Assembly: GCF_027497255.1 (NCBI RefSeq)
Contig: NZ_CP114903.1
Coordinates: 1,984,001-2,048,000, forward strand
Direction of reading: 5' to 3'
DNA: 64,000 bases
Origin: Micromonospora sp. WMMD882
GTDB taxonomy: Bacteria > Actinomycetota > Actinomycetes > Mycobacteriales > Micromonosporaceae
The notes beneath the pieces are model-generated. The model saw only the letters and a program-made list of their open reading frames with translations. It had not been told where the DNA came from and made no database searches. A program made the translations under genes and the position numbers. Positions 1-64,000 of this stretch are shown in pieces; position 1 is the stretch's first letter; each line of letters opens with the position of its first letter.

Positions 1-916
1 GGGCCGACGCGACGTTCGTCGCCTGCGACGTGGCCAACCGGAACGTGACGCCGGTCAGCTCCTCGGAACGGGCCCACAGGCGGCGGGCGAGCGCGTCGTC
101 CCGGGCCGCTCTCGACCGGCTGACCAGCTCGGGGGCCCCACGTCCCTGGAGGAGGCCGCCCGGGCCGGCGTAGCTGCCGCCGGGGACGTCCGCGACCGCG
201 GCGTAGAGCGTGGGCAGCGCGCCGTCGTCGTCGCTCTGCGAGAGGCGGTCGGTGACGGCCGCGCGGAGCCGCTGGAGCGGAGACCGCTCGTCGTCGAGGT
301 GCGCGAGGAGGTTGGTGGCGGCCAGCCCGGGGTGCGCGGCGGTCGCCCGGACCGGTGAGCCGGCCCCGGTGAGGCGACGGTGCAGCTCCGCGGTGAACAG
401 CAGGTTCGCCAGCTTCGACTGCGCGTACGCGGGGAACGCCCGGTAGGGCCGGCGCGTCCAGTTGAGGTCGTCGAAGTCGATCCTGCCGGCCCGGTGCGCG
501 TTGGAGGAGACGGTGACGACCCGCTGGCGGATCCGCGGCAGCAGCAGGTTCGTCAGCGCGAAGTGCCCGAGGTGGTTGACACCGATCTGCAGCTCGAACC
601 CCTCCTCGGTGCGGCCGAGCGGCGGGACCATCAGGCCCGCGTTGTTGATCAGCACGTCGATCGGCCCGGTGAAATTCTCGGCGAACGCCCGGACCGAGGC
701 GAGGGCGGCGAGGTCGAGCCGCCGTACGTCGACGTCGCCGGTCATGGTCGCGGCGGCGGCCCGCCCCTTGGCGGGATCACGGACGGCGAGCACGACCCGC
801 GCGCCGCTGCCGGCGAGCGCGCGGGCGGCGGCGCGGCCGATGCCGCTGTTTCCTCCGGTGACGACGACGGTGCGGCCGGTCAGGTCGGGGAGCTGCGCGG
901 ACGTGAATGTTGTCAT
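1..916 (-). CDS. SDR-family oxidoreductase, C-terminus outside window
   Basis: NAD(P)-dependent short-chain dehydrogenase of the retinol-dehydrogenase-like type; substrate unknown. The reverse-strand frame opens with ATG at 916 and stays open to the window edge, giving 305 codons, so nearly the whole protein is present. Visible landmarks are the Rossmann motif TGGNSGIG near residue 15, NNAG (from VLINNAG) about residue 85, and the catalytic YxxxK as YAQSK about residue 165. It is divergent from the TetR gene that starts 65 bp away, which suggests that regulator controls it. The family is confident; the substrate cannot be read from sequence. Confidence 0.9.
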   Translation of the reverse strand, partial: MTTFTSAQLPDLTGRTVVVTGGNSGIGRAAARALAGSGARVVLAVRDPAKGRAAAATMTGDVDVRRLDLAALASVRAFAENFTGPIDVLINNAGLMVPPLGRTEEGFELQIGVNHLGHFALTNLLLPRIRQRVVTVSSNAHRAGRIDFDDLNWTRRPYRAFPAYAQSKLANLLFTAELHRRLTGAGSPVRATAAHPGLAATNLLAHLDDERSPLQRLRAAVTDRLSQSDDDGALPTLYAAVADVPGGSYAGPGGLLQGRGAPELVSRSRAARDDALARRLWARSEELTGVTFRLATSQATNVASA

Positions 917-962
917 GGGAAACAATGTAGGCATCGCAAACAAAGATGTCAACGACAACATT
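906..962. promoter_or_regulatory. Inverted repeat between SDR and TetR genes, candidate TetR operator
   Basis: The 9-bp arms AATGTTGTC (906-914) and GACAACATT (954-962) are exact inverted copies with a 39-bp AT-richer spacer that must hold both divergent promoters. The left arm lies inside the first codons of the SDR gene. Placement between a TetR gene and its divergent neighbour is the usual arrangement for an autoregulatory operator. Binding is inferred. Confidence 0.45.
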
Positions 963-980
963 TACGGCTAGGGTGGACCC

Positions 981-1565
981 GTGCCCGCGTACCACCACGG
1001 AAACCTTCGGACGACGCTGCTCGCCGCCGCCGAGCGCAGCCTGCGCCAACACGGCGCGGAGCAGCTCTCGCTGCGTGAGCTGGCCCGTGAGGTCGGCGTC
1101 AGCCACGCCGCCCCCCGCCGACACTTCCCCGACCGCCAGGCGTTGCTGGACGCGCTCGCCGAGGCCGGCTTCGCCCGACTGCACGCCGAGCTGCGGGCGG
1201 CGCAGGACGCCGCGGGCGAGGAGTTCGGGCCGCGCCTGCACGCTGTCGCGGCGGCCTACCTGCGCTTCGCCACCGAGGACGCCGCGCTGCTGGCGCTGAT
1301 GTTCGCCGGCAAGCACCGGGCGGACGCCGCACAGCTCGTCGCGGCCGCCGCCGCCCCGTTCGGGCTGCTGGACCGCCTGATCAGGCAGGGCCAGGCAGCG
1401 GGCGTGCTCGAGCCCGGCGACTCACAGCGCGCCGGCATCGTGCTGTTCGCGACGTTGCAGGGCATCGCCACGCTCGTCAACGGCAACCTGGTGCCGCCGG
1501 ACATGCTCGACGGGATCGTGACGACCGCCGTCGACCAGTTCATGCGAGGATCACGACGCCGTTAG
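981..1565 (+). CDS. TetR-family transcriptional regulator
   Basis: A 194-residue DNA-binding repressor. GTG start at 981. The N-terminal 60 residues form the TetR helix-turn-helix, with an LSLRELAREVGVSHAAPRRHF recognition region at about residues 30-50. The remaining helical part is the ligand/dimer domain and resembles the WHG-type C-terminal domain. It is transcribed away from the adjacent SDR gene, and an inverted repeat lies between them, so it most likely represses that gene and itself. The inducer is unknown. Confidence 0.88.
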   Translation: MPAYHHGNLRTTLLAAAERSLRQHGAEQLSLRELAREVGVSHAAPRRHFPDRQALLDALAEAGFARLHAELRAAQDAAGEEFGPRLHAVAAAYLRFATEDAALLALMFAGKHRADAAQLVAAAAAPFGLLDRLIRQGQAAGVLEPGDSQRAGIVLFATLQGIATLVNGNLVPPDMLDGIVTTAVDQFMRGSRRR

Positions 1566-1909
1566 CGCAGCCCCGCGTCGCATCCGGCGCTGCCCGGCTT
1601 CCACGAGCGCCGCGATCCCGAGCCAGACGAACGCGTCGGCCATCGCGTCGTTGGTCCCACCGGCCGTCGACGGCCACCCGTCCGACGGCGCAGCGGCGTC
1701 CCGGGCCGACCGGTCCCCCGCGTCACCGTGGGCGACCGCCGACGTCGGCCCGGCACCGCGCCGTCCGCGACCCGGGCCGGCAGGCACGGCATCGCCGCCG
1801 AGCCGTCGACCTGCGGGCCGGCGTCGTGACCCCGATGCGGTACGGCGGCGGGAGGTTCGCCGACTATAGTGGCCCGGTCACGTCACTGTGGTGGTAGGGA
1901 AGGGCGCAA
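1566..1909. other. 344-bp intergenic region, no convincing gene
   Basis: Both strands carry only Arg/Pro/Ala-rich frames typical of noncoding high-GC DNA. The last 15-20 bases hold the purine-rich ribosome-binding stretch (gtagggaagggcg) for the methyltransferase at 1910. Nothing else could be supported. Confidence 0.6.
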
Positions 1910-2716
1910 ATGGAACGGCCGAAGTGGGCGCCACCAGGTGTTGATCTCAGTCGGCCGAGCGTCGCACGGGCCTACGACTACTGGCTCGGCGGCTCGCACA
2001 ACTTCGAGGTCGACCGGGAGTTCGCCCGCCAGGCGATGGCGGCGGTGCCGGATCTTCGCCTGGTCGCGCGGGCGAACCGCGAGTTCCTGCATCGCGCGGT
2101 GCGGTTCATGCTCGATCAGGGGATTCGGCAGTTCCTGGACATCGGCTCCGGCATCCCGACGGTGGGCAACGTGCACGAGATCGCCCAGCAGGTCGATCCG
2201 GACAGCCGGGTGGTCTATGTGGACATCGATCCGGTGGCGGTGGCGCACAGCACGCACATTCTCGCCGACCAGCCGAACGCGGTCGCGCTACTCGAGGACC
2301 TGCGCCATCCGGAGGCCATCCTGGCTCACCCGGAGACCCGCCGGCTGCTGGATCCCGACCGGCCGGTCGGCCTGCTGCTCGTCTCGGTCGTACACGCGGT
2401 ACCCGACCACGACGACCCGTACGGGCTCATCCGGCGACTGTGGACGGCGCTGGCTCCGGGCAGTTGCGTGGCGATCAGCCACGTCACCACCGACAGTCGG
2501 CCGGACGAGATGGGCGAGGGCGCCCGGCTCAGTGGCCGGACGAACACGCCCGTCACCGCCCGTACCCGTGCTCAGGTGGAGGACTTCTTCGCCGGCCTGG
2601 ACCTGGTGGAACCCGGCGTGGTGTGGTCCCCGCTGTGGCGCCCCGATTCACCGGCCGACGTCGGGGAGCACCCGGAACGGATGAGTTTCTACGTCGGAGT
2701 CGGACGCTGCAGGTGA
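1910..2716 (+). CDS. SAM-dependent methyltransferase, Methyltransf_19 (DUF574) type
   Basis: A 268-residue protein of the actinobacterial family formerly called DUF574. Near the N-terminus it has the family signature SVARAYDYWLGGSHNFEVDR (about residues 17-36), then the SAM-binding LDIGSGIPTVGN (about residue 76) and YVDIDPVAVAHS (about residue 105). Length matches the family. ATG at 1910 is preceded by a good purine-rich ribosome-binding site. Its TGA overlaps the GTG start of the EAL-domain gene, so the two are probably co-translated. Members are very numerous in Streptomyces and Micromonospora; the methyl acceptor is generally unknown. Confidence 0.9.
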   Translation: MERPKWAPPGVDLSRPSVARAYDYWLGGSHNFEVDREFARQAMAAVPDLRLVARANREFLHRAVRFMLDQGIRQFLDIGSGIPTVGNVHEIAQQVDPDSRVVYVDIDPVAVAHSTHILADQPNAVALLEDLRHPEAILAHPETRRLLDPDRPVGLLLVSVVHAVPDHDDPYGLIRRLWTALAPGSCVAISHVTTDSRPDEMGEGARLSGRTNTPVTARTRAQVEDFFAGLDLVEPGVVWSPLWRPDSPADVGEHPERMSFYVGVGRCR

Positions 2717-4551
2717 GCGGTCGGTCCGACGCCGACGGAGTCGACGACCGGCGCCGCCCCGGCGTCGAGGAGTTCGTCACGGCGTGGGCCACCGCCCTGC
2801 ACCGGGCCCACTACGTGCCGATCAGCGCCGAGCAGCGACGTCGCGTCGTGACCGGGCTGACGGACCTCCTGGTGACCGCGGTCCTCGCCGAACCGGCCGA
2901 GTCCGGCAACGGCCGCCGGATCGGCGCCGATCTGGTGGCGGCCGGCTTCGGGTCGCCGGAAGCGCTCGGTGGGACGATCGCGGTCATCGGTTCGCGGTTC
3001 CTCGGCGATCTGGGCCTCGCCGCCGGCCCCGCCCGTACCGCTCGGCTGAACGGCCTGCTGGCTGAACTCGCGGCCGGCTTCGCGTCGGCCGCGCACGACC
3101 GCAGCCTGAGAGCCCAGGACACCGTCCGGCTGGCCGCGCTGGCCGCCCGTGCCCAGGCCGAGGAGGCGTTACGGGTCAGCGAGGCCAGGTTCCGCCACCT
3201 CGCCACCCACGACCAGTTGACCGGGCTACCCAACCTGACACTGCTCACCGAGCAGTTGGTGCGGCTGTCCGCCGCCGGCGCGCCGACCGACCGGGTCGGC
3301 GTCTGCTGCCTCGACGTCGACGACTTCGCCGCGGTCAACGACGTCCTCGGGCCTCAGGTGGGTGACCTGCTGCTCCGCGACATCGCCGGCCGGCTCGGCG
3401 CGCTCACCGACCCGCGGATCGACCTGGTGGCGCGGCTGGACAGCGACCGGTTCGCGATCCTGGTCCGCGACACCACCTGCGCCGAGGACACCATCAAGAT
3501 CGCCGATCAGGCGCTCGCCACGCTCGCCGCCCCGTTCTCGGTCAACGGCACCGAGGTGCCCCTGACCGCCAGCGCGGGGGTGGCCGAGGGCGCCGTCGCC
3601 GACGGCGCCGCCGCGACCCTGATGCGTGCCAGCGAGATCGCGCTGCACTGGGCCAAGGCGGACGGGAAAGCCACCCTACGGCGGTTCGACCAGGATCGCA
3701 GCGACGCCGACGCGGCGCGTTACCGGCTGTCGGCGGCCATGCCGGCGGCGCTGCGGCGGGGCGAGTTCACCGCCGCCTACCAGCCCATCGCGTCCCTCCG
3801 GTCCGGGCGGCTGGCCGGGGTGGAGGCCCTGGCCCGCTGGCGGCATCCTCAGCTCGGCCTGCTGAGCGCCGCCCGGTTCATCGAGCTCGCCGAACGCACC
3901 GGCCTCGTGGTGGCGCTCGGCAGCCAACTGCTGGAGCAGGCGTGCCGGCAGACCAGTCGTTGGCAGCGGATCCAACCCGGCCTGTACGTGAGCGTGAACG
4001 TGTCGGTGCGCCAACTCCACCAGAGGGGCCTGGCCGGCACGGTGGCGCAGATCCTCGACCGGACGGGTCTGCCGCCGCACCTGCTCCAACTGGAAGTCAC
4101 CGAGCAGGCCGTGATCGATCTGACCGGTGTGGTGACGGAGACCCTGGCGGCGCTGATGAAACTCGGCGTCCGGATCGTCATCGACGACTTCGGCATAGGC
4201 TACGCGAACCTGGCCAATCTCCGCTCCCTCCCCCTGCACGGTCTCAAACTCGACGCCAGCCTGACCCGGTCGTCGGCGCAGCCGGCCAGGCGGCCGGGGA
4301 ACGGCCGACCCGACCGGGACGACGACTTCCTCAGCACCGTCGTGTCGCTCGGGCACAAGCTCGGCCTCGTCGTGACCGCCGAGGGCATCGAGACCGCCCA
4401 GCAGGCCCACCGTCTGACGGCGACCGGTTGCGACAACGGACAGGGTTGGCACTTCGGCCGTCCGGTGCCGCCCCACGAGCTCACCGCCAACCTCGTCGCT
4501 CAGCAGCAGACCCCCCGAGAGCGACAGCAGTGCCGCATAATCAGCTCATGA
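2713..4551 (+). CDS. GGDEF/EAL-domain protein, degenerate cyclase, probable c-di-GMP phosphodiesterase
   Basis: A 612-residue cyclic-di-GMP signalling protein. The GTG start at 2713 overlaps the upstream stop (GTGA). Residues 1-150 are a helical, unassigned putative sensory region. The GGDEF domain follows (THDQLTGLPN near 175), but the active-site motif reads DSDRF at residues 243-247 in place of GGDEF, so cyclase activity is unlikely. The EAL domain from about 355 keeps its catalytic set: EAL at 371-373, NVSVRQ, LEVTEQ, IDDFGIGYANL, LKLD, EGIETAQQ and the late Gln in NGQGWHFGRP. Degradation of c-di-GMP, perhaps with GTP-modulated regulation by the dead GGDEF domain, is the expected role. 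No transmembrane segment is seen, so it is cytosolic. Confidence 0.9.
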   Translation: MSGRSDADGVDDRRRPGVEEFVTAWATALHRAHYVPISAEQRRRVVTGLTDLLVTAVLAEPAESGNGRRIGADLVAAGFGSPEALGGTIAVIGSRFLGDLGLAAGPARTARLNGLLAELAAGFASAAHDRSLRAQDTVRLAALAARAQAEEALRVSEARFRHLATHDQLTGLPNLTLLTEQLVRLSAAGAPTDRVGVCCLDVDDFAAVNDVLGPQVGDLLLRDIAGRLGALTDPRIDLVARLDSDRFAILVRDTTCAEDTIKIADQALATLAAPFSVNGTEVPLTASAGVAEGAVADGAAATLMRASEIALHWAKADGKATLRRFDQDRSDADAARYRLSAAMPAALRRGEFTAAYQPIASLRSGRLAGVEALARWRHPQLGLLSAARFIELAERTGLVVALGSQLLEQACRQTSRWQRIQPGLYVSVNVSVRQLHQRGLAGTVAQILDRTGLPPHLLQLEVTEQAVIDLTGVVTETLAALMKLGVRIVIDDFGIGYANLANLRSLPLHGLKLDASLTRSSAQPARRPGNGRPDRDDDFLSTVVSLGHKLGLVVTAEGIETAQQAHRLTATGCDNGQGWHFGRPVPPHELTANLVAQQQTPRERQQCRIISS

Positions 4552-4901
4552 CCTCTACCGGCTCGTCCCGGCTGTCGTTGTGGTCCACCGACTCGTTGTT
4601 GTCCATCGGATCCCGAGGCTCGGTGTTGTCCATCGGCAGCGTCGGCTCGATCGCCTCCGTCGGCAGCATCGGCTCCGCCGGCTCGGTCCTGTCCGTCGGA
4701 TCCGCGCTCTCGGTCGGGTCCGCCCTGTCGTGGCGGTCCCGCTGGTCGTTGATGGCTGACCGCTCCTCCGGCGCCGTGATGGGCTCCGGTGAGCGGGCCC
4801 GCGCGCTCATCGGTCCGTCCGCGGCGTTGGCAGCCGTGGCGCTGACCGCCTACGCCGGCTACCTGCTGGCGCGCAGCCGTCAACCGGGTCAGGGCCATTG
4901 A
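4548..4901 (+). CDS. Ser-Gly repeat protein with C-terminal membrane helix
   Basis: A 117-residue protein with ATG at 4548 overlapping the upstream TGA (ATGA), hence translationally coupled to the EAL gene. Residues 7-65 are built almost entirely from six-residue repeats of the form S-(V/I)-(G/L)-S-x-x, such as LSIGSVGSIASVGS, which suggests a beta-solenoid-like or pentapeptide-like stack. A hydrophobic segment, AALAAVALTAYAGYLLA, near residue 95 should anchor it, followed by a short basic tail. Similar low-complexity proteins exist in other actinomycetes, from memory and unverified. Function unknown; coupling suggests a link to c-di-GMP control or to the envelope. Confidence 0.65.
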   Translation: MTSTGSSRLSLWSTDSLLSIGSRGSVLSIGSVGSIASVGSIGSAGSVLSVGSALSVGSALSWRSRWSLMADRSSGAVMGSGERARALIGPSAALAAVALTAYAGYLLARSRQPGQGH

Positions 4902-5052
4902 GGACGAAGTCGTTTCCGGCCGGACTGATCGCCGAAGTGTCCGTTGAGGCCGGACGCCTCGTGACCCGACGTCCTGCCGAGGAGGAGGGCACCGCTTCGG
5001 CAAGCAGGTGACCAGCCGCTCCACCCGAGCGGGGGGGGACTCCCCCGCGCCC

Positions 5053-5514
5053 CTACTCCCAGACCGTCACCTCCTCGGCGGCCAGCGCCCGACCACCCTC
5101 GAATTCCCGGTACGCCTCCGAATACCCGAGCTGGTAGCGGTCGGACAGCTCCCGACGGGAAAAGTCGATCACGGTGCCGCGCACGGTCGCCAACTGCGGC
5201 GGCTCCACCGTGATCGGCTCGGCCGACAGCACGAGCAGCGTTCCGCCGGTGAGATCCACGTCGCGTACCACGAAGACGCTCTTCGTGATCACCCGGTCGA
5301 CCGCCGCGGTCACGGTGAGCGGGGTGCCCACCTCCGCCCGGGCGACCGTGCCCAGGCGGAAGGTCGAGGTCGGCTCCGGCGTGGGCGGTGGATCGGGACG
5401 GCTGGCGCAGCCGGCGACAAACAGGGTGATCGCCGCCAGCGCCACCGATGCCCGACGCGACCGGTGTCGCCCCGACGACGGCAGCCCTGCCGGAAAGAAC
5501 CACGGACGGGTCAT
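5053..5514 (-). CDS. Predicted lipoprotein of unknown function
   Basis: A 153-residue secreted lipoprotein. ATG at 5514 was chosen over an upstream GTG (5529) because GGAG sits nine bases before it. A basic N-region is followed by a hydrophobic core, ASVALAAITLFVAGC, whose FVAGC is a lipobox; Cys is the predicted lipidated residue at about position 37. The mature part begins with a Pro-rich linker and continues as a small beta-rich domain (GTPLTVTAAVDRVIT, FVVRDVDLTGGTLLVLS) that reads like an OB-fold. It stands alone, with no operon partner. Function cannot be assigned. Confidence 0.75.
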   Translation of the reverse strand: MTRPWFFPAGLPSSGRHRSRRASVALAAITLFVAGCASRPDPPPTPEPTSTFRLGTVARAEVGTPLTVTAAVDRVITKSVFVVRDVDLTGGTLLVLSAEPITVEPPQLATVRGTVIDFSRRELSDRYQLGYSEAYREFEGGRALAAEEVTVWE

Positions 5515-5677
5515 GGCTCGTCTCCTCACATCTCGGTCGGCGCTTCCATGCGCTACCCCGATTGTTCGACCGGCAATACGACAGGTCCATGACGATCCGC
5601 GCCCACCCCTGTGACACCTCGCGACAGCTGTTTCCAGCTAAGCCGGGTAGCAGGCAACCACGCCGTCACCCGTGGTT

Positions 5678-5692
5678 CCCCCCCCCCCCCCC
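5678..5692. repeat. Poly-C homopolymer of 15 bases
   Basis: An uninterrupted run of 15 C bases lies in the 276-bp intergenic region upstream of the lipoprotein gene and downstream of the antiporter. No gene was found around it. It may be a slippage-prone phase-variable tract or a sequencing and assembly artefact. Confidence 0.9.
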
Positions 5693-5807
5693 GGACGGCC
5701 CCCGGCGTGTCGGAGGCGTCGACCACGGCCACCTCCTCTCCCACGCCGACCGGCACGGACGCGCCGTCCACGTCTGTCTTCTCCCCACGCCGACCGGCGC
5801 GCCCGAA

Positions 5808-7271
5808 TCAATCGGGTTCGACGTGCCGGGGTGACCTCCGGTCCTCGGCCGACCGGGGGGAGCCGTCACCGACCGTGCCCGCACGTCCCCGCCCGCCGGC
5901 CCGGTCGTCGTCCGCCTCGCTCGTGCCGGCCACCGTCGGCTGCCCCGCGACGCCTTCCGGGGCGCCCCGCACGACCTCGGCCGCGGCGGGGGCGTCGCGG
6001 TTCCGGCGGATCCGGCGCAGCACACCGTGCCAGTGCGGGACCTCGGCGCTGTCGTCGAACGCCCGGGCCACGACCACGTCGGTCGAGGAGTGGGCCAGGA
6101 TGGAGATGACGATGGTCAGGGCGACAAGGTGGAACACCTCGTCCGCGGCGCCGATGCCGGCCTCCAGCACGAGCAGCCCGTAAACCACCGAGGCGAAGCC
6201 CTTCGGGCCGAACCACATCGCCGCAGCCTGCTCGCGCAGGCTCAGCCCGGAGCGCAGGAACGACACCCACAGGGCGACCGGCCGGGCCACCACGATGGCC
6301 AGCAGCGCGAACACCCACCCGGCCCAGGGAATCTCGCCGAGGAACTCCGGTGAGATCAGCGCCCCGAACACCAGCAGCGCGGCCAGCTTCAGCAGCTCCG
6401 CGACGTTCTCCCCGAAATGCTCGAACGCGGCACGCTGGCGCGGCCCGAAGGTCGCCACCGTGATGCCGGCGGCGAACGCGGCCAGGAACAGGTTGCCGTG
6501 GGTGGCCTTCCCCAACGCCAGCACCAGCAACCCGATCGCCACCCCGTTCAACGGCGCGTACGCCGCCGACGCGGCGAAGAACCGGGTCCGCTCCAGCGTG
6601 ATCGCGGCCAGGGGCACGAGCACCCCGATCGCCAGCCCGACCGCCAGCTCGGTCGCCAACTCCCCGAGGTGCAGATCGTCGGAGCCGGCCGCGACGGCCA
6701 GCAGCACCACCACGAACGGCAACGCCAGCCCGTCGTTGACGCCCGATTCCACGTTGAGCAGGTGCCGCAGCCGGGCCGGCACCTTGTCGTTGCCGACCAG
6801 CGCCGCCGCGAACACCGGGTCCGTCGGCGCCAGGATCGCCCCGACCAGCAGCGCCTCGGGCCAGTCCAGGCCGGCGACGTAGTGCGCCAGCACGGCGGTG
6901 ACCAACAGGGTCAGCGGCAGACCCCAACCCAACGCCCGGCCCGGCAGCCGCCATGCGCTGCGCAGGTCCACCCAGCCCACCCGCATCCCGTCGGTGAACA
7001 GCACCGCGAACAGCGCCAGCTCCGCCAGCTGCGCGACGATCGGCGAGTCCGCCTGCAGACGCAGCACCCCGGTGACGCCCTCGCCGAGAGCGAAGCCGGC
7101 GATCAGGAACAGCGCCGCGGTCGACAGGATCGTCCGGTTGGCCAGCGCCGACACCAACACGGCGGCGAGCAGGACGACAGCGAAGCTGAGCAGCAGCACG
7201 GAGACCTCCGGGGCACGACCGACAAGGGTGCCGACCAGACTTCCCGGCGCTCCACGGATCCGGCCGATCAT
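5808..7271 (-). CDS. Na+/H+ or K+/H+ antiporter, CPA1/NhaP type
   Basis: A 487-residue monovalent cation/proton antiporter of the inner membrane. The frame is open further upstream, but ATG at 7271 gives the usual N-terminus, followed at once by helix 1 (VSVLLLSFAVVLLAAVLVSAL). About 12 hydrophobic segments are visible. The ion-site region is conserved: APTDPVFAAALV at about residue 145 and LNVESGVNDGLALPFV at about residue 170, the latter holding the ND pair of CPA1 exchangers. A roughly 75-residue charged cytosolic tail ends the protein and has no recognisable TrkA-C or cNMP domain. It is divergent from the SulP gene. Ion choice is not readable from sequence. Confidence 0.87.
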   Translation of the reverse strand: MIGRIRGAPGSLVGTLVGRAPEVSVLLLSFAVVLLAAVLVSALANRTILSTAALFLIAGFALGEGVTGVLRLQADSPIVAQLAELALFAVLFTDGMRVGWVDLRSAWRLPGRALGWGLPLTLLVTAVLAHYVAGLDWPEALLVGAILAPTDPVFAAALVGNDKVPARLRHLLNVESGVNDGLALPFVVVLLAVAAGSDDLHLGELATELAVGLAIGVLVPLAAITLERTRFFAASAAYAPLNGVAIGLLVLALGKATHGNLFLAAFAAGITVATFGPRQRAAFEHFGENVAELLKLAALLVFGALISPEFLGEIPWAGWVFALLAIVVARPVALWVSFLRSGLSLREQAAAMWFGPKGFASVVYGLLVLEAGIGAADEVFHLVALTIVISILAHSSTDVVVARAFDDSAEVPHWHGVLRRIRRNRDAPAAAEVVRGAPEGVAGQPTVAGTSEADDDRAGGRGRAGTVGDGSPRSAEDRRSPRHVEPD

Positions 7272-7600
7272 AACGGTCCCACGCTCGGGCCGCCTTCGCA
7301 CGTCGCGGGACGCTGGCACTGGTGATCGCCACGGTACGGCTCCGCGGCGGGGGATCGCCCCGACGCCCGCCCAGAGGCGGAAGCTGGCGGGATGGCACTG
7401 TCCCGGCCGCGCCTCACCGCCGAGTGGCGTGATGATCACCACCGGGGGGCAATTCTCCCCTGACGAAAGGGTAGGTTCACCGGGTACCTCGACGCGCGGC
7501 GGGCCACTCATGGTCCCCGCCGATCGTTCTCGACCGCCCGCCCCGATGCGAGGAAGGCCGCACGCCCGGGTCCGGGCGTGCCCCGAGTGGAGATGCCTGA
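7272..7600. other. Divergent intergenic region, antiporter and SulP promoters expected
   Basis: A 329-bp region separates two divergent transporter genes. A G-run/C-run inverted pair (ggggggcaattctcccc, near 7444-7460) could form a small hairpin. The last bases carry GGAG about ten bases before the SulP ATG. No ORF with credible composition is present; long frames across it are extensions of the flanking genes or their shadows. Confidence 0.5.
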
Positions 7601-9100
7601 ATGTCTTCTGTGCTGTCCGCGGCATCCCGGCCGCGTCCGTCCCGTCCGTCCTGGCTGTCGCCGAAGGTGTTCCGCACCGAGGTACTCGCCGGCCTGGTCG
7701 TCGCCCTGGCGTTGATCCCGGAGGCGATCTCCTTCTCGATCCTTGCCGGCGTCGACCCGCGGGTGGGCCTGTTCGCCTCGTTCACCATGGCGGTCACCAT
7801 CGCGATCTGCGGTGGCCGGCCGGCGATGATCTCCGCCGCGACCGGGGCCATCGCCCTCGTGGTGGCGCCGCTGGCGAAGGAGCACGGCCTGGACCACCTG
7901 ATCGCGGCGGTGATCCTCGGCGGCGCCATCCAGGTCCTGCTGGCGGTGCTCGGGGTGGCGAAGCTGATGCGGTTCATCCCCCGCAGCGTCATGGTCGGCT
8001 TCGTCAACGCCCTCGCGATCCTCATCTTCGCGGCGCAGGTTCCGCACCTGCTCGGCGTACCGTGGCTGGTCTACCCGCTCGTCGCCGTCGCCCTGGGCAT
8101 CATGGTCGGGCTACCCCGACTCACGAGGGCCGTGCCTGCGCCGCTGGTCGCGATCATCGTGCTCACCGCGATCACCGTCGTGGCCGCTGTGGCGGTGCCC
8201 ACCGTCGGCGACCAGGGCGAGCTGCCGAACAGCCTGCCCACCCTCGGCCTGCCGCAGATCCCCTGGACCATGGACACCCTCACCCTGATCGCCCCCTACG
8301 CCCTGGGGATCGCGCTGGTCGGGCTGATGGAATCGCTGATGACCGCCAAGCTCGTCGACGACATCACCGACACCCCGTCCAGCAAGACCCGCGAGTCCTG
8401 GGGCCAGGGCGTCGCCAACGTCGTCACCGGGTTCTTCGGCGGCATGGGCGGCTGCGCCATGATCGGCCAGACGATGATCAACGTGAAGGCCTCCGGCGCC
8501 CGTACCCGGCTCTCCACGTTCCTGGCCGGCGTGTTCCTGCTGATCCTGGTCGTCGCGCTCGGCGACGTGGTCGCCGTCATCCCGATGGCCGCCCTGGTCG
8601 CCGTAATGATCATCGTGGCGGTGTCGACGTTCGACTGGCACTCCGTCGCCCCCGCCACCCTCAGGCGCATGCCGTACGGCGAAACCGTCGTCATGCTCGC
8701 CACCGTCGCGATCACCCTCGCCACCCACAACCTGGCCATCGGCGTCATCGTCGGCGTCCTCACCGCCATGGTGATCTTCGCCCGGCGGGTCGCCCACCTC
8801 GTCGAGGTCACCAGCGTTCTCGACCCCGACGGCGGCACCCGCATCTACTCCGTGCACGGCGAGCTGTTCTTCGCCTCCAGCAACGACCTCGTCGGCCAGT
8901 TCGACTACGCGAACGACCCCGAGAACGTGATCATCGACATGACCCACGCCCACGTCTGGGACGCCTCCTCCGTCGCCGCCCTCGACGCCATCACCACCAG
9001 GTACGCCGCCCGCGGCAAAACCGTCGAGATCATCGAGCTGAACCAGCCCAGCGCCCGCATCCACGACACCCTCGCCGGTCAGCTCGGCGTCGGCCACTGA
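7601..9100 (+). CDS. SulP-family anion transporter with STAS domain
   Basis: A 499-residue permease of the SulP/SLC26 family, members of which carry sulfate, bicarbonate or other anions. The N-terminal landmark LAGLVVALALIPEAISFSILAGVDPRVGLFAS at about residues 28-60 is the SulP signature, with 10-12 membrane spans up to about residue 390. Residues 400-499 form a STAS domain (YSVHGELFFASSNDLV and VIIDMTHAHVWDASSVAALDAI). Its TGA overlaps the ATG of the MerR gene, so the pair is co-expressed. A sulfate or bicarbonate role is equally possible. Confidence 0.9.
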   Translation: MSSVLSAASRPRPSRPSWLSPKVFRTEVLAGLVVALALIPEAISFSILAGVDPRVGLFASFTMAVTIAICGGRPAMISAATGAIALVVAPLAKEHGLDHLIAAVILGGAIQVLLAVLGVAKLMRFIPRSVMVGFVNALAILIFAAQVPHLLGVPWLVYPLVAVALGIMVGLPRLTRAVPAPLVAIIVLTAITVVAAVAVPTVGDQGELPNSLPTLGLPQIPWTMDTLTLIAPYALGIALVGLMESLMTAKLVDDITDTPSSKTRESWGQGVANVVTGFFGGMGGCAMIGQTMINVKASGARTRLSTFLAGVFLLILVVALGDVVAVIPMAALVAVMIIVAVSTFDWHSVAPATLRRMPYGETVVMLATVAITLATHNLAIGVIVGVLTAMVIFARRVAHLVEVTSVLDPDGGTRIYSVHGELFFASSNDLVGQFDYANDPENVIIDMTHAHVWDASSVAALDAITTRYAARGKTVEIIELNQPSARIHDTLAGQLGVGH

Positions 9101-9552
9101 TGGCCGCGAACACCAGCCGCGACACCGGGCCGGAGCAACACACCTCCGGCCCGGCCACCGGCCGCCTCATGCAGATCGGCGAAGCCGCCGAACGCGTCGG
9201 ACTCAGCATCCGCACCATCCGCCACTACGAGGACGCCGGCCTGATCGTCCCCTCCGCCCGCAGCGAGGGCGGCTTCCGCCTCTACACCGAGCCCGACCTC
9301 GACCGCCTCGCCGTCGTCAAACGCATGAAGCCCCTCGGGTTCACCCTCGACGAGATGCGCGACCTGCTGACCGTCCTCGACGCCCTCGACACCGCCACCG
9401 GCACCGCCCGCGCCGGGCTGCTCGACCGGCTCGACATGTTCCACACCGCCGCCACCACCCGCGTCACCGCCCTCCGCGAACAACTCGCCACGGCCGAGGG
9501 CTTCGCCGACACGCTACGCGACAATCTCGACCACCATCGCTCGACGGGCTGA
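9100..9552 (+). CDS. MerR-family regulator coupled to SulP transporter
   Basis: A 150-residue regulator. ATG at 9100 overlaps the SulP stop by one base (TGATG), implying coupled translation. After a 22-residue linker comes the MerR winged helix: MQIGEAAERVGLSIRTIRHYEDAGLI at about residues 24-49, then FRLYTEPDLDRLAVVKRMKPLGFTLDEMRDLL. A C-terminal coiled coil for dimerisation follows. No cysteine pair of the metal-sensing subgroup is visible, so an organic or redox signal is more likely. The target is probably its own operon. Confidence 0.87.
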   Translation: MAANTSRDTGPEQHTSGPATGRLMQIGEAAERVGLSIRTIRHYEDAGLIVPSARSEGGFRLYTEPDLDRLAVVKRMKPLGFTLDEMRDLLTVLDALDTATGTARAGLLDRLDMFHTAATTRVTALREQLATAEGFADTLRDNLDHHRSTG

Positions 9553-9656
9553 CCACCCCGTTCGTGGACACGGTCGACCCGAACCGAAGCCCAACACCAG
9601 GGTCGAAAGCTCACGCGGGGATCTCCGCTCCTGCAGCCGCGAGGGGGGGAACCGAG

Positions 9657-10349
9657 TCAGGGTTGGTAGCGGTAACCCATGCCGGGCTCGGTGATCAGGT
9701 GCCGGGGGCGGGCGGGGTCGTCTTCGAGTTTGCGCCGTAGCTGAGCCATGTACTGGCGCAGGTAGTTGGTCTCATGCTGGTATTCCGGGCCCCACACGTC
9801 GCGCAGGAGCTGGCGTTGGCTGACGAGTTTGCCGGGGTGGCGGAGCAGCAGCTCGAGCATCCGCCACTGGGTGGGGGTGAGCTTGACCTCGCCGCCGTCG
9901 TCACTGGTGACGGTGTGGTCGGCAAGGTCGACGGTGTGCCGGCCGAGCCGGTGGGTGGCGGCCGTTGGTCCCACCGAGTCGGCCGTGGCGGTCAGTCGGC
10001 GCGTCACCGCGCGGATGCGCGCGAGGAGTTCGTCGACGCCGAAGGGCTTGGTGACGTAGTCGTCGGCGCCCGCGTCGAGGGCGGCGACCTTGTCCGCGCT
10101 ACCGGTCCGGCCGGAGAGCACGATGATCGGCACGGCCGTCCAGCCGCGCAGTCCCCGGATGACGTCGACGCCGTCGATGTCGGGCAGGCCCAGGTCGAGC
10201 ACCACCAGGTCCGGCGGATGACCGGCGGCGGCCCTGAGGGCCGCCGTGCCGGTGGCGGCGACCTCGACGTCGTAGCCGCGGGCGCGCAGATTGATCCGCA
10301 GCGCCCGCAGGATCTGCGGTTCGTCGTCGACGACCAGGATCCGGGTCAT
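9657..10349 (-). CDS. kdpE: KdpE-type response regulator
   Basis: A 230-residue OmpR-class response regulator. ATG at 10349 lies within the 3' end of kdpD (4-bp overlap), so translation is coupled. The receiver domain has the acidic pair DDE at residues 8-10, phospho-acceptor Asp52 in VVLDLGLPD and Lys in the VTKPFG loop. The C-terminal winged helix (LTPTQWRMLELLLRHPGKLVSQRQLL, then TNYLRQYMAQLRRKLEDDPARPRHLITEPGMGYRY) matches KdpE closely. Known KdpE proteins activate the kdpFABC potassium-uptake operon, but here that operon is destroyed (see the kdpC and kdpB entries), so the regulator is either vestigial or has other targets. Confidence 0.92.
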   Translation of the reverse strand: MTRILVVDDEPQILRALRINLRARGYDVEVAATGTAALRAAAGHPPDLVVLDLGLPDIDGVDVIRGLRGWTAVPIIVLSGRTGSADKVAALDAGADDYVTKPFGVDELLARIRAVTRRLTATADSVGPTAATHRLGRHTVDLADHTVTSDDGGEVKLTPTQWRMLELLLRHPGKLVSQRQLLRDVWGPEYQHETNYLRQYMAQLRRKLEDDPARPRHLITEPGMGYRYQP

Positions 10350-12895
10350 TCCTGCGGCCGCTCCATCCTGGTCGGGGCGGCGGCCGGCAGTCGCAGCACC
10401 ATGGTCAGCCCGCCGCCGGGGGTGGTCTCGGGAGTGATGCTGCCGCCCATCGCCTCGGCCAGCCCGCGGGACAGGGCCAGACCGAGGCCGACGCCGATGG
10501 TGTTGTCGCGATCGCCGAGGCGCTGGAACGGCAGGAAGACGTGCTCCCACTGGTCCTCGGGGATACCGGGACCGGTGTCGACGACCCGCAGCTCGACCTG
10601 CCCGGCGTGGGCGCTCGCGGTGATGGTCGGCGGTTGCCCGGGTGGGCTGTGTCGCAGGGCGTTGGCGACGATGTTGACCAGGACCCGTTCCAGCAGGCCC
10701 GGGTCGGCGCTGACGGCCGGCAGGTCGGCGGGGATCTCGGTGGTGACGTCGGCCGCCGCCGACCCCAGCTCGTCCAGGGCCCGCGGTACGGCGTCCTCCA
10801 GCCCGATCGCCGCCCGGGCTACACCGAGCGCGCCGGCCTGCAGTCGGCTCATGTCCAACAGGTTCGCCACCAGTCTGCCCAGCCGGTCCAGGGATTCGTC
10901 GGCGGTGGTGAGCAGTTCCTCGCGGTCGTCGGCGTCGAACTCGACGTCGTGGCTGCGCAGACTGCTCACCGCGGCCTTGGCCGACGCCAGTGGCGTACGC
11001 AGGTCGTGGCTGACCGCGGCGAGCAGCGCGGTGCGCATCCGGTCGGCCTCGGCGAGGGGCCGGGCGGTGGCGGCTTCCTCGGCGAGGCGTTCCTGGCGCA
11101 ACGCCACGGCGGCCTGCGCGGCGAACGCCTCGACCACCCGCCGGTCGGCGGCCTCCAGTCGGCGACCGGACAGCACGACGGTGAGCCGGTCGTCCACGGG
11201 TACTGCGGTCTCCCCCGCGCTGGGACTGCCGGGTGGCGCGTCCCCGACGCTGGCCACGACCTGCCAGGCGCTCTCCTCCCGGGCCCGGGCGGGGCGGCCT
11301 TCGGCCTCGGCGGCCAACTCCAGCACGCTGACCGCGCGCAGGCCGAACGTCTCCCGGAGCCGGTCCAGCAGCGCCGGCAGCGGCCGTTCCCCGCGCAGCA
11401 CCCCGCCGGCGACGGTGGCGAGGGTCTGCGCGTCGGCGGAGGCCCGTGCCGCCTCCCGGGTACGCCGGGCGGCCACGTCGACGACCCAGCTCACCGCGAC
11501 GGCCACGCTGACGAAGACGCCGAGGGCGAGCAGGTTGTCCGCCTCGGCGATCGTGAGGGTGTGGAAGGGCGGGGTGAAGAACCAGTTCAGCAGCAGGGAG
11601 CTCCCGAGCGCGGCGACCAGCGCCGGCCACAGGCCGCCGACCAGCGCGACCCCGACCACGCCGGCGAGGAAGAGCAGGATGTCGTTGGTCAACGTGAGGT
11701 CGGGCAGCGCCGTCAGCAGGGCGGCCGACGCCGGCATGCCGAGAACGGCGAGGGCGAAGCCCACCAGCCGGCGCCGCCGGGACAGCGCGGCGGGCACCCC
11801 GCCCCGGCGGCCCTGCCCGGCCTCGGCATGGGTGACCAGGTGGACGTCGATCTGCCCGGACAGCGCGGTGGTGGTGACCCCGACCCCTCGGGCGAACACC
11901 TGGGCGAAGCGACCCCGGCGGCTGGCGCCGAGGACGAGTTGGGTGGCGTTGACGCCGCGGGCGAAGTCGAGCAGCGCGGCCGGTACGTCGGTGCCGAGCA
12001 CCTGGTGGTAGGTGCCGCCGAGGCTCTCCACCAGCACGCGCTGCCGGGCGAGCTGGGCCGGGTCGGCGCCGGCCAGGCCGTCGCTACGGGCCACGTGCAC
12101 GGCGAGCAGGTCGGCGCCCTTGCTGCGGGCGGCGATCCGGGCGGCCCGACGGATCAGTGTCTCCCCTTCCGGGCCGCCGGTGAGCGCTACCACCACCCGT
12201 TCCCGGGCCTCCCAGGTCGCCGAGATGTCCTGCTGGGCGCGGTAGGCGTCGAGCTGGTCGTCGACCTTGTCGGCCAGCCAGAGCAGGGCCAGTTCGCGCA
12301 GGGCGGTGAGGTTGCCGACCCGGAAGTAGTTGCCGAGCGCGGCGTCGATCCTGTCGGGCCGGTAGATGTTGCCGTGCGCCATCCGCCGGCGCAGCGCCTC
12401 CGGGGTCATGTCGACGAGTTCGACCTGCTCGGCGGCGCGGACCATCTCGTCGGGCACCGTCTCACGCTGGGTGGTGCCGGTGATCTGGGCGACGACGTCG
12501 TTGATCGATTCGAGGTGCTGGACGTTGACCGTGGACAGCACGGTGATCCCGGCGTCGAGCAGCTCCTGCACGTCCCGCCAGCGCTTGTCGTTGCGGGAGC
12601 CGGGCACGTTCGTGTGCGCCAACTCGTCGACCACCACCACCTCGGGTCGGCGGGTGAGCACGGCGTCGAGGTCCATCTCGGTGAACCCGACGCCCCGGTA
12701 GGTCAGCGTGCGGCGGGGCACCTGCTCCAGGTCGCCGATCATGGCGGCGGTGTGTTCACGGCCGTGGGTCTCGACGAAGCCGATCACCACGTCGGTGCCG
12801 CGCCCGGCCCGCCGGTGGGCCTCCTCCAGCATGGCGTAGGTCTTGCCCACGCCGGGGGCGGCCCCCAGGTAGATGCGAAGTTCTCCGCGCGACAC
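10346..12895 (-). CDS. kdpD: KdpD sensor histidine kinase
   Basis: An 849-residue membrane kinase for K+ limitation and osmotic signals. The GTG at 12895 is chosen because AGAGGA lies just upstream and the protein begins directly with the KdpD domain; the longer open frame upstream is noncoding. Visible parts: the KdpD N-domain with Walker-type GAAPGVGKTYAML, VDELAHTNVPGSRNDKRW, a Usp-like domain (VVVALTGGPEGETLIRRAARIA), four closely packed membrane helices at about residues 400-500, a GAF-like region, HisKA with AVSHDLRTPLASAKAAV, and HATPase_c (NIVANALRHSPPG, DTGPGIP, GVGLGLALSRGL). All catalytic motifs look intact although the kdpFABC target operon is missing. Confidence 0.93.
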   Translation of the reverse strand: MSRGELRIYLGAAPGVGKTYAMLEEAHRRAGRGTDVVIGFVETHGREHTAAMIGDLEQVPRRTLTYRGVGFTEMDLDAVLTRRPEVVVVDELAHTNVPGSRNDKRWRDVQELLDAGITVLSTVNVQHLESINDVVAQITGTTQRETVPDEMVRAAEQVELVDMTPEALRRRMAHGNIYRPDRIDAALGNYFRVGNLTALRELALLWLADKVDDQLDAYRAQQDISATWEARERVVVALTGGPEGETLIRRAARIAARSKGADLLAVHVARSDGLAGADPAQLARQRVLVESLGGTYHQVLGTDVPAALLDFARGVNATQLVLGASRRGRFAQVFARGVGVTTTALSGQIDVHLVTHAEAGQGRRGGVPAALSRRRRLVGFALAVLGMPASAALLTALPDLTLTNDILLFLAGVVGVALVGGLWPALVAALGSSLLLNWFFTPPFHTLTIAEADNLLALGVFVSVAVAVSWVVDVAARRTREAARASADAQTLATVAGGVLRGERPLPALLDRLRETFGLRAVSVLELAAEAEGRPARAREESAWQVVASVGDAPPGSPSAGETAVPVDDRLTVVLSGRRLEAADRRVVEAFAAQAAVALRQERLAEEAATARPLAEADRMRTALLAAVSHDLRTPLASAKAAVSSLRSHDVEFDADDREELLTTADESLDRLGRLVANLLDMSRLQAGALGVARAAIGLEDAVPRALDELGSAAADVTTEIPADLPAVSADPGLLERVLVNIVANALRHSPPGQPPTITASAHAGQVELRVVDTGPGIPEDQWEHVFLPFQRLGDRDNTIGVGLGLALSRGLAEAMGGSITPETTPGGGLTMVLRLPAAAPTRMERPQE

Positions 12896-12951
12896 GCAGT
12901 AGATCCTCTCTGATCCGGGGGCCGCCGGTGAGCCGGTCCGGGCAGGCGGGT

Positions 12952-13425
12952 CAGCGGCGCCGCACCGCGGCGGGGTCCGCGCCCGTCGGTGACGCAGTAC
13001 GGGCGGCGCCCGTCGACGCCGTCGAGTTCGCCGACGGCCTTGCTGCGCTGGCAGACCTGGGTGAACAGGCTCTGCGCCGACGTCTCCTCGTCGCCGGTGA
13101 TGGTGTCGACCGCGCTTTCCGGGCCGAGGTTGCTGGCGGCGGTGGCGGTGGGGTCGTACCCGTCGCCGGCCGCCGAGGGGCGGGGCTGGAAGTAGCGCGG
13201 GACGGGATTGCCGTCGGCGTCGGCGAAGGACTGGCCGATCAGGGAGCTGCCGACGACCCGTCCGTCGGCCTCGACGAGCGAGCCGTCGGCCCTGTCGGCG
13301 AGACCGGGGACCCGACCGACGGCGACGAGTGCCAGTGGGTAGGCCAGCCCGAGCAGGACGGTGAAGACGAGCAGCGCGCGCATGGCGGCGAGGTGTTGGG
13401 CGAGCCAGGTGGGTAGGCGCATCAC
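12952..13425 (-). pseudogene. kdpC: kdpC remnant with internal out-of-frame deletion
   Basis: KdpC is the membrane-anchored accessory subunit of the KdpFABC potassium pump. From GTG 13425 (or ATG 13422) the frame shows the KdpC N-terminus: helix MRALLVFTVLLGLAYPLALVAVG, then SSLIGQSF, YFQPRPSAAGDGYDPTATAASNLGPES. After RRPYC the sequence jumps. In another frame the normal KdpC end, ADPAAVRRR followed by TGA (stop at 12952-12954), is recognisable. Compared with KdpC proteins of related genera the central/C-terminal portion is missing, and the junction is out of frame. The remaining frame would run on into kdpD. I read this as a deletion pseudogene. Confidence 0.8.
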
Positions 13426-13469
13426 GAGATCCGCGGGACGAACTGGATGAGCAGGTCGATGAGGCCGCG
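13422..13469 (-). pseudogene. kdpB: Last codons of kdpB
   Basis: Immediately upstream of kdpC and ending with TGA overlapping its start codon is the peptide RGLIDLLIQFVPRIS. It resembles the conserved KdpB C-terminus (K-x-I-D-x-L-x-x-L/F-x-P-x-I). No P-type ATPase motif (DKTG) or KdpA sequence occurs anywhere in the following 150 bases before the next gene, so kdpF, kdpA and almost all of kdpB were lost in a deletion. The identification rests on 15 residues plus position. Confidence 0.6.
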
Positions 13470-13625
13470 CGGGACCGCCGCAGCAGGGGTGAGCGGGCCC
13501 GCCGGCCGCGCCGTATGCGCGACGTCGTCACCCGCGACCGGACCGACCAGGGTCAGTGCTGTCCCGATGCCCGCAGGACGTCGAACGCCGTGAGACCGGC
13601 ACAAGAAACGATGGTGACCCGCATG

Positions 13626-14479
13626 TCAAGACACCTCCGGGATGGCGAACCGTGGTGGCGCCGCCCGGAACTGCTCCTGGCACCAGTCGCCGCAGAAGCG
13701 CCAGGTACGTCCGTCCCGTTCGAGGGTGATCGGGGTGTCGGGGGTTACCGGCATCTGGCAGACCGGACACGCCGGCTGTTCCGCGGTGACCGGCGCGGGC
13801 TCGGCGAACTCGGCGTTGCTGCCGGGGTACATCCAGCCCGTGCCCTGGTATTCGAGGTAGGTGGCGGTCCGCTGCGCGACGGCGCGCCCGAAGTAGCGTT
13901 CGACGATCCGCAGGGCGAGGTCGGTGCCCGAGGTGAGCCCGCCGGCGGTGGCGATCCGGCCGTCCTCGACGTAGCGGACCCCGGGAACGACGGTGAGCGC
14001 GGGAAACATGGCCTGAAGGGCGTGGTAAGCGCCGTGGTGGGCCGTCGCGGTCCGGCCGTCGAGGAGGCCCGCCTGGCCGAGCACGAACGATCCGTTGCAG
14101 ACCGACATGGTCACCGCGGTGTCCTGATGGACGCGCCGCAGCCAGTCCAGCACCTCGGGCGCGAGCTTGCCGGTGTCCAGGGCCGGGACGACCACGATGT
14201 CCGGCACGGGAACGGTGTCGACGTCGTGGCCGGGCACGACGACCATGCCCCCGGAGATCCGGACCGGGTCCGTCGTGGCCGCCACCGTGGTCAGCGCGAA
14301 CGGGGTGCGCCCGTCGTCGAGGCGGACGTACTCGAACACTCCCCACGGGCCGGCGAAGTCGACCAGTTCCGCGTGGGGCGACAGGACGACAGCCACGGTT
14401 ATGGCGCCGGTCGCAGATGGTTCGAGGGGGGCGGTGAGCCTGCCGTCGGGGACGGGCTCGTGGTGCGGGCTCTGCGGGG

Positions 14480-14483
<4 letters not shown>
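13626..14483 (-). CDS. DJ-1/PfpI-family protein fused to a YHS/TRASH-like metal-binding domain
   Basis: A 285-residue protein. Residues 30-215 are a DJ-1/PfpI (GATase1-like) domain of the type found at the N-terminus of GlxA regulators, with the nucleophile elbow MSVCNGSFVLGQAGLLDG and TATAHHGAYHAL. In place of the AraC DNA-binding half, the C-terminus carries CPVCQMPV...RFCGDWCQEQF at about 238-275, a Cys-x2-Cys plus Cys-x3-Cys pattern of YHS/TRASH metal-binding domains. The last codons overlap nothing, but its start (ATG 14483) overlaps the stop of the ABC ATPase by 4 bp, so it is the last gene of the fecBCD-like operon. A metal-related role is inferred from context. Confidence 0.8.
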
Positions 14484-15264
<781 letters not shown>

Positions 15265-15268
<4 letters not shown>

Positions 15269-16353
15269 CGCACCGCCCCGGACCGGCTGCGCAGCAGCCA
15301 CAGGAAGAAGGGCGCGCCGAGCACGGCGGTGAAGATGCCGATCGGCATCTCGTTCGGCCGGTCCAGGGTGCGCGACAACAGGTCGACAAGGATCAGGAAG
15401 ACCGCCCCCACCAGCAGCGACACCGGGATCACCCGGCGATGGTCGGGGCCGACCAGCAGCCGGACCGCGTGCGGCACCAGCAGGCCGACAAAGCCGATTC
15501 CGCCGGCGACGCTGACGATCGTCGCGGTCAGCAGCGACGCCACCGCGAGCAGCCCGAGGCGCAGCCGGTTGACGTCGATGCCCAGCCCGGCGGCCGACGT
15601 CTCGCCCATCGTCAGCGCGTTCAACCGGCGGCCGTCGACCAGCAGCCAGAGCAGGCAGACCGCCAGGGCGGCGGTCGGCGCGGGCAGGTCCGGCCAGGAC
15701 GCCGCCGCGACCGAGCCGAGCACCCAGAACAGGATGCCGCGCAGTTCGCCCGGGTTGGCCTGCAACTGGAGGTAGCTGGTGACGGCGTTGCCCAGATAGG
15801 CGACGGCCACTCCGGCCAGGATCAGCCGCCCCGGCGCGACCCGGCCGGCCCGCTGCGCCAGCCCCACGACCAGGGCGACGCTGATCACCGCCCCGGCGAA
15901 GGCCGCGCCGGAGACACCCAGCCCGGCGGTCGCCGCGGGCGCGAAGCCCAGCGCCAGGGCGGCGCCGACGGAGGCGCCCCCCGAGATGCCCAACAGGTAG
16001 GGATCGGCCAGCGGGTTGCGCACCAACGCCTGCAGACACACTCCGGCGACGCTGAGGCCCGCGCCGGCGACCCCCGCCAGGAGCACTCGGGGAGCGCGGA
16101 AATCCCACACGATCTGGTCGTAGAGCAGGCTGCGCTCGGTGTCTCCCGGCGTGAGGTGCGCCCAGGTCACCGCGACCACGTCGGCCAGCGGCACCGGCAC
16201 CGTGCCGATGGCGATCGCGACCGCCGCGGCCAGCACGACCGCGACGGCCAGGAGCACGATCAACAGCGGGACGGCGCCATCGGGTACGAGGTGAGCGCGG
16301 GCCGCTTGCGGGCGGCTGCGCCGGGCGCGGTCAGCTCGCTGCGCGGACGGCAT
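15265..16353 (-). CDS. ABC transporter permease, FecCD type
   Basis: A 362-residue inner-membrane permease of the FecCD/BtuC family. About ten hydrophobic helices are visible after a 28-residue basic N-terminus. Family landmarks include RAPRVLLAGVAGAGLSVAGV, LVRNPLADPYLLGISGGASV, and the cytoplasmic coupling region GIGFVGLLVPHAVRLLVGPDHR. It probably forms a homodimer, since only one permease gene is present. The start overlaps the end of the binding-protein gene by 23 bp. Confidence 0.92.
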
Positions 16354-17425
16354 CGCTGATCTTCCTGACCGCGACCGCGTTCAGCGGCCCGAGGTAGAAG
16401 CTGTCGGAGACCGAGGTGTAGGTCCTGGTCCTCGACGCCGGCCACTGCGGGTACTGCGCGAACAACTGCTCCGCGAACTCCTTGGCGTCGTCGTCCGGCT
16501 GATACAGGCCGATCACCAGAACGTCCACGTCCGCCGCGGCGAGTGCCTCGACGTTGAGGGCGGTGAGCTGTTGGTCGGTCAGGCCGCCGAACGCGTTGAC
16601 GCCGCCGGCCCGGGTGATGATGTCGTCGAAGATGCCGCCGCCGAACACGGCAGGCACCTTGAGACCCATCGCCGACCCCATGCTCGGATAGGCGGCCAGC
16701 ACCCGCTTGGGCGCCCCGACCGGCGACGGGATGGCGGCCAGCGCCGTACGGGACTCCTGCACGACCTGTGCCGCCCTGCCCTGGACGTCGAAGATCACCC
16801 CGAGCTGGCTCAGCAGCTCGAACGAGGACTCGACCGACCGCTTCGCATACGCGGCCGTGTCCTGGGGTCGGGGCGAGGTCGCGCCGTTGGCGCAGTTCGA
16901 CGGGGACACGAAGCTGTTGATACCGGCCGTACCGAGCTCGTCACGGGTGATCGAGCCGATCTTGTCGTCGAACCCGCCGGCCCACGTCGAGATCACCAGA
17001 TCCGGCGACTGGGCGATCACCTGCTCACGGGGGACCTCGAAGTTCTTGTTCAGCTTCAACCCGCCGGTCGGGATGGCCCTGATCCGCTCGACCATCACCG
17101 GGTCGTCGGAGACGCCGTAGCTCTGGCTGTTGGCCACGATGGATCCCTCGACACCGAGCGCGATCATCGACTCGACCTCGGCCACGGACGCGCCGTTGAG
17201 CAGCACGACCCGGCGGGGCGCCTGGGTGAACGTGACCTGGCGGCCGCAGTTGTCGATCGTCAGCGGATACGTCGTCCGAGGACCGGCGACGGTCGACCCG
17301 TCCGCCGGTGGGACCGGGGCGTCCGGCGCCGTCGTCCCCGAGCAGGCGCCGAGCGCGACGACGAGGCCGATGGCCAGCGTGGTACGGAGAATCCGATCCG
17401 GAACGAGGGGCACGTCGGGGCTCAC
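16331..17425 (-). CDS. Iron-siderophore-type ABC substrate-binding lipoprotein
   Basis: A 364-residue extracellular binding protein of the FecB/FhuD class (PF01497). GTG at 17425 gives a proper signal: VVALGACSG is a lipobox after a hydrophobic stretch. The mature part shows PRRVVLLNGASVAEVESMIALGVEG and SPDLVISTWAGGFDD typical of this class. The ligand could be a siderophore, haem or cobalamin; the two-cysteine loop (PSNCANG and the early NCGRQV) is compatible with a disulfide and does not decide. It heads the operon with permease, ATPase and DJ-1/YHS genes. Confidence 0.88.
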   Translation of the reverse strand: MSPDVPLVPDRILRTTLAIGLVVALGACSGTTAPDAPVPPADGSTVAGPRTTYPLTIDNCGRQVTFTQAPRRVVLLNGASVAEVESMIALGVEGSIVANSQSYGVSDDPVMVERIRAIPTGGLKLNKNFEVPREQVIAQSPDLVISTWAGGFDDKIGSITRDELGTAGINSFVSPSNCANGATSPRPQDTAAYAKRSVESSFELLSQLGVIFDVQGRAAQVVQESRTALAAIPSPVGAPKRVLAAYPSMGSAMGLKVPAVFGGGIFDDIITRAGGVNAFGGLTDQQLTALNVEALAAADVDVLVIGLYQPDDDAKEFAEQLFAQYPQWPASRTRTYTSVSDSFYLGPLNAVAVRKISDAVRAAS

Positions 17426-17489
17426 ATCTCTGTCATGCAGCGGGTGCGGAATCCTGGAACTGGTGTGGACACATCTATTTCGCCATTTG

Positions 17490-17502
17490 TCAGGAAAGCC
17501 TA
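17490..17502 (-). promoter_or_regulatory. Weak candidate iron box (IdeR/DmdR half)
   Basis: On the minus strand, 65 bp upstream of the binding-protein start, TAGGCTTTCCTGA matches the right 13 bases of the actinobacterial iron box TTAGGTTAGGCTAACCTAA at 10 of 13 positions. The left repeat is absent. This is consistent with iron-regulated uptake but is weak on its own. Confidence 0.3.
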
Positions 17503-17522
17503 GAAGCAGCCCGCCCCCACGC

Positions 17523-18575
17523 CTATGACGTACCGGCCAACAAACCTGCCATCGACCGAGGCCTGCCGGGGACCACCAGCTCCTTCGCGCACGCGCGGCG
17601 ATAGTCGGTCGGCGAGATGTCCAGTTCGCGGATGAATGCCCGACGCATCGCCTCCGCCGACCCGTATCCGCAACGGTGAGCGATGCCGAGCACGCCATCC
17701 GTGGTGTCGGTCAGCATGCGCTGCGCGGCCTCCAGCCTGATCAGGTCCACGTACCGGCCCGGTGGCATCCCGACCTGCTCCCCGAACGCCCGGGCGAACT
17801 GCCGCGGAGACAGCCCGGCACGCTCCGCCATCGCCGGAACCGACAGGTCGGCCGCCAGGTTCGCGGCGGCCCAGTACTGCACCTCGCGCAGCGGTTCGGT
17901 CCGGGCGATCTGGGTCGAGAGCTGGACGCTGAGCTGGGCCTGATTGCCCGGTCGGCGCAGGTAGCACACCAGCAGCCGGGCGATGTCCAGCGCCACCGCA
18001 CGGCCGAAGTCCTCCTCGACCAGCGCCATCGCCAGGTCGACCCCGGCTGTCGCCCCCGCCGACGTGGAGATCGTCCCGTCCCGGACGAAAATGGCGTCCG
18101 GGTCGAACCTCACCCGAGGGAACATCTCCGTCAGGTGACCGCAGGCCTCCCAGTGGGTGGTGGCCCGGCGACCGTCCAGCAGACCGGCCTTCGCCAGCAG
18201 GTACGCCCCGGTGCACACCGAAACCACCCGCGGCACTCCCGGAGCACGCCTGGCGAGCCAGGCGACGAGCCGGTCGTCGACGTCTCCCACGCCCGGCCCG
18301 CCCGGCACCACCAGCAGATCCGGATCCTCGGCGCCGCCCAGGTCGCCGTCCGGGACGAGGCGCAGACCGCCGGCGGCCCGGACCGCCCCACCGCCGAGGG
18401 AGGCGGTCCGGACGACGTACGGCGGGGCGCCCGGATCACCCGCGAAGCGGGCGGCCGACGTGAACACGTCCACCGGCCCGGCCACGTCGATCGGCTGCAC
18501 CCCGTCGAACAGGATGACCAGCACCACCCGGGTGCGTACCCCGGCGATCCCGGCGTCAGGAACGTCAGTCGTCAC
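17523..18575 (-). CDS. GlxA-type AraC-family regulator with DJ-1/PfpI domain
   Basis: A 350-residue transcription activator. Residues 15-200 form the DJ-1/PfpI sensor (VVLVILFDGVQPIDVAGPVDVF; nucleophile elbow VSVCTGAYLLAKAGLLDG; TTHWEACGHLTEMFP). Residues 235-335 are two AraC helix-turn-helix motifs (LSVPAMAERAGLSPRQFARAFGEQVGMPPGRYVDLIRLEAAQRML and IAHRCGYGSAEAMRRAFIRELDISPTDYRR). It ends 98 bp upstream of the siderophore-type importer operon on the same strand, so it may control it or be transcribed with it. The signal is unknown. Confidence 0.9.
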   Translation of the reverse strand: MTTDVPDAGIAGVRTRVVLVILFDGVQPIDVAGPVDVFTSAARFAGDPGAPPYVVRTASLGGGAVRAAGGLRLVPDGDLGGAEDPDLLVVPGGPGVGDVDDRLVAWLARRAPGVPRVVSVCTGAYLLAKAGLLDGRRATTHWEACGHLTEMFPRVRFDPDAIFVRDGTISTSAGATAGVDLAMALVEEDFGRAVALDIARLLVCYLRRPGNQAQLSVQLSTQIARTEPLREVQYWAAANLAADLSVPAMAERAGLSPRQFARAFGEQVGMPPGRYVDLIRLEAAQRMLTDTTDGVLGIAHRCGYGSAEAMRRAFIRELDISPTDYRRACAKELVVPGRPRSMAGLLAGTS

Positions 18576-18661
18576 TCCGGGTTGGTCGCGGCGGGGACGG
18601 TTTTAGTTCCCCGGCCCGGTGACCCGGTGTACGCCGGCCCGACCGAGCGGTTTCCCGCGCC

Positions 18662-19126
18662 CTACGTGACACGGTAGGCGGTGTAGCGCACCCGATCGGC
18701 CTCGCGTACCGCCGACGCCACGAAGACGCACTGCTCCAGGACGGCCAGCGTGGGCACCGACGTCTCCAGTCGTACGCACAGCCGGAAGTAGTACTCGCAG
18801 GGGTCGACCGGGTCGCCGCGCAGCAACGCTTCGAGGATCTCCGGGCGGCCGCTGCGGACCCCGAACGTCCGGATGTAGACGTGACCGCCGTCGGTGGTGC
18901 GCGCCGAATAGCGCGTGTCGATCTCGATCGCGCCGTCGGGTCGGACCACCTGCCAGTCGGCGCCGCCAGGAAGGATGTCAGCCTCGAAGAGGCCGGTGAC
19001 CCGGCCGCCGACGACAGGCACCACTCGGCGGTGGCCCGTCCGGGTCGTCCCGTGGTCCTCCAGCGTGCCGAGCCGGGCCTCCACCTCGAACGCGGCCTCC
19101 AGACCGGGAACCGCCGGGGCGCTCAC
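18662..19126 (-). CDS. DUF3237 (UPF0311) domain protein
   Basis: A 154-residue protein. GTG at 19126 gives a start right before the domain (PGLEAAFEVEARLG). The DUF3237 landmarks are GRRVVPVVGGRVTGLFEADILPGGADWQVVRPDGAIEIDTRY and YFRLCVRLETS near the end. The family is often found beside aromatic-degradation or polyketide-tailoring genes; its catalytic role is undefined. Here it is the third gene of an operon behind an FAD monooxygenase and a MarR regulator. An upstream 25-codon frame overlaps its start. Confidence 0.8.
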   Translation of the reverse strand: MSAPAVPGLEAAFEVEARLGTLEDHGTTRTGHRRVVPVVGGRVTGLFEADILPGGADWQVVRPDGAIEIDTRYSARTTDGGHVYIRTFGVRSGRPEILEALLRGDPVDPCEYYFRLCVRLETSVPTLAVLEQCVFVASAVREADRVRYTAYRVT

Positions 19127-19200
19127 GGGTGCCCGGCCGGCGAGTCGACGCCGCGGGGGCGTAACCCGACGTGGCGGATGCCCGGTTCGCGCGTACTCAT
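19123..19200 (-). CDS. 25-codon ORF coupled between marR and DUF3237 genes
   Basis: The ATG at 19200 overlaps the MarR stop (ATGA), and its own TGA overlaps the GTG of the DUF3237 gene (GTGA). The predicted peptide begins MSTREPGIRHVGLRP and has no recognised motif. The double overlap looks like a translational relay between two genes 70 bp apart, but a chance ORF is possible. Confidence 0.35.
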   Translation of the reverse strand: MSTREPGIRHVGLRPRGVDSPAGHP

Positions 19201-19724
19201 GGCGTGTCCTCGGTCTGCGCGGGCTCCCGCCCGACCGGGCCGTCGCCCGCGTCCTTGGCCTGCGCGAGGGCGTCACGGAGGCGTTCCAGGGCGGGCACCG
19301 CGGCGGCGAGCGCCGCGCGGTCCGCCGCCGGCAGGGTGGCCGCGGCGCGGGCGACCAGGTCTCCGCTCGCCAGGTCGAAACGGTCGAACAGGTCGAGGGC
19401 CTTCGGGGTGGCGAGGACCTCGATGTGCCGGTGGTTGCCGGGACGGCGGCGGCGCTCGACGAGACCGTTGCCCTCCATCGTGGTGAGCAGGTTGCTGACC
19501 GTCGAGCGACTCAGGCGGAGTCGTGCGGCGAGCTCGCCGGGACCGGACACCGTGCCCCGGGGCAGCGCCCGCACGATCTCGATCTGCGCGTCCGGGATCT
19601 CCGGCAGGTGCTCGGTGGCCCGGGCGGCGGCGAGCAGCGTACGGCGCAGCGGTGAGATCACCGACGCCAGTCGCGCCGCGTCCAGCCCGGTCGCTTCCGG
19701 GCCGGTCGCCTCCGGGCCGGTCAC
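19197..19724 (-). CDS. MarR-family transcriptional regulator
   Basis: A 175-residue winged-helix repressor. GTG at 19724 overlaps the monooxygenase stop (GTGA). A short tandem repeat of the tripeptide-like unit TGPEA marks the first ten residues and reflects a DNA duplication. The wing region reads PGELAARLRLSRSTVSNLLTTMEGNGLVERRRRPGNHRHIEVLATPKAL, typical MarR. Members often sense phenolics, which suits the neighbouring aromatic-hydroxylase-like gene. A likely target is the divergent ABC importer and its own operon. Confidence 0.87.
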   Translation of the reverse strand: MTGPEATGPEATGLDAARLASVISPLRRTLLAAARATEHLPEIPDAQIEIVRALPRGTVSGPGELAARLRLSRSTVSNLLTTMEGNGLVERRRRPGNHRHIEVLATPKALDLFDRFDLASGDLVARAAATLPAADRAALAAAVPALERLRDALAQAKDAGDGPVGREPAQTEDTP

Positions 19725-20959
19725 GGCAGGACGCCCGAGAAGACCGTCGGCGTCAGGGAGGCCCGTTCGTTGAGCTCGGCGGGCAGAAAGCCGGCCGCCT
19801 TCTTGTACCCGGTGGCGATCTCGGTGAGCTCCTCCGGCGGGATGACGTCGTGGATGTGCGCGAACCCGCCCGGCGCGCGCTCGTGGGCGAGCACCATCAC
19901 CTGTTCCGGGCCCTGCCGCCGGTTGCTCAGCACGAGCGCGGTGGTCGCCGGCCGCCGGTCCGCCTCGTAGCCGTCGAGCGCCTGCCGCACCGTCGGCGCG
20001 GTGGCGAGGTGGAAGGCGAGGGTACGCGCGTCCAGGATCGCCTGCGACGCCCCGTTGGAACCGTTCGGGTACATCGGGTGCGCCGCGTCCCCGAGCAGCG
20101 TCGTGTTCCCCTGGGTCCACGCGTCGATCGGGTCGCGGTCCACCATGGGGTATTCGAGGATCTCGTCGGCGGCGGCGAGCAGTTGCGGCACGTCGAGCCA
20201 CGGGAACCGCCAGTCCGCGAAGAGCGAGACGACCGGCGCGGGGTCGACCGCCCGGTTCCAGTCCGCGTTCGGCCCGGCGAACCCGGGGCCGCGCCGCTCG
20301 GCGACGACGTTGATCAGGCCCGCGCCGATCGGGTACGCGACGAACTTCTGTTCCGCGTCCCCCGCCATGATCATGGTCCGCCCGTCCAGGAATCCGGGCG
20401 CCCGTGCCGTCCCCCGCCACAGCGTCAGCCCGTTCCACAGCGGCGCCCCCTCGTCGGGCCGGTGGTGGCGGCGCAGCGCGGAATGGATGCCGTCCGCTCC
20501 GACGATCAGGTCGCCCGCGACGCTCACCTGCCCGGCCGCCGTCGCGAAGCGCGCGACGCCGTCCCGGACACCGACGAGCCGGTGCCCGGTGCGTACGACG
20601 TCGACGCCCAGCCGTTCCCGCGCCACGGCGAGAAGCTCCATCTGGAACCGGCCGCGGTGCACGGAAAGCTGCGGCCAGCGATATCCGGCGTCCAGCCCGC
20701 GCGGCTCGCTCCAGATCTGCTGACCCTTCCGGTTGTAGTAGGCCAGCGTGCCGGGCGCGGCGCCCAGCCTTTCCACGCGTTCACCGAGACCCAGTTCGTT
20801 CAGCTCTCGAACAGCGTGCGGGAGCAGATTGATCCCGACGCCGAGCGGGCGCAGCGCGGCGGCGCGCTCGTAGACGGCGATGTCCCGGAAGCCGGCCCGG
20901 TGCAGGCTGAGGGCGGTGGTGAGGCCACCGATACCAGCCCCCACGATCACGATCGCCAC
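19721..20959 (-). CDS. FAD-dependent monooxygenase, salicylate-hydroxylase-like
   Basis: A 412-residue class A flavin monooxygenase. GTG at 20959 is preceded by GGAGGGAG, and the protein then opens directly with the FAD motif VAIVIVGAGIGGLTTALSLHRAG. The DG motif (DLIVGADGIHSALRRH, about residue 150) and the second FAD motif (TTLLGDAAHPMYPNGSNGASQAILDA, about residue 285) are intact. These enzymes hydroxylate aromatic rings using NAD(P)H and O2. With MarR and DUF3237 it forms a three-gene operon divergent from a TauABC-like importer, suggesting uptake and oxidation of one aromatic compound. Substrate unproven. Confidence 0.88.
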   Translation of the reverse strand: MAIVIVGAGIGGLTTALSLHRAGFRDIAVYERAAALRPLGVGINLLPHAVRELNELGLGERVERLGAAPGTLAYYNRKGQQIWSEPRGLDAGYRWPQLSVHRGRFQMELLAVARERLGVDVVRTGHRLVGVRDGVARFATAAGQVSVAGDLIVGADGIHSALRRHHRPDEGAPLWNGLTLWRGTARAPGFLDGRTMIMAGDAEQKFVAYPIGAGLINVVAERRGPGFAGPNADWNRAVDPAPVVSLFADWRFPWLDVPQLLAAADEILEYPMVDRDPIDAWTQGNTTLLGDAAHPMYPNGSNGASQAILDARTLAFHLATAPTVRQALDGYEADRRPATTALVLSNRRQGPEQVMVLAHERAPGGFAHIHDVIPPEELTEIATGYKKAAGFLPAELNERASLTPTVFSGVLP

Positions 20960-21210
20960 GCCGTCGCTCCCTCCGCCGCCGCACCACCAACCGCACAGTT
21001 TGGTCACAAAATCGTCACGCGTCAAGACGTTTCCCAGCAGAATTCACGTCAAAGCGCGGCGCTCGACCAGCAATGCCGATCGTCATATCAGAATTCTTGA
21101 CAATCAATCACCTCTGCATGACGCTGATCGACGCGGTCGGATGCCCAACCCCACCTCGCCGGCCCCCACTCCTCCGGATGCACCAGCGCTTCGCACGGAA
21201 GGGCCCGTCC

Positions 21211-22185
21211 ATGAAGAAGGTCACCGCCCTCGCTGTTCTCGCCAGCGTCGCGATCGCCCTGACCGGTTGCACGGACTCCGACGCCACCGGCCCGTCCCCC
21301 GGAGACAGCGGCGAACTACGCAAGGTCCGCGTGGCGGCGCTGCCGATCAGCGAGACCGCCGCCCTGTGGGGTGGCATCAAGGCGGGCATCTTCCGGGAGC
21401 AGGGGCTCGACGTGGAGGTCGTGCCCGCACAGGGCGGCGCCCAGGCCATCCCGGCGCTGATCAACGGCGACATCGACTTCGCCATCGGCCAGCCGTTCGG
21501 CCCGTTCCGCGCCGACCTGCAGAACCTCGGAGTGGTGATCATCGGGAACTACGCGTCGTCCTACGCCGACGGTGACGACATCAACGCCGTCCTGACGACG
21601 GCGAAGTCGGGCATCACCCGGCCGGCCCAGCTCGCCGGACGCACGGTGTCGGTCAACAGCCTGGGCGCCGCCGGCGACGTCACGATCATGGCCGCGGTCG
21701 AGAAGGACGGCGGCGACCCCACCAAGGTCAAGTTCGTCGAGGTGGCCTTCCCGGACGCGCCGGCCCAGCTCGCCGCCGGCAACATCGACGCCGCCTGGGT
21801 GACCGAGCCGTTCATCACCCAGCTGCGCGGACGCGGTGACGTCCTCGTGGTCGCCCCGTACCAGGCCACCATTCCCGGACTCACCACCCTGACGACGATC
21901 ACGTCGACCAAGCTGAGGGAATCCGACGCCACACTGGTCGCGGACTTCTCGTCGGCGATGAAGAAGACGCTCGCCTGGGCCAACGATCCGGCCAACGAAG
22001 CCGACCTGCGTCAGGCCATCAAGGACAACCTCGAACTGCCGGACGCGGTAGCGGACTCCGTGCGGCTCCCGGCGTTCGGGTGGGAGCTCGACCGGACCGG
22101 CCTGGAGCAACTCGCGACGCTCGCCCAGAAGTACCGCGTACTCGACCGGCGACCCGACCTCGCCCGCCTCGTCCAGCAGCAGTAG
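21211..22185 (+). CDS. NMT1/TauA-type ABC substrate-binding lipoprotein
   Basis: A 324-residue periplasmic-type binding lipoprotein. ATG at 21211 starts MKKVTALAVLASVAIALTGC with LTGC as lipobox (Cys20). The mature sequence shows the SsuA/TauA/NMT1 fold: LWGGIKAGIFREQGLDVEVVPAQGG, ALINGDIDFAIGQ, QLAAGNIDAAWVTEPF. Relatives bind alkanesulfonates, thiamine precursors or aromatic acids. It is followed after 7 bp by two permeases and an ATPase, a full importer. Divergence from a flavin monooxygenase operon points to an aromatic or sulfonate substrate. Confidence 0.9.
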   Translation: MKKVTALAVLASVAIALTGCTDSDATGPSPGDSGELRKVRVAALPISETAALWGGIKAGIFREQGLDVEVVPAQGGAQAIPALINGDIDFAIGQPFGPFRADLQNLGVVIIGNYASSYADGDDINAVLTTAKSGITRPAQLAGRTVSVNSLGAAGDVTIMAAVEKDGGDPTKVKFVEVAFPDAPAQLAAGNIDAAWVTEPFITQLRGRGDVLVVAPYQATIPGLTTLTTITSTKLRESDATLVADFSSAMKKTLAWANDPANEADLRQAIKDNLELPDAVADSVRLPAFGWELDRTGLEQLATLAQKYRVLDRRPDLARLVQQQ

Positions 22186-22192
22186 CCGGCCG

Positions 22193-22963
22193 ATGCGCAA
22201 GATCCTGCTGGGCGCCGTGGGCCTGCTGGGGTTCCTCGTCGTCTGGCAACTGACACCGACCCTGGGACTGGTCGACCCGCACTACCTGCCGTACGCCACG
22301 GACGTGTTCGGGTGGCTGGCCCAGGAGGTCCGCGACCTGGCGTTCTGGCGGCGGCTCCGGCTCACCATGACATCGTGGGCGATCGGCCTGACGGTGGCGA
22401 CGCTCGCGGCGGTCACGCTGGGAACGATGGTCGGGATGGTGCCGTTCCTGCGCCGCGCGACGCACACGACCGTCGAGTTCCTGCGGCCGGTGCCGTCGGT
22501 CGCGCTGATCCCCCTCGCCGTGCTGATGTTCGGCCTGCAGATGCGCGCCGCGCTCGTCATCATCGTCTACGCGGCGTTCTGGCAGGTGTTCGTGCAGGTG
22601 ATCTACGGCGTCGCCGACGTCGACGCCGTCGCCCGGGACACCGCCCGGAGCTTCGGCCTCACCCGCCGCGAACGTCTGCGGTACCTCGTCCTTCCGACCG
22701 CCCTGCCGTACCTGATGACCGGCCTGCGCCTCGGCGCGGCGGTCGCGCTCATCCTGGCCGTCACCGCCGAGATGGTGATCGGCAACCCCGGCCTCGGCCG
22801 CATGATCGAGCTCTCCCGCTCCGCCGGGGACGCCGTCGGCCTGTACGGCCTCGTCGTGGTCACCGGGGTCCTCGGCCTGCTGGTGAACGTCGTGTTCCGC
22901 TTCGTCGAACGCCGCTCGCTGGCCTGGCACCAGTCGGTGCTCGCCGACGGGGCGGCCCGATGA
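22193..22963 (+). CDS. ABC transporter permease, SsuC/TauC type (first)
   Basis: A 256-residue inner-membrane permease with about six helices. The EAA coupling loop reads GVADVDAVARDTARSFGLTRRERLRYLVLPTALPYLMTGLRLGAAVAL, typical of the family. The importer has two different permeases, so the channel is presumably a heterodimer with the product of the next gene, whose ATG overlaps this stop codon. Confidence 0.92.
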   Translation: MRKILLGAVGLLGFLVVWQLTPTLGLVDPHYLPYATDVFGWLAQEVRDLAFWRRLRLTMTSWAIGLTVATLAAVTLGTMVGMVPFLRRATHTTVEFLRPVPSVALIPLAVLMFGLQMRAALVIIVYAAFWQVFVQVIYGVADVDAVARDTARSFGLTRRERLRYLVLPTALPYLMTGLRLGAAVALILAVTAEMVIGNPGLGRMIELSRSAGDAVGLYGLVVVTGVLGLLVNVVFRFVERRSLAWHQSVLADGAAR

Positions 22964-23775
22964 CCGCCCCGGGGGAGGCAAGGGCCCGTCCCCGCGACCT
23001 GGGCGTCCGGGTCGCCGGGAACATCCTGTTCGCCGTCGGGCTGCCCGTCCTGACCATCGGACTCTGGGCGGTCTGGTCCACCCGGTCGACGAACCGGTTC
23101 CTCGTCGGCCCCCGCGCCCTCCTCGACGCGTTCCGGCAGACCTGGATCGGCCCGGCGTTCGTCGACGACGTCCTGCCCAGCGTGTACCGGCTCCTGGTCG
23201 GCCTCGTCGCGTCGATCCTCCTCGGCGTCGCCGCGGGCGTCGTCGTCGGCAGGCTCCGCCCGCTACGCGAGACCCTCGAACCACTCCTGGAGTTCTTCCG
23301 CGCGATACCGCCACCCGTGCTGATTCCGGTCGCGATGCTCCTGCTCGGCATCACCGACACCATGAAGGTCGTCGTCATCGTGTCCGGCGCGATCTGGCCG
23401 ATCCTGCTGAACACGATCGAAGGCGTCCGAGCGACCGACAGCGTGATGCTGGACACGGCGCGCTCGTTCCGGATCTCCCGGTGGGACCGGCTGCGGCTGG
23501 TGATCCTCCCGGCGGCGAGCCCGCGCATCATGACCGGCGTACGGCAGGCGCTCTCGGTGGCCCTGATCCTCATGGTCATCTCGGAGATGTTCGCCTCGTC
23601 CGCCGGCCTCGGCTACCGGATCGCCTACTTCCAACGGAACTACCTCATCGCCGAGATGTGGAGCGGCATCCTCCTGCTCGGTCTCATCGGCGTCCTCCTC
23701 GCCGTGGCCTTCGGCGCCGTCGAACGCCGCGTCCTGCGCTGGTACCACGGAATGAAGGAGGTCACCCGTGGCTGA
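22960..23775 (+). CDS. ABC transporter permease, SsuC/TauC type (second)
   Basis: A 271-residue permease. ATG at 22960 overlaps the upstream TGA (ATGA). After a 17-residue polar leader come about six helices and the EAA loop GVRATDSVMLDTARSFRISRWDRLRLVILPAASPRIMTGVRQALS. It pairs with the preceding permease. The following ATPase gene starts 8 bp before this gene ends. Confidence 0.92.
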   Translation: MTAPGEARARPRDLGVRVAGNILFAVGLPVLTIGLWAVWSTRSTNRFLVGPRALLDAFRQTWIGPAFVDDVLPSVYRLLVGLVASILLGVAAGVVVGRLRPLRETLEPLLEFFRAIPPPVLIPVAMLLLGITDTMKVVVIVSGAIWPILLNTIEGVRATDSVMLDTARSFRISRWDRLRLVILPAASPRIMTGVRQALSVALILMVISEMFASSAGLGYRIAYFQRNYLIAEMWSGILLLGLIGVLLAVAFGAVERRVLRWYHGMKEVTRG

Positions 23776-24580
23776 CGGGACCCCCCTGCTGAGGGTCGAG
23801 CACCTGCGGAAGGTCTACGCCTCCGGCCGGGGCGAGGTCGAGGCGATCGGGGATCTCAGCTTCACCATGCGCCCCGGTGAGCTGGTGTGCGTCGTCGGCC
23901 CCTCGGGCTGCGGAAAGACCACCCTCCTGAAGTGCCTGGCCGGGCTGCTGCGACCCACCAGCGGCCTCGTCGAGATGGACGGATCGCCGGTGACGGGCCC
24001 GAGCCCGGCGATGGCCGTGGTCTTCCAGGAGTACGGCCGCAGCCTCTACCCGTGGCTGACGGTGAGGGGCAACGTGGAGCTCCCGCTCCGCCACAAGAAG
24101 CTCTCCCGGGCCGAACGCGAACGGACGGTCGCCGACGCCCTCGACGCGGTCGGGCTCGGGCAGTCGGCGCGCAGCCACCCGTGGCAGCTCTCCGGCGGGA
24201 TGCAGCAGCGGGTGGCGATCGCCCGCGCCATCGCGTACCAGCCGGAAGTGCTGATCATGGACGAGCCGTTCGCCGCGGTGGACGCCCAGACCCGCGCGGA
24301 CCTGGAAGATCTCGTACGCGAGCTGCACCTGACCCGCGGGATCTCCACCGTCTTCGTGACGCACGACATCGACGAGTCGGTGTACCTGGGCCAACGCGTG
24401 CTCGTCCTGTCGAACTCACCGACCCGGGTGCAGGAGGACCTCGTGATCGACCTCCCGCGGGAACGCGATCAGCTCACCACCCGGGCCCTGCCCCGGTTCA
24501 CCGAACTGCGGACCCGCGTCTACGCGCAGATCCAGCGGGCCAAACGCGGGCCGGCCGCGACGCCACAGCCGGCGCCGTGA
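23768..24580 (+). CDS. ABC transporter ATP-binding protein, SsuB/TauB type
   Basis: A 270-residue ATPase starting with GTG at 23768, within the end of the second permease. Walker A GPSGCGKTT (about residue 44), Q-loop VFQEYGRSLYPWL, signature LSGGMQQRVAIARAI, Walker B LIMDEPFAAVD and H-loop FVTHDIDESVYLG are all present. It energises the four-gene importer. The YPWL after the Q-loop is typical of the nitrate/sulfonate/taurine class. Confidence 0.94.
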   Translation: MADGTPLLRVEHLRKVYASGRGEVEAIGDLSFTMRPGELVCVVGPSGCGKTTLLKCLAGLLRPTSGLVEMDGSPVTGPSPAMAVVFQEYGRSLYPWLTVRGNVELPLRHKKLSRAERERTVADALDAVGLGQSARSHPWQLSGGMQQRVAIARAIAYQPEVLIMDEPFAAVDAQTRADLEDLVRELHLTRGISTVFVTHDIDESVYLGQRVLVLSNSPTRVQEDLVIDLPRERDQLTTRALPRFTELRTRVYAQIQRAKRGPAATPQPAP

Positions 24581-24748
24581 CCGCACCGTAGGCACCCCGC
24601 CGTCCGCCTCGTCGAACTCCGCGTCGGACGGACGGCCGCCCGGTGCGGGCGCGGGCCGCTGGTCCCGTCCACGCGGGCCCATCGGCCGTGCCGCTGTCGA
24701 TCGACGGAGACCTACGTTCGAGAGGACGAATCGACGGAGGGCGGAAGC

Positions 24749-27313
24749 ATGATCGAGACCTTGGTTGAGAACGGTCTCAAGGCGTTGGCCGACTACGACT
24801 CCTACGACCAGAAACAGGTCGACGAGATCGTGAAGAAGGCGTCGGTGGCCGCGCTCGGCCGGCACGCCGCTCTCGCGATGCTGGCGGTCGAGGAGACCGG
24901 CCGCGGCGTGTTCGAGGACAAGGCGGTGAAGAACATTTTCGCCTGCGAGCACGTCACCAACCACATGGCCGACATCCGCACCGTCGGGGTGATCGCCCAG
25001 GACGACATCACGGGGATCACCCAGATCGCCGAGCCGGTCGGGGTGGTGGCCGCGGTGACGCCGGTGACCAACCCGACCTCGACCAACATCTTCAAGGCGC
25101 TGCTGGCCCTCAAGACCCGCAACCCGGTGATCTTCGCCTTTCACCCGGCGGCGCAACGTTGCAGCCAGGAGGCCGCCCGCACGGTCCGTGACGCCGCCGT
25201 CGCCGCGGGCACCCCGGCGCACTGCGTCCAGTGGATCGAGAAGCCGTCGCTGGCCGCGACGAACCACCTGATGCAGCATCCCGGTGTCTCGGTGGTCCTG
25301 GCGACCGGCGGCAACGCCATGGTCCGGGCCGCCTACTCCACCGGCAAACCGGCGCTCGGCGTCGGCGCCGGCAACGTCCCGGCGTACCTCGAGGCTTCGG
25401 CCGACGTGGCCCGCGCGGTCAACGACGTGGTGCTGTCCAAGTCGTTCGACAACGGCATGATCTGCGCCTCCGAGCAGGCCGTCATCATCGACGACGCGAT
25501 CCGGCCCGCTGCCCTCGCCGAGTTCCGGCGACTGCACGCCCACGTCGCGACGCCGGAGGAGAAGTCGCTGCTGGAGAAGCTGCTCTTCGGCTCCGGAAAA
25601 CTCAACCCGGACGTGGTCGGGCAGCCGGCGACCTGGATCGCCGAACACGCCGGTTTCCCGGTCGCCCCAGACACCTCGATCATCCTGGCCCCGGTCGACC
25701 GGGTCGGCCCGGCCGAGCCGCTGACCAGGGAGAAGCTCTGCCCGGTGCTCGCCCTGCTGTCGGCCACCGGCCACGACCGGGCCTTCGCCTACGCCGAGCA
25801 GATGGTCGAGCTCGACGGTCTGGGCCACAGCGCCGTGATCCACACCCGGGACGCCGAGCTGGCTGAGGCGTACGGTCGCCGGGTCAAGGCCGTCCGGATC
25901 ATCTGGCACGCGCCAGCGTCGCAGGGCGGCATCGGCGACATGTACAACGCCTTCCTACCGTCGCTGACGCTGGGCTGCGGCAGCTACGGGCACAACTCGG
26001 TGTCGCACAACGTCACCGCCGTCGACCTGATCAACATCAAGCGGGTCGCCCGGCGTACGAACAATCTGCAGTGGTTCAAGGTGCCACCGAAGATCTACTT
26101 CGAGCCGAACGCGATCCGTTACCTCGCCGACATGCCCGACGTGCACCGGGTCACGGTGGTCACCGACCACACCATGACCAGGCTGGGGTACGTGGACCGC
26201 GTGCTGTCCGTGCTGCACCGCCGCCGCGCGCAGGTGGCCCTGCAGATCATCGACGACGTCGAGCCGGAGCCCAGCGTGCGCACCGTCGACCGCGGCGCCG
26301 AATTGATGCGTTCGTTCCGGCCGGACACCATCATCGCGCTCGGCGGGGGTTCGGCGATGGACGCCGCCAAGGTGATGTGGCTGCGCTACGAGCATCCCGA
26401 GGTGGTCTTCGCCGATCTGCGGGAGAAGTTCTTCGACATCCGCAAACGCGCGTTCAAGTTCCCCACCCTCGGCACGCTGGCCCAGCTCGTCTGCATCCCG
26501 ACCACCTCCGGTACCGGGGCCGAGGTCACCCCGTTCGCCGTCATCACCGACACCGCGTCCGGCAAGAAGTACCCGCTCGCCGATTACGCCCTCACGCCGA
26601 GTGTGGCGATCGTCGACCCGGTGCTGGCCGCCGACCTGCCGGCGGTGGTCACGGCGGACAGCGGCTTCGACGCGCTCACCCACGCGATCGAGTCGTACGT
26701 GTCCGTATACGCCAGCGACTTCACCGACGGCCTGGCCCTGCACGCCATCCGGCTCGTCTTCGGCAACCTCGCCCGGGCCGTACGTCATGGCGCCGCAGAC
26801 CCGGGGGCCCGCGAGAAGATGCACAATGCCGGGACGATCGCCGGTATGGCGTTCGGCAGCGCCTTCCTCGGCATCGTGCACGCCATGTCGCACACCCTGG
26901 GCGCGACCTTCCACGTCGCACACGGACGCACCAACGCGATCCTGCTGCCGCACGTCATCCGGTACAACGGGGCCGTGCCGAGCAAACTCACCGGCTGGCC
27001 CAAGTACGAGAGCTACCGGGCGCCGCAACGCTTCGCCGACATCGCCCGCACCCTCGGACTGTCCGCAGCGACCGACGCCGAAGCGGTCGAGGCTCTCGCG
27101 ACGGCGGTCGAGAGGCTGCGGGACGAGGTTGGCATCGAACCCTCGTTCGCGGCCGCCGGCGTGGACGAGGCCGCCTTCCTCGCGGCGCTGCCGCAGCAGG
27201 CACTCAACGCGTACGAGGACCAGTGCGCACCGGCCAACCCCCGAATGCCGATGCTCGGTGACATGCAGGAACTGATGCGCGCCGCGTACTACGGACCCTC
27301 GACCACCGGCTGA
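24749..27313 (+). CDS. adhE: Bifunctional acetaldehyde-CoA/alcohol dehydrogenase AdhE
   Basis: An 854-residue fusion enzyme converting acetyl-CoA to acetaldehyde and then ethanol with two NADH, regenerating NAD+ in fermentation. The N-terminal aldehyde dehydrogenase half has catalytic Cys239 in NGMICASEQ and cofactor region [24 protein letters not shown]. The C-terminal iron-dependent alcohol dehydrogenase half, from about residue 450, has [29 protein letters not shown], the metal ligands in [11 protein letters not shown], and the [13 protein letters not shown] region with conserved His residues. ATG at 24749 follows a GGAGGG site. Length matches AdhE spirosome-forming enzymes. The downstream pflB-pflA genes supply acetyl-CoA from pyruvate without NADH, completing an anaerobic ethanol route. 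Confidence 0.95.
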
Positions 27314-27410
27314 GGAGACCGAGGCGCCGCTTCCGCCCGTACGCCGCCCGGAGCGGCCCGTGCTGCCGTAGACCCCCCCCACAGGGCCGACGAGATCGCG
27401 CCCACCCCTG

Positions 27411-27445
27411 GAGGTCCCGGACGGTCCCGACCCGTCCGGGACCTC
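27411..27445. terminator. Perfect 14-bp hairpin between adhE and pflB
   Basis: Arms GAGGTCCCGGACGG (27411-27424) and its exact complement (27432-27445) flank a 7-base loop in the 188-bp adhE-pflB gap. There is no T-run on either side, so it may be an intrinsic-like attenuator, an mRNA stability element or a protein-binding palindrome rather than a classical terminator. Confidence 0.6.
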
Positions 27446-27501
27446 TGGCCCTGAACCACGGGTTGTCACTCGGCGAGGCTGGAGGAGACGAAGGAGGGGC
27501 C

Positions 27502-29739
27502 ATGGCCACCACATCCCACGAAGCCTGGCGCGGGTTCCACGGCACCGGCTGGCGCGAGACGATCGACGTCGGCGCGTTCATCCACGACAACATCGAGCCG
27601 TACACCGGCGGGCCGGAGTTCCTGGCCGGGCCGACGCACCGCACCGAGCGGATCTGGCGGCAACTGCGGCACATGTTCGTCGAGGAGTGCCGTCGCGGGG
27701 TCTACGACGTGGACACCGACACCCCGTCCACCATCACCTCGCACGAGCCGGGTTACCTCGACCAGGACGACGAGCTCATCGTGGGCCTGCAGACCAGCGC
27801 GCCGCTGCGCCGCGCGATCATGCCGAACGGCGGGCTGCGGATGGTGGAGGCCGGTCTCAAGGCGTACGGCTTCACCCTCGACCCGGCCGTGCGAGCGATC
27901 TTCAGCCGGTACCGCAAAACGCACAACGACGGCGTCTTCGACGCCTACCCGGCCGACGTGAAGGCCGCCCGCCGCTCGCACATCATCACCGGGCTGCCGG
28001 ACGCGTACGGCAGGGGCCGGATCATCGGCGACTACCGGCGCGTCGCGCTGTACGGCGTGGACCGCCTGATCGCCGAGCGCCACACGGTCAAGGCGTCGCT
28101 CGACGCCCGGCTGTCGTCGGAGGACGTGATCCGCGACCGGGAGGAGCTGGCCGAGCAGATCCGGGCGCTGGAGGAGCTGCGCCTCATGGCCAGCCGGTAC
28201 GGTCGCGACATCTCGGGCCCGGCGAGCACGGGCCGCGAGGCGATCCAGTGGCTGTACTTCGCCTACCTGGCGGCCACCAAGGAGCAGAACGGCGCGGCGA
28301 TGTCGCTGGGTCGGACCGCCGCGTTCGTCGATGTCTACCTGCAGCGCGACATCGTCGAGGGCCGGCTCGACGAGCGGGAGGCGCAGGAGCTGGTCGACGA
28401 CTTCGTCATCAAGCTGCGGATCATCCGGTTCCTGCGCACGCCCGAGTACGACCAGTTGTTCTCCGGCGATCCGACCTGGGTGACCGAGGCGCTCGGGGGG
28501 ATCGGCCGCGACGGCCGACCGCTGGTCACCCGCACGAGCTTCCGCTACCTGCAGACCCTGTACAACCTGGGTCCGGCCCCGGAGCCGAACCTGACCGTAC
28601 TGTGGTCGCCGGCGCTGCCCGAGGGGTTCAAGCGGTTCTGCGCCCAGGTCTCGATCGACACGAGCGCCATCCAGTACGAGAACGACGACCTGATCCGGCC
28701 CGCGTACAGCGACGACACCGCCATCGCCTGCTGTGTGTCCGCCATGCGGGTGGGCAAGGACATGCAGTTCTTCGGCGCCCGCGCCAACCTCGCCAAGGCC
28801 CTGCTGTACGCGATCAACGGCGGCCGCGACGAGATGACCGGCGAGCAGGTCTTCCTCGCCGAGCCGATCACCGCCGACGTGCTCGACTACGACGAGGTCC
28901 TGGCCGCGTACGACCGGACTCTGGACTGGCTGGCCGAGACCTACGTCGACGCGCTCAACGTCATCCACTACATGCACGACAAGTACGCCTACGAGCGCAT
29001 CGAGATGGCCCTGCACGACTACCCGGCGCACCGCTTCCTCGCCACCGGCGTCGCGGGCCTGTCGGTCGCCGTGGACAGCCTGAGCGCCATCAGGCACGCC
29101 CACGTCAAGGTCCTGCGCGACGAGAACGGTCTGGCCGTCGACTACGCCGTGGACGGCGACTTCCCGGCCTTCGGCAACAACGACGACCGCGTCGACGCGA
29201 TCGCCGTCGATCTGGTCGAACGATTCATGGCCAAGATCCGGCGGCAGCCCACCTACCGGGGCGCCGAGCCGTCACTCTCGGTCCTCACCATCACCTCGAA
29301 CGTGGTCTACGGCACGCACACCGGCAACACGCCTGACGGACGGCGCGCGGGTGAGCCGTTCGCGCCGGGCGCGAACCCGATGAACGGCCGCGACAGGCAC
29401 GGCATGGTCGCCGCCGCGCTGTCGGTCGCCAAGCTGCCGTACCGCTGCGCGCGCGACGGGATCTCGCTGACCATCACCGTCACTCCGGACGGCCTCGGCC
29501 ACGCCCGCGACGAACGGATCACCAACCTCGCCGGAGTGCTCGACGGCTACACCGACAGCGGCGGCTTCCACATGAACGTCAACGTGCTGAACCGGGCGAC
29601 GCTCGAAGACGCCATGGCCCACCCGGAGAAGTACCCGCAGTTGACCGTCCGGGTTTCCGGGTACGCGGTGAACTTCGTCAAGCTCACCCCCGACCAGCAG
29701 CGCGACGTCATCTCCCGGACCTTCCACGGATCGCTGTGA
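27502..29739 (+). CDS. pflB: Pyruvate formate-lyase
   Basis: A 745-residue glycyl-radical enzyme that cleaves pyruvate plus CoA to acetyl-CoA and formate. It is a true PFL and not a dehydratase homologue: the adjacent catalytic cysteines are Cys410-Cys411 in [26 protein letters not shown], and the radical glycine is Gly720 in [26 protein letters not shown] near residue 612 is also conserved. ATG at 27502 follows AAGGAGGGG. The gene overlaps pflA by 4 bp. The enzyme works only without oxygen, since the radical form is cut by O2; no autonomous glycyl-radical spare part (YfiD-like) gene is in this window. Confidence 0.96.
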
Positions 29740-30488
29740 TGACCGCCGTCACGGCGCCGGTGACCGGCTCGCTCCACTCCTTCGACGTCTCCACCGGAGT
29801 GGACGGGCCGGGCACCCGGTTCGTCGCGTTCCTGGCCGGCTGCCCGCTGCGCTGCCTCTACTGCCACAGCCCCGACACCCGGTACCGCCGTTTCGGCCGG
29901 GCCACCTCCGTCGACGACCTGCTCACCGAGATCCGCCGCTACGAACGCTTCCTGAAGGTCGCCCACGGCGGCGTCACCCTCAGCGGCGGCGAACCCCTGC
30001 AACAGCCCGCCTTCACCCGCGAGGTGCTGCGCCGCTGCAAGGAGCTGCGGTTGCACACCGCCCTGGACACCAGCGGTCTGCTCGGCGACCGCGCCGACGA
30101 CGCCCTGCTCGACGCCACCGACCTGGTACTACTCGACATCAAGTCCGGCGACCCGGCCGTCTACCGGACCGTGACCCGCACCGGGAGGCTGACGCCGACC
30201 GTGCGGTTCGCGCACCGCCTGGCCGACCGTGGCGTGCCGATCTGGGTCCGTTTCGTCCTCGTGCCCGGCCTCACCGACGACCCGTTCAACGTCGACGCCG
30301 TCGCGTCCGTCGCGGCAGACGTGCCCACCGTCGAACGCGTCGAGGTGCTGCCCTTTCACCGACTGGGCGCTCAGAAGTACGCCGCCCTCGGCCTGCCGTT
30401 CCCGCTGGCGGACACGCCGCCGCCGGATGAGGCGCTGCTGCATCGGGTCCGTGGCCAGTTCCACGATCACGGGCTGACGGTGTACTGA
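29736..30488 (+). CDS. pflA: Pyruvate formate-lyase activating enzyme
   Basis: A 250-residue radical-SAM enzyme that abstracts hydrogen from the PFL glycine. The cluster motif is Cys36-x3-Cys40-x2-Cys43 in [14 protein letters not shown], followed by [16 protein letters not shown] and LDIKSGD. ATG at 29736 overlaps the pflB stop (ATGA), so activase and substrate are co-translated. It ends about 170 bp before the remnant of an IS256-type transposase, so the fermentation cluster stops at a mobile-DNA boundary. Confidence 0.95.
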
Positions 30489-30654
30489 CCGGCCCGACCG
30501 CTACCCGTCTCGTCGTCGTACCGGATGGGAGCGTGCGCCAGGTCCTTACAACGGTTCGCCGGTGCCAGCCGGGCCGGGACTGCGTAGTTTCCGTGTTTGG
30601 CCTGGGTGTGGTCCGTTGGACAGGACGTCGATCCTGTCCGGGAAGGACCACGTC

Positions 30655-31231
30655 ATGGCAGACAAGAAGCACGCTTCTCCGCTTCTGCGGCCGTCGACCG
30701 CGGAGGTGGAGTTAGCTCAGCAGTTGGTCGAGCGGGCCAAGGCCGACGGAGTCTCGTTGGTCGGGCCGGGTGGGCTCCTCGCCGGGATCACCCGCACCGT
30801 GCTCGAATCGGCCCTCGACGCGGCGCTGGGCGCCCATCTCGACGAGGCCGGTGTCGACGAGACAACCGGTCGGCGGGCCAACATCCGTAACGGGCACGGG
30901 GCGAAGACGGTGCAGACCGAGGTCGGCCCGGTGCGGATCCAGGTACCGCGGGATCGGGCCGGATCGTTCACGCCGCGAATCGTGCCGAAGCACGTTCGCC
31001 GCTTGGACGGGTTCAACGAGGCGATCCTGTCGCTGTATGCAAAGGGCCTGACGACCGGGGAGATCTCCGCGCACCTGGCGGACGTGTACGACGTCGACGT
31101 GTCCCGGGAGTTGATCAGCAGGGTCACCGACAGCGTCCTGGCCGACATGGAGGCCTGGCGGCAACGGCCCCTCGACCGGGTGTATCCGGTGGTGTTCATC
31201 GACGCGCTGGTGATGAAGATCCGCCAGGGGC
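30655..31231 (+). pseudogene. IS256-family (mutator) transposase, N-terminal fragment
   Basis: From ATG 30655 the frame encodes about 190 residues of an IS256/mutator transposase: GRRANIRNGHGAKTVQTEVGPV, IQVPRDRAGSFTPRIVPKH, YAKGLTTGEISAHLADVYDVDVSRELISRVTD, and the first catalytic Asp in VVFIDALVMKIR. Homology with the second copy (35890-36475) stops at about 31231, and the frame then runs through unrelated sequence to a stop at 31303-31305. Full-length members have about 400 residues, so more than half is missing. The upstream 8-bp palindrome (GGACAGGA/TCCTGTCC, near 30618-30639) may belong to the element's left end. Not transposition-competent. Confidence 0.88.
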
Positions 31232-31434
31232 ACGCCCACTGCGCGTCGGTGACATCGCTGGGGTACGGCTTTCGATCACCCATGACCGGGCTAACGCCGC
31301 CATAGTCCGAAGGTCACGACCGGGATTCACGCTCTGCGGCATCGAGGGATCGCTGTTCGCGGCGCACTCGCCCAAAGATCGTCAACCAGACGCAGAGCAT
31401 AGATAAACTCAAAGATCCGCGAACCGACCTTTGA

Positions 31435-31626
31435 CAGCACCGTCTGACAGGGGCCAGCCGCCTTGGCCTGCGCCATCCGAGCCACCATTGGTACCGGAAA
31501 TGCCGGAAGCTCGCGCTCTGTGTTCTGTCTGCTATCCGTCACTTCGCTGGCCATGCCCAACTGGTCTGCTTGCGTAGCGCGGTGGATCTCTTTGACCCTC
31601 CGATGATCGTGACGAAGCGCTGGTGA
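31435..31626 (+). pseudogene. Possible C-terminal tail of a truncated gene upstream of the PLD module
   Basis: A frame open from about 31435 ends at TGA 31624-31626, overlapping the GTG of the next gene in a GTGA arrangement identical to the junction between the next two genes. Its last residues, LRSAVDLFDPPMIVTKRW, have plausible coding composition, whereas the part nearer 31450 looks poor. I infer that a first gene of this operon was cut off by the IS256 insertion and deletion on the left. The rest of the 31232-31434 interval holds no recognisable gene; a 77-codon reverse frame (31327-31560) is present but unsupported. Confidence 0.3.
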
Positions 31627-33131
31627 CCGCGATGTTGGGTCCGGCGTGGACGGTCAAGCCGGACGCGCCTGAGGACACCGGCCGTCAGCCCCTTGCCGTC
31701 GAAGCCGTGATCGGGACACACGCTGCGGCGCTGATCCCTGGCGTCATCACCACCACTCCCCACGCCCGTTACCTGGCCTTGCACACCCGCCTCGCGATCG
31801 AGGCACAGCGGCGTGGCTGGACCGACAAGACCAACCTGGGACGGTTCAACGCGCTGGTCCGCCGCGCGGAAGTCGTGCTGGGCGCGGTCTCCGTGGCGCA
31901 CGGGGAGGCGGACGAGGACCACCGGCTCCGGGCAGGCCCCTTCGGAGTACACGGGGTGAACACGATCAGACCGCAACTGCACCAGCAGCATGCCATCGAC
32001 GTCGACCAAGTGGCCGACACGTACAGCCAGGTGCGGGGCGGCTACCTGCAGACGTACTCGGGGATCGAAGCGGTGCTCGGCCTCACCGACGGGGCACAGA
32101 TTCCCCAGCCCGGACCGGCCGCCGACGCCGACCAGCTCGCCATCCTCGACGAGATCCTGAATCTTGCGGAACGGGACACACCGCTCTCCGTGGCGGACCT
32201 CAACGCCCTTCACCACCTGTGCGTATGCGCCATCGGCGATGCCCCCGACGGCGCGTGTGTACGCGACGCCTACTTCGCAGGCCCGAACGACTCCGGTGCT
32301 GCTACCACCCATCGCCGTAGCGCCGCCCTGCTCGTGGGGGCACTCACCGGGGATCAGGTCGACGGTGAATCGGTCGACATGTCCATGGACCGCTGGTGCT
32401 GCTTCCGACGAGGGTTGTCGGACCTCATGAGCGAAGACCTGCACAATCAGGCACTCGTCTGGCGTGGAGCGCTGCTGCGCAACTGGTCCGTCTGGGCATG
32501 GCGGCTGATCTGGGCGCGGTTGGTGTCGCCGCTGTCGAGCACCGGCACCCTCAACTACGCGACAGTCAAGTTCGTCCGCGCTCTTCCGGAGGTAACCGTC
32601 CGGGAAGCGCTCATCGACGGTCTCCCTCCGGTCGTCGACGACGTCGGCACCCCGCTGCCGGTCGAGCACGACCTGTACGACGAGGCGCGGGACAGCGATG
32701 ACTGGACGGTGCTCGGCATGCTGCGGCTGATCGCCGTCGGCGCCAAACGCCTGGACCACCTCGACCCGGTTACCCGGAACGCCTTCACTGGTGAGGTCCC
32801 CGATGACCTGGGGCCCGGCTACGTCGCCGCCTGGCTGGCCCGCGAGGCCGACCGTCGGCTGGCGGATGCGGTCACCGACCTCGCCGGCGCGCTGTTCCAC
32901 CGAGCCGAGTCGGTGAGTCGGCAGAAGATGCAGTGGACCCGGTACGGTCTGCGCCTGCCCACGCGGCTGCGTCGTGTGGGCGACCGGTGGCGTCTGGAGG
33001 GCCGGGAGGGGCGGGGCGCCGTGTCCCTACGGCTGCCCACCTTCACCAACGTCATGCAGCAGCTGGGTGTGCTCGCGCACGACGGCGACACCTGGCACCC
33101 CGGCCGGTACGCCACCGAGGTGGTTTCGTGA
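31623..33131 (+). CDS. Unknown 502-residue protein coupled to PLD-like nuclease
   Basis: GTG at 31623 (ATG at 31632 is the alternative) to TGA 33131. The protein is soluble, with no signal peptide or membrane helix, and I do not recognise a named domain with certainty. The N-terminal region AALIPGVITTTPHARYLALHTRLAIEA has a PG-x-x-T-x-T-x-x-ARY pattern that, from memory, recalls the starts of DUF6361-like proteins found with defence genes; this is unverified. The C-terminus (RLPTFTNVMQQLGVLAHDGDTWHPGRYATEVV) reads like a winged helix. Its stop overlaps the GTG of the PLD-like gene by 4 bp. The pair lies between two IS256 remnants. Confidence 0.8.
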   Translation: MTAMLGPAWTVKPDAPEDTGRQPLAVEAVIGTHAAALIPGVITTTPHARYLALHTRLAIEAQRRGWTDKTNLGRFNALVRRAEVVLGAVSVAHGEADEDHRLRAGPFGVHGVNTIRPQLHQQHAIDVDQVADTYSQVRGGYLQTYSGIEAVLGLTDGAQIPQPGPAADADQLAILDEILNLAERDTPLSVADLNALHHLCVCAIGDAPDGACVRDAYFAGPNDSGAATTHRRSAALLVGALTGDQVDGESVDMSMDRWCCFRRGLSDLMSEDLHNQALVWRGALLRNWSVWAWRLIWARLVSPLSSTGTLNYATVKFVRALPEVTVREALIDGLPPVVDDVGTPLPVEHDLYDEARDSDDWTVLGMLRLIAVGAKRLDHLDPVTRNAFTGEVPDDLGPGYVAAWLAREADRRLADAVTDLAGALFHRAESVSRQKMQWTRYGLRLPTRLRRVGDRWRLEGREGRGAVSLRLPTFTNVMQQLGVLAHDGDTWHPGRYATEVVS

Positions 33132-35605
33132 CGGCGTGGGAGGACCTGCGGGGAGCCGCGCCACCTGCCCTGTTGCGCGGCCGGCCCGTGGCCGACGCCG
33201 AAGAGGTCCTTGTGCTCACGTACACCTGTGACCTGTCCTTCTTCGAGGACGTCTGCCTGCGGGAGGCGCAGGCCGTCCGAGCGCGCACGACTATCCTGTA
33301 CGACGCCGACCGACTCACACAGAAGCCCCGCGGGAATGATTACCTGGCCCTACCGGTGGTCTGCCGGGCGGGCGGAGCCTTCCACCCGAAGCTAGTGGTG
33401 ATCGCCTCCGAGGCGGATACCGTGGTGGCCATCGGCTCCGGCAATGCCACCCCATCAGGCTGGCACCACAACGCCGAGGTCTGGACGATGCTGCGTAGCG
33501 CCGACCCGACGGTGCCGCAGGTATTCCATGATCTCGCTGCCTGGCTACGGCGGCTACCCGATGCGGTCTGGATGGAGGACCTCGGCCGGGAACGTCTCGG
33601 CCGCGTTGCGGACATTCTCAGCTGCCGGCCTGCGGAAGGTGGGCCCGGCCAGCCCGTACTCGTGACGACGGCGACACGTCCGGTCATCGAGCAGCTCCCT
33701 GTGCCGAACACACTCGTCACATCTCTAGCTGTCGCCGCTCCCTTCTTCGACCCGCGGGCGGAGGCACTGCGCCGTCTGGTCGACCGCTTCGGACCCACCG
33801 CGCTGAACCTCATGCTGACCCGGGACGTCCAGTGCGATCCGGATGCTCTCGCGAAGGTGGTCAAACAGGCGACGACAGGGGTGGTCACCACTCCAGACAG
33901 CAGCCGCTACCACCACGCAAAGATCGTGGAATGGGAAACGGCCGATCGGTCGTGGGCGCTCACCGGCAGCGCCAACTGCAGCATGGCCGCCCTGGTCAAG
34001 ACCATGGCCATGGGTGGGAACTGCGAACTCGGCCTACTGACCGAGACGCAGAACCCATTGATCACCGCCGTGCCCGTACAGGAAATCGATCTGGCGCGAC
34101 CGGAGGACCTACACGCGCGGGAACCCGGCGAACGGGTCCGCTCGGGGATCGCACTCCGGATACTGGGAGTCCGGGTCAGCACCGAACGGGTGGAAGCCAC
34201 CGCCCTCATCGAAGGTAGCCAGGCCCCGGCCTGGCTCATGGTCGACGGACTACAACTCGACCACGAGCGCAGCGACGGTCGGCTCCACCTCTACGCCGGC
34301 GTTCCGGCTCCCGACTGGTCCTTCACGATAGGCGAAACCGCCACCGTGCGCGTGGTTACGGACACCGGCGCTGAGATCCGCGATGTCGTGGTGACCGATG
34401 TGACGGCAGCGCTGTCACGTATCGACCGACCATCTCCGTTGGAACACGCATCACTGCACGTCGTCATTGCCGACCAGGCGCACCTAGCTGCGCTGTTCGA
34501 CGCGCTCGCCCATCTCTCCACGGTCCGCCCGGACCGGATCGCGACCCCACAGGGCACAAGTCGGCGGCGCCGAGTGGAAGGCCGCATCACCACAGCGGTC
34601 GGGCCGGCCTTGCTGCGTTTCGCTCTGGGTATGGACCGGATCCTGCCGACGCCGGCAGACGATGACATCTTCGACGGCCTAGACAACGAGGACGACGGTC
34701 CGCAGCCTGCCCGGCAGATGGAGCCCAGGAAAACGGGAAACCCACCGCTCCGACCGGAGACCGTCGCGACGGTCCTGGACGCGCTCACGACAGGTCAACG
34801 CACACGCCTACGCCGTGAGATCGAGAGACTCGTAGACACGTCGCAGGGGTGGCCGCTGCCGGCGAAGCTGGCTGTCAGCAGACTCGTCCTGACCCTGGTC
34901 GCCGGCGGGCTCTGGGCGGACCCTGCCGACTGGTCCGACCTCCTCTACTGGCTGATGATGCAGCTCTGGACGACCGACCAGGAAGAGAGCCTGGAGGACG
35001 AGCATGCGGCCCTCGCCACGATCGGGCTGGTGGCGTTACACACCGGTCTCAACCGCGAGGCCGAGCCGGACAGCGCAATCGCCGAGAAGTTCGAGGAGTT
35101 ACGACAGGCATACGCGGAGTGGACCGACTGGCTCGGCGCAGTACCTGAGGAGACGGTCCGAAGGTACGCAGCCGGCCTGAGCGGACACACCCTTGGCGCG
35201 CTGTTCGGGCAGACCGACTTCGTGGCGGAGCTCAGCTGGATCCTGAGTCGGTCAGCGCTGCAAGACGCGGTTGACCGGCTCACCGATGCCCGACTCGACA
35301 GCGGTGGCGTCGTCCGCGTAGCGGCTGGCCGAACCACCCGCCTTGCGGTCCTTGCGGCCTTGGACGTCCTGCGTGACTTCCCAGACACCCAGGTGGCGTC
35401 CGAGGCAGAGCCAGCGGTACACGGCTGGTGGAATAGGCGCCGTCTACTCCTGGTCACTCGGACCGGTGCGAACTGGCGAGCCGAGGTGTGGTCGCACCTG
35501 ATGACCGGGATCGCCGCCTACTCGCGCGGGACACCGCTACCCCCGCCGAATCGGCGCTGGACGGCATCGGAACCAGATGATGCCGCCACCTCGACCAGAC
35601 TCTGA
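33128..35605 (+). CDS. Phospholipase-D-like (HKD) nuclease-domain protein, 825 residues
   Basis: GTG at 33128 overlaps the upstream stop. The N-terminal 330 residues contain two PLD half-sites: FHPKLVVIASEADTVVAIGSGNAT (about residues 80-103) and YHHAKIVEWETADRSWALTGSANCS (about 260-284), each with H-x-K and a downstream GS-x-N. The usual Asp four residues after Lys is not obvious in either, as in several HKD nucleases of the COG3886 type. Residues 340-490 look beta-rich, a charged linker follows at about 510-540 (DDDIFDGLDNEDDG), and the last 280 residues are helical with Trp-rich stretches. COG3886 domains often partner helicases in defence systems; no helicase gene is intact here. Nuclease function is inferred. 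Confidence 0.85.
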   Translation: MTAWEDLRGAAPPALLRGRPVADAEEVLVLTYTCDLSFFEDVCLREAQAVRARTTILYDADRLTQKPRGNDYLALPVVCRAGGAFHPKLVVIASEADTVVAIGSGNATPSGWHHNAEVWTMLRSADPTVPQVFHDLAAWLRRLPDAVWMEDLGRERLGRVADILSCRPAEGGPGQPVLVTTATRPVIEQLPVPNTLVTSLAVAAPFFDPRAEALRRLVDRFGPTALNLMLTRDVQCDPDALAKVVKQATTGVVTTPDSSRYHHAKIVEWETADRSWALTGSANCSMAALVKTMAMGGNCELGLLTETQNPLITAVPVQEIDLARPEDLHAREPGERVRSGIALRILGVRVSTERVEATALIEGSQAPAWLMVDGLQLDHERSDGRLHLYAGVPAPDWSFTIGETATVRVVTDTGAEIRDVVVTDVTAALSRIDRPSPLEHASLHVVIADQAHLAALFDALAHLSTVRPDRIATPQGTSRRRRVEGRITTAVGPALLRFALGMDRILPTPADDDIFDGLDNEDDGPQPARQMEPRKTGNPPLRPETVATVLDALTTGQRTRLRREIERLVDTSQGWPLPAKLAVSRLVLTLVAGGLWADPADWSDLLYWLMMQLWTTDQEESLEDEHAALATIGLVALHTGLNREAEPDSAIAEKFEELRQAYAEWTDWLGAVPEETVRRYAAGLSGHTLGALFGQTDFVAELSWILSRSALQDAVDRLTDARLDSGGVVRVAAGRTTRLAVLAALDVLRDFPDTQVASEAEPAVHGWWNRRRLLLVTRTGANWRAEVWSHLMTGIAAYSRGTPLPPPNRRWTASEPDDAATSTRL

Positions 35606-35715
35606 CCGACGGAGGTGGAGCCAAGGTTCCGGAGCGGAATCACTAAGTGCGCCTGTTGACAGGGCTAGTAGCCTGAATTCAACTTCATCGCCGACTATGC
35701 GGAGGGGGTGAACTA

Positions 35716-35775
35716 ATGAAGGGATCGAACGACGACCGTCGCACTACCGAGATCATCGTCATCACGACGGAGTGA
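35716..35775 (+). CDS. 19-codon ORF with strong ribosome-binding site
   Basis: GGAGGGGG at 35701-35708 lies 7 bases before ATG 35716, and TTGACA occurs at 35656-35661, though no good -10 hexamer is visible. The peptide starts MKGSNDDRRTTEIIVITTE and ends at TGA. It may be a leader peptide, a small regulatory peptide, or the start of a gene whose remainder was lost in the IS-associated rearrangement. Confidence 0.4.
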   Translation: MKGSNDDRRTTEIIVITTE

Positions 35776-35814
35776 TCGTGAACCGGGACGGCTAACCAGA
35801 ATTCGATCGAGATC

Positions 35815-35849
35815 CCGGCACATGCCGTCGGCCGGATGGCATGTGCCGG
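35815..35849. terminator. 12-bp perfect hairpin beside the right IS256 remnant
   Basis: CCGGCACATGCC (35815-35826) and its complement (35838-35849) enclose an 11-base loop. It sits between the 19-codon ORF and the truncated transposase. No T-run follows. It could be a factor-dependent terminator or a remnant of a transposon end. Confidence 0.5.
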
Positions 35850-35889
35850 CAACGGCTTCGATTCTCGAAGTCGGAATCGGGAGTGTCGG

Positions 35890-36475
35890 TTGGTGTAGCG
35901 CAGGCTGGCGCGGACGAGGTGGACGACCCACTGCTGGTGCACCGCCTGCGGCCAGACCTGTTCGATGGCGTCGGTCATGCCCTTCAACCCGTCGAAGCAG
36001 ACCAGGAACACGTCCTCCACACCGCGGTTGCGCAGTTCGGTGAGGTAGCCGGCCCACTGCTTGGCGCCTTCGCCGCCGGTGCCGGCCCACATGCCGAGCA
36101 CGTCGCGTTCCCGTCGAGGCTGACGCCGACCACGACGTAGACGGGCCGGTTCGCGACCTGCCCCTGCCGGATCTTCATCACGAGGGCGTCGATGAAGATC
36201 ACGGGGTAGACGCGGTCGAGGGGACGTTGCCGCCAGGCTTCCATGTCGGCCAGGACGCTGTCGGTGACCCTACTGATCAGCTCTCGGGACACATCGGCGT
36301 CGTACACGTCGGCGAGGTGGGCGGAGATATCCCCGGTCGTCAGGCCCTTCGCATACAGGGACAGGATCGCCTCGTTGAACCCGTCCAGACAGCGGGCGTG
36401 CTTCGGGACGATCCTCGGGGTGAACGACCCGGCCCGGTCCCGGGGCACCTGGATCCGCACCGGCCCGACCTCGGT
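35890..36475 (-). pseudogene. IS256-family transposase fragment, frameshifted, opposite to left copy
   Basis: Reading leftward from 36475 the sequence matches the left copy from TEVGPVRIQVPRD onward, through VIFIDALVMKIRQGQVANRPVYVVVGVSLDG. A frameshift then moves the continuation VLGMWAGTGGEGAKQWAGYLTELRNRGVEDVFLVCFDGLKGMTDAIEQVWPQ into another frame. Homology ends near RASLRYTNR at about 35890. Both the N-terminal part and the C-terminal third with the last catalytic Glu are missing. It is closely related to the left copy, differing at a few residues, and faces it. Inactive. Confidence 0.88.
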
Positions 36476-36569
36476 CGTCAACGCGCTTTCCTGCCGTTGA
36501 GCGCCCGAGCTGCTCGAACAGCGGTCACGCTCCGTGGCCGACTTCCGCGCTGTCCGCGTGTTGAACACG

Positions 36570-36880
36570 CTGCGGGCCCTGCGCGCTGGAGCCCGCCGGC
36601 CGCGGCCGAGCACCCTCCCCGTGGCCACGGCCGGCAGTGGCCTTCACTTTTCCGCGCGCCCGCCGACCTGGTGGTCCCCAGCTCGATCGGCCGGTGGCCC
36701 GGCGTCGACGTCCGCGACCCCGGCCGACGTCTCGGCGGCTACCTGGTCAGCCCCGGCTCGGTCGTCGACGGACGGCCATACGCGATCAAGCTGGACCTAC
36801 CGATCGCGCCGCTTCCCCACTGGCTGGCCGCCCGCCTCACCAGCCGGCCGCCGTCCGGCCCGACGCCCTGTAACCGGAGA
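36570..36880 (+). pseudogene. Prim-pol (bifunctional primase/polymerase) remnant of an older element
   Basis: Two overlapping frames together spell a prim-pol segment: STLPVATAGSGLHF in one frame up to about 36650, then FRAPADLVVPSSIGRWPGVDVRDPG, GYLVSPGSVVDGRPYAIKLD and APLPHWLAARLTSRPP in another. This corresponds to the YTVTTGRGGSHLYYQ-to-PLPGWLAGLLT part of the intact prim-pol gene at 47564-48511 but is clearly divergent from it. The N-terminal catalytic part is gone. I read it as the relic of an earlier AICE that used the same tRNA site. Confidence 0.7.
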
Positions 36881-36889
36881 GGATCTCCC

Positions 36890-37299
36890 GTGCCTGAGCA
36901 GCCCTCCACCGAGGAATCCCCGACCAGGGCCCCGGAGCGCATCAATGCCGCCGCCCGGAGCATCCTCGCTGACCGCGCCGAGCGGACCCTCGCGCTCTGG
37001 AAACCACGGCAGTCGAGCCCGGCGACGAGCGAGCCATCACCACCCGGCTCGCCGACTACGCCAGCCGGGTCCGCCACCACGAGACGCCCGAGATGGAGGC
37101 GGCCACCGACACGCTTCCTGCCGTGGACGGGGACGTGGACAACCGGATCAGCAGGGGCCAGTTCACCGGTCCGGTGGTCATGGCCCGAGACCTGGAGCAG
37201 GTAAGCGCCACCGGTGATCCGGCACCCGATCCGGCCGTGGGACCGATCGCCGCTGACGATCAAATCTATCCAAGCCCCTGGCGTCTCCGACATCCTTGA
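36890..37299 (+). pseudogene. Frameshifted small gene of the older element
   Basis: GTG 36890 follows GGAGAGG. The frame reads PEQPSTEESPTRAPERINAAARSILADRAERTLALWK, then shifts at about 37003. Taking the other frame restores a sensible continuation, TAVEPGDERAITTRLADYASRVRHHETPEMEAATD through DLEQVSATGD to TGA at 37297-37299. The combined product would be about 135 residues; it is unrecognised. The frameshift marks decay like that of the adjacent prim-pol relic. Confidence 0.6.
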
Positions 37300-37436
37300 G
37301 CGCCTTGGTGCCGTATGGGATGGGCGTTCCGCACCCGCAGAACACGACGATGCAGATGGATGACAAACCTGGTTGCCGGCCCGGATAAATGGGGGGGTTT
37401 CGGGGGGAGGTTCTTCAAAACTTTATAGAAGAACGT

Positions 37437-37473
37437 AAAAGCCCTGACCAGGTTTCCGCTGGTCAGGGCTTTT
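37437..37473. terminator. Rho-independent terminator beside attL
   Basis: AAAAGCCCTGACCAG and CTGGTCAGGGCTTTT form a perfect 15-bp stem with a 7-base loop and T-tracts on both ends, so it can act in both directions. It ends 6 bp before the att core, mirroring the integrase-terminator-att arrangement at the right end of the AICE. It probably belonged to the older element. Confidence 0.85.
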
Positions 37474-37478
37474 CTTGC

Positions 37479-37521
37479 GTCGGGACGGCCGGATTCGAAC
37501 CGACGACCCCTTGACCCCCAG
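37479..37521. repeat. attL: 43-bp copy of tRNA-Pro 3' half
   Basis: The 43 bases from gtcgggacggccggattcga to the ttgacccccag end are identical to 52070-52112, which is the T-arm-to-anticodon part of the intact tRNA-Pro gene. The two copies diverge at once on both sides. This is the left attachment site of the element. Confidence 0.95.
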
Positions 37522-37745
37522 GAGGATCCGTTACGCATCTATGCAGGTCACACACGCCGTGACCGCAACTGCGCCGTGCACCCGCCGCGCTTCGTCCACA
37601 TGTACGGCAGAGGCGGGTACGACGTGTGGTCCCCATCGGGTCCCTGTGTCGGCTCCCTCAACTTCAGTCGCTCACGGTGATCACGATTGAAGCGGTTGAC
37701 ACCCTGTGGGCTTTCCCTGTCACACCCGTGACGTAGCGTGCGGTC

Positions 37746-38903
37746 ATGGCCCACCACCTGCCTGAGGATGGCACAGCGCTCTCGGACTCCTCGCAGAGCG
37801 AAGGCACTGCAACTGAAGCCAGCGGATTGGCCCCACCAACTGCGATCAACGGTCTTCCCAGCGATAAGGAACAGGATCCAGAGGCCAGCGCCCGCGCCGA
37901 AGATGGGAGGTGGCCACCCCTCTGGATGCAAGTCACGGCGCTTGTCTCCGCCTCTCTGGTTACTCTCCTCTGCCTGGCAGCCCTATGGCCCTTTTTCAAA
38001 AGCGCCATCGAAGTCGCTTCCTTGATTACAGAAACGCGACCAGTAAAATCAACTATCGAACCCGTCAGGGTGTACCTTGCGTCTACCGCAGAGGGTTTCG
38101 CGGTAAAAGGGAGTGAACTTTTTAGGATTTGGGTAGCAAGCGGGATCGCCTTACTGGCATTAGCCTGGGCTGGGTCAATCGGTGCACGCATTGGCTGGTT
38201 CGCCTTTGGAATACTGACGACCGCAATGGCATGGGAAGGGTCCGAACCGCAACACGCCACGATAGCTGCCGGCCTTAGCGTGATCTGGTGGTCTCTGATC
38301 TCGATCCCCGCATATCGTCGCACCACAAACAAAAGCGGCTATTCCCCATCCCCTCACCCGCTCTTCCGAATATTGGAACTTCTCCAATCGAGCCGCCTTG
38401 CCACCCTCTTGCTTGGACCAAATCAAGCATCCACGGCTACCGCGCTACCCGAGCACGCTCAATCAGCAATACATTACTCCCCGGACTCTAACCGTGCAGC
38501 GGAGTTGAGGGGCGCTGAAATGCAGCGGAGAATCGATAGCAGCATCGCCCGGCACGGCTTCGATAACGTAGCCACGTACATCAAAGCGAACTGGGGCAGG
38601 TCGCGAAAGGTAATGAGCGAGGAGCTAGGCGCACCCGAATGGTTCGTCAAAGAGCTCATACGAGCACATTTTCCACCCAGAGAGGGGACGTCGATCGGCC
38701 GAACGCCATGGCAAATCAAACAGGAAGCTTTAGCGCATTTTCGAAATGGCGAAAGCTTTGCATCCATCGGAAGACGATACCGCGTTAGCGGAGGAACTGT
38801 TAGTCGCTGGATTAGGGAGGAAGATCCCGGCGCTCAGTCGGCATCGAGCGATAGCCGCGAAGAAGAACGGGGGAATGAAGAGGGCAACGGCTCAACTAAT
38901 TAG
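37746..38903 (+). CDS. Membrane protein with C-terminal helix-turn-helix, AICE cargo
   Basis: A 385-residue protein of no recognised family. Residues 1-55 are acidic and polar. Hydrophobic segments occur at about 60-85 (LWMQVTALVSASLVTLLCLAAL), 125-145 (FRIWVASGIALLALAWAG) and 148-190. The C-terminal half is soluble, with one DNA-binding-like helix at about 265-300 (VMSEELGAPEWFVKELIRAHFP) and a homeodomain-like/resolvase-type helix-turn-helix at about 335-365 (FRNGESFASIGRRYRVSGGTVSRWIREE). GC content is lower than in neighbouring genes, and a TTGACA hexamer lies at 37696-37701. It sits directly inside attL, a typical cargo position. A membrane-bound transcription factor or anti-invasion factor is conceivable. 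Confidence 0.75.
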   Translation: MAHHLPEDGTALSDSSQSEGTATEASGLAPPTAINGLPSDKEQDPEASARAEDGRWPPLWMQVTALVSASLVTLLCLAALWPFFKSAIEVASLITETRPVKSTIEPVRVYLASTAEGFAVKGSELFRIWVASGIALLALAWAGSIGARIGWFAFGILTTAMAWEGSEPQHATIAAGLSVIWWSLISIPAYRRTTNKSGYSPSPHPLFRILELLQSSRLATLLLGPNQASTATALPEHAQSAIHYSPDSNRAAELRGAEMQRRIDSSIARHGFDNVATYIKANWGRSRKVMSEELGAPEWFVKELIRAHFPPREGTSIGRTPWQIKQEALAHFRNGESFASIGRRYRVSGGTVSRWIREEDPGAQSASSDSREEERGNEEGNGSTN

Positions 38904-39027
38904 TCCAGGGCGACGCATCTCACCCGACCATCAGACTAACGGGACAAACTGTCTGACCGGACAGCCAAGTGCGCCAGTCCTTGCGCTTTGCCACCTAGGG
39001 GCGAAAGCACAATCCGGCACCCGACCC

Positions 39028-39933
39028 TTAACGCGTAATCGTTGTCGATTCGGCCTTAGTGGATGATTTGCGTTGCTGAGCTAGCCCGATGCCAGCCAGG
39101 ACGAATATCATGCCCGCGAACATCGACCAGGTGAGCTGCTCATTCACTACTAGGGCACCAAGTACGACCGCGACGATGGGAAGCAGGTAGGTGGTGGTGC
39201 TCGCAACAGTCGGCCCTTCGTCCTCAATCAGTCGGTAATTGAGCACGTAGGCAGCCCCGGTACCTAGCAAGCCAAGGACGAGAAGGCTGGCAACCGCGTC
39301 GACCCGCCACGACGGCGCTACGAATCCTTGGACTGGTAAGGCGAACGCAACGAGAATCGCTCCGGCCGCAAGCTGGCTTGCCGCCAGAGTTATCGAGGAA
39401 ATTCCTCGACCAGCGAGGAATTTCCCCATGTAGACGTAACTGACCCCGTAGCTGGCTGCGGCGGCAAGGCAGGCGATCCCGCCCCAGCTTGCGATTTCGC
39501 CTGCCGACCGCCACGGCGAGAAGATCAGGAGCGTTCCCGTAAACCCGAGGACCATGCCGATAGCGCGCTTCGGACTAACAGCGCGGTCTGCACCGACCAA
39601 GAATGCGATAAGGACAGTCCATAACGGCGTGGTGGCGTTAAGTACGCCAGCCACGTTGGAGCCTACCGTCTGTTCACCTACACCAAACAGGGTGTACGGG
39701 ATGGCGTTGGCAACCAGGGCGGCAACGAATAAGTGCCCCCAGGTCCTTGAACCAGTCGGCCATTTCATTTCTCGCATCATCGCGATCGGTGCTAGCACGA
39801 TGACACCGAGCACTAGGCGTACAAGCACGATTTGTACCGGAGTGAAGCCGCGCAGCGCTAGTTTGATCCACAGGAAGCTTGATCCCCATAGCAGAGCTAA
39901 CAGGGCCAGCCTGACCAGGCTGCTGCGGCTCAT
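39028..39933 (-). CDS. EamA/DMT-family transporter, AICE cargo
   Basis: A 301-residue inner-membrane exporter of the drug/metabolite transporter superfamily, with ten hydrophobic segments arranged as two EamA repeats: LLWGSSFLWIKLALRGFTPVQIVLVRLVLG at the start, and ASYGVSYVYMGKFLAGRGISS beginning the second half. ATG at 39933 lies 12 bp after the GntR gene, so both are one operon. Substrates of this family include amino acids, nucleobases and toxic metabolites. GC content is lower than in the AICE core, suggesting a separate origin. Confidence 0.9.
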   Translation of the reverse strand: MSRSSLVRLALLALLWGSSFLWIKLALRGFTPVQIVLVRLVLGVIVLAPIAMMREMKWPTGSRTWGHLFVAALVANAIPYTLFGVGEQTVGSNVAGVLNATTPLWTVLIAFLVGADRAVSPKRAIGMVLGFTGTLLIFSPWRSAGEIASWGGIACLAAAASYGVSYVYMGKFLAGRGISSITLAASQLAAGAILVAFALPVQGFVAPSWRVDAVASLLVLGLLGTGAAYVLNYRLIEDEGPTVASTTTYLLPIVAVVLGALVVNEQLTWSMFAGMIFVLAGIGLAQQRKSSTKAESTTITR

Positions 39934-39944
39934 CCGATACTCCC

Positions 39945-40727
39945 TTAGTCCTCTACGGGCATTTCGTAGTCAAGGCCGTTCAGGTCGCTGCGCATGACGA
40001 ACCTCGTGACTTCGAATGCCTGCATCTTGTCGTCAATGCCCGTGTGGAGAACTTCGATTACGGGCACGCCGGGTGGAATCGACAAGCCTTTCGCCTCTTC
40101 CGGCGTGGGCATGCGCGCCGAGATCTCTTCCCGGATTCGGGCGATCGGATAACCAAGTTCCTCGAATCTGGCGTAGATACTCCCCCGCCCTAATGTCTTC
40201 TCACTGGCCAGTGGTGACGTTCCCGCAACCGCAGTCGGGATGTACGTAACACCCACCTGCACAGGTTCGTCATCCGCGAAGTACCAGTTCTCACGCCGAA
40301 TCACCACGTCCTCGGAGCGGTCAAGCCCAAGCCGCTCCGCCACGTCTTCGGGTGGCGAATCCTGCGTCACCGAACGGCACTCGACCCGTGCCGTGCGCCC
40401 CTGCTTGGTCACCTCGATTCGGAACGGGGAAAGCCCCGTCTCCCCGCGCAGACGGCGCGAGTAGCGGTTAGCGCCGAGCCTCATCAGCGCGGGTCGGTTA
40501 CGGACGAACACGCCTCGCCCATGTTGAGCATCCACCAGCCCTTCAGCTTGCAGAAGGGCCACCGCTTCCCGTGCGGTGTTGCGGGCCGTGCCGTACTCGG
40601 CAGCAAGCGAACGCTCCGACGGAAGCTTGTCCCCTGGCTTCAACTCCCGTTGCTTGATCCGCTCCCGCAGAGCATCAGCAATCCGCCTACTTGGTAGACG
40701 TTTGTCCTGTTCAGGCGATTCAGCCAT
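39945..40727 (-). CDS. GntR-family (HutC/UTRA) regulator of the AICE
   Basis: A 260-residue repressor. ATG at 40727 is preceded by GGAGGTGGGG. The N-terminal winged helix reads RIADALRERIKQRELKPGDKLPSERSLAAEYGTARNTAREAVALLQAEGLVDAQHGRGVFV (about residues 14-75). The UTRA ligand domain follows (LGLDRSEDVVIRRENWYFADDEPVQVGVTYIPTAV). In pSAM2 the related KorSA silences transfer and replication. Here three palindromes lie just upstream, between this gene and the rightward transfer/replication operon, so autoregulation and repression of the core are likely. It shares a transcript with the DMT exporter. Confidence 0.9.
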   Translation of the reverse strand: MAESPEQDKRLPSRRIADALRERIKQRELKPGDKLPSERSLAAEYGTARNTAREAVALLQAEGLVDAQHGRGVFVRNRPALMRLGANRYSRRLRGETGLSPFRIEVTKQGRTARVECRSVTQDSPPEDVAERLGLDRSEDVVIRRENWYFADDEPVQVGVTYIPTAVAGTSPLASEKTLGRGSIYARFEELGYPIARIREEISARMPTPEEAKGLSIPPGVPVIEVLHTGIDDKMQAFEVTRFVMRSDLNGLDYEMPVED

Positions 40728-40758
40728 GGCACCCCACCTCCACCAACAGCCTAGCGCG

Positions 40759-40837
40759 ACTGGCTCAAGCCAGTCTCTTGACAGACGCGCCCCCGGTCCC
40801 CAGACTGGCTTAAGCCAGTTAACTGGCTCAAGCCAGT
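40759..40837. promoter_or_regulatory. Three palindromic operators ACTGGCT(C/T)AAGCCAGT
   Basis: Near-perfect 16-bp palindromes occur at 40759-40774, 40804-40819 and 40822-40837. The second differs from the others by one central base (T for C) and is fully symmetric. A rightward TTGACA hexamer lies at 40778-40783 between the first and second sites, so the second would cover the -10 region. They are the obvious targets of the GntR regulator encoded 32 bp to the left. Confidence 0.85.
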
Positions 40838-41041
40838 AGCCGGATGGTTGTCGGGGAAGGCGGCACATGCCGCACGCCTACGAGCCACCGCGCCTACTCG
40901 TCCTGTGTCAACTGCATGGGGTCGCACCTCCCCGAAAAGGTCGCCACGCATGGGCTAAGGCCCGTGCATCTCCCCTGTACACGCCCCGCGATGGTCCGCG
41001 CGACGATGCGCGGTCCGTCGCCTCCACACCCGGAGGTTTCC

Positions 41042-41419
41042 GTGAGGAAACACCCTGTCCCCACCGAGCCGACCCCCGCCGACCTGGGGGCGATCGACGC
41101 CGAATGGCCGCTGGTCGCCGCCGAGCTGGACCTGCTCGACGCTGAGATCAGCCTGATCTACGCCGAGGATCACGGGGGCCCGTCCCCGCTCGACTGGCGA
41201 CGGGTCCGCCGGGCTGAGGCCCGTGTCACCCGCGCCGCCGCCACGGCGGTCCGTCCGGCTTGGAGCACTGACGGCTGCGTGCCGCACCGCCTGGTCGTGG
41301 TCGGCTGGACCGGTTGCAGCTACCGCTGCGAGATCGTGCGCTGCGGCACCTGCGGTGGTGAGCAGGTGTTGCACCGGACCGAAGACGGATGCCGCGCCGG
41401 CACCGCCCGCGCGGCCTGA
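41042..41419 (+). CDS. Small AICE protein, DUF6284-like N-terminus with Cys pairs
   Basis: A 125-residue protein. GTG at 41042 has GGAGG seven bases upstream. The N-terminus (PTPADLGAIDAEWPLVAAELDLLDAEISLI) resembles the short DUF6284 proteins common in actinomycete plasmids and AICEs (from memory). The C-terminus carries SYRCEIVRCGTCGGEQVLHRTEDGC, a zinc-ribbon-like cysteine pattern. It is the first gene of the rightward operon controlled by the three operators. Its TGA overlaps the next ATG. Function unknown. Confidence 0.75.
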   Translation: MRKHPVPTEPTPADLGAIDAEWPLVAAELDLLDAEISLIYAEDHGGPSPLDWRRVRRAEARVTRAAATAVRPAWSTDGCVPHRLVVVGWTGCSYRCEIVRCGTCGGEQVLHRTEDGCRAGTARAA

Positions 41420-41787
41420 TGGGCCGCATCCGCGCCGCGTACTGGGATCCGGACGGGTCGCGGTACGGCATCCCTACCTACTGGTGGCAGGGTGCCCCGC
41501 CCGGTTACGCGACTCGCCGGCAACTGCGCGCCGCCGGTCTGCGCCCGGCCGGTCAGCCGGTAGCCGCGCAGATCCTCTGGCGCGGCATCGGCGGCACCCG
41601 CACCGCCTACCTGTACCGGGTCGATCTGGCCCGACCGAAGCGCACCGCCACCCCCGCCCAACTCCGCGCCGTCCGCGCGGCCCTGACCGCCCGGCGGACC
41701 TGCCCGACCTGCCGGGTGGTGCGCCCGTACTTCATCCCGCGCTCGCTGGGCGAGTGCACCCTCTGCGCCTACGGAGACCCGCCATGA
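41419..41787 (+). CDS. RRQ-L motif zinc-binding AICE protein
   Basis: A 122-residue protein; ATG at 41419 overlaps the preceding stop by one base. The central TRRQLRAAGLRPAGQPVAAQILWR is the hallmark of the small RRQRL-motif zinc-binding proteins that travel with actinomycete integrative elements. Near the C-terminus CPTCRVVRPYFIPRSLGECTLC supplies two CxxC pairs for zinc. Biochemical role unknown. Coupled by ATGA overlap to the next small gene. Confidence 0.8.
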   Translation: MGRIRAAYWDPDGSRYGIPTYWWQGAPPGYATRRQLRAAGLRPAGQPVAAQILWRGIGGTRTAYLYRVDLARPKRTATPAQLRAVRAALTARRTCPTCRVVRPYFIPRSLGECTLCAYGDPP

Positions 41788-41903
41788 CCCTGCTCTTGCT
41801 GCTGCTGATCCTGCTCGGCGGTCCCGCCGTGATGCTCACCCCGTTCCTGATCGGCCACCTGCTCAACCGGCCGACCCCGAGGATGAAGGAGACCCTGCGA
41901 TGA
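41784..41903 (+). CDS. 39-residue single-span membrane peptide
   Basis: ATG at 41784 overlaps the upstream stop, and its TGA overlaps the next ATG. The peptide is one long hydrophobic segment (MTLLLLLLILLGGPAVMLTPFLIGHLL) with a basic tail. The two coupling overlaps support a real gene. Function unknown; possibly part of the mating-pore or spread apparatus. Confidence 0.7.
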   Translation: MTLLLLLLILLGGPAVMLTPFLIGHLLNRPTPRMKETLR

Positions 41904-42241
41904 CCGACCGCAAGACCCGCCGCGCCGTGCTGGCCGAGCTGCTGTTGCTGGCCAACCCCGCCGGTATCCGCGCCTCCACCTCCGACGCGCTGTCGGTCGA
42001 CTTCGACAGCATCGCTGAGCTTCGCGGGTGGCTGCGGCTGGCCGGACTCGACACCGCCAACCTGCTCACCGGCGAGCGTGACAGCACCGACACCGAGGGC
42101 CGGCCGTACCGCAGCGCGTACGCCTACCCGGTGTGGCACGGCTGGAAGATCTACGCCTACGCCCGTGACTACACCGACACCGCCGCCCCGCTCGACCCGG
42201 CCACCACCGACCAGCTCACCGCCCTGGTGGTGGCCGGGTGA
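41900..42241 (+). CDS. Hypothetical AICE protein, 113 residues
   Basis: ATG at 41900 overlaps the preceding TGA. The sequence has a helical start (RKTRRAVLAELLLLANPAGI) and a compact alpha/beta-like remainder (RSAYAYPVWHGWKIYAYARDYTD). No recognised motif. It is part of the chain of overlapping ORFs between the RRQ-L gene and the Spd-like gene. Confidence 0.75.
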   Translation: MTDRKTRRAVLAELLLLANPAGIRASTSDALSVDFDSIAELRGWLRLAGLDTANLLTGERDSTDTEGRPYRSAYAYPVWHGWKIYAYARDYTDTAAPLDPATTDQLTALVVAG

Positions 42242-42417
42242 ACGCCTGGACGCCGAAGCGCACCCGCCGGCCCTGGTCGACCAGCCCCGACGTGTTCACC
42301 TCCACCGGCCGGGACGGCTACTGCGGTGACGCCAAGAGCGGCCGGACGTGGGGCGTCAGCGAACACCGCCCCTACCCGCTTCCCCGCCCCGCTACCCGGA
42401 AGGACCGCACCCGATGA
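42238..42417 (+). CDS. 59-residue basic AICE protein
   Basis: GTG at 42238 overlaps the previous stop, and its TGA (42415-42417) overlaps the ATG of the next gene. The product is rich in Arg, Pro and Trp, starting with VNAWTPKRTRRPWSTSPD, with one Cys and no recognised domain. The tight coupling on both sides is the main support. Confidence 0.6.
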   Translation: MNAWTPKRTRRPWSTSPDVFTSTGRDGYCGDAKSGRTWGVSEHRPYPLPRPATRKDRTR

Positions 42418-43415
42418 CCGCTCCCACGATCAACGGCACGAAGTACCCGCAGCCCATCGAGGACCTGCTGCCGGCCGCTCGCGCGTTGGTGTTGCCCGAG
42501 GGGCAGAAGCTGCCGTCGCGTAACCGGCTGATGCGGGAGTTCCACATCGGCGCGCCGAAGGCCGATGCCCTGCGCGCGTTGCTGATGAACGAGGGCATCC
42601 GCCGGGATCTCGACCAGGCCGAACGGGACGGCCGACTGACCCGGCCCGGCACCCGCACGTCCGGCCCGGTGGTGTTCGACTACCCGGAACCGATCGGCCC
42701 GGACCCGGCCGACGACCAGGCCGAGCGGGCCCGCCTCTACAACCTGGTCCGGGGCGGTACCGGCGGCACGGTCGACGTGGCCGAGGCGGCCCGCCGGGTG
42801 GCCGACGACCCGCACGCCCCCGACTACGTCCGGTCGGTCGCCCGGGACCTGATCGACACCGCCCCGGACACCCGGGCGCACGCCGACACCGGCCACGCCC
42901 CGACCGCCACCGGGCAGCCGCCGGCCGTCGAGCCGACCGGGCAGGTAGAGCCGGTCGGACACCCGGACACGAAGATCCGCCCCGCACGGTCCCGGCGGGC
43001 GGTGGTGTGGCCCGTGATCCTGCTGGCGCTGCCCGCGTTCGTCGCGATCTGGGGTGGCTGGGTCGGACTCGGGAAGCTGACCGGGTTCGGGAAGGTGAAC
43101 CTGTTGCCGGGGATCGGGTCCGGTTGGGTCATCGACACCGCCATCACCCTGCCCATCGGTGTCGAGACGTACGGGGCTTTCGCGCTCTACGTGTGGCTCA
43201 CCGGTCGGGTGCCCGCGCGGGCGGCCCGGTTCGCGAAGTGGTCCGCCCTCGGGTCCCTGGCCATCGGCGCGCTCGGGCAGGTCGCCTATCACCTGCTGAT
43301 CGCGGCCGGGATCACGTCCGCCCCGTGGTGGATCACGACCCTTGTCGCGTGCCTGCCGGTGGCCGTTCTCGGGATGGGCGCCGCCCTCGCCCACCTGATG
43401 CACGCCGACCAGTAG
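42414..43415 (+). CDS. Spd-like transfer membrane protein with N-terminal winged helix
   Basis: A 333-residue protein; ATG 42414 overlaps the upstream TGA. Residues 15-60 look like a winged helix (KLPSRNRLMREFHIGAPKADALRALL). A polar linker follows at about 90-195. The C-terminal 135 residues contain four membrane helices (VVWPVILLALPAFVAIWGGWVGL; WVIDTAITLPIGVETYGAFALYVWL; WSALGSLAIGALGQVAYHLLIAAGI; WWITTLVACLPVAVLGMGAALAHL). This layout resembles SpdB-type spread proteins and DUF2637-like proteins of Streptomyces plasmids, which help intramycelial plasmid spread. A role in transfer is inferred. Confidence 0.75.
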   Translation: MTAPTINGTKYPQPIEDLLPAARALVLPEGQKLPSRNRLMREFHIGAPKADALRALLMNEGIRRDLDQAERDGRLTRPGTRTSGPVVFDYPEPIGPDPADDQAERARLYNLVRGGTGGTVDVAEAARRVADDPHAPDYVRSVARDLIDTAPDTRAHADTGHAPTATGQPPAVEPTGQVEPVGHPDTKIRPARSRRAVVWPVILLALPAFVAIWGGWVGLGKLTGFGKVNLLPGIGSGWVIDTAITLPIGVETYGAFALYVWLTGRVPARAARFAKWSALGSLAIGALGQVAYHLLIAAGITSAPWWITTLVACLPVAVLGMGAALAHLMHADQ

Positions 43416-43421
43416 CTACGC

Positions 43422-43468
43422 CCGGCGGCACAGCCCTACGGCCTCAGAAACCAGTGCTGTGCCGCCGG
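43422..43468. repeat. Leader hairpin, copy 1 (upstream of Nudix gene)
   Basis: CCGGCGGCACAGC (43422-43434) pairs perfectly with GCTGTGCCGCCGG (43456-43468). The 47-bp unit recurs at 44295-44341 with only a few differences, all in the loop. Its end lies 41 bases before the Nudix ATG. Confidence 0.85.
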
Positions 43469-43509
43469 CCCCATGCCCATCTGTCAAAGGACTTCAGGGA
43501 GAGATACCC

Positions 43510-44016
43510 ATGTTCGCAGGTTCGACCATTGTGCACGCGCTCAGCCGGCACTTCACCGCGTCCGCTGTCGTGATCGACGCGGACGCCCGGCGGGTGCTGT
43601 TGATCGACCACAAGGCGTCCGGTCTCCGGCAGTTCCCCGGAGGGCATGTCGACCCGGATGAGACCGGTGACGAAGCCGCTATCCGTGAGGTGCGCGAGGA
43701 AACCGGCGTGATCGCCACTGTGTGGACCCCGACCAGGTTCGTGGTGCCCGGTGCCCGTCGGGTGCACCCGACGCCGTTCATGGTCGCGGAGTTCCCCGCG
43801 CCGCCGAAGCCGCACAAGGGTGAGCCCGCCCACCACCACATCGATTTGCTGTACATCGCTACGGCTGACAGCTCGGCCCCGATGACCACTCAACTTGCCG
43901 AGGTTGACGGCGCGGTGTGGTTGCCGCTGGACAACCTCGCCGTAGCCGCTGTCCGCGCTGACGTGCCCCCGGTCGCCACTGCCGCCTGGAAGGCCCTGAC
44001 CGGCCAGACGCTCTGA
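43510..44016 (+). CDS. Nudix hydrolase of the AICE
   Basis: A 168-residue Nudix enzyme. ATG 43510 follows GGGAGAG. The Nudix box is GGHVDPDETGDEAAIREVREETGV (about residues 46-69), fitting G-x5-E-x7-REVREETGV, and LRQFPGGH precedes it. Nudix genes are recurrent members of pSAM2-like elements, where a Nudix product was linked to signalling the donor state. The substrate here is unknown. It lies between two copies of a conserved hairpin. Confidence 0.9.
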   Translation: MFAGSTIVHALSRHFTASAVVIDADARRVLLIDHKASGLRQFPGGHVDPDETGDEAAIREVREETGVIATVWTPTRFVVPGARRVHPTPFMVAEFPAPPKPHKGEPAHHHIDLLYIATADSSAPMTTQLAEVDGAVWLPLDNLAVAAVRADVPPVATAAWKALTGQTL

Positions 44017-44079
44017 CCGCTTCCATCGCCACCGGATCATCGCCCGGTGGCGGTGGTAGCCGCCAGAGCGTCTGGCCGG
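44000..44079. repeat. 16-bp perfect inverted repeat after the Nudix gene
   Basis: CCGGCCAGACGCTCTG (44000-44015, including the Nudix stop codon) is exactly complementary to 44064-44079. Inside, ATCGCCACCGG and CCGGTGGCGGT add an almost continuous second stem, so the whole 80 bases can fold into one long hairpin. It ends 19 bases before the next ATG. Possible terminator or mRNA processing site. Confidence 0.75.
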
Positions 44080-44098
44080 CGGAGAGGAGCACTACGTC

Positions 44099-44287
44099 AT
44101 GGACAAGAGCAAGAACCTGAGCATGCAGCTCGGCGACAAGGCGGACTGCGTGGCCTGCGGCACCGAGATCACCAAGGTCGAACAGGGGCGCGGTGTGCAG
44201 GTCTGGGTAGACGCCAGGGGCGACGCCTACCACGGCTTCGGCATCGGCGGCCACCTGCCGCTCAAGGGCACCGTCCGGCGTCCCTGA
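44099..44287 (+). CDS. 62-residue AICE protein with CxxC
   Basis: ATG 44099 with GGAGAGGAG upstream. The product starts MDKSKNLSMQLGDKADCVACGTEI and contains one CVAC pair and a Gly-rich end (HGFGIGGHLPLKG). No family recognised. It sits between the Nudix and Tra genes, bordered by hairpins on both sides. Confidence 0.7.
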   Translation: MDKSKNLSMQLGDKADCVACGTEITKVEQGRGVQVWVDARGDAYHGFGIGGHLPLKGTVRRP

Positions 44288-44294
44288 CCCCGCC

Positions 44295-44341
44295 CCGGCG
44301 GCACAGCCCTCATGGCCTGGAAACCAGTGCTGTGCCGCCGG
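44295..44341. repeat. Leader hairpin, copy 2 (upstream of Tra gene)
   Basis: Same 13-bp arms as copy 1 (44295-44307 and 44329-44341), and the loop also keeps GAAACCAGT. It ends 40 bases before the Tra ATG, nearly the same spacing as copy 1 to the Nudix gene. Confidence 0.85.
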
Positions 44342-44381
44342 TCCTCCCCAACCGTCAACTGATCACGGAGGAACCCTCATC

Positions 44382-46565
44382 ATGACGTCTCCCCGAGACG
44401 AATTCGACTGGCAGGCCGCTGAGGCCGACGTGAACACCACGGGTGGCCCGGACGCTCACGTGGTCGACCTGGACGCCGCCCGCGCCGCCCGCACCACCGG
44501 CCCGACCGCCGCCGACGCCGGTGAGGGCGGGCAGGCGCTGGTCGACTCCCCCGACGCCCAGCGCGCTCCGCGATTCACCCTTGACGGGGCGCGGGTGGGG
44601 CAGCGTCGGCCGATCCTGCCCGCATGGCTGCGTTCGCGTGCCGAGCTGCACGACGTGATGCGGTGGACGGTGGGGCACCTGCTGCACACCAGCGGCTACC
44701 ACCTGGTGCGGGTGCCGAAGTACCTCGGCAAGCTGGCGTGGCGTGCCCCGGTCGGCGCGGGCCGGCTGCTGACCGCAGCGGCGCGGTGGTTGTTCGATTG
44801 GGAGGGCGAGTCGTTGCGGCAGGCCACCGCCCGCCGGGACGCCGCCGAGGACTACTTGAAGTTGTCCCGCCAGCGTGACCGGCGGGTCCGGTGGCGGGGC
44901 ATCGTCGCCACCCTCACCACCGCGCTCACCCTCACCGGCGGTACCGCGATGCTGTGGGCACCCACCTGGGCGCAGTGGACCGTCCCGGCCCTGCTGGCCA
45001 CCCTGTGCGGGATGTTCGGGCAGCCCGCCGACCGGCCGCTGTTGGATACGGCGGTGGTGGTGCCCCGGGTCGCGCGGTTGACCTCGGACGTGGTGGTGCG
45101 CGCCCTGGTCGTGCTGGGCATCGCGGGTATCAATCAGGCGATCGCGAAGCAGGGCGCCCGCGCGATCGGGTTCACCGCGCCGATCGTGCGCGACGGTCCT
45201 GGGTGGCGGGCCGATGTCGACCTGCCGCCCGGGGTGACGGCCGGGGACGTGATCGAACGCCGTGACCGGCTCGCCGCCGGCCTCACCCGCCCCCTGGGCT
45301 GTGTGTGGCCCGAGGGCATGCCCGAGGTGCACCCGGGTCGGCTGATGCTGTGGGTCGGTGATCAGGACATGGCCACCGCCCGCCAGCCCGCCTGGCCCCT
45401 CGCGAAGGCTGGTGGTTTCGACCTGTCCCGACCGGTGCCGTTCGGCACCGACCCGCGCGGCCGGATCGTGGCCTTCGACCTGCCCTACACCAACGTCCTG
45501 ATCGGGTCGATTCCCGGCTACGGCAAGACCGCCGCGATTCAGGTGCCGATGCTCGCCGCCGCCCTGGACCCGCACACCGAGCTGTGGTGCTTCGAGTTCA
45601 AGGGAACTGGCGGACTCGACCCCCTCGCCAAGGTCGCGACCCGGTACGCCTCCGGCGCCGACGACGACACCGCCGAACAGGGCCTCGAAGCGCTGCGCGA
45701 GCTGCGCAAGGAGTGCCAACGCCGCGCCGCCGTCATCAAGGGCCTACCGAAGGCGGTGTGCCCGGACAACAAGGTCACCCCCGAACTCGCCCGCCGTAAG
45801 AACCTCGGTCTGCGCTGGCTGGTCGCGGCGTTCGACGAGATCCAGGAGCTGTTCAGCCATCCGGAGTTCGGCAAGGAAGCCGGGGAACTGGCGGAGAAGG
45901 TCATCAAGTTGGGTCGCGCCCTGGGCGTGATCCTGCTGTTCGCCACCCAACGCCCCGACGCGAAGAGCCTGCCGACCGGGGTCAGCGCGAACGTGGGTAC
46001 CCGGTTCTGCCTGCGCGTCATGGGCCAGTTGGAGAACGACATGGTCCTTGGCACCAGTGCCTACAAGAACGGGGTCCGGGCGACCATGTTCACCCGCAAG
46101 GACAAGGGCGTCGGCTACCTGGTCGGCGCGGCCGACGACGCGCAGATCGTCCGCACGTTCTACGTCGACGGCCCGACCGCCGAACGGATCACCGACCGCG
46201 CCCGCGCGTTGCGGGAGCAGGCCGGGACGCTCACCGGCCACGCCGCCGGGCAGGAGACGGTCACCCCGGCCGCCCGCCGGGACACCCTCCTTGACGACAT
46301 CCTCACCGTCGTACCGGCCGGTGAGGCGAAGGTGTGGACGGAGATCCTCACCGAACGGCTCGCCGATCTCCGGCCGGACGTCTACGGCGACCTGACCCGC
46401 GACCAGTTGACGGCCGCGTTGAAGCCGTACGGGATCACCACCGGGCAGGTCTGGGGCACCGACCCGACCACCGGGCGGGGAGCGAACCGGCGCGGCATCG
46501 ACCGCACGCACGTCGCTGACACGGTGGCCGAACGTAACCGACAGCGGCGGGACAAAGCGGCGTAA
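44382..46565 (+). CDS. FtsK/SpoIIIE-type conjugative DNA translocase (TraSA/TraB-like)
   Basis: A 727-residue motor that moves double-stranded element DNA between mycelia. ATG 44382 follows GGAGGA. Residues 85-265 include two membrane regions (RGIVATLTTALTLTGGTAMLWAP and TVPALLATLCGMFG). The ATPase domain has Walker A GSIPGYGKT at 375-383, Walker B LRWLVAAFDEIQELF at about 476, and an RecA-like LFATQRPDAKSLPTGVSANVGTRFCLRV. The C-terminal 110 residues contain the putative DNA-recognition winged helix (WTEILTERLADLRPDVYGDLTRDQLTAALKPYGI). One such protein suffices for transfer in this class of element. Confidence 0.93.
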   Translation: MTSPRDEFDWQAAEADVNTTGGPDAHVVDLDAARAARTTGPTAADAGEGGQALVDSPDAQRAPRFTLDGARVGQRRPILPAWLRSRAELHDVMRWTVGHLLHTSGYHLVRVPKYLGKLAWRAPVGAGRLLTAAARWLFDWEGESLRQATARRDAAEDYLKLSRQRDRRVRWRGIVATLTTALTLTGGTAMLWAPTWAQWTVPALLATLCGMFGQPADRPLLDTAVVVPRVARLTSDVVVRALVVLGIAGINQAIAKQGARAIGFTAPIVRDGPGWRADVDLPPGVTAGDVIERRDRLAAGLTRPLGCVWPEGMPEVHPGRLMLWVGDQDMATARQPAWPLAKAGGFDLSRPVPFGTDPRGRIVAFDLPYTNVLIGSIPGYGKTAAIQVPMLAAALDPHTELWCFEFKGTGGLDPLAKVATRYASGADDDTAEQGLEALRELRKECQRRAAVIKGLPKAVCPDNKVTPELARRKNLGLRWLVAAFDEIQELFSHPEFGKEAGELAEKVIKLGRALGVILLFATQRPDAKSLPTGVSANVGTRFCLRVMGQLENDMVLGTSAYKNGVRATMFTRKDKGVGYLVGAADDAQIVRTFYVDGPTAERITDRARALREQAGTLTGHAAGQETVTPAARRDTLLDDILTVVPAGEAKVWTEILTERLADLRPDVYGDLTRDQLTAALKPYGITTGQVWGTDPTTGRGANRRGIDRTHVADTVAERNRQRRDKAA

Positions 46566-46583
46566 GCCGGACGGCGGCAGGTG

Positions 46584-46629
46584 GCTAGGTCTAGCGGTGG
46601 CCCCCGCTAGACCTAGCACCCCCGCTAGC
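46584..46629. repeat. Hairpin plus direct repeats after tra, candidate transfer locus
   Basis: GCTAGGTCTAGCGG (46584-46597) pairs exactly with 46604-46617 over a 6-base loop. CCCCCGCTAG occurs at 46601-46610 and again at 46619-46628, and CCCCTAGCGG appears near 46661. The 148-bp gap holds no ORF. In pSAM2-like elements the cis-acting transfer locus with short repeats recognised by the Tra protein lies near the tra gene; a terminator is the alternative. Confidence 0.55.
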
Positions 46630-46713
46630 AACCCATCCCAATCCTGGCCAGCGCCCTAACCCCTAGCGGCGCTCCCCTCACCGCGCCCTCGATCCGGTCT
46701 GTGGAGGCATCCC

Positions 46714-46953
46714 GTGACCCCCATCGTTCTGCTCGCTAGCCTCGCCGCCCTCATCTACGCAGCGTCATACGCGATCGTCTGTGCCGTGTCCCCGTGGGGG
46801 CGTTGCCGGCGCTGCCACGGACGCCGATCCCACCGCACGGCCATCGGTACCCGCCGGGACTGCCCCCGCTGCGGCGGCACCGGCATCCGCGTCCGCGTCG
46901 GCCGCCGCCTCGCCGAGCATGTCCGCGCCCAGTACCGGGACGGCGCCCGATGA
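46714..46953 (+). CDS. 79-residue membrane-anchored zinc-finger-like protein
   Basis: GTG at 46714. One N-terminal membrane helix (PIVLLASLAALIYAASYAIVCAV) is followed by CRRCHGRRSHRTAIGTRRDCPRCGGTGIRVRVG, a DnaJ-like pair of CxxC(x)G motifs. Its TGA overlaps the next ATG. Such small proteins recur in AICEs; function unknown. Confidence 0.75.
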   Translation: MTPIVLLASLAALIYAASYAIVCAVSPWGRCRRCHGRRSHRTAIGTRRDCPRCGGTGIRVRVGRRLAEHVRAQYRDGAR

Positions 46954-47237
46954 CCGCCCGGCGCATCCAACGCCGCCGCACGGCTGGTTGGCGGATGCCC
47001 GAGGGCGCGGTCTACGTCGGCCGTCCCGGCCGCTGGGGCAACCCCTTCCGGGGTGACACCCCCGCCAGCCGCGCCGGCGCGGTACGGCTGTTCCGGCTGT
47101 GGGTCGCGCGGCACCCCGACTACGCCGACGCCGTCCGCGCGGAACTGGCCGGCAAGACCCTCGCCTGCTGGTGCCCGCTCGACAAGCCCTGCCACGCCGA
47201 CGTCCTGGTCGACATCGCCAACCAGGCGACACCATGA
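46950..47237 (+). CDS. DUF4326-domain protein
   Basis: A 95-residue protein; ATG 46950 overlaps the upstream stop. The DUF4326 signature is clear: GAVYVGRPGRWGNPF at about residues 20-34 and LAGKTLACWCPLDKPCHADVLVDIAN near the end, with the CWC...C metal-like motif. The family is frequent in phages and mobile elements and has no known activity. Coupled to the next ORF by ATGA overlap. Confidence 0.85.
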   Translation: MTARRIQRRRTAGWRMPEGAVYVGRPGRWGNPFRGDTPASRAGAVRLFRLWVARHPDYADAVRAELAGKTLACWCPLDKPCHADVLVDIANQATP

Positions 47238-47530
47238 CCCGCCGGCATGCTGGCCGCGACGGACACACCGACTGGTGCGCCCGGGACCACCGCTGCAACC
47301 TCACCGAACACCGGTCGACGGAAATCCTGGTCGACCTTCCCGGCCACGCCCGCGCCGTCCTCACCCGCGTCCGCACCGCGACCGGCCGGGATCACGCCGA
47401 GATCCGGCTCCGCGTCGCCCTGGCCGTCACCGAACCGGCCGCCCGCCGACAACTGGCCGGCCTACTCACCGACGTCCGCCGCACCGTCACCCGCGCCGCT
47501 CTCGCTCGGCGGCCCCGGCCCGAACGCTGA
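47234..47530 (+). CDS. Hypothetical AICE protein, 98 residues
   Basis: ATG 47234 overlaps the DUF4326 stop. It contains an N-terminal Cys/His group (HTDWCARDHRCNLTEH) and a helical C-terminus (AARRQLAGLLTDVRRTVTRAALA). No family recognised. It lies directly upstream of the replication genes. Confidence 0.7.
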   Translation: MTRRHAGRDGHTDWCARDHRCNLTEHRSTEILVDLPGHARAVLTRVRTATGRDHAEIRLRVALAVTEPAARRQLAGLLTDVRRTVTRAALARRPRPER

Positions 47531-47563
47531 CCCCGCCCCCGCCGACACACCACGGAGGCATCC

Positions 47564-48511
47564 ATGCCCGAACACGACCTGCTCACCGCCGCTCTCGCCC
47601 ACGCCGCACGCGGCTGGCACGTCTTCCCGCTCCGCCGCGACGACAAGCGACCCGCGTTCCCCGACCACGCCGCCGACCGGTGCGCCGGCCACGACCCGCG
47701 CTGCCACGCCGCCGGCCGGCACCTCGGCTGGGAAGACCGCGCCACCTGCGACCCGGCCCGCATCCGCCGGGCCTGGTCGCACCGGCCCTACGGCATCGGC
47801 ATCGCGTGCGGCCCGTCCCGGCTGCTGGTGGTCGACCTGGACGTGATGAACCACCCCGACGACACCCCACCCCCCGCCTGGGCCAACGCCACCGACGGCG
47901 TCGACGTCCTCGCCGCCCTCGCCGACCGCCACGGCGGCAGCATCGAACCCACGTACACCGTGACCACCGGGCGGGGCGGAAGCCACCTCTACTACCAGCA
48001 CCCCACCAGCGGGCCGAAACTGCGCAACACCACCGGGGACCGGGGCGGACTCGGCTGGAAGGTCGACACCCGCGCCCACGGCGGCTACGTCGTCGCCGCC
48101 GGCAGCACCGTCAACAACCGGCCCTACGAGGTGGCGCTGGACTGCGACCCCGCCCCGCTACCCGGATGGCTGGCCGGCCTGCTCACCCCCACGCCCCGAC
48201 CCACCCGACCACCGGTTGCCGTTGCGGCGCCCGCCATCCGGCGCGGCCGATACGTCGCCGCCGCGATCCGCCACCAGGTCGCCCACCTCACCGCCGCCCC
48301 CGACGGCCAACGCAACCACGCCCTGTTCACCTCCGCCGTCGCCCTCGGCCAGCTCGCCGCCGGAGGCGCGCTCACCGACGACGACGTGACCGCCGCCCTC
48401 GAACCCGCCGCCCTAGCGATCGGCCTACCGCCGGGCGAGATCGCGCGCACCATCGCGTCCGGTCTGCGCACCGGGGCACGCAACCCGCGCACCATCAGGA
48501 AGGCAGCATGA
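47564..48511 (+). CDS. Bifunctional DNA primase/polymerase (prim-pol) of the AICE
   Basis: A 315-residue AEP-family protein that primes or copies the excised element. ATG 47564 follows GGAGG. The prim-pol domain spans about residues 5-205: ALAHAARGWHVFPLRRDDKRPAF at the start, catalytic acidic motif LLVVDLDVM (about 88-96), and YTVTTGRGGSHLYYQHP (about 130-146), whose His belongs to the second motif. The C-terminal part (AAIRHQVAHLTAAPDGQRNHALFTSAVALGQLAAGGALTDDDVTAAL) is the helical PriCT-like tail. It is coupled by 4-bp overlap to the ATPase gene, which together form a RepPP-type replication unit. Confidence 0.92.
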   Translation: MPEHDLLTAALAHAARGWHVFPLRRDDKRPAFPDHAADRCAGHDPRCHAAGRHLGWEDRATCDPARIRRAWSHRPYGIGIACGPSRLLVVDLDVMNHPDDTPPPAWANATDGVDVLAALADRHGGSIEPTYTVTTGRGGSHLYYQHPTSGPKLRNTTGDRGGLGWKVDTRAHGGYVVAAGSTVNNRPYEVALDCDPAPLPGWLAGLLTPTPRPTRPPVAVAAPAIRRGRYVAAAIRHQVAHLTAAPDGQRNHALFTSAVALGQLAAGGALTDDDVTAALEPAALAIGLPPGEIARTIASGLRTGARNPRTIRKAA

Positions 48512-50067
48512 GCACCCGCCTACAGATCGGCACCGGACCCGAAACCATCCGCGTCCTCAAAACCGCCCTGGTCGACGGGCTGCTACCGGACACCTACGTG
48601 TCGGCCGGGGCGTTGGTGCACATGGAAGCGGTGTCCGGTGGCCTCACCACCGCCGCCGACGACGACTCCCCGCTGCCCGTCGCGGCGAGCATGGTCACCC
48701 CGGCCGGGCTGGCCGGGCTGCTCGCCGAACACGCCTACGTCTACCGGCTCAAGACCCGCAAGGACGACGCCGGAAACCCTGAACCGTACGAGGAAGAGAC
48801 CACCCCACCCCGGGACATCCTCTCGTCCGTGCTGGCCGGGAAGACGTGGCAGGGCGTGCCACCGCTACGCGGCATCATCGGCGCACCCGTGCTGCGCCGC
48901 GACGGCACCCTGTTACAGCGCCCCGGCTACGACCCCACCACCGGCCTCTACCTCGCCAGCAAGGTCGCCCTGCCCCCGGTGCCCGACGAACCCACCCCGG
49001 AGCAGGTAGCCGACGCGCGGACCTTTCTGCTCGACCGGTTCCTGCGCGACTTCCCCTGGGCGTCCGCCGCCGATCGGGCGAACTACGTGGCGCTGTTGGC
49101 GACGCCGATCCTGCGGCACTTCACCCGCTCCCTCACCCCGTTCGCCCTGATCGACGCGACCATGCCGTCCTCGGGTAAAACGATCCTGACCGCCGGGCCG
49201 GGGATGCTCTACGGGCAACGCGTCATGACCTGGGCGTACTCGGATGAGGAGTTGCGGAAGTCCATCACCGCGGTCCTCGCCGAACAGGTCGGCGTCGTCA
49301 TCTGGGACAACCTCGCCGAAGGCACCGTCATCGACTCCGCCGTCCTCGCGCAGCTGGTCACCAGCGGCGTGTGGTCCGACCGACAGCTAGGGGCGTCCCG
49401 CAACGTCGCCACCGTCAACGACCGCCTATGGATGGCCACCGGCAACAACCTCCAAGTCGGCGGAGACATGGCCTCCCGCACCGTCCGCGTACGCCTCGAC
49501 CCGGACATGCCCCGGCCGGAGCTGCGCGACCAACGCGGGTTCGGCATCCCGCACCTTGACCAGTGGATCACCGACCCCACCAACCAACTGACCGTGCTGT
49601 GGCACCTCCTGGTCCTGGTGCTCGACTGGACCCGGCAGGGAGCGCCACGGGTGTCCGGGTTGTCGATGCGGCAGTTCACACCGTGGGCGCAAGCCCTCGG
49701 CGGGTTCCTCGCCCACCATGGCATCGACGGGTTCCTCACCAACGCCGCCGACGTCCGCGAGATCGACGAAGACGAAACGCGCTGGCGCGCGTTCCTCACC
49801 ACCTGGCGCGACCGCCACGGTGGGCGGGCTCTGACCGCCGCTGAACTCCGCAAAGACGCCGAACCGGTCATGCTCGGCAGCACTGAACATGACCCGTGGG
49901 ACGGGCAATTCATCACCACCCACAACGGCCGGCTACCTAACCCCCTGCAACTCGGCCGACTCCTCACCGGGCAGGCCGGACGGTGGCGCGGTGACCACGT
50001 CATCCGGGCCGGCAAGAACGACCGGGGCGACCGGTCCGTGTTCTGGGTCGAGCACCACCAGGGATGA
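48508..50067 (+). CDS. AAA/SF3-like replication ATPase of the AICE
   Basis: A 519-residue protein with ATG 48508 inside the end of prim-pol. The ATPase core has a Walker-A-like DATMPSSGKTILTAGPG at about residues 222-238, Walker-B-like VGVVIWDNLAEG at about 265, and a sensor region RLWMATGNNLQVGGDMASRTVRVRLDP at about 310-336 with a likely arginine finger. The C-terminal third includes a possible winged helix (ALTAAELRKDAEPV). It is best read as the helicase partner of the prim-pol, acting at the iteron array that begins 6 bp after its stop codon. Confidence 0.8.
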   Translation: MSTRLQIGTGPETIRVLKTALVDGLLPDTYVSAGALVHMEAVSGGLTTAADDDSPLPVAASMVTPAGLAGLLAEHAYVYRLKTRKDDAGNPEPYEEETTPPRDILSSVLAGKTWQGVPPLRGIIGAPVLRRDGTLLQRPGYDPTTGLYLASKVALPPVPDEPTPEQVADARTFLLDRFLRDFPWASAADRANYVALLATPILRHFTRSLTPFALIDATMPSSGKTILTAGPGMLYGQRVMTWAYSDEELRKSITAVLAEQVGVVIWDNLAEGTVIDSAVLAQLVTSGVWSDRQLGASRNVATVNDRLWMATGNNLQVGGDMASRTVRVRLDPDMPRPELRDQRGFGIPHLDQWITDPTNQLTVLWHLLVLVLDWTRQGAPRVSGLSMRQFTPWAQALGGFLAHHGIDGFLTNAADVREIDEDETRWRAFLTTWRDRHGGRALTAAELRKDAEPVMLGSTEHDPWDGQFITTHNGRLPNPLQLGRLLTGQAGRWRGDHVIRAGKNDRGDRSVFWVEHHQG

Positions 50068-50072
50068 AACCC

Positions 50073-50304
50073 GCTGAACCATCTCCGCATCTCCGCAACG
50101 CCGCACCAACCCGCCACCACCAGCGCAAACAATCTGCGGAGATCAGAACCTAGAGGATCATCGATCTCCGCATCTCCGCAGACTTTGCGGAGATCAGACC
50201 CCCTCTGCGGAGATCACCCCTCCGACTCTCCGCCTATCTCCGCAAGCATTCGCGCAGCTCACAGCCATGTTTGCGGAGATGCGGAGATGCGGAGATGGTT
50301 CAGC
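50073..50304. repeat. Iteron array, putative AICE replication origin
   Basis: The 9-bp word TGCGGAGAT or its complement occurs 11 times: at 50081-50089, 50089-50097, 50135-50143, 50164-50172, 50172-50180, 50186-50194, 50206-50214, 50236-50244, 50272-50280, 50280-50288 and 50288-50296. The array is closed by a 25-bp perfect inverted repeat (50073-50097 and 50280-50304). It lies right after the replication genes and before xis-int, as expected of an iteron-type origin. No ORF with coding character runs through it. Confidence 0.85.
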
Positions 50305-50511
50305 CCTCCCGCGCACAGCACGCACCGACCACCGCCACTGACCGACGCAGCACGCCCGCTGAGAGCCACACAGACAGCAGGACGCATGGCCGACACCAGG
50401 CAGGCCGAAATCTTGGCTCTACGGCGCTCTCAGCGGGCCGGCTTAGCTCAATCTGCCGCAAGCCGTCCCGAACCCTGCTCAACCGCCCCCACGGACCGAA
50501 AGGCGCTCACC
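50305..50511. other. Gap between iterons and xis with 12-bp inverted repeat
   Basis: CCCGCTGAGAGC (50355-50366) and GCTCTCAGCGGG (50426-50437) are exact complements with a 59-bp spacer. They could bracket the promoter of xis-int or bind the excisionase. No separate gene is supported here. Confidence 0.5.
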
Positions 50512-50781
50512 GTGCGACTCGTGAGGCAGAACGCCGCACCAGACACGTCCGCCACCCCGGAAGGAGCCGACATCATCCGACTCTCACCGAAGCCGTTCAT
50601 GTCCACGGAGGAGCTTGCCGAACTGCTCGATGTCGACCCGTCGACCGTCCGGCGGTGGCGCACCGTCCCGCCGTTGCAGGGTCCGCCGTTCATCCCGATC
50701 TCTGAGCGGGTGGTGAAGTACGCGACGGCCGACGTTGAGCGGTGGCTGTCCGCGCGCCGGGTCGACCCGAGGGCGGCCTGA
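50512..50781 (+). CDS. Excisionase-like helix-turn-helix protein
   Basis: An 89-residue protein. The frame is open far upstream through the iterons, but GTG 50512 is the first start after the array with a purine-rich site (GAAAGG). The MerR-like HTH_17 domain reads FMSTEELAELLDVDPSTVRRWRTVPPLQGPPFIPISERVVKYATADVERWLSARRV. Position directly before int, with a TGATG stop/start overlap, fits an Xis that controls the direction of recombination. Confidence 0.85.
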   Translation: MRLVRQNAAPDTSATPEGADIIRLSPKPFMSTEELAELLDVDPSTVRRWRTVPPLQGPPFIPISERVVKYATADVERWLSARRVDPRAA

Positions 50782-51986
50782 TGGCGGTTCCCCAGCAACC
50801 ACCCATCGGCGTACCTCTCGGTTCCGATGTGGAGTTCCGGGCAGGCCGCGACCGGCCCTACCGGGCGCGCGTCCGGTGGGTCGACCCGTCGACCAAGCGG
50901 CGCCGGTCCAAATCCGCGACGGTCGCCACGCCCGAGGAAGCGCAAGCGTGGATCGACGGCATGGTCAACGCGGCACAGGGTGGCGTCGACCCGCTCGCCG
51001 CGACGAAGCGGCTGACGGAGTACGGCGAGAGCGTGATGCCGCTGGCGCTCCGAGGGCTGGAACGGAAGACCCTCGATCCGTACCTGGCCGGGTGGCGAAA
51101 GCGGGTGGTGCCCGCCCTCGGGCACATCCCGGTCCGGATGATTACCAACGGCGTGGTCGATCGGGCCGTCCACGCCTGGATTGCCGAGGAATGCAGCCGT
51201 TCCACGGTTAAGAACAGTCTCGCCGTGCTGGTTCGGGTGATGGAGCAGGCCGTCCGGGACGGCATCATCTCGCGCAACCCCGCACAGGTGACCGGGTGGC
51301 AGCGCGAATACCAGCGGGCGGAAGACGAGTTGGACGATCCGCGCACGCTCGCCCTGCCCGATTGGGAATCGCTGACCACGCTCGCCGCCGCGCTGGTGGA
51401 ACGATCGGCGAACAACTTCCCCGGGTGGGGAGATGTCGTCATCTTCGCCGCGTGCACGGCGGCCCGAATCGGCGAGGTGTCCGGCGTCCGCGCCGAGGAC
51501 ATCGACCGGAAATCGTGGATGTGGACGGTACGCCGACAGACCACACCCGGACCCGGTGGCCTCATCGACAAGGGCACCAAAGGCAAGCGGGCACGGATGG
51601 TCCCGCTGATCGAAGAAGTGCGACCAATCGTGATCCGCCGCCTGGACTCGGTCAGCGACCCCCACTCCCGGCTGTTCACCGGTCCACGCGGTGGCCGGAT
51701 CAGCACGGCGGTGCTCCGGGACGCGACGCATTGGGACGAGGTGGTGACGAAGCTGGGCTACGAGCACCTACGGCGGCACGACCTGCGGCACACCGGCCTG
51801 ACGTGGATGGCTGACGCCGGGGTGCCGGTGCACGTGCTCCGCAAGATTGCCGGGCACGGTTCGCTGACGACGACGCAGCGGTACCTGCACCCTGACCGGC
51901 AGACGATCACCGACGCCGGTACGGCGCTCAGCGCGCACTTGAAGGCCCGTCGGTCCCCAGGTGGTCCCCGGCTACACGCGGTCTAG
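50781..51986 (+). CDS. int: Tyrosine recombinase (site-specific integrase) of the AICE
   Basis: A 401-residue integrase; ATG 50781 overlaps the xis stop. An N-terminal arm-binding region (FRAGRDRPYRARVRWVDPSTKRRRSKSA) precedes the SAM-like core-binding domain (about 75-180). The catalytic residues are visible: Arg229 in AARIGEV, His333 and Arg336 in RRHDLRHTG, His359 in GHGSLTTTQRY and Tyr368. It should recombine the 43-bp att core in tRNA-Pro, whose right copy starts 84 bp after its stop, with a terminator between. Confidence 0.95.
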   Translation: MAVPQQPPIGVPLGSDVEFRAGRDRPYRARVRWVDPSTKRRRSKSATVATPEEAQAWIDGMVNAAQGGVDPLAATKRLTEYGESVMPLALRGLERKTLDPYLAGWRKRVVPALGHIPVRMITNGVVDRAVHAWIAEECSRSTVKNSLAVLVRVMEQAVRDGIISRNPAQVTGWQREYQRAEDELDDPRTLALPDWESLTTLAAALVERSANNFPGWGDVVIFAACTAARIGEVSGVRAEDIDRKSWMWTVRRQTTPGPGGLIDKGTKGKRARMVPLIEEVRPIVIRRLDSVSDPHSRLFTGPRGGRISTAVLRDATHWDEVVTKLGYEHLRRHDLRHTGLTWMADAGVPVHVLRKIAGHGSLTTTQRYLHPDRQTITDAGTALSAHLKARRSPGGPRLHAV

Positions 51987-52019
51987 GTCAACGATCACCT
52001 ACCGGCGCAGAATGAAATG

Positions 52020-52060
52020 AAGGCCGTTGACCTGGGCTTACGCTCCGGTCAACGGCCTTT
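52020..52060. terminator. Terminator between int and attR
   Basis: AAGGCCGTTGACC (52020-52032) and GGTCAACGGCCTT (52047-52059) form a perfect 13-bp stem with a 14-base loop followed by TT. It stops rightward transcription of int before the tRNA gene. Confidence 0.8.
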
Positions 52061-52069
52061 CTGCGTGCT

Positions 52070-52144
<75 letters not shown>

Positions 52145-52213
52145 ATGCCGCCGTCGGGTCTCCCCTGCGGCAGCCGGTACAGCTTAGCGCAGGATCTTCC
52201 CGACGTACGCACA

Positions 52214-52270
52214 GGCCCCTCCCGCCACACCCCCTAGACCGTCCTAGGAGAGTGGGTGGTGGGAGGGGCC
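52214..52270. terminator. Terminator downstream of der
   Basis: GGCCCCTCCC (52214-52223) pairs with GGGAGGGGCC (52261-52270); flanking bases extend the stem to about 15 pairs with one G-T wobble, and CCTAG/CTAGG forms an inner stem. It lies just after the der stop codon (on the minus strand) and before the tRNA gene. Confidence 0.65.
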
Positions 52271-52282
52271 GGGAAGGAGGGG

Positions 52283-53686
52283 TCAGCCGTGCGCCTTGCC
52301 CCGGCCGCCGGGGCCGAGCTTCTTGCGTGGACGTACCGAGATCTCCACCGGGCTGCCCTCGAAGCCGAACTCCTCGCGGAGCTTGCGCTCGACGAACCGT
52401 TGATAGCCGGCGTCCAGCGGCGCGGTGGTGAACAGCACGAACCGGGGCGGGCAGGTGCCCGCCTGGGTGGCGAAGAGGATCTTCGGGGCCCGGCCGCCGC
52501 GCACCGGGTGCGGGGTCGCCTGCACCAGCGCGGTGAGCCACGCGTTGAGCTGCGCGGTCGGCACCCGGGTCTCCCAGCTCGCCAGGGCCTGCCGCAGCGC
52601 CCCGGCGAGCTTGTCCACCGCCCGGCCGGTCATCGCGGACAGGTTCAGCCGGATCGCCCAGGGGATCCGGCGCAGCTCCCGCTCGATCTCCTTGTCCAGG
52701 TAGTACCGGCGGTCCGCGTCGACCAGGTCCCACTTGTTGAACGCGATGACCAGCGCCCGCCCGGACTCGGTGACCATGGACAGGATCCGCTGGTCCTGCT
52801 CGCTGATCACCTCGCTGGCGTCCAGCAACACCACCGCCACCTCGGCCGCCTCGATCGCCGAGGCGGTGCGCAGGCTCGCGTAGTACTCGGTGCCGCTGGC
52901 CTTGCCGACCCGCTTGCGCAGCCCGGCGGTGTCCACCAGATGCCAGGTCTCCCCGCCGATGCGGACCAGGCTGTCCACCGGGTCGACGGTGGTGCCGGCG
53001 ACCGCGTCGACCACCGCGCGCTCCTCACCGGAGAAGCGGTTCAGCAGGCTGGACTTGCCGACGTTGGGCCGCCCCACCAGCGCCACCCGGCGCGGACCGC
53101 GCGGCCGGTTCTCCACGATCTTCGGGGCCTCGGGCAGGGCCTCCATGATCGCGTCGAGCAGGTCGCCGGAGCCCCGGCCGTGCAACGCCGACACGGCGAA
53201 CGGCTCACCGAGGCCGAGCGACCACAGCGAGGTCGCCTCCACCTCGATCGCCGTGTTGTCGGCCTTGTTCGCCACCAGGATGACCGGCTTGGCGCTGCGC
53301 CGCAGCATCCGTACCGCCGCCTCGTCGACGTCGGTGGCGCCGACCACCGCGTCCACCACGAACAGCACCACGTCGGCGGTGGCCACCGCCGCCTCGGCCT
53401 GGGCGGCGATGGCCGCCGCCCGGTCCTTGGCGTCCGGCTCCCAGCCGCCGGTGTCCACCACGGTGAACTCCCGGCCGGCCCACTGCGCGTCGTACGGGAC
53501 GCGGTCCCGGGTCACCCCGGGCACGTCCTCGACGACCGCCTGCCGCCGCCCGATGATCCGGTTGACCAGCGTCGACTTGCCGACGTTGGGTCGGCCGACC
53601 ACAGCCACCACCGGCACCGGGCCGGTCGGCTCCTCGTCCGTCAGGTCGGGCTCCCGCAACTCCACCCAGCCGGTGTCCTCGCTCAT
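52283..53686 (-). CDS. der: GTPase Der (EngA), ribosome assembly
   Basis: A 467-residue double-GTPase needed for 50S subunit maturation. The first G domain has [12 protein letters not shown] (about residue 32), DTGGW and NKAD; the second has [14 protein letters not shown] (about 205), DTAGL and NKWD. The C-terminal KH-like domain ends with a basic [16 protein letters not shown] tail. ATG 53686 overlaps the cmk stop. Gene order cmk-der is conserved in actinobacteria. Confidence 0.96.
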
Positions 53687-54363
53687 GCCACGCCCCGCTC
53701 GGCGAGCAGCTCCCGCAGCCGGGCGACGACCTCGTCGACGCCCAGCCCGGTGGTGTCCAGCACGACCGCGTCCGCGCTCTGCCGCAGCGGGTCGGCGGCG
53801 CGGGTCGAGTCGAATTCGTCCCGTCGCGCCAGGTCGGCGGCGGTGACGGTCACGTCGGCGGCGTCCTCCGCGCTGCGTCGCCGGGCCCGCGCCGCCGCCG
53901 AGGCGGTCAGGTAGACCTTCAGCTCCGCGTCGGGGGCCACCACCGACCCGATGTCGCGCCCCTCGACCACGATCCGGCCGGCGTTCGCGATCATCTCGCG
54001 CTGCCGGGCCACCAGCAGCGCCCGGACCGCCGGCACGGCGGCCACCGCCGACACCGCGCCGGTCACCTCGGGGCCCCGGATGTCGGCGTCGACGGGCGTC
54101 CCGTCGACGGTCACGCCGTACCCCTGGGGGTCGGTGCCGATCCGCAGGTCGACCTCACCGGCGACCTTCGCTACCGCCTCGGCGTCGGCCGGGTCGGTCC
54201 CGGAACGCAGCACCGCCCAGGTGACCGCCCGGTACATCGCGCCGGTGTCCAGGTAACGGGCGTCGAGCCCGACGGCCAGCCGCCGGGAGACGGTGGACTT
54301 TCCCGAACCGGATGGCCCGTCGACAGCGACCACACATCGCCCGGTCCGTACGTTCTCCGCCAC
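53683..54363 (-). CDS. cmk: Cytidylate kinase
   Basis: A 226-residue CMP/dCMP kinase supplying CDP and dCDP. The P-loop is [17 protein letters not shown] (about residues 14-30), followed by [13 protein letters not shown], the substrate-site motif [23 protein letters not shown], and the lid ARARRR region. It is co-translated with der (4-bp overlap). Length is normal for the family. Confidence 0.96.
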
Positions 54364-54542
54364 CGCGTGTCCTCCTCAGCCCGTACCTCACGGATCGTCG
54401 GAAACGCCGACGCCCGCGAGCGGTAACCCAACGTGGTCCATCATGCCTGGCGGCTCGGACCCGACCGCACCGGCCACCGACCGGCCGCGACGCACGCCAC
54501 CCGGCCCGGCCGCCGCTTTCTGCGGTACCCGCGACCGCCGGG

Positions 54543-55316
54543 TCAGTCACCCACCGCGCGGAACAACGCGGCGACCTCGGCGTTGGTCAACCGCCGGGTA
54601 CGCCCGGCACGCAGGTCACCGAGCCGGATCGGCCCGATCGAGGTACGCACCAGCCGGCTCACCGGATGCCCGACCTCGTCCAGCAACCGCCGGACGATGT
54701 GCTTGCGCCCCTCGTGCAGGGTCACCTCCACCTGGGCGGTCTTGCCCAGGGTGTCCACCACCTTGAACGAGTCGACGGTGACCGGGCCGTCCTCCAGCTC
54801 CACCCCGGCCATCAGCCGCTTGCCGAGGTTGCGCGGGATCACCCCGGAGACCTGACACAGGTACGTCTTCGGCACCCCGTACGACGGGTGGGTCAGCTTG
54901 TGCGCCAGGTCACCGTCGTTGGTGAGCAGCAGCAGGCCCTCGCTGTCCGCGTCGAGCCGCCCGACGTGGTAGACCCGCTGCTCGACCCGGTTGCCGATGA
55001 AGTCGGCAAGCGCGGTACGCCCCTTCTCGTCGGCCATCGTGGAGACCACTCCGCGTGGCTTGTTCAGCGCCAGGTACACCAACCGGGTGTCGACCTGGAG
55101 GCGTTCGCCGTCGACGTGGATGACGTCGCGGGTCGGGTCGGCCCGGTCACCGAGCTGGGCCACCCGCCCGTTGACGGTGACCCGACGACGGAAGATCAGG
55201 TCCTCGCAGGCGCGGCGGGACCCGACCCCGGCGGCGGCGAGCACCTTCTGGAGCCGTTCGGCCCCCTCGTAGACGGGCGCGTCGGGCTTGGGGGTGCGGT
55301 CATCGGGTCGTGGCAT
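54543..55316 (-). CDS. rluB: 23S rRNA pseudouridine synthase, RluB/RsuA family
   Basis: A 257-residue pseudouridine synthase. After a 20-residue leader comes an S4 RNA-binding domain (RLQKVLAAAGVGSRRACEDLIFRRRVTVNGRVAQLGDRAD), then the catalytic core with the active Asp in VGRLDADSEGLLLLTNDGDLAHKLTHP and KTYLCQV. The C-terminal EGRKHIVRRLLDEVGHPVSRLVRTSIGPI is characteristic of RluB/RluE. It follows scpB with a 17-bp overlap, a conserved actinobacterial arrangement. Confidence 0.92.
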   Translation of the reverse strand: MPRPDDRTPKPDAPVYEGAERLQKVLAAAGVGSRRACEDLIFRRRVTVNGRVAQLGDRADPTRDVIHVDGERLQVDTRLVYLALNKPRGVVSTMADEKGRTALADFIGNRVEQRVYHVGRLDADSEGLLLLTNDGDLAHKLTHPSYGVPKTYLCQVSGVIPRNLGKRLMAGVELEDGPVTVDSFKVVDTLGKTAQVEVTLHEGRKHIVRRLLDEVGHPVSRLVRTSIGPIRLGDLRAGRTRRLTNAEVAALFRAVGD

Positions 55317-56183
55317 CGGCGAACTCTTCTACGTCGTCGGGCAGGAAAGGGGCAAGTGGCGGCAGGTCGTGGACGCTGTCCAGGCCGAGTTTCTCCAGGA
55401 ACAACGTGGTCGTCCGGTAGAGGAAGGCGCCGCTGTCCGGCTCGGCGCCGCACTCCTCGACCAGGCCGCGGGAGACCAGCGTACGGAGTACCCCGTCGCA
55501 GTTGACACCGCGGATGGCGGAGATCCGGCCCCGGGTGACCGGCTGCTTGTAGGCGACCACCGCCAGGGTCTCCAGCGCGGCCTGGGTGAGCCGGACGGAC
55601 TGCCCGTCGAGGATGAACCGCTCCACGTACGGGGCGTGTTCCGGGCGGGTGTAGAGCCGCCAGCCGCCGGCCGCGCGCCGCAGCTCGAAGCCGTGCCCGG
55701 CGGCGGTGTAGTCCGCGGCGATCCGCTCCAGCGTGCCTCCGACCCGGGTGGCGGGCTGGTCCAGCACCTGGGCCAGGGTCGTCTCGCTGACCGGCTCGTC
55801 GACGACCAGCAGGATCGCCTCCAGCGCCCCGCGCAGCTCCGCGTCGTCCATCGGCGGGACCGGCTCGGGCTCGGCCCGCGCCACCCGGCGGCGCCCCCGG
55901 GGCGGGGCCGGGGCGGGCCGGTCGGCGTCGACCGGGGTGGGCTGGTCTGCTTCGGCCCGAACCGGCGCCGGGTCGGGCCGGTCGGCGCCGGCCGGAACGG
56001 AAGCCGCGTCGGGCTGGCCGGCGTCCGCCGGAACGGAAGCCGGGCCGGGTTGGTCGGCGTCCACCGGAACGGGGGGCGAGGTGGGCTGGTCGGCGTCGGA
56101 CGGGGCGGGCGCAGGGCGGCGTTCCCAGGGCGGCACCCAGGCGGCGGCCTGGTCGGCGAGGGAGTGGGCGCGTTCCTCGTGGC

Positions 56184-56187
<4 letters not shown>
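55300..56187 (-). CDS. scpB: Segregation and condensation protein ScpB with repetitive N-terminal extension
   Basis: A 295-residue protein; the ScpB winged-helix pair occupies residues 115-280 (DDAELRGALEAILLVVDEPVSETTLAQVL, YKQPVTRGRISAIRGVNCDGVLRTLVSRGLVEE, YRTTTLFLEKLGLDSVHDLPPL). It binds ScpA and SMC in chromosome condensation. Residues 20-110 are an unusual Pro/Ala/Asp-rich extension made of imperfect repeats of the form (D/G)AD(Q/R)PxPAxVP, mirrored in DNA as roughly 40-bp repeats at 55915-56105. ATG 56187 overlaps the scpA stop. Confidence 0.93.
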
Positions 56188-57206
<1,019 letters not shown>

Positions 57207-57222
57207 GCCCCGCGGCCCCCGG

Positions 57223-58146
57223 TTACCGCTCCGCCTGCGCGGCGATCACCTCGCGGGCGAGCTGCCGGTAGTTGCGCGCCCCCGAGGAGGCCGGGTCGAG
57301 GGTGGTGATCGGCGCGCCGGCCACCGTCGACTCCGGGAACTTGACCGTCTTGGTGATGACGGTCTGGTAGACCTTGTCGCCGAACGCCTCGACGACCCGC
57401 TGGAGCACCTGCCGGCAGTGCGTGGTGCGACTGTCGTACATGGTGGCGAGGATGCCTTCCAGCTCCAGGTCGAAGTTGAGCCGTTCGCGCACCTTGTCGA
57501 TGGTGTCCAGCAGCAGCGCCACGCCCCGCAGGCTGAAGAACTCGCACTCCAGCGGGATCAGCACGCCGTGCGCGACGGTCAGCGCGTTGATGGCGAGCAG
57601 GCCCAGCGACGGCTGGCAGTCGATGAGGATGTAGTCGTACTCCTTGCGGATGCTCCTGAGCACCCGCGCGAGCGCCATCTCCCGGGCGACCTCGTTGACG
57701 AGCTGGATCTCGGCGGCGGAGAGGTCGATGTTGGCCGGCAGCAGGTGCAGGCCCGCGACGTCCGTCTTGATCAGGACGTCCTCGGCGGTGACGTCGTCCT
57801 GCATGAGCAGGTTGTAGACGGACAGGTCCAGGTTGTGTGGGTTGACCCCCAGCCCCACCGAGAGCGCGCCCTGCGGGTCGAAGTCGACGAGCAGCACCTT
57901 GCGGCCGTACTCGGCCAGGGCCGCGCCGAGGTTGATGGTGGTGGTGGTCTTCCCGACGCCGCCCTTCTGGTTGGCCATCGCGATGATCCGGGCCGGGCCG
58001 TGCCGGTCGGTGGGCATCGGCTCGGGGATGGGCTTGCGCATCGTGTAGGCGGCCGGGTCGGCCGGACCGAGGTCCGCGCCGAGCGTGGCCTGCTGCTCAC
58101 GGAGCTCCGACGTCCACGTCTCGGCACGGTCACCGTTGCCAGCCAT
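57223..58146 (-). CDS. parA: ParA/Soj-family ATPase next to scpAB
   Basis: A 307-residue Walker ATPase of the chromosome-partition family. ATG 58146 follows GGGAGGGGG. After a 50-residue leader the deviant Walker A reads MANQKGGVGKTTTTINLGAAL (about residues 57-77), followed by LLVDFDPQGALSVGLG, YDYILIDCQPSLGLLAINAL and LECEFFSLRGVALLLDTI. No parB is adjacent. In actinobacteria this paralogue sits with scpAB and xerD and is separate from the oriC parAB pair, so a role in condensin loading or segregation is inferred. Confidence 0.93.
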   Translation of the reverse strand: MAGNGDRAETWTSELREQQATLGADLGPADPAAYTMRKPIPEPMPTDRHGPARIIAMANQKGGVGKTTTTINLGAALAEYGRKVLLVDFDPQGALSVGLGVNPHNLDLSVYNLLMQDDVTAEDVLIKTDVAGLHLLPANIDLSAAEIQLVNEVAREMALARVLRSIRKEYDYILIDCQPSLGLLAINALTVAHGVLIPLECEFFSLRGVALLLDTIDKVRERLNFDLELEGILATMYDSRTTHCRQVLQRVVEAFGDKVYQTVITKTVKFPESTVAGAPITTLDPASSGARNYRQLAREVIAAQAER

Positions 58147-58426
58147 GTCCTGTTGCCCCCTCCCGACGACCACCCGGCGTCGGAGCCGTCCGACGTCCCT
58201 CTGCGGCGCCGCTGCGCACCCCGGTCTGTCGCCCCCAGGAGGTCCGCGCCCGATGCCGACTGTACGCCACGTTCGCGCAGGCTGGTCGCCACCGGGTCGG
58301 CGTGTCGGCCGGGCCCGGGGCCGCCACCGGCCCGGCTCCCGCGGCCGTGACGATCGACACAGCGCCGCCGACACGTCGGCCCGGCCCGCCGGCCGACCGT
58401 GGACGGCCGTCGGAAGCCGGGCGTGG

Positions 58427-59461
58427 TCAGCCGTGGGCCCGGGGGTGGGCGGTGGCCCACACCTCCCGCAACCGCTCCACGGTGACCAGTGTGTAGACCT
58501 GGGTGGTGGTCACCGACGCGTGACCCAGCAGCTCCTGCACCACCCGCACGTCCGCGCCGCCGTCGAGCAGGTGGGTGGCGTACGAGTGGCGCAGGGTGTG
58601 CGGGGAGACGGCGTCCGGCCCGTCCACCGGCAGGCCGGCCCGTTCGGCGGCGCGCCGCAGGATCGTCCAGGCGCCCTGCCGGGAGAGCGCGCCGCCCCGG
58701 GCGTTGACGAACACCGCCGGGGTGCCCCGGCCGGCGGCGACCAGTCCGGGGCGGGCCCGCACCAGGTACGCGCGCAACGCCTCGGTGGCGTACCCGCCGA
58801 TCGGGACGAGGCGGGAGCGGCCGCCCTTGCCGCGCAGCAACGCGGTCCCCTCCGCCGGGTCCACGTCGTCGACGGCCGCGCCGACCGCCTCGGAGATCCG
58901 CGCGCCGGTGCCGTACAGGAACTCCAGCAGCGCCCGGTCCCGCAGCGCCAACGGCGCGCCGTCGCCGGCCGCGCGCGCCGACCCGGCGGTGTCCAGCAGC
59001 CGGGTGACGTCCTCGACGGGCAGTGCCCGGGGCAGCCGGCGCGGCGGGGTCGGTGGTCGGACGTCCCGGCTGGCGTCCGCGCCGACCAGCCCCTCCCGCA
59101 GCGCGAACCGGTGCAGGCCACGTACGGCGCTGGCGGCGCGGGCGGCCGACGACACGGCCAGCGGGGGGCGCCCGTCGTCGCCGGCGCGCAACGCGGCCAG
59201 GTGCGCCTCCACCTGCGCCGGACCGACCGTGGCCAGGTCGGTCACGCCGGTCGCGGCCAGCGTCTCCAGGTACCGCTCCAGGTCCCGGCGGTACGACCCG
59301 AGGGTGTTGGCGGACAGGCCCCGCTCGACGGTGAGGTGGTCCAGGTAGCCGCGCACGACCCGACGCAGCGCCGGCGCGGCGGCCGGGGGCGCGGCGGGCG
59401 TCGGAGCCGGGTAGACCGGCACGGCCGTCGTGCGCTCCGGGTCGGCCGGCAGGGCGGTCAC
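58427..59461 (-). CDS. xerD: Tyrosine recombinase XerD
   Basis: A 344-residue recombinase resolving chromosome dimers at dif, upstream of the parA-scpAB group in the usual actinobacterial order. After a 30-residue Pro/Ala leader come the SAM-like N-domain ([30 protein letters not shown]) and the catalytic domain with Arg in [12 protein letters not shown], Lys in [52 protein letters not shown]. All catalytic residues are in place. Another 280 bp to parA on the left contain no gene. Confidence 0.93.
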
Positions 59462-59537
59462 GGGGTCCGGTCCGGTCCGGTCGGCGCGGCTGGCTGCGGC
59501 ACGGTGGTCGGCGGCGGGGCGGGCGGACGGCGGCCGG

Positions 59538-60653
59538 TCAGCCGAGGACCTCGGCCAGCGGCAGCGCGCTCAGCCCGTGCGCGTCGGCGACCGGGCCGTA
59601 CGTCACCCGACCCGCGTGGGTGTTGAGGCCCAGCGCCAGCGCCGGGTCCTGGCGCAGCGCCTCCCGCCAGCCCTGGTTGGCCAGTTCGAGGGCGTACGGC
59701 AGGGTCACGTTGGTCAGCGCGTACGTGCTGGTGTGCGGGACCGCGCCGGGCATGTTCGCCACGCAGTAGAAGATCGAGTCGTGCACCTGGTAGGTCGGCT
59801 CGGCGTGCGTGGTGGGACGGGAGTCCTCGAAGCAGCCGCCCTGGTCGATGGAGATGTCGACCAGCACGCTGCCCGGCTTCATCCGGGAGACCAGCTCGTT
59901 GGAGATCAGCGTCGGGGCCTTCGCGCCGGGCACCAGCACCGCCCCGATGACCAGGTCCGCGTCGAGCACGGCCCGTTCGATCTCGTACGCGTTGGACGCG
60001 ACCGTCTGGAGGTGCCCCCGGTAGATGGCGTCGGCCTGGCGCAGCCGCCCGACGTTCTTGTCCAGCAGCAGCACCTCGGCCTGCAGGCCGAGCGCGATCG
60101 CGGCGGCGTTCATGCCGGACACGCCCGCCCCGATGACGACGGTCTTGGCGGCGTACACGCCGGAGACGCCGCCCATCAGGATGCCGCGCCCGCCGCCCTG
60201 CCGTTGCAGGTGGTACGCCCCCACCTGCGGGGCGAGCCGGCCGGCCACCTCGGACATCGGGGCGAGCAGGGGCAGCGAACGGTCCGGCAGCTCGACCGTC
60301 TCGTACGCGATGCCGGTGACCTTCCGCTCCAGCAGCGCCTCGGTGCACGCCCGGGAGGCGGCCAGGTGCAGGTAGGTGAAGAGCACCTGCCCCTCGCGCA
60401 TGCGGGGGTACTCCTCGGCGATCGGCTCCTTGACCTTGAGCACCAGCTCGGCGGTGTCCCACACCTCGTCGGCGGTGGCCAGGATCTTCGCGCCGGCGGC
60501 GGCGAACTCCTCGTCGGTGATGCCGACCCCGGCGCCGGCCCCGGACTCGACGAGGACCTGGTGACCGTGGCGGGTGAACTCGTTCACGCCCGCCGGCGTG
60601 ATCGCCACCCGGTACTCGTGGTTCTTGACCTCGCGCGGGATACCGACCTTCAC
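59538..60653 (-). CDS. ald: Alanine dehydrogenase
   Basis: A 371-residue enzyme interconverting L-alanine and pyruvate with NAD(H) and ammonia. GTG 60653 is preceded by GGAGAGG and gives the conserved N-terminus [23 protein letters not shown]. Other landmarks are the catalytic-His region [15 protein letters not shown], the NAD motif [19 protein letters not shown] and [19 protein letters not shown] possible link to fermentation in this window is that it, too, recycles NADH at the pyruvate node. Confidence 0.95.
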
Positions 60654-60940
60654 GACGACACCTCTCCCCCGGGCCGCTTGCGCCCGGTCCGCCCGGTGCG
60701 ACGGCAGCCCCGTCGCCGCCGCGGTCCACTGCCCCTGTGCGCCGCAGTCTAGGCGGGTCGGCCGGCCCGGACAGCCTGCAGAGTGACACCCCGTGAGCGG
60801 CTCTCCTGACGATGTGTCAGGCATACCTGGCCGACAACGTGAGCCGACCTCGGCCGTTGGGACAGTGTTCGCCCCTTGTCGTCTCATCGGCCCCGACTCG
60901 GTGCGGACAGCAGCGAAGTGGATCATTAGGGTGTCGCCTC
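60654..60940. other. Divergent ald/TM2 intergenic region
   Basis: 287 bp carrying the two divergent promoters; no conserved element or gene could be recognised. The upstream frame of the TM2 gene remains open to 60812 but lacks coding character. Confidence 0.5.
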
Positions 60941-61192
60941 ATGACCTACCCTGCGTACCAGCACCCCGGCGGCGTCTCCGACAAGAGCAAGGTCGTCGCC
61001 GGCATCCTCCAGATCGTGCTCGGCGGTTTCGGCGTCGGCCGGTTCTACATGGGCGACACGAAGACCGGCGTGATCCAGCTCGTGGTGACCCTGGTCACCT
61101 GCGGCATCGGCAGCCTCTGGGGGTTCGTCGACGGCATCCTGATCCTGATCAACGGTGGCGTCGACGGCCAGGGCCGACCGCTGCGCGACTGA
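60941..61192 (+). CDS. TM2-domain membrane protein
   Basis: An 83-residue protein. ATG 60941 was chosen because MTYPAYQHPGG is the usual start. The TM2 fold is two helices joined by a short turn: VVAGILQIVLGGFGVGRFYMGDTKTGVIQLVVTLVTCGIGSLWGFVDGILILING, with the family DRF-like element as GRFYMGD. It is the only plus-strand gene in the right 12 kb. Function unknown. Confidence 0.9.
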   Translation: MTYPAYQHPGGVSDKSKVVAGILQIVLGGFGVGRFYMGDTKTGVIQLVVTLVTCGIGSLWGFVDGILILINGGVDGQGRPLRD

Positions 61193-61207
61193 CCGCCGGC
61201 CCGAGCG

Positions 61208-61242
61208 GAGGGGGCCGTACGACGCCGTCGTACGGCCCCCTC
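61208..61242. terminator. Bidirectional terminator between TM2 and Nudix genes
   Basis: A perfect 15-bp stem (61208-61222 with 61228-61242) with a CGCCG loop in the gap between convergent genes. There is no long T-run, as is common in high-GC actinobacteria. Confidence 0.8.
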
Positions 61243-61300
61243 GCCGTGCGCGGCGCAGCCGCCCTCCCGCGGCGGCGTGGGCGCGGAGACCCCGGACCGG

Positions 61301-63750
<2,450 letters not shown>

Positions 63751-63895
63751 TCAGCCAACTGATCACGCGATCCACGGGATTCCACGGTAACACCTCACCC
63801 GGGTCGGCCCCGGGTCGCACCCGGCGGGCCGGGGCCCCGGACGGGGCCGGCGGGCGTCGTCGGCCGCCGCGCCCCGCCCGGGTGGGGCGGAACGG

Positions 63896-64000
63896 TTACG
63901 GCGTCACGATCCGGCCACCGAAGGTCACCACGAGGCGGCCGTCCGCGGCGAAGGACCAACCGAGCGCGCCGGAGTACTGGGCGCACCGGGAGCCGTTCGT
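63896..64000 (-). CDS. C-terminal end of an unidentified gene
   Basis: The frame enters from the right edge and ends with TAA at 63896-63898. The visible 34 residues include GALGWSFAADGRLVVTFGGRIVTP, apparently the end of a beta-rich domain. The 193 bp between this stop and pyrG contain no gene. Identity cannot be decided from this piece. Confidence 0.5.
   Translation of the reverse strand, partial: TNGSRCAQYSGALGWSFAADGRLVVTFGGRIVTP

Follow-up and report, generated by a model that had tools for sequence, protein, structure and literature searches.

A linked gene pair encoding a PLD-superfamily protein and a helical partner in Micromonospora, a candidate helicase-free immune module

Introduction

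PLD nucleases occur in restriction settings as NgoFVII-type PLD restriction enzymes and as DUF3427 PLD-helicases. The system closest to the locus described here is the Zac set of PADLOC, which we take to be Azaca. Azaca is named in several defence papers (e.g., PMC10952713 and PMC12926258) and, according to the former, includes a PLD-like domain. Among 149 genomes searched, a DUF6361 gene was located directly 5′ of ZacB in all three loci with a strong ZacB match. The copies in one of these (L097) match PADLOC ZacA at E = 1.4e-134 and ZacB at E = 9.4e-173 and are followed by a DEAD helicase; a helicase is found two genes downstream in L098 and in a fourth DUF6361 locus (L145), and L099 stops at a contig edge. 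A literature search on the name DUF6361 returned no paper, searches on the names ZacA, ZacB, and ZacC gave nothing relevant among the matches listed, and no title or abstract start among the literature matches listed fitted a two-gene or Micromonospora PLD defence system. We report here a pair of overlapping genes, A and B, from a Micromonospora genome and compare it with these systems.

Results

The window (the whole 64,000-nucleotide stretch that was analysed) belongs to a 6.37-Mb genome whose nearest named protein relatives are Micromonospora. Two plus-strand open reading frames of 502 and 825 aa sharing a GTGA had been predicted, and both were found, with the following features:

31623..33131, plus strand: gene A, 502 aa; new family, N-terminal motif in common with DUF6361/ZacA
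33128..35605, plus strand: gene B, 825 aa; PLD/Tdp1-fold protein
33128..33131, plus strand: GTGA stop/start overlap of A and B
33383..33445, plus strand: first HKD half-site of B (H86, K88, S104, N106)
33914..33976, plus strand: second HKD half-site of B (H263, K265, S281, N283)

Both are genuine, intact genes under purifying selection, with pairwise dN/dS values of 0.206 to 0.234 for A (against six close relatives) and 0.223 to 0.240 for B (against five). Because these values are low (~0.21 to 0.24) and the pair recurs in other genomes, it is more than a chance arrangement; the isolated, decaying fragments that the original prediction had allowed for are not what is seen, the genes being intact at a dN/dS of ~0.22.

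Residues 4 to 333 of B form a PLD pseudo-dimer, which is followed by a beta and helical region of ~490 residues. The two HxK...GSxN half-sites that had been proposed are present as H86xK88/S104xN106 and H263xK265/S281xN283, and their eight catalytic residues are intact in 75 of the 80 B homologues aligned and complete in 108 of the 120 listed. With two half-sites and a modelled PLD fold, B belongs to the PLD/HKD superfamily. It matches PLDc_2 in Pfam (E = 3.4e-7) and the ZacB model in PADLOC (E = 9.8e-15; best stretch, B residues 196 to 308 on profile positions 226 to 337 of 586), and it is a distant relative of ZacB; the match to DrmC is weak (E = 1.2e-4), and that to RE_NgoFVII is below the cut-off (E = 0.19, Pfam). 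A sequence search of solved structures with B gave a best E value of 0.19. The proposed structure check placed B in the Tdp1/PLD fold, with Tdp1 as the nearest solved fold to the model, and gave no meaningful solved match for A. The modelled fold resembles both nuclease and lipid-acting kinds, and B is probably a nuclease.

Gene A had been described as lacking a nameable domain, and indeed none of the families in Pfam, PADLOC, and NCBIfam matches it at E ≤ 1. Its structure model (mean pLDDT, 91) is that of a mostly helical protein, for which a fold search with the full-length model found no meaningful match among solved structures. Near its N terminus is a motif, LxPGxxTxxxxARY...E, in common with DUF6361/ZacA. 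In hhalign comparisons, A aligned directly with DUF6361 at E = 7.9e-4 (66 columns; probability, 25%), A with an intermediate set of its distant relatives at E = 7e-74 (492 columns), and the intermediate set with DUF6361 at E = 3.4e-6 (81 columns; 88%). In a scan of 396 genomes, the profile of the intermediate set, built without DUF6361 members, matched DUF6361 proteins from G389 (E = 6.5e-5) and G558 (E = 9.8e-6), and further matches were to those from G012 (E = 2.4e-4) and G610 (E = 9.3e-4). Together, the profile-profile and scan matches make common descent of A and DUF6361 likely, at least for the N-terminal part. By curated models, A falls outside DUF6361/ZacA.

Of 42 stretches analysed, four exact duplicates and L073 (95% identical to L005) were set aside, leaving 37 loci, all found through A. 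A and B are adjacent on one strand in 34 of these, two of which (L007 and L013) have broken genes; the remaining three (L036, L041, and L081) hold only an A fragment or have no callable open reading frame. A search of 160 Micromonospora genomes with B matched 22, and full-length A is carried by all 15 with E < 1e-140; among the seven weaker matches (E = 7.9e-90 to 1.5e-16), B in G057 is split and lies at the end of a contig, and in G500 an A-like open reading frame adjoins it. The distribution is patchy (16 among 151 congeneric genomes, with fragments in two). Among 72,556 plasmid records, B matches 19, and 7 have an A relative, with a B relative adjoining it in all 7. Seven plasmid regions were inspected, five with A and two reached through B alone. 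Of the latter, the Rhizobium gallicum plasmid (L168:7752-12008) has the order reversed, with B then A abutting (distant-A profile, E = 9e-10), and the Roseomonas plasmid has a 516-aa partner upstream of B that A profiles do not match, both genes adjoining qatCD. The original prediction hinged on whether homologues co-occur; they do, adjacently in 34 of 37 loci and in 7 of 7 plasmid records with A, and A and B are a conserved unit. B had no match among phage records, and the A and B profiles led to no confirmed relative in the IMG/VR viral contigs.

The conserved unit begins upstream of A with the following feature:

31525..31622, plus strand: conserved non-coding block directly 5′ of A; left edge of the conserved unit

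Eight Micromonospora pairs, counting that of the window, keep these 98 nt; above the block, similarity is no longer shared by all of them. The cores of the block in relatives are TGTCGGCTATCCGTCA and GTAGCGCGGTGGATCT. A truncated third gene had been suspected here, ending at 31623-31626. The frame is indeed open across the block in all eight pairs, and the lengths (98, 95, and 104 nt) change in steps of three, counter-evidence that we judge weak; in six equal-length Micromonospora pairs, window included, divergence at codon positions 1, 2, and 3 is 0.33, 0.30, and 0.30 in the block and 0.10, 0.06, and 0.41 at the start of gene A. Because divergence is equal at all three codon positions, the block is read as non-coding and a third gene is rejected. 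The block is probably a promoter or operator that travels with the pair; a consensus scan found no sigma-70-type site in it.

Several mobile-element features surround the pair:

30562..31302, plus strand: left-flanking IS256/Mutator transposase, truncated (positions 10-177 of the 379 of Transposase_mut; E = 3.9e-45)
35988..36628, minus strand: right-flanking IS256/Mutator transposase, truncated (positions 52-194 of the 379 of Transposase_mut; E = 2e-40)
37479..52112: integrated element between two copies of the 43-bp tRNA-Pro 3′ end
50742..51986: Phage_integrase gene within the tRNA-Pro element

The truncated Transposase_mut pieces on both sides bear out the IS256 remnants that had been proposed to bracket the pair. 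They form 325-nt inverted arms that are 88% complementary; since they are truncated and only 88% alike, a composite transposon with a recent joint move is ruled out. To the left lie genes for a PFL-like glycyl radical enzyme and its activase (27463-30488), a region with counterparts in two relatives, 94% alike across 3.1 kb. The similarity ends near 30494, so no clean empty site was found. A related genome has a 23-tRNA-gene array adjoining the PFL activase (L138:12383-15847). The tRNA-Pro element begins 1.9 kb right of B and is bounded by perfect copies of the 43-bp tRNA-Pro 3′ end (37479-37521 and 52070-52112); a primase/helicase-like region is visible by eye at 47564-50067. The predicted setting next to a tRNA hotspot thus stands as an accretion zone of IS256 pieces with an element nearby, and the pair itself lies outside the 43-bp bounds, which rules out that it is part of that element.

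Ten of the listed B homologues, from Dactylosporangium, open with the residues that begin A (GPAWTA...), and each of them lacks most of the HKD residues of both half-sites. Such an A-derived start occurs in none of the 108 homologues with a complete catalytic set; the other two incomplete homologues among the 120 listed are P0081, with one change, and P0082, which is dead and has no A-derived start. In genome G259 (L171), which carries an A-relic B, A is not among 27 A matches. The pattern suggests that a deletion took away A and that the B active site then decayed, in one genus only; as all the A-relic homologues are catalytically degraded, A and B probably work together. The A-relic homologues in L171 and proteins P0083-P0093 have dead HKD sites, yet long open reading frames are retained.

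The neighbourhoods of the pairs are defence-rich. In L103, a distant pair comes directly behind drmA-drmB-drmC, with 4-nt overlaps. Others are preceded by a methylase and an HKD-SNF2 helicase (L142), by a DUF3427 PLD-helicase (L037), or, with one unassigned open reading frame in between, by PglX (L141). In the close relatives L029 and L030, a type IIG/ISP restriction-modification (R-M) gene ends ~390 nt 5′ of A. Single-locus scans of chosen genes near other pairs, made with no control, turned up pPIWI-RE, Wadjet, Gabija, and type I and type IIG R-M genes. A matched test compared 13 pair loci with 13 control loci from the same genomes, using GC3-based choice of open reading frames of at least 280 aa and leaving out the couple L039/L163 and the giant control open reading frames L150 and L162. 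At E ≤ 1e-20, 60 neighbour proteins of the pair gave 54 PADLOC models, and 104 control proteins gave 6; the 54 are models rather than systems, since the PADLOC set has redundancy and includes general models (kinases). The proposed look for a helicase or ATPase gene that always lies upstream brought out no constant neighbour: neighbours vary by locus, and none outside the pair occurs in more than 5 of 36 loci (first 40 clusters). A gene of ~230 to 330 aa whose HTH match is sub-threshold comes after B in L003, L029, L031, and L032 and is not found in the window; at L032:13515-14216 and L031:6564-7280 it encodes 233 to 238 aa and lies directly 3′ of B.

Discussion

The forecast of a defence-type operon is partly supported, by a linked, intact pair in defence-rich neighbourhoods, and fails for the third gene. 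We lean towards reading the pair as a helicase-independent, two-gene PLD-nuclease immune module in which A would serve for recognition or for licensing of cleavage. B would be a PLD-superfamily phosphodiesterase, most likely a DNA nuclease, whose two HxK/GSxN half-sites would build one composite active site in a Tdp1/PLD3-like pseudo-dimer. A would be its helical partner, remote kin of DUF6361 (ZacA), recognising either the invader or a state of damage or replication, and licensing cleavage by B, and the intact, mobile module would act without a dedicated helicase. DNA as the substrate of B, A as recogniser or licensing factor, and an anti-phage role are what we infer.

The pair could instead be an accessory cassette that works through host R-M, BREX, DISARM, or helicase functions, to which it would add target selection and another nuclease in trans, being weak or idle alone. 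The distant pairs directly behind drmABC, the HKD-SNF2 helicase with its methylase, and the DUF3427 PLD-helicase speak for this, as do the pair near PglX, the R-M gene close to A in L029 and L030, and Azaca itself, in which the cognate pair is joined to a helicase. We nevertheless consider it rather unlikely, given that neighbours change from locus to locus, that no defence gene touches the pair in the window, and that in four plasmid records the genes annotated next to the pair include neither an R-M gene nor a helicase, on PLSDB gene tables that are incomplete and with a helicase ~7 kb from the pair in L167.

Translational coupling with A first, and the loss of A accompanying that of the B active site in Dactylosporangium, would suit a toxin-antitoxin-like guard, in which A restrains a toxic nuclease B until an invader disturbs A; both proteins are large, however, dead B is retained as a long open reading frame in several strains, and reversed gene order occurs, all of which make such a guard improbable. 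Still less probable is a Tdp1-like DNA repair or processing pair with no immune role: Tdp1 is the nearest solved fold to B, but the patchy distribution, carriage on plasmids, and defence-rich neighbourhoods argue otherwise. We give hardly any credence to the pair being a functionless remnant of an Azaca locus of three genes from which the helicase was lost. IS pieces flank the pair, and the genome holds no ZacC beyond weak matches, but pairs with no adjoining ZacC recur across genera, dN/dS is ~0.22, and the upstream block is conserved.

If the pair defends alone, it would be a small PLD-nuclease system with no dedicated helicase, testable apart from the Azaca and DISARM machineries, and the invariant positions of A, its confident model, and the natural experiment in Dactylosporangium would offer a handle on the role of DUF6361/ZacA. 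More tentatively, A and B may be the portable recognition-plus-nuclease core of a wider immune class, complete alone, joined to a helicase in Azaca, appended to DISARM, and found near PglX or type IIG genes, with the A family as its shared, unnamed recogniser.

Among known systems, Tdp1, PLD3, and PLD4 differ from B by an identity of only ~13 to 15%, and B is bacterial, has a long C-terminal region, and is linked to partner A. NgoFVII-type enzymes and DUF3427 PLD-helicases resemble it as PLD nucleases in restriction settings; B has no fused helicase, and its RE_NgoFVII match is sub-threshold. DISARM shares a PLD domain (DrmC) and, in L103, precedes an A-like/B-like pair, but DrmC there is a separate 243-aa protein, and no DrmA or DrmB lies beside the window pair, whose flanks hold IS256 pieces, PFL genes, and EamA/GntR genes. 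Unlike Azaca, the window pair has no ZacC helicase, the genome giving only pieces at E = 3e-11 and 2e-4 in one 1295-aa frame at 827-828 kb; A exceeds the DUF6361 query by ~90 aa and has N-terminal profile-profile similarity only, with no ZacA/DUF6361 model match at E ≤ 1, and B is ~240 aa longer than the ZacB profile. Like Azaca, it has an A-type protein directly before a PLD protein, whose match to the ZacB model has its best stretch at profile positions 226 to 337 of 586, and A carries the N-terminal motif of DUF6361/ZacA. The comparison favours a helicase-free variant of the Azaca theme.
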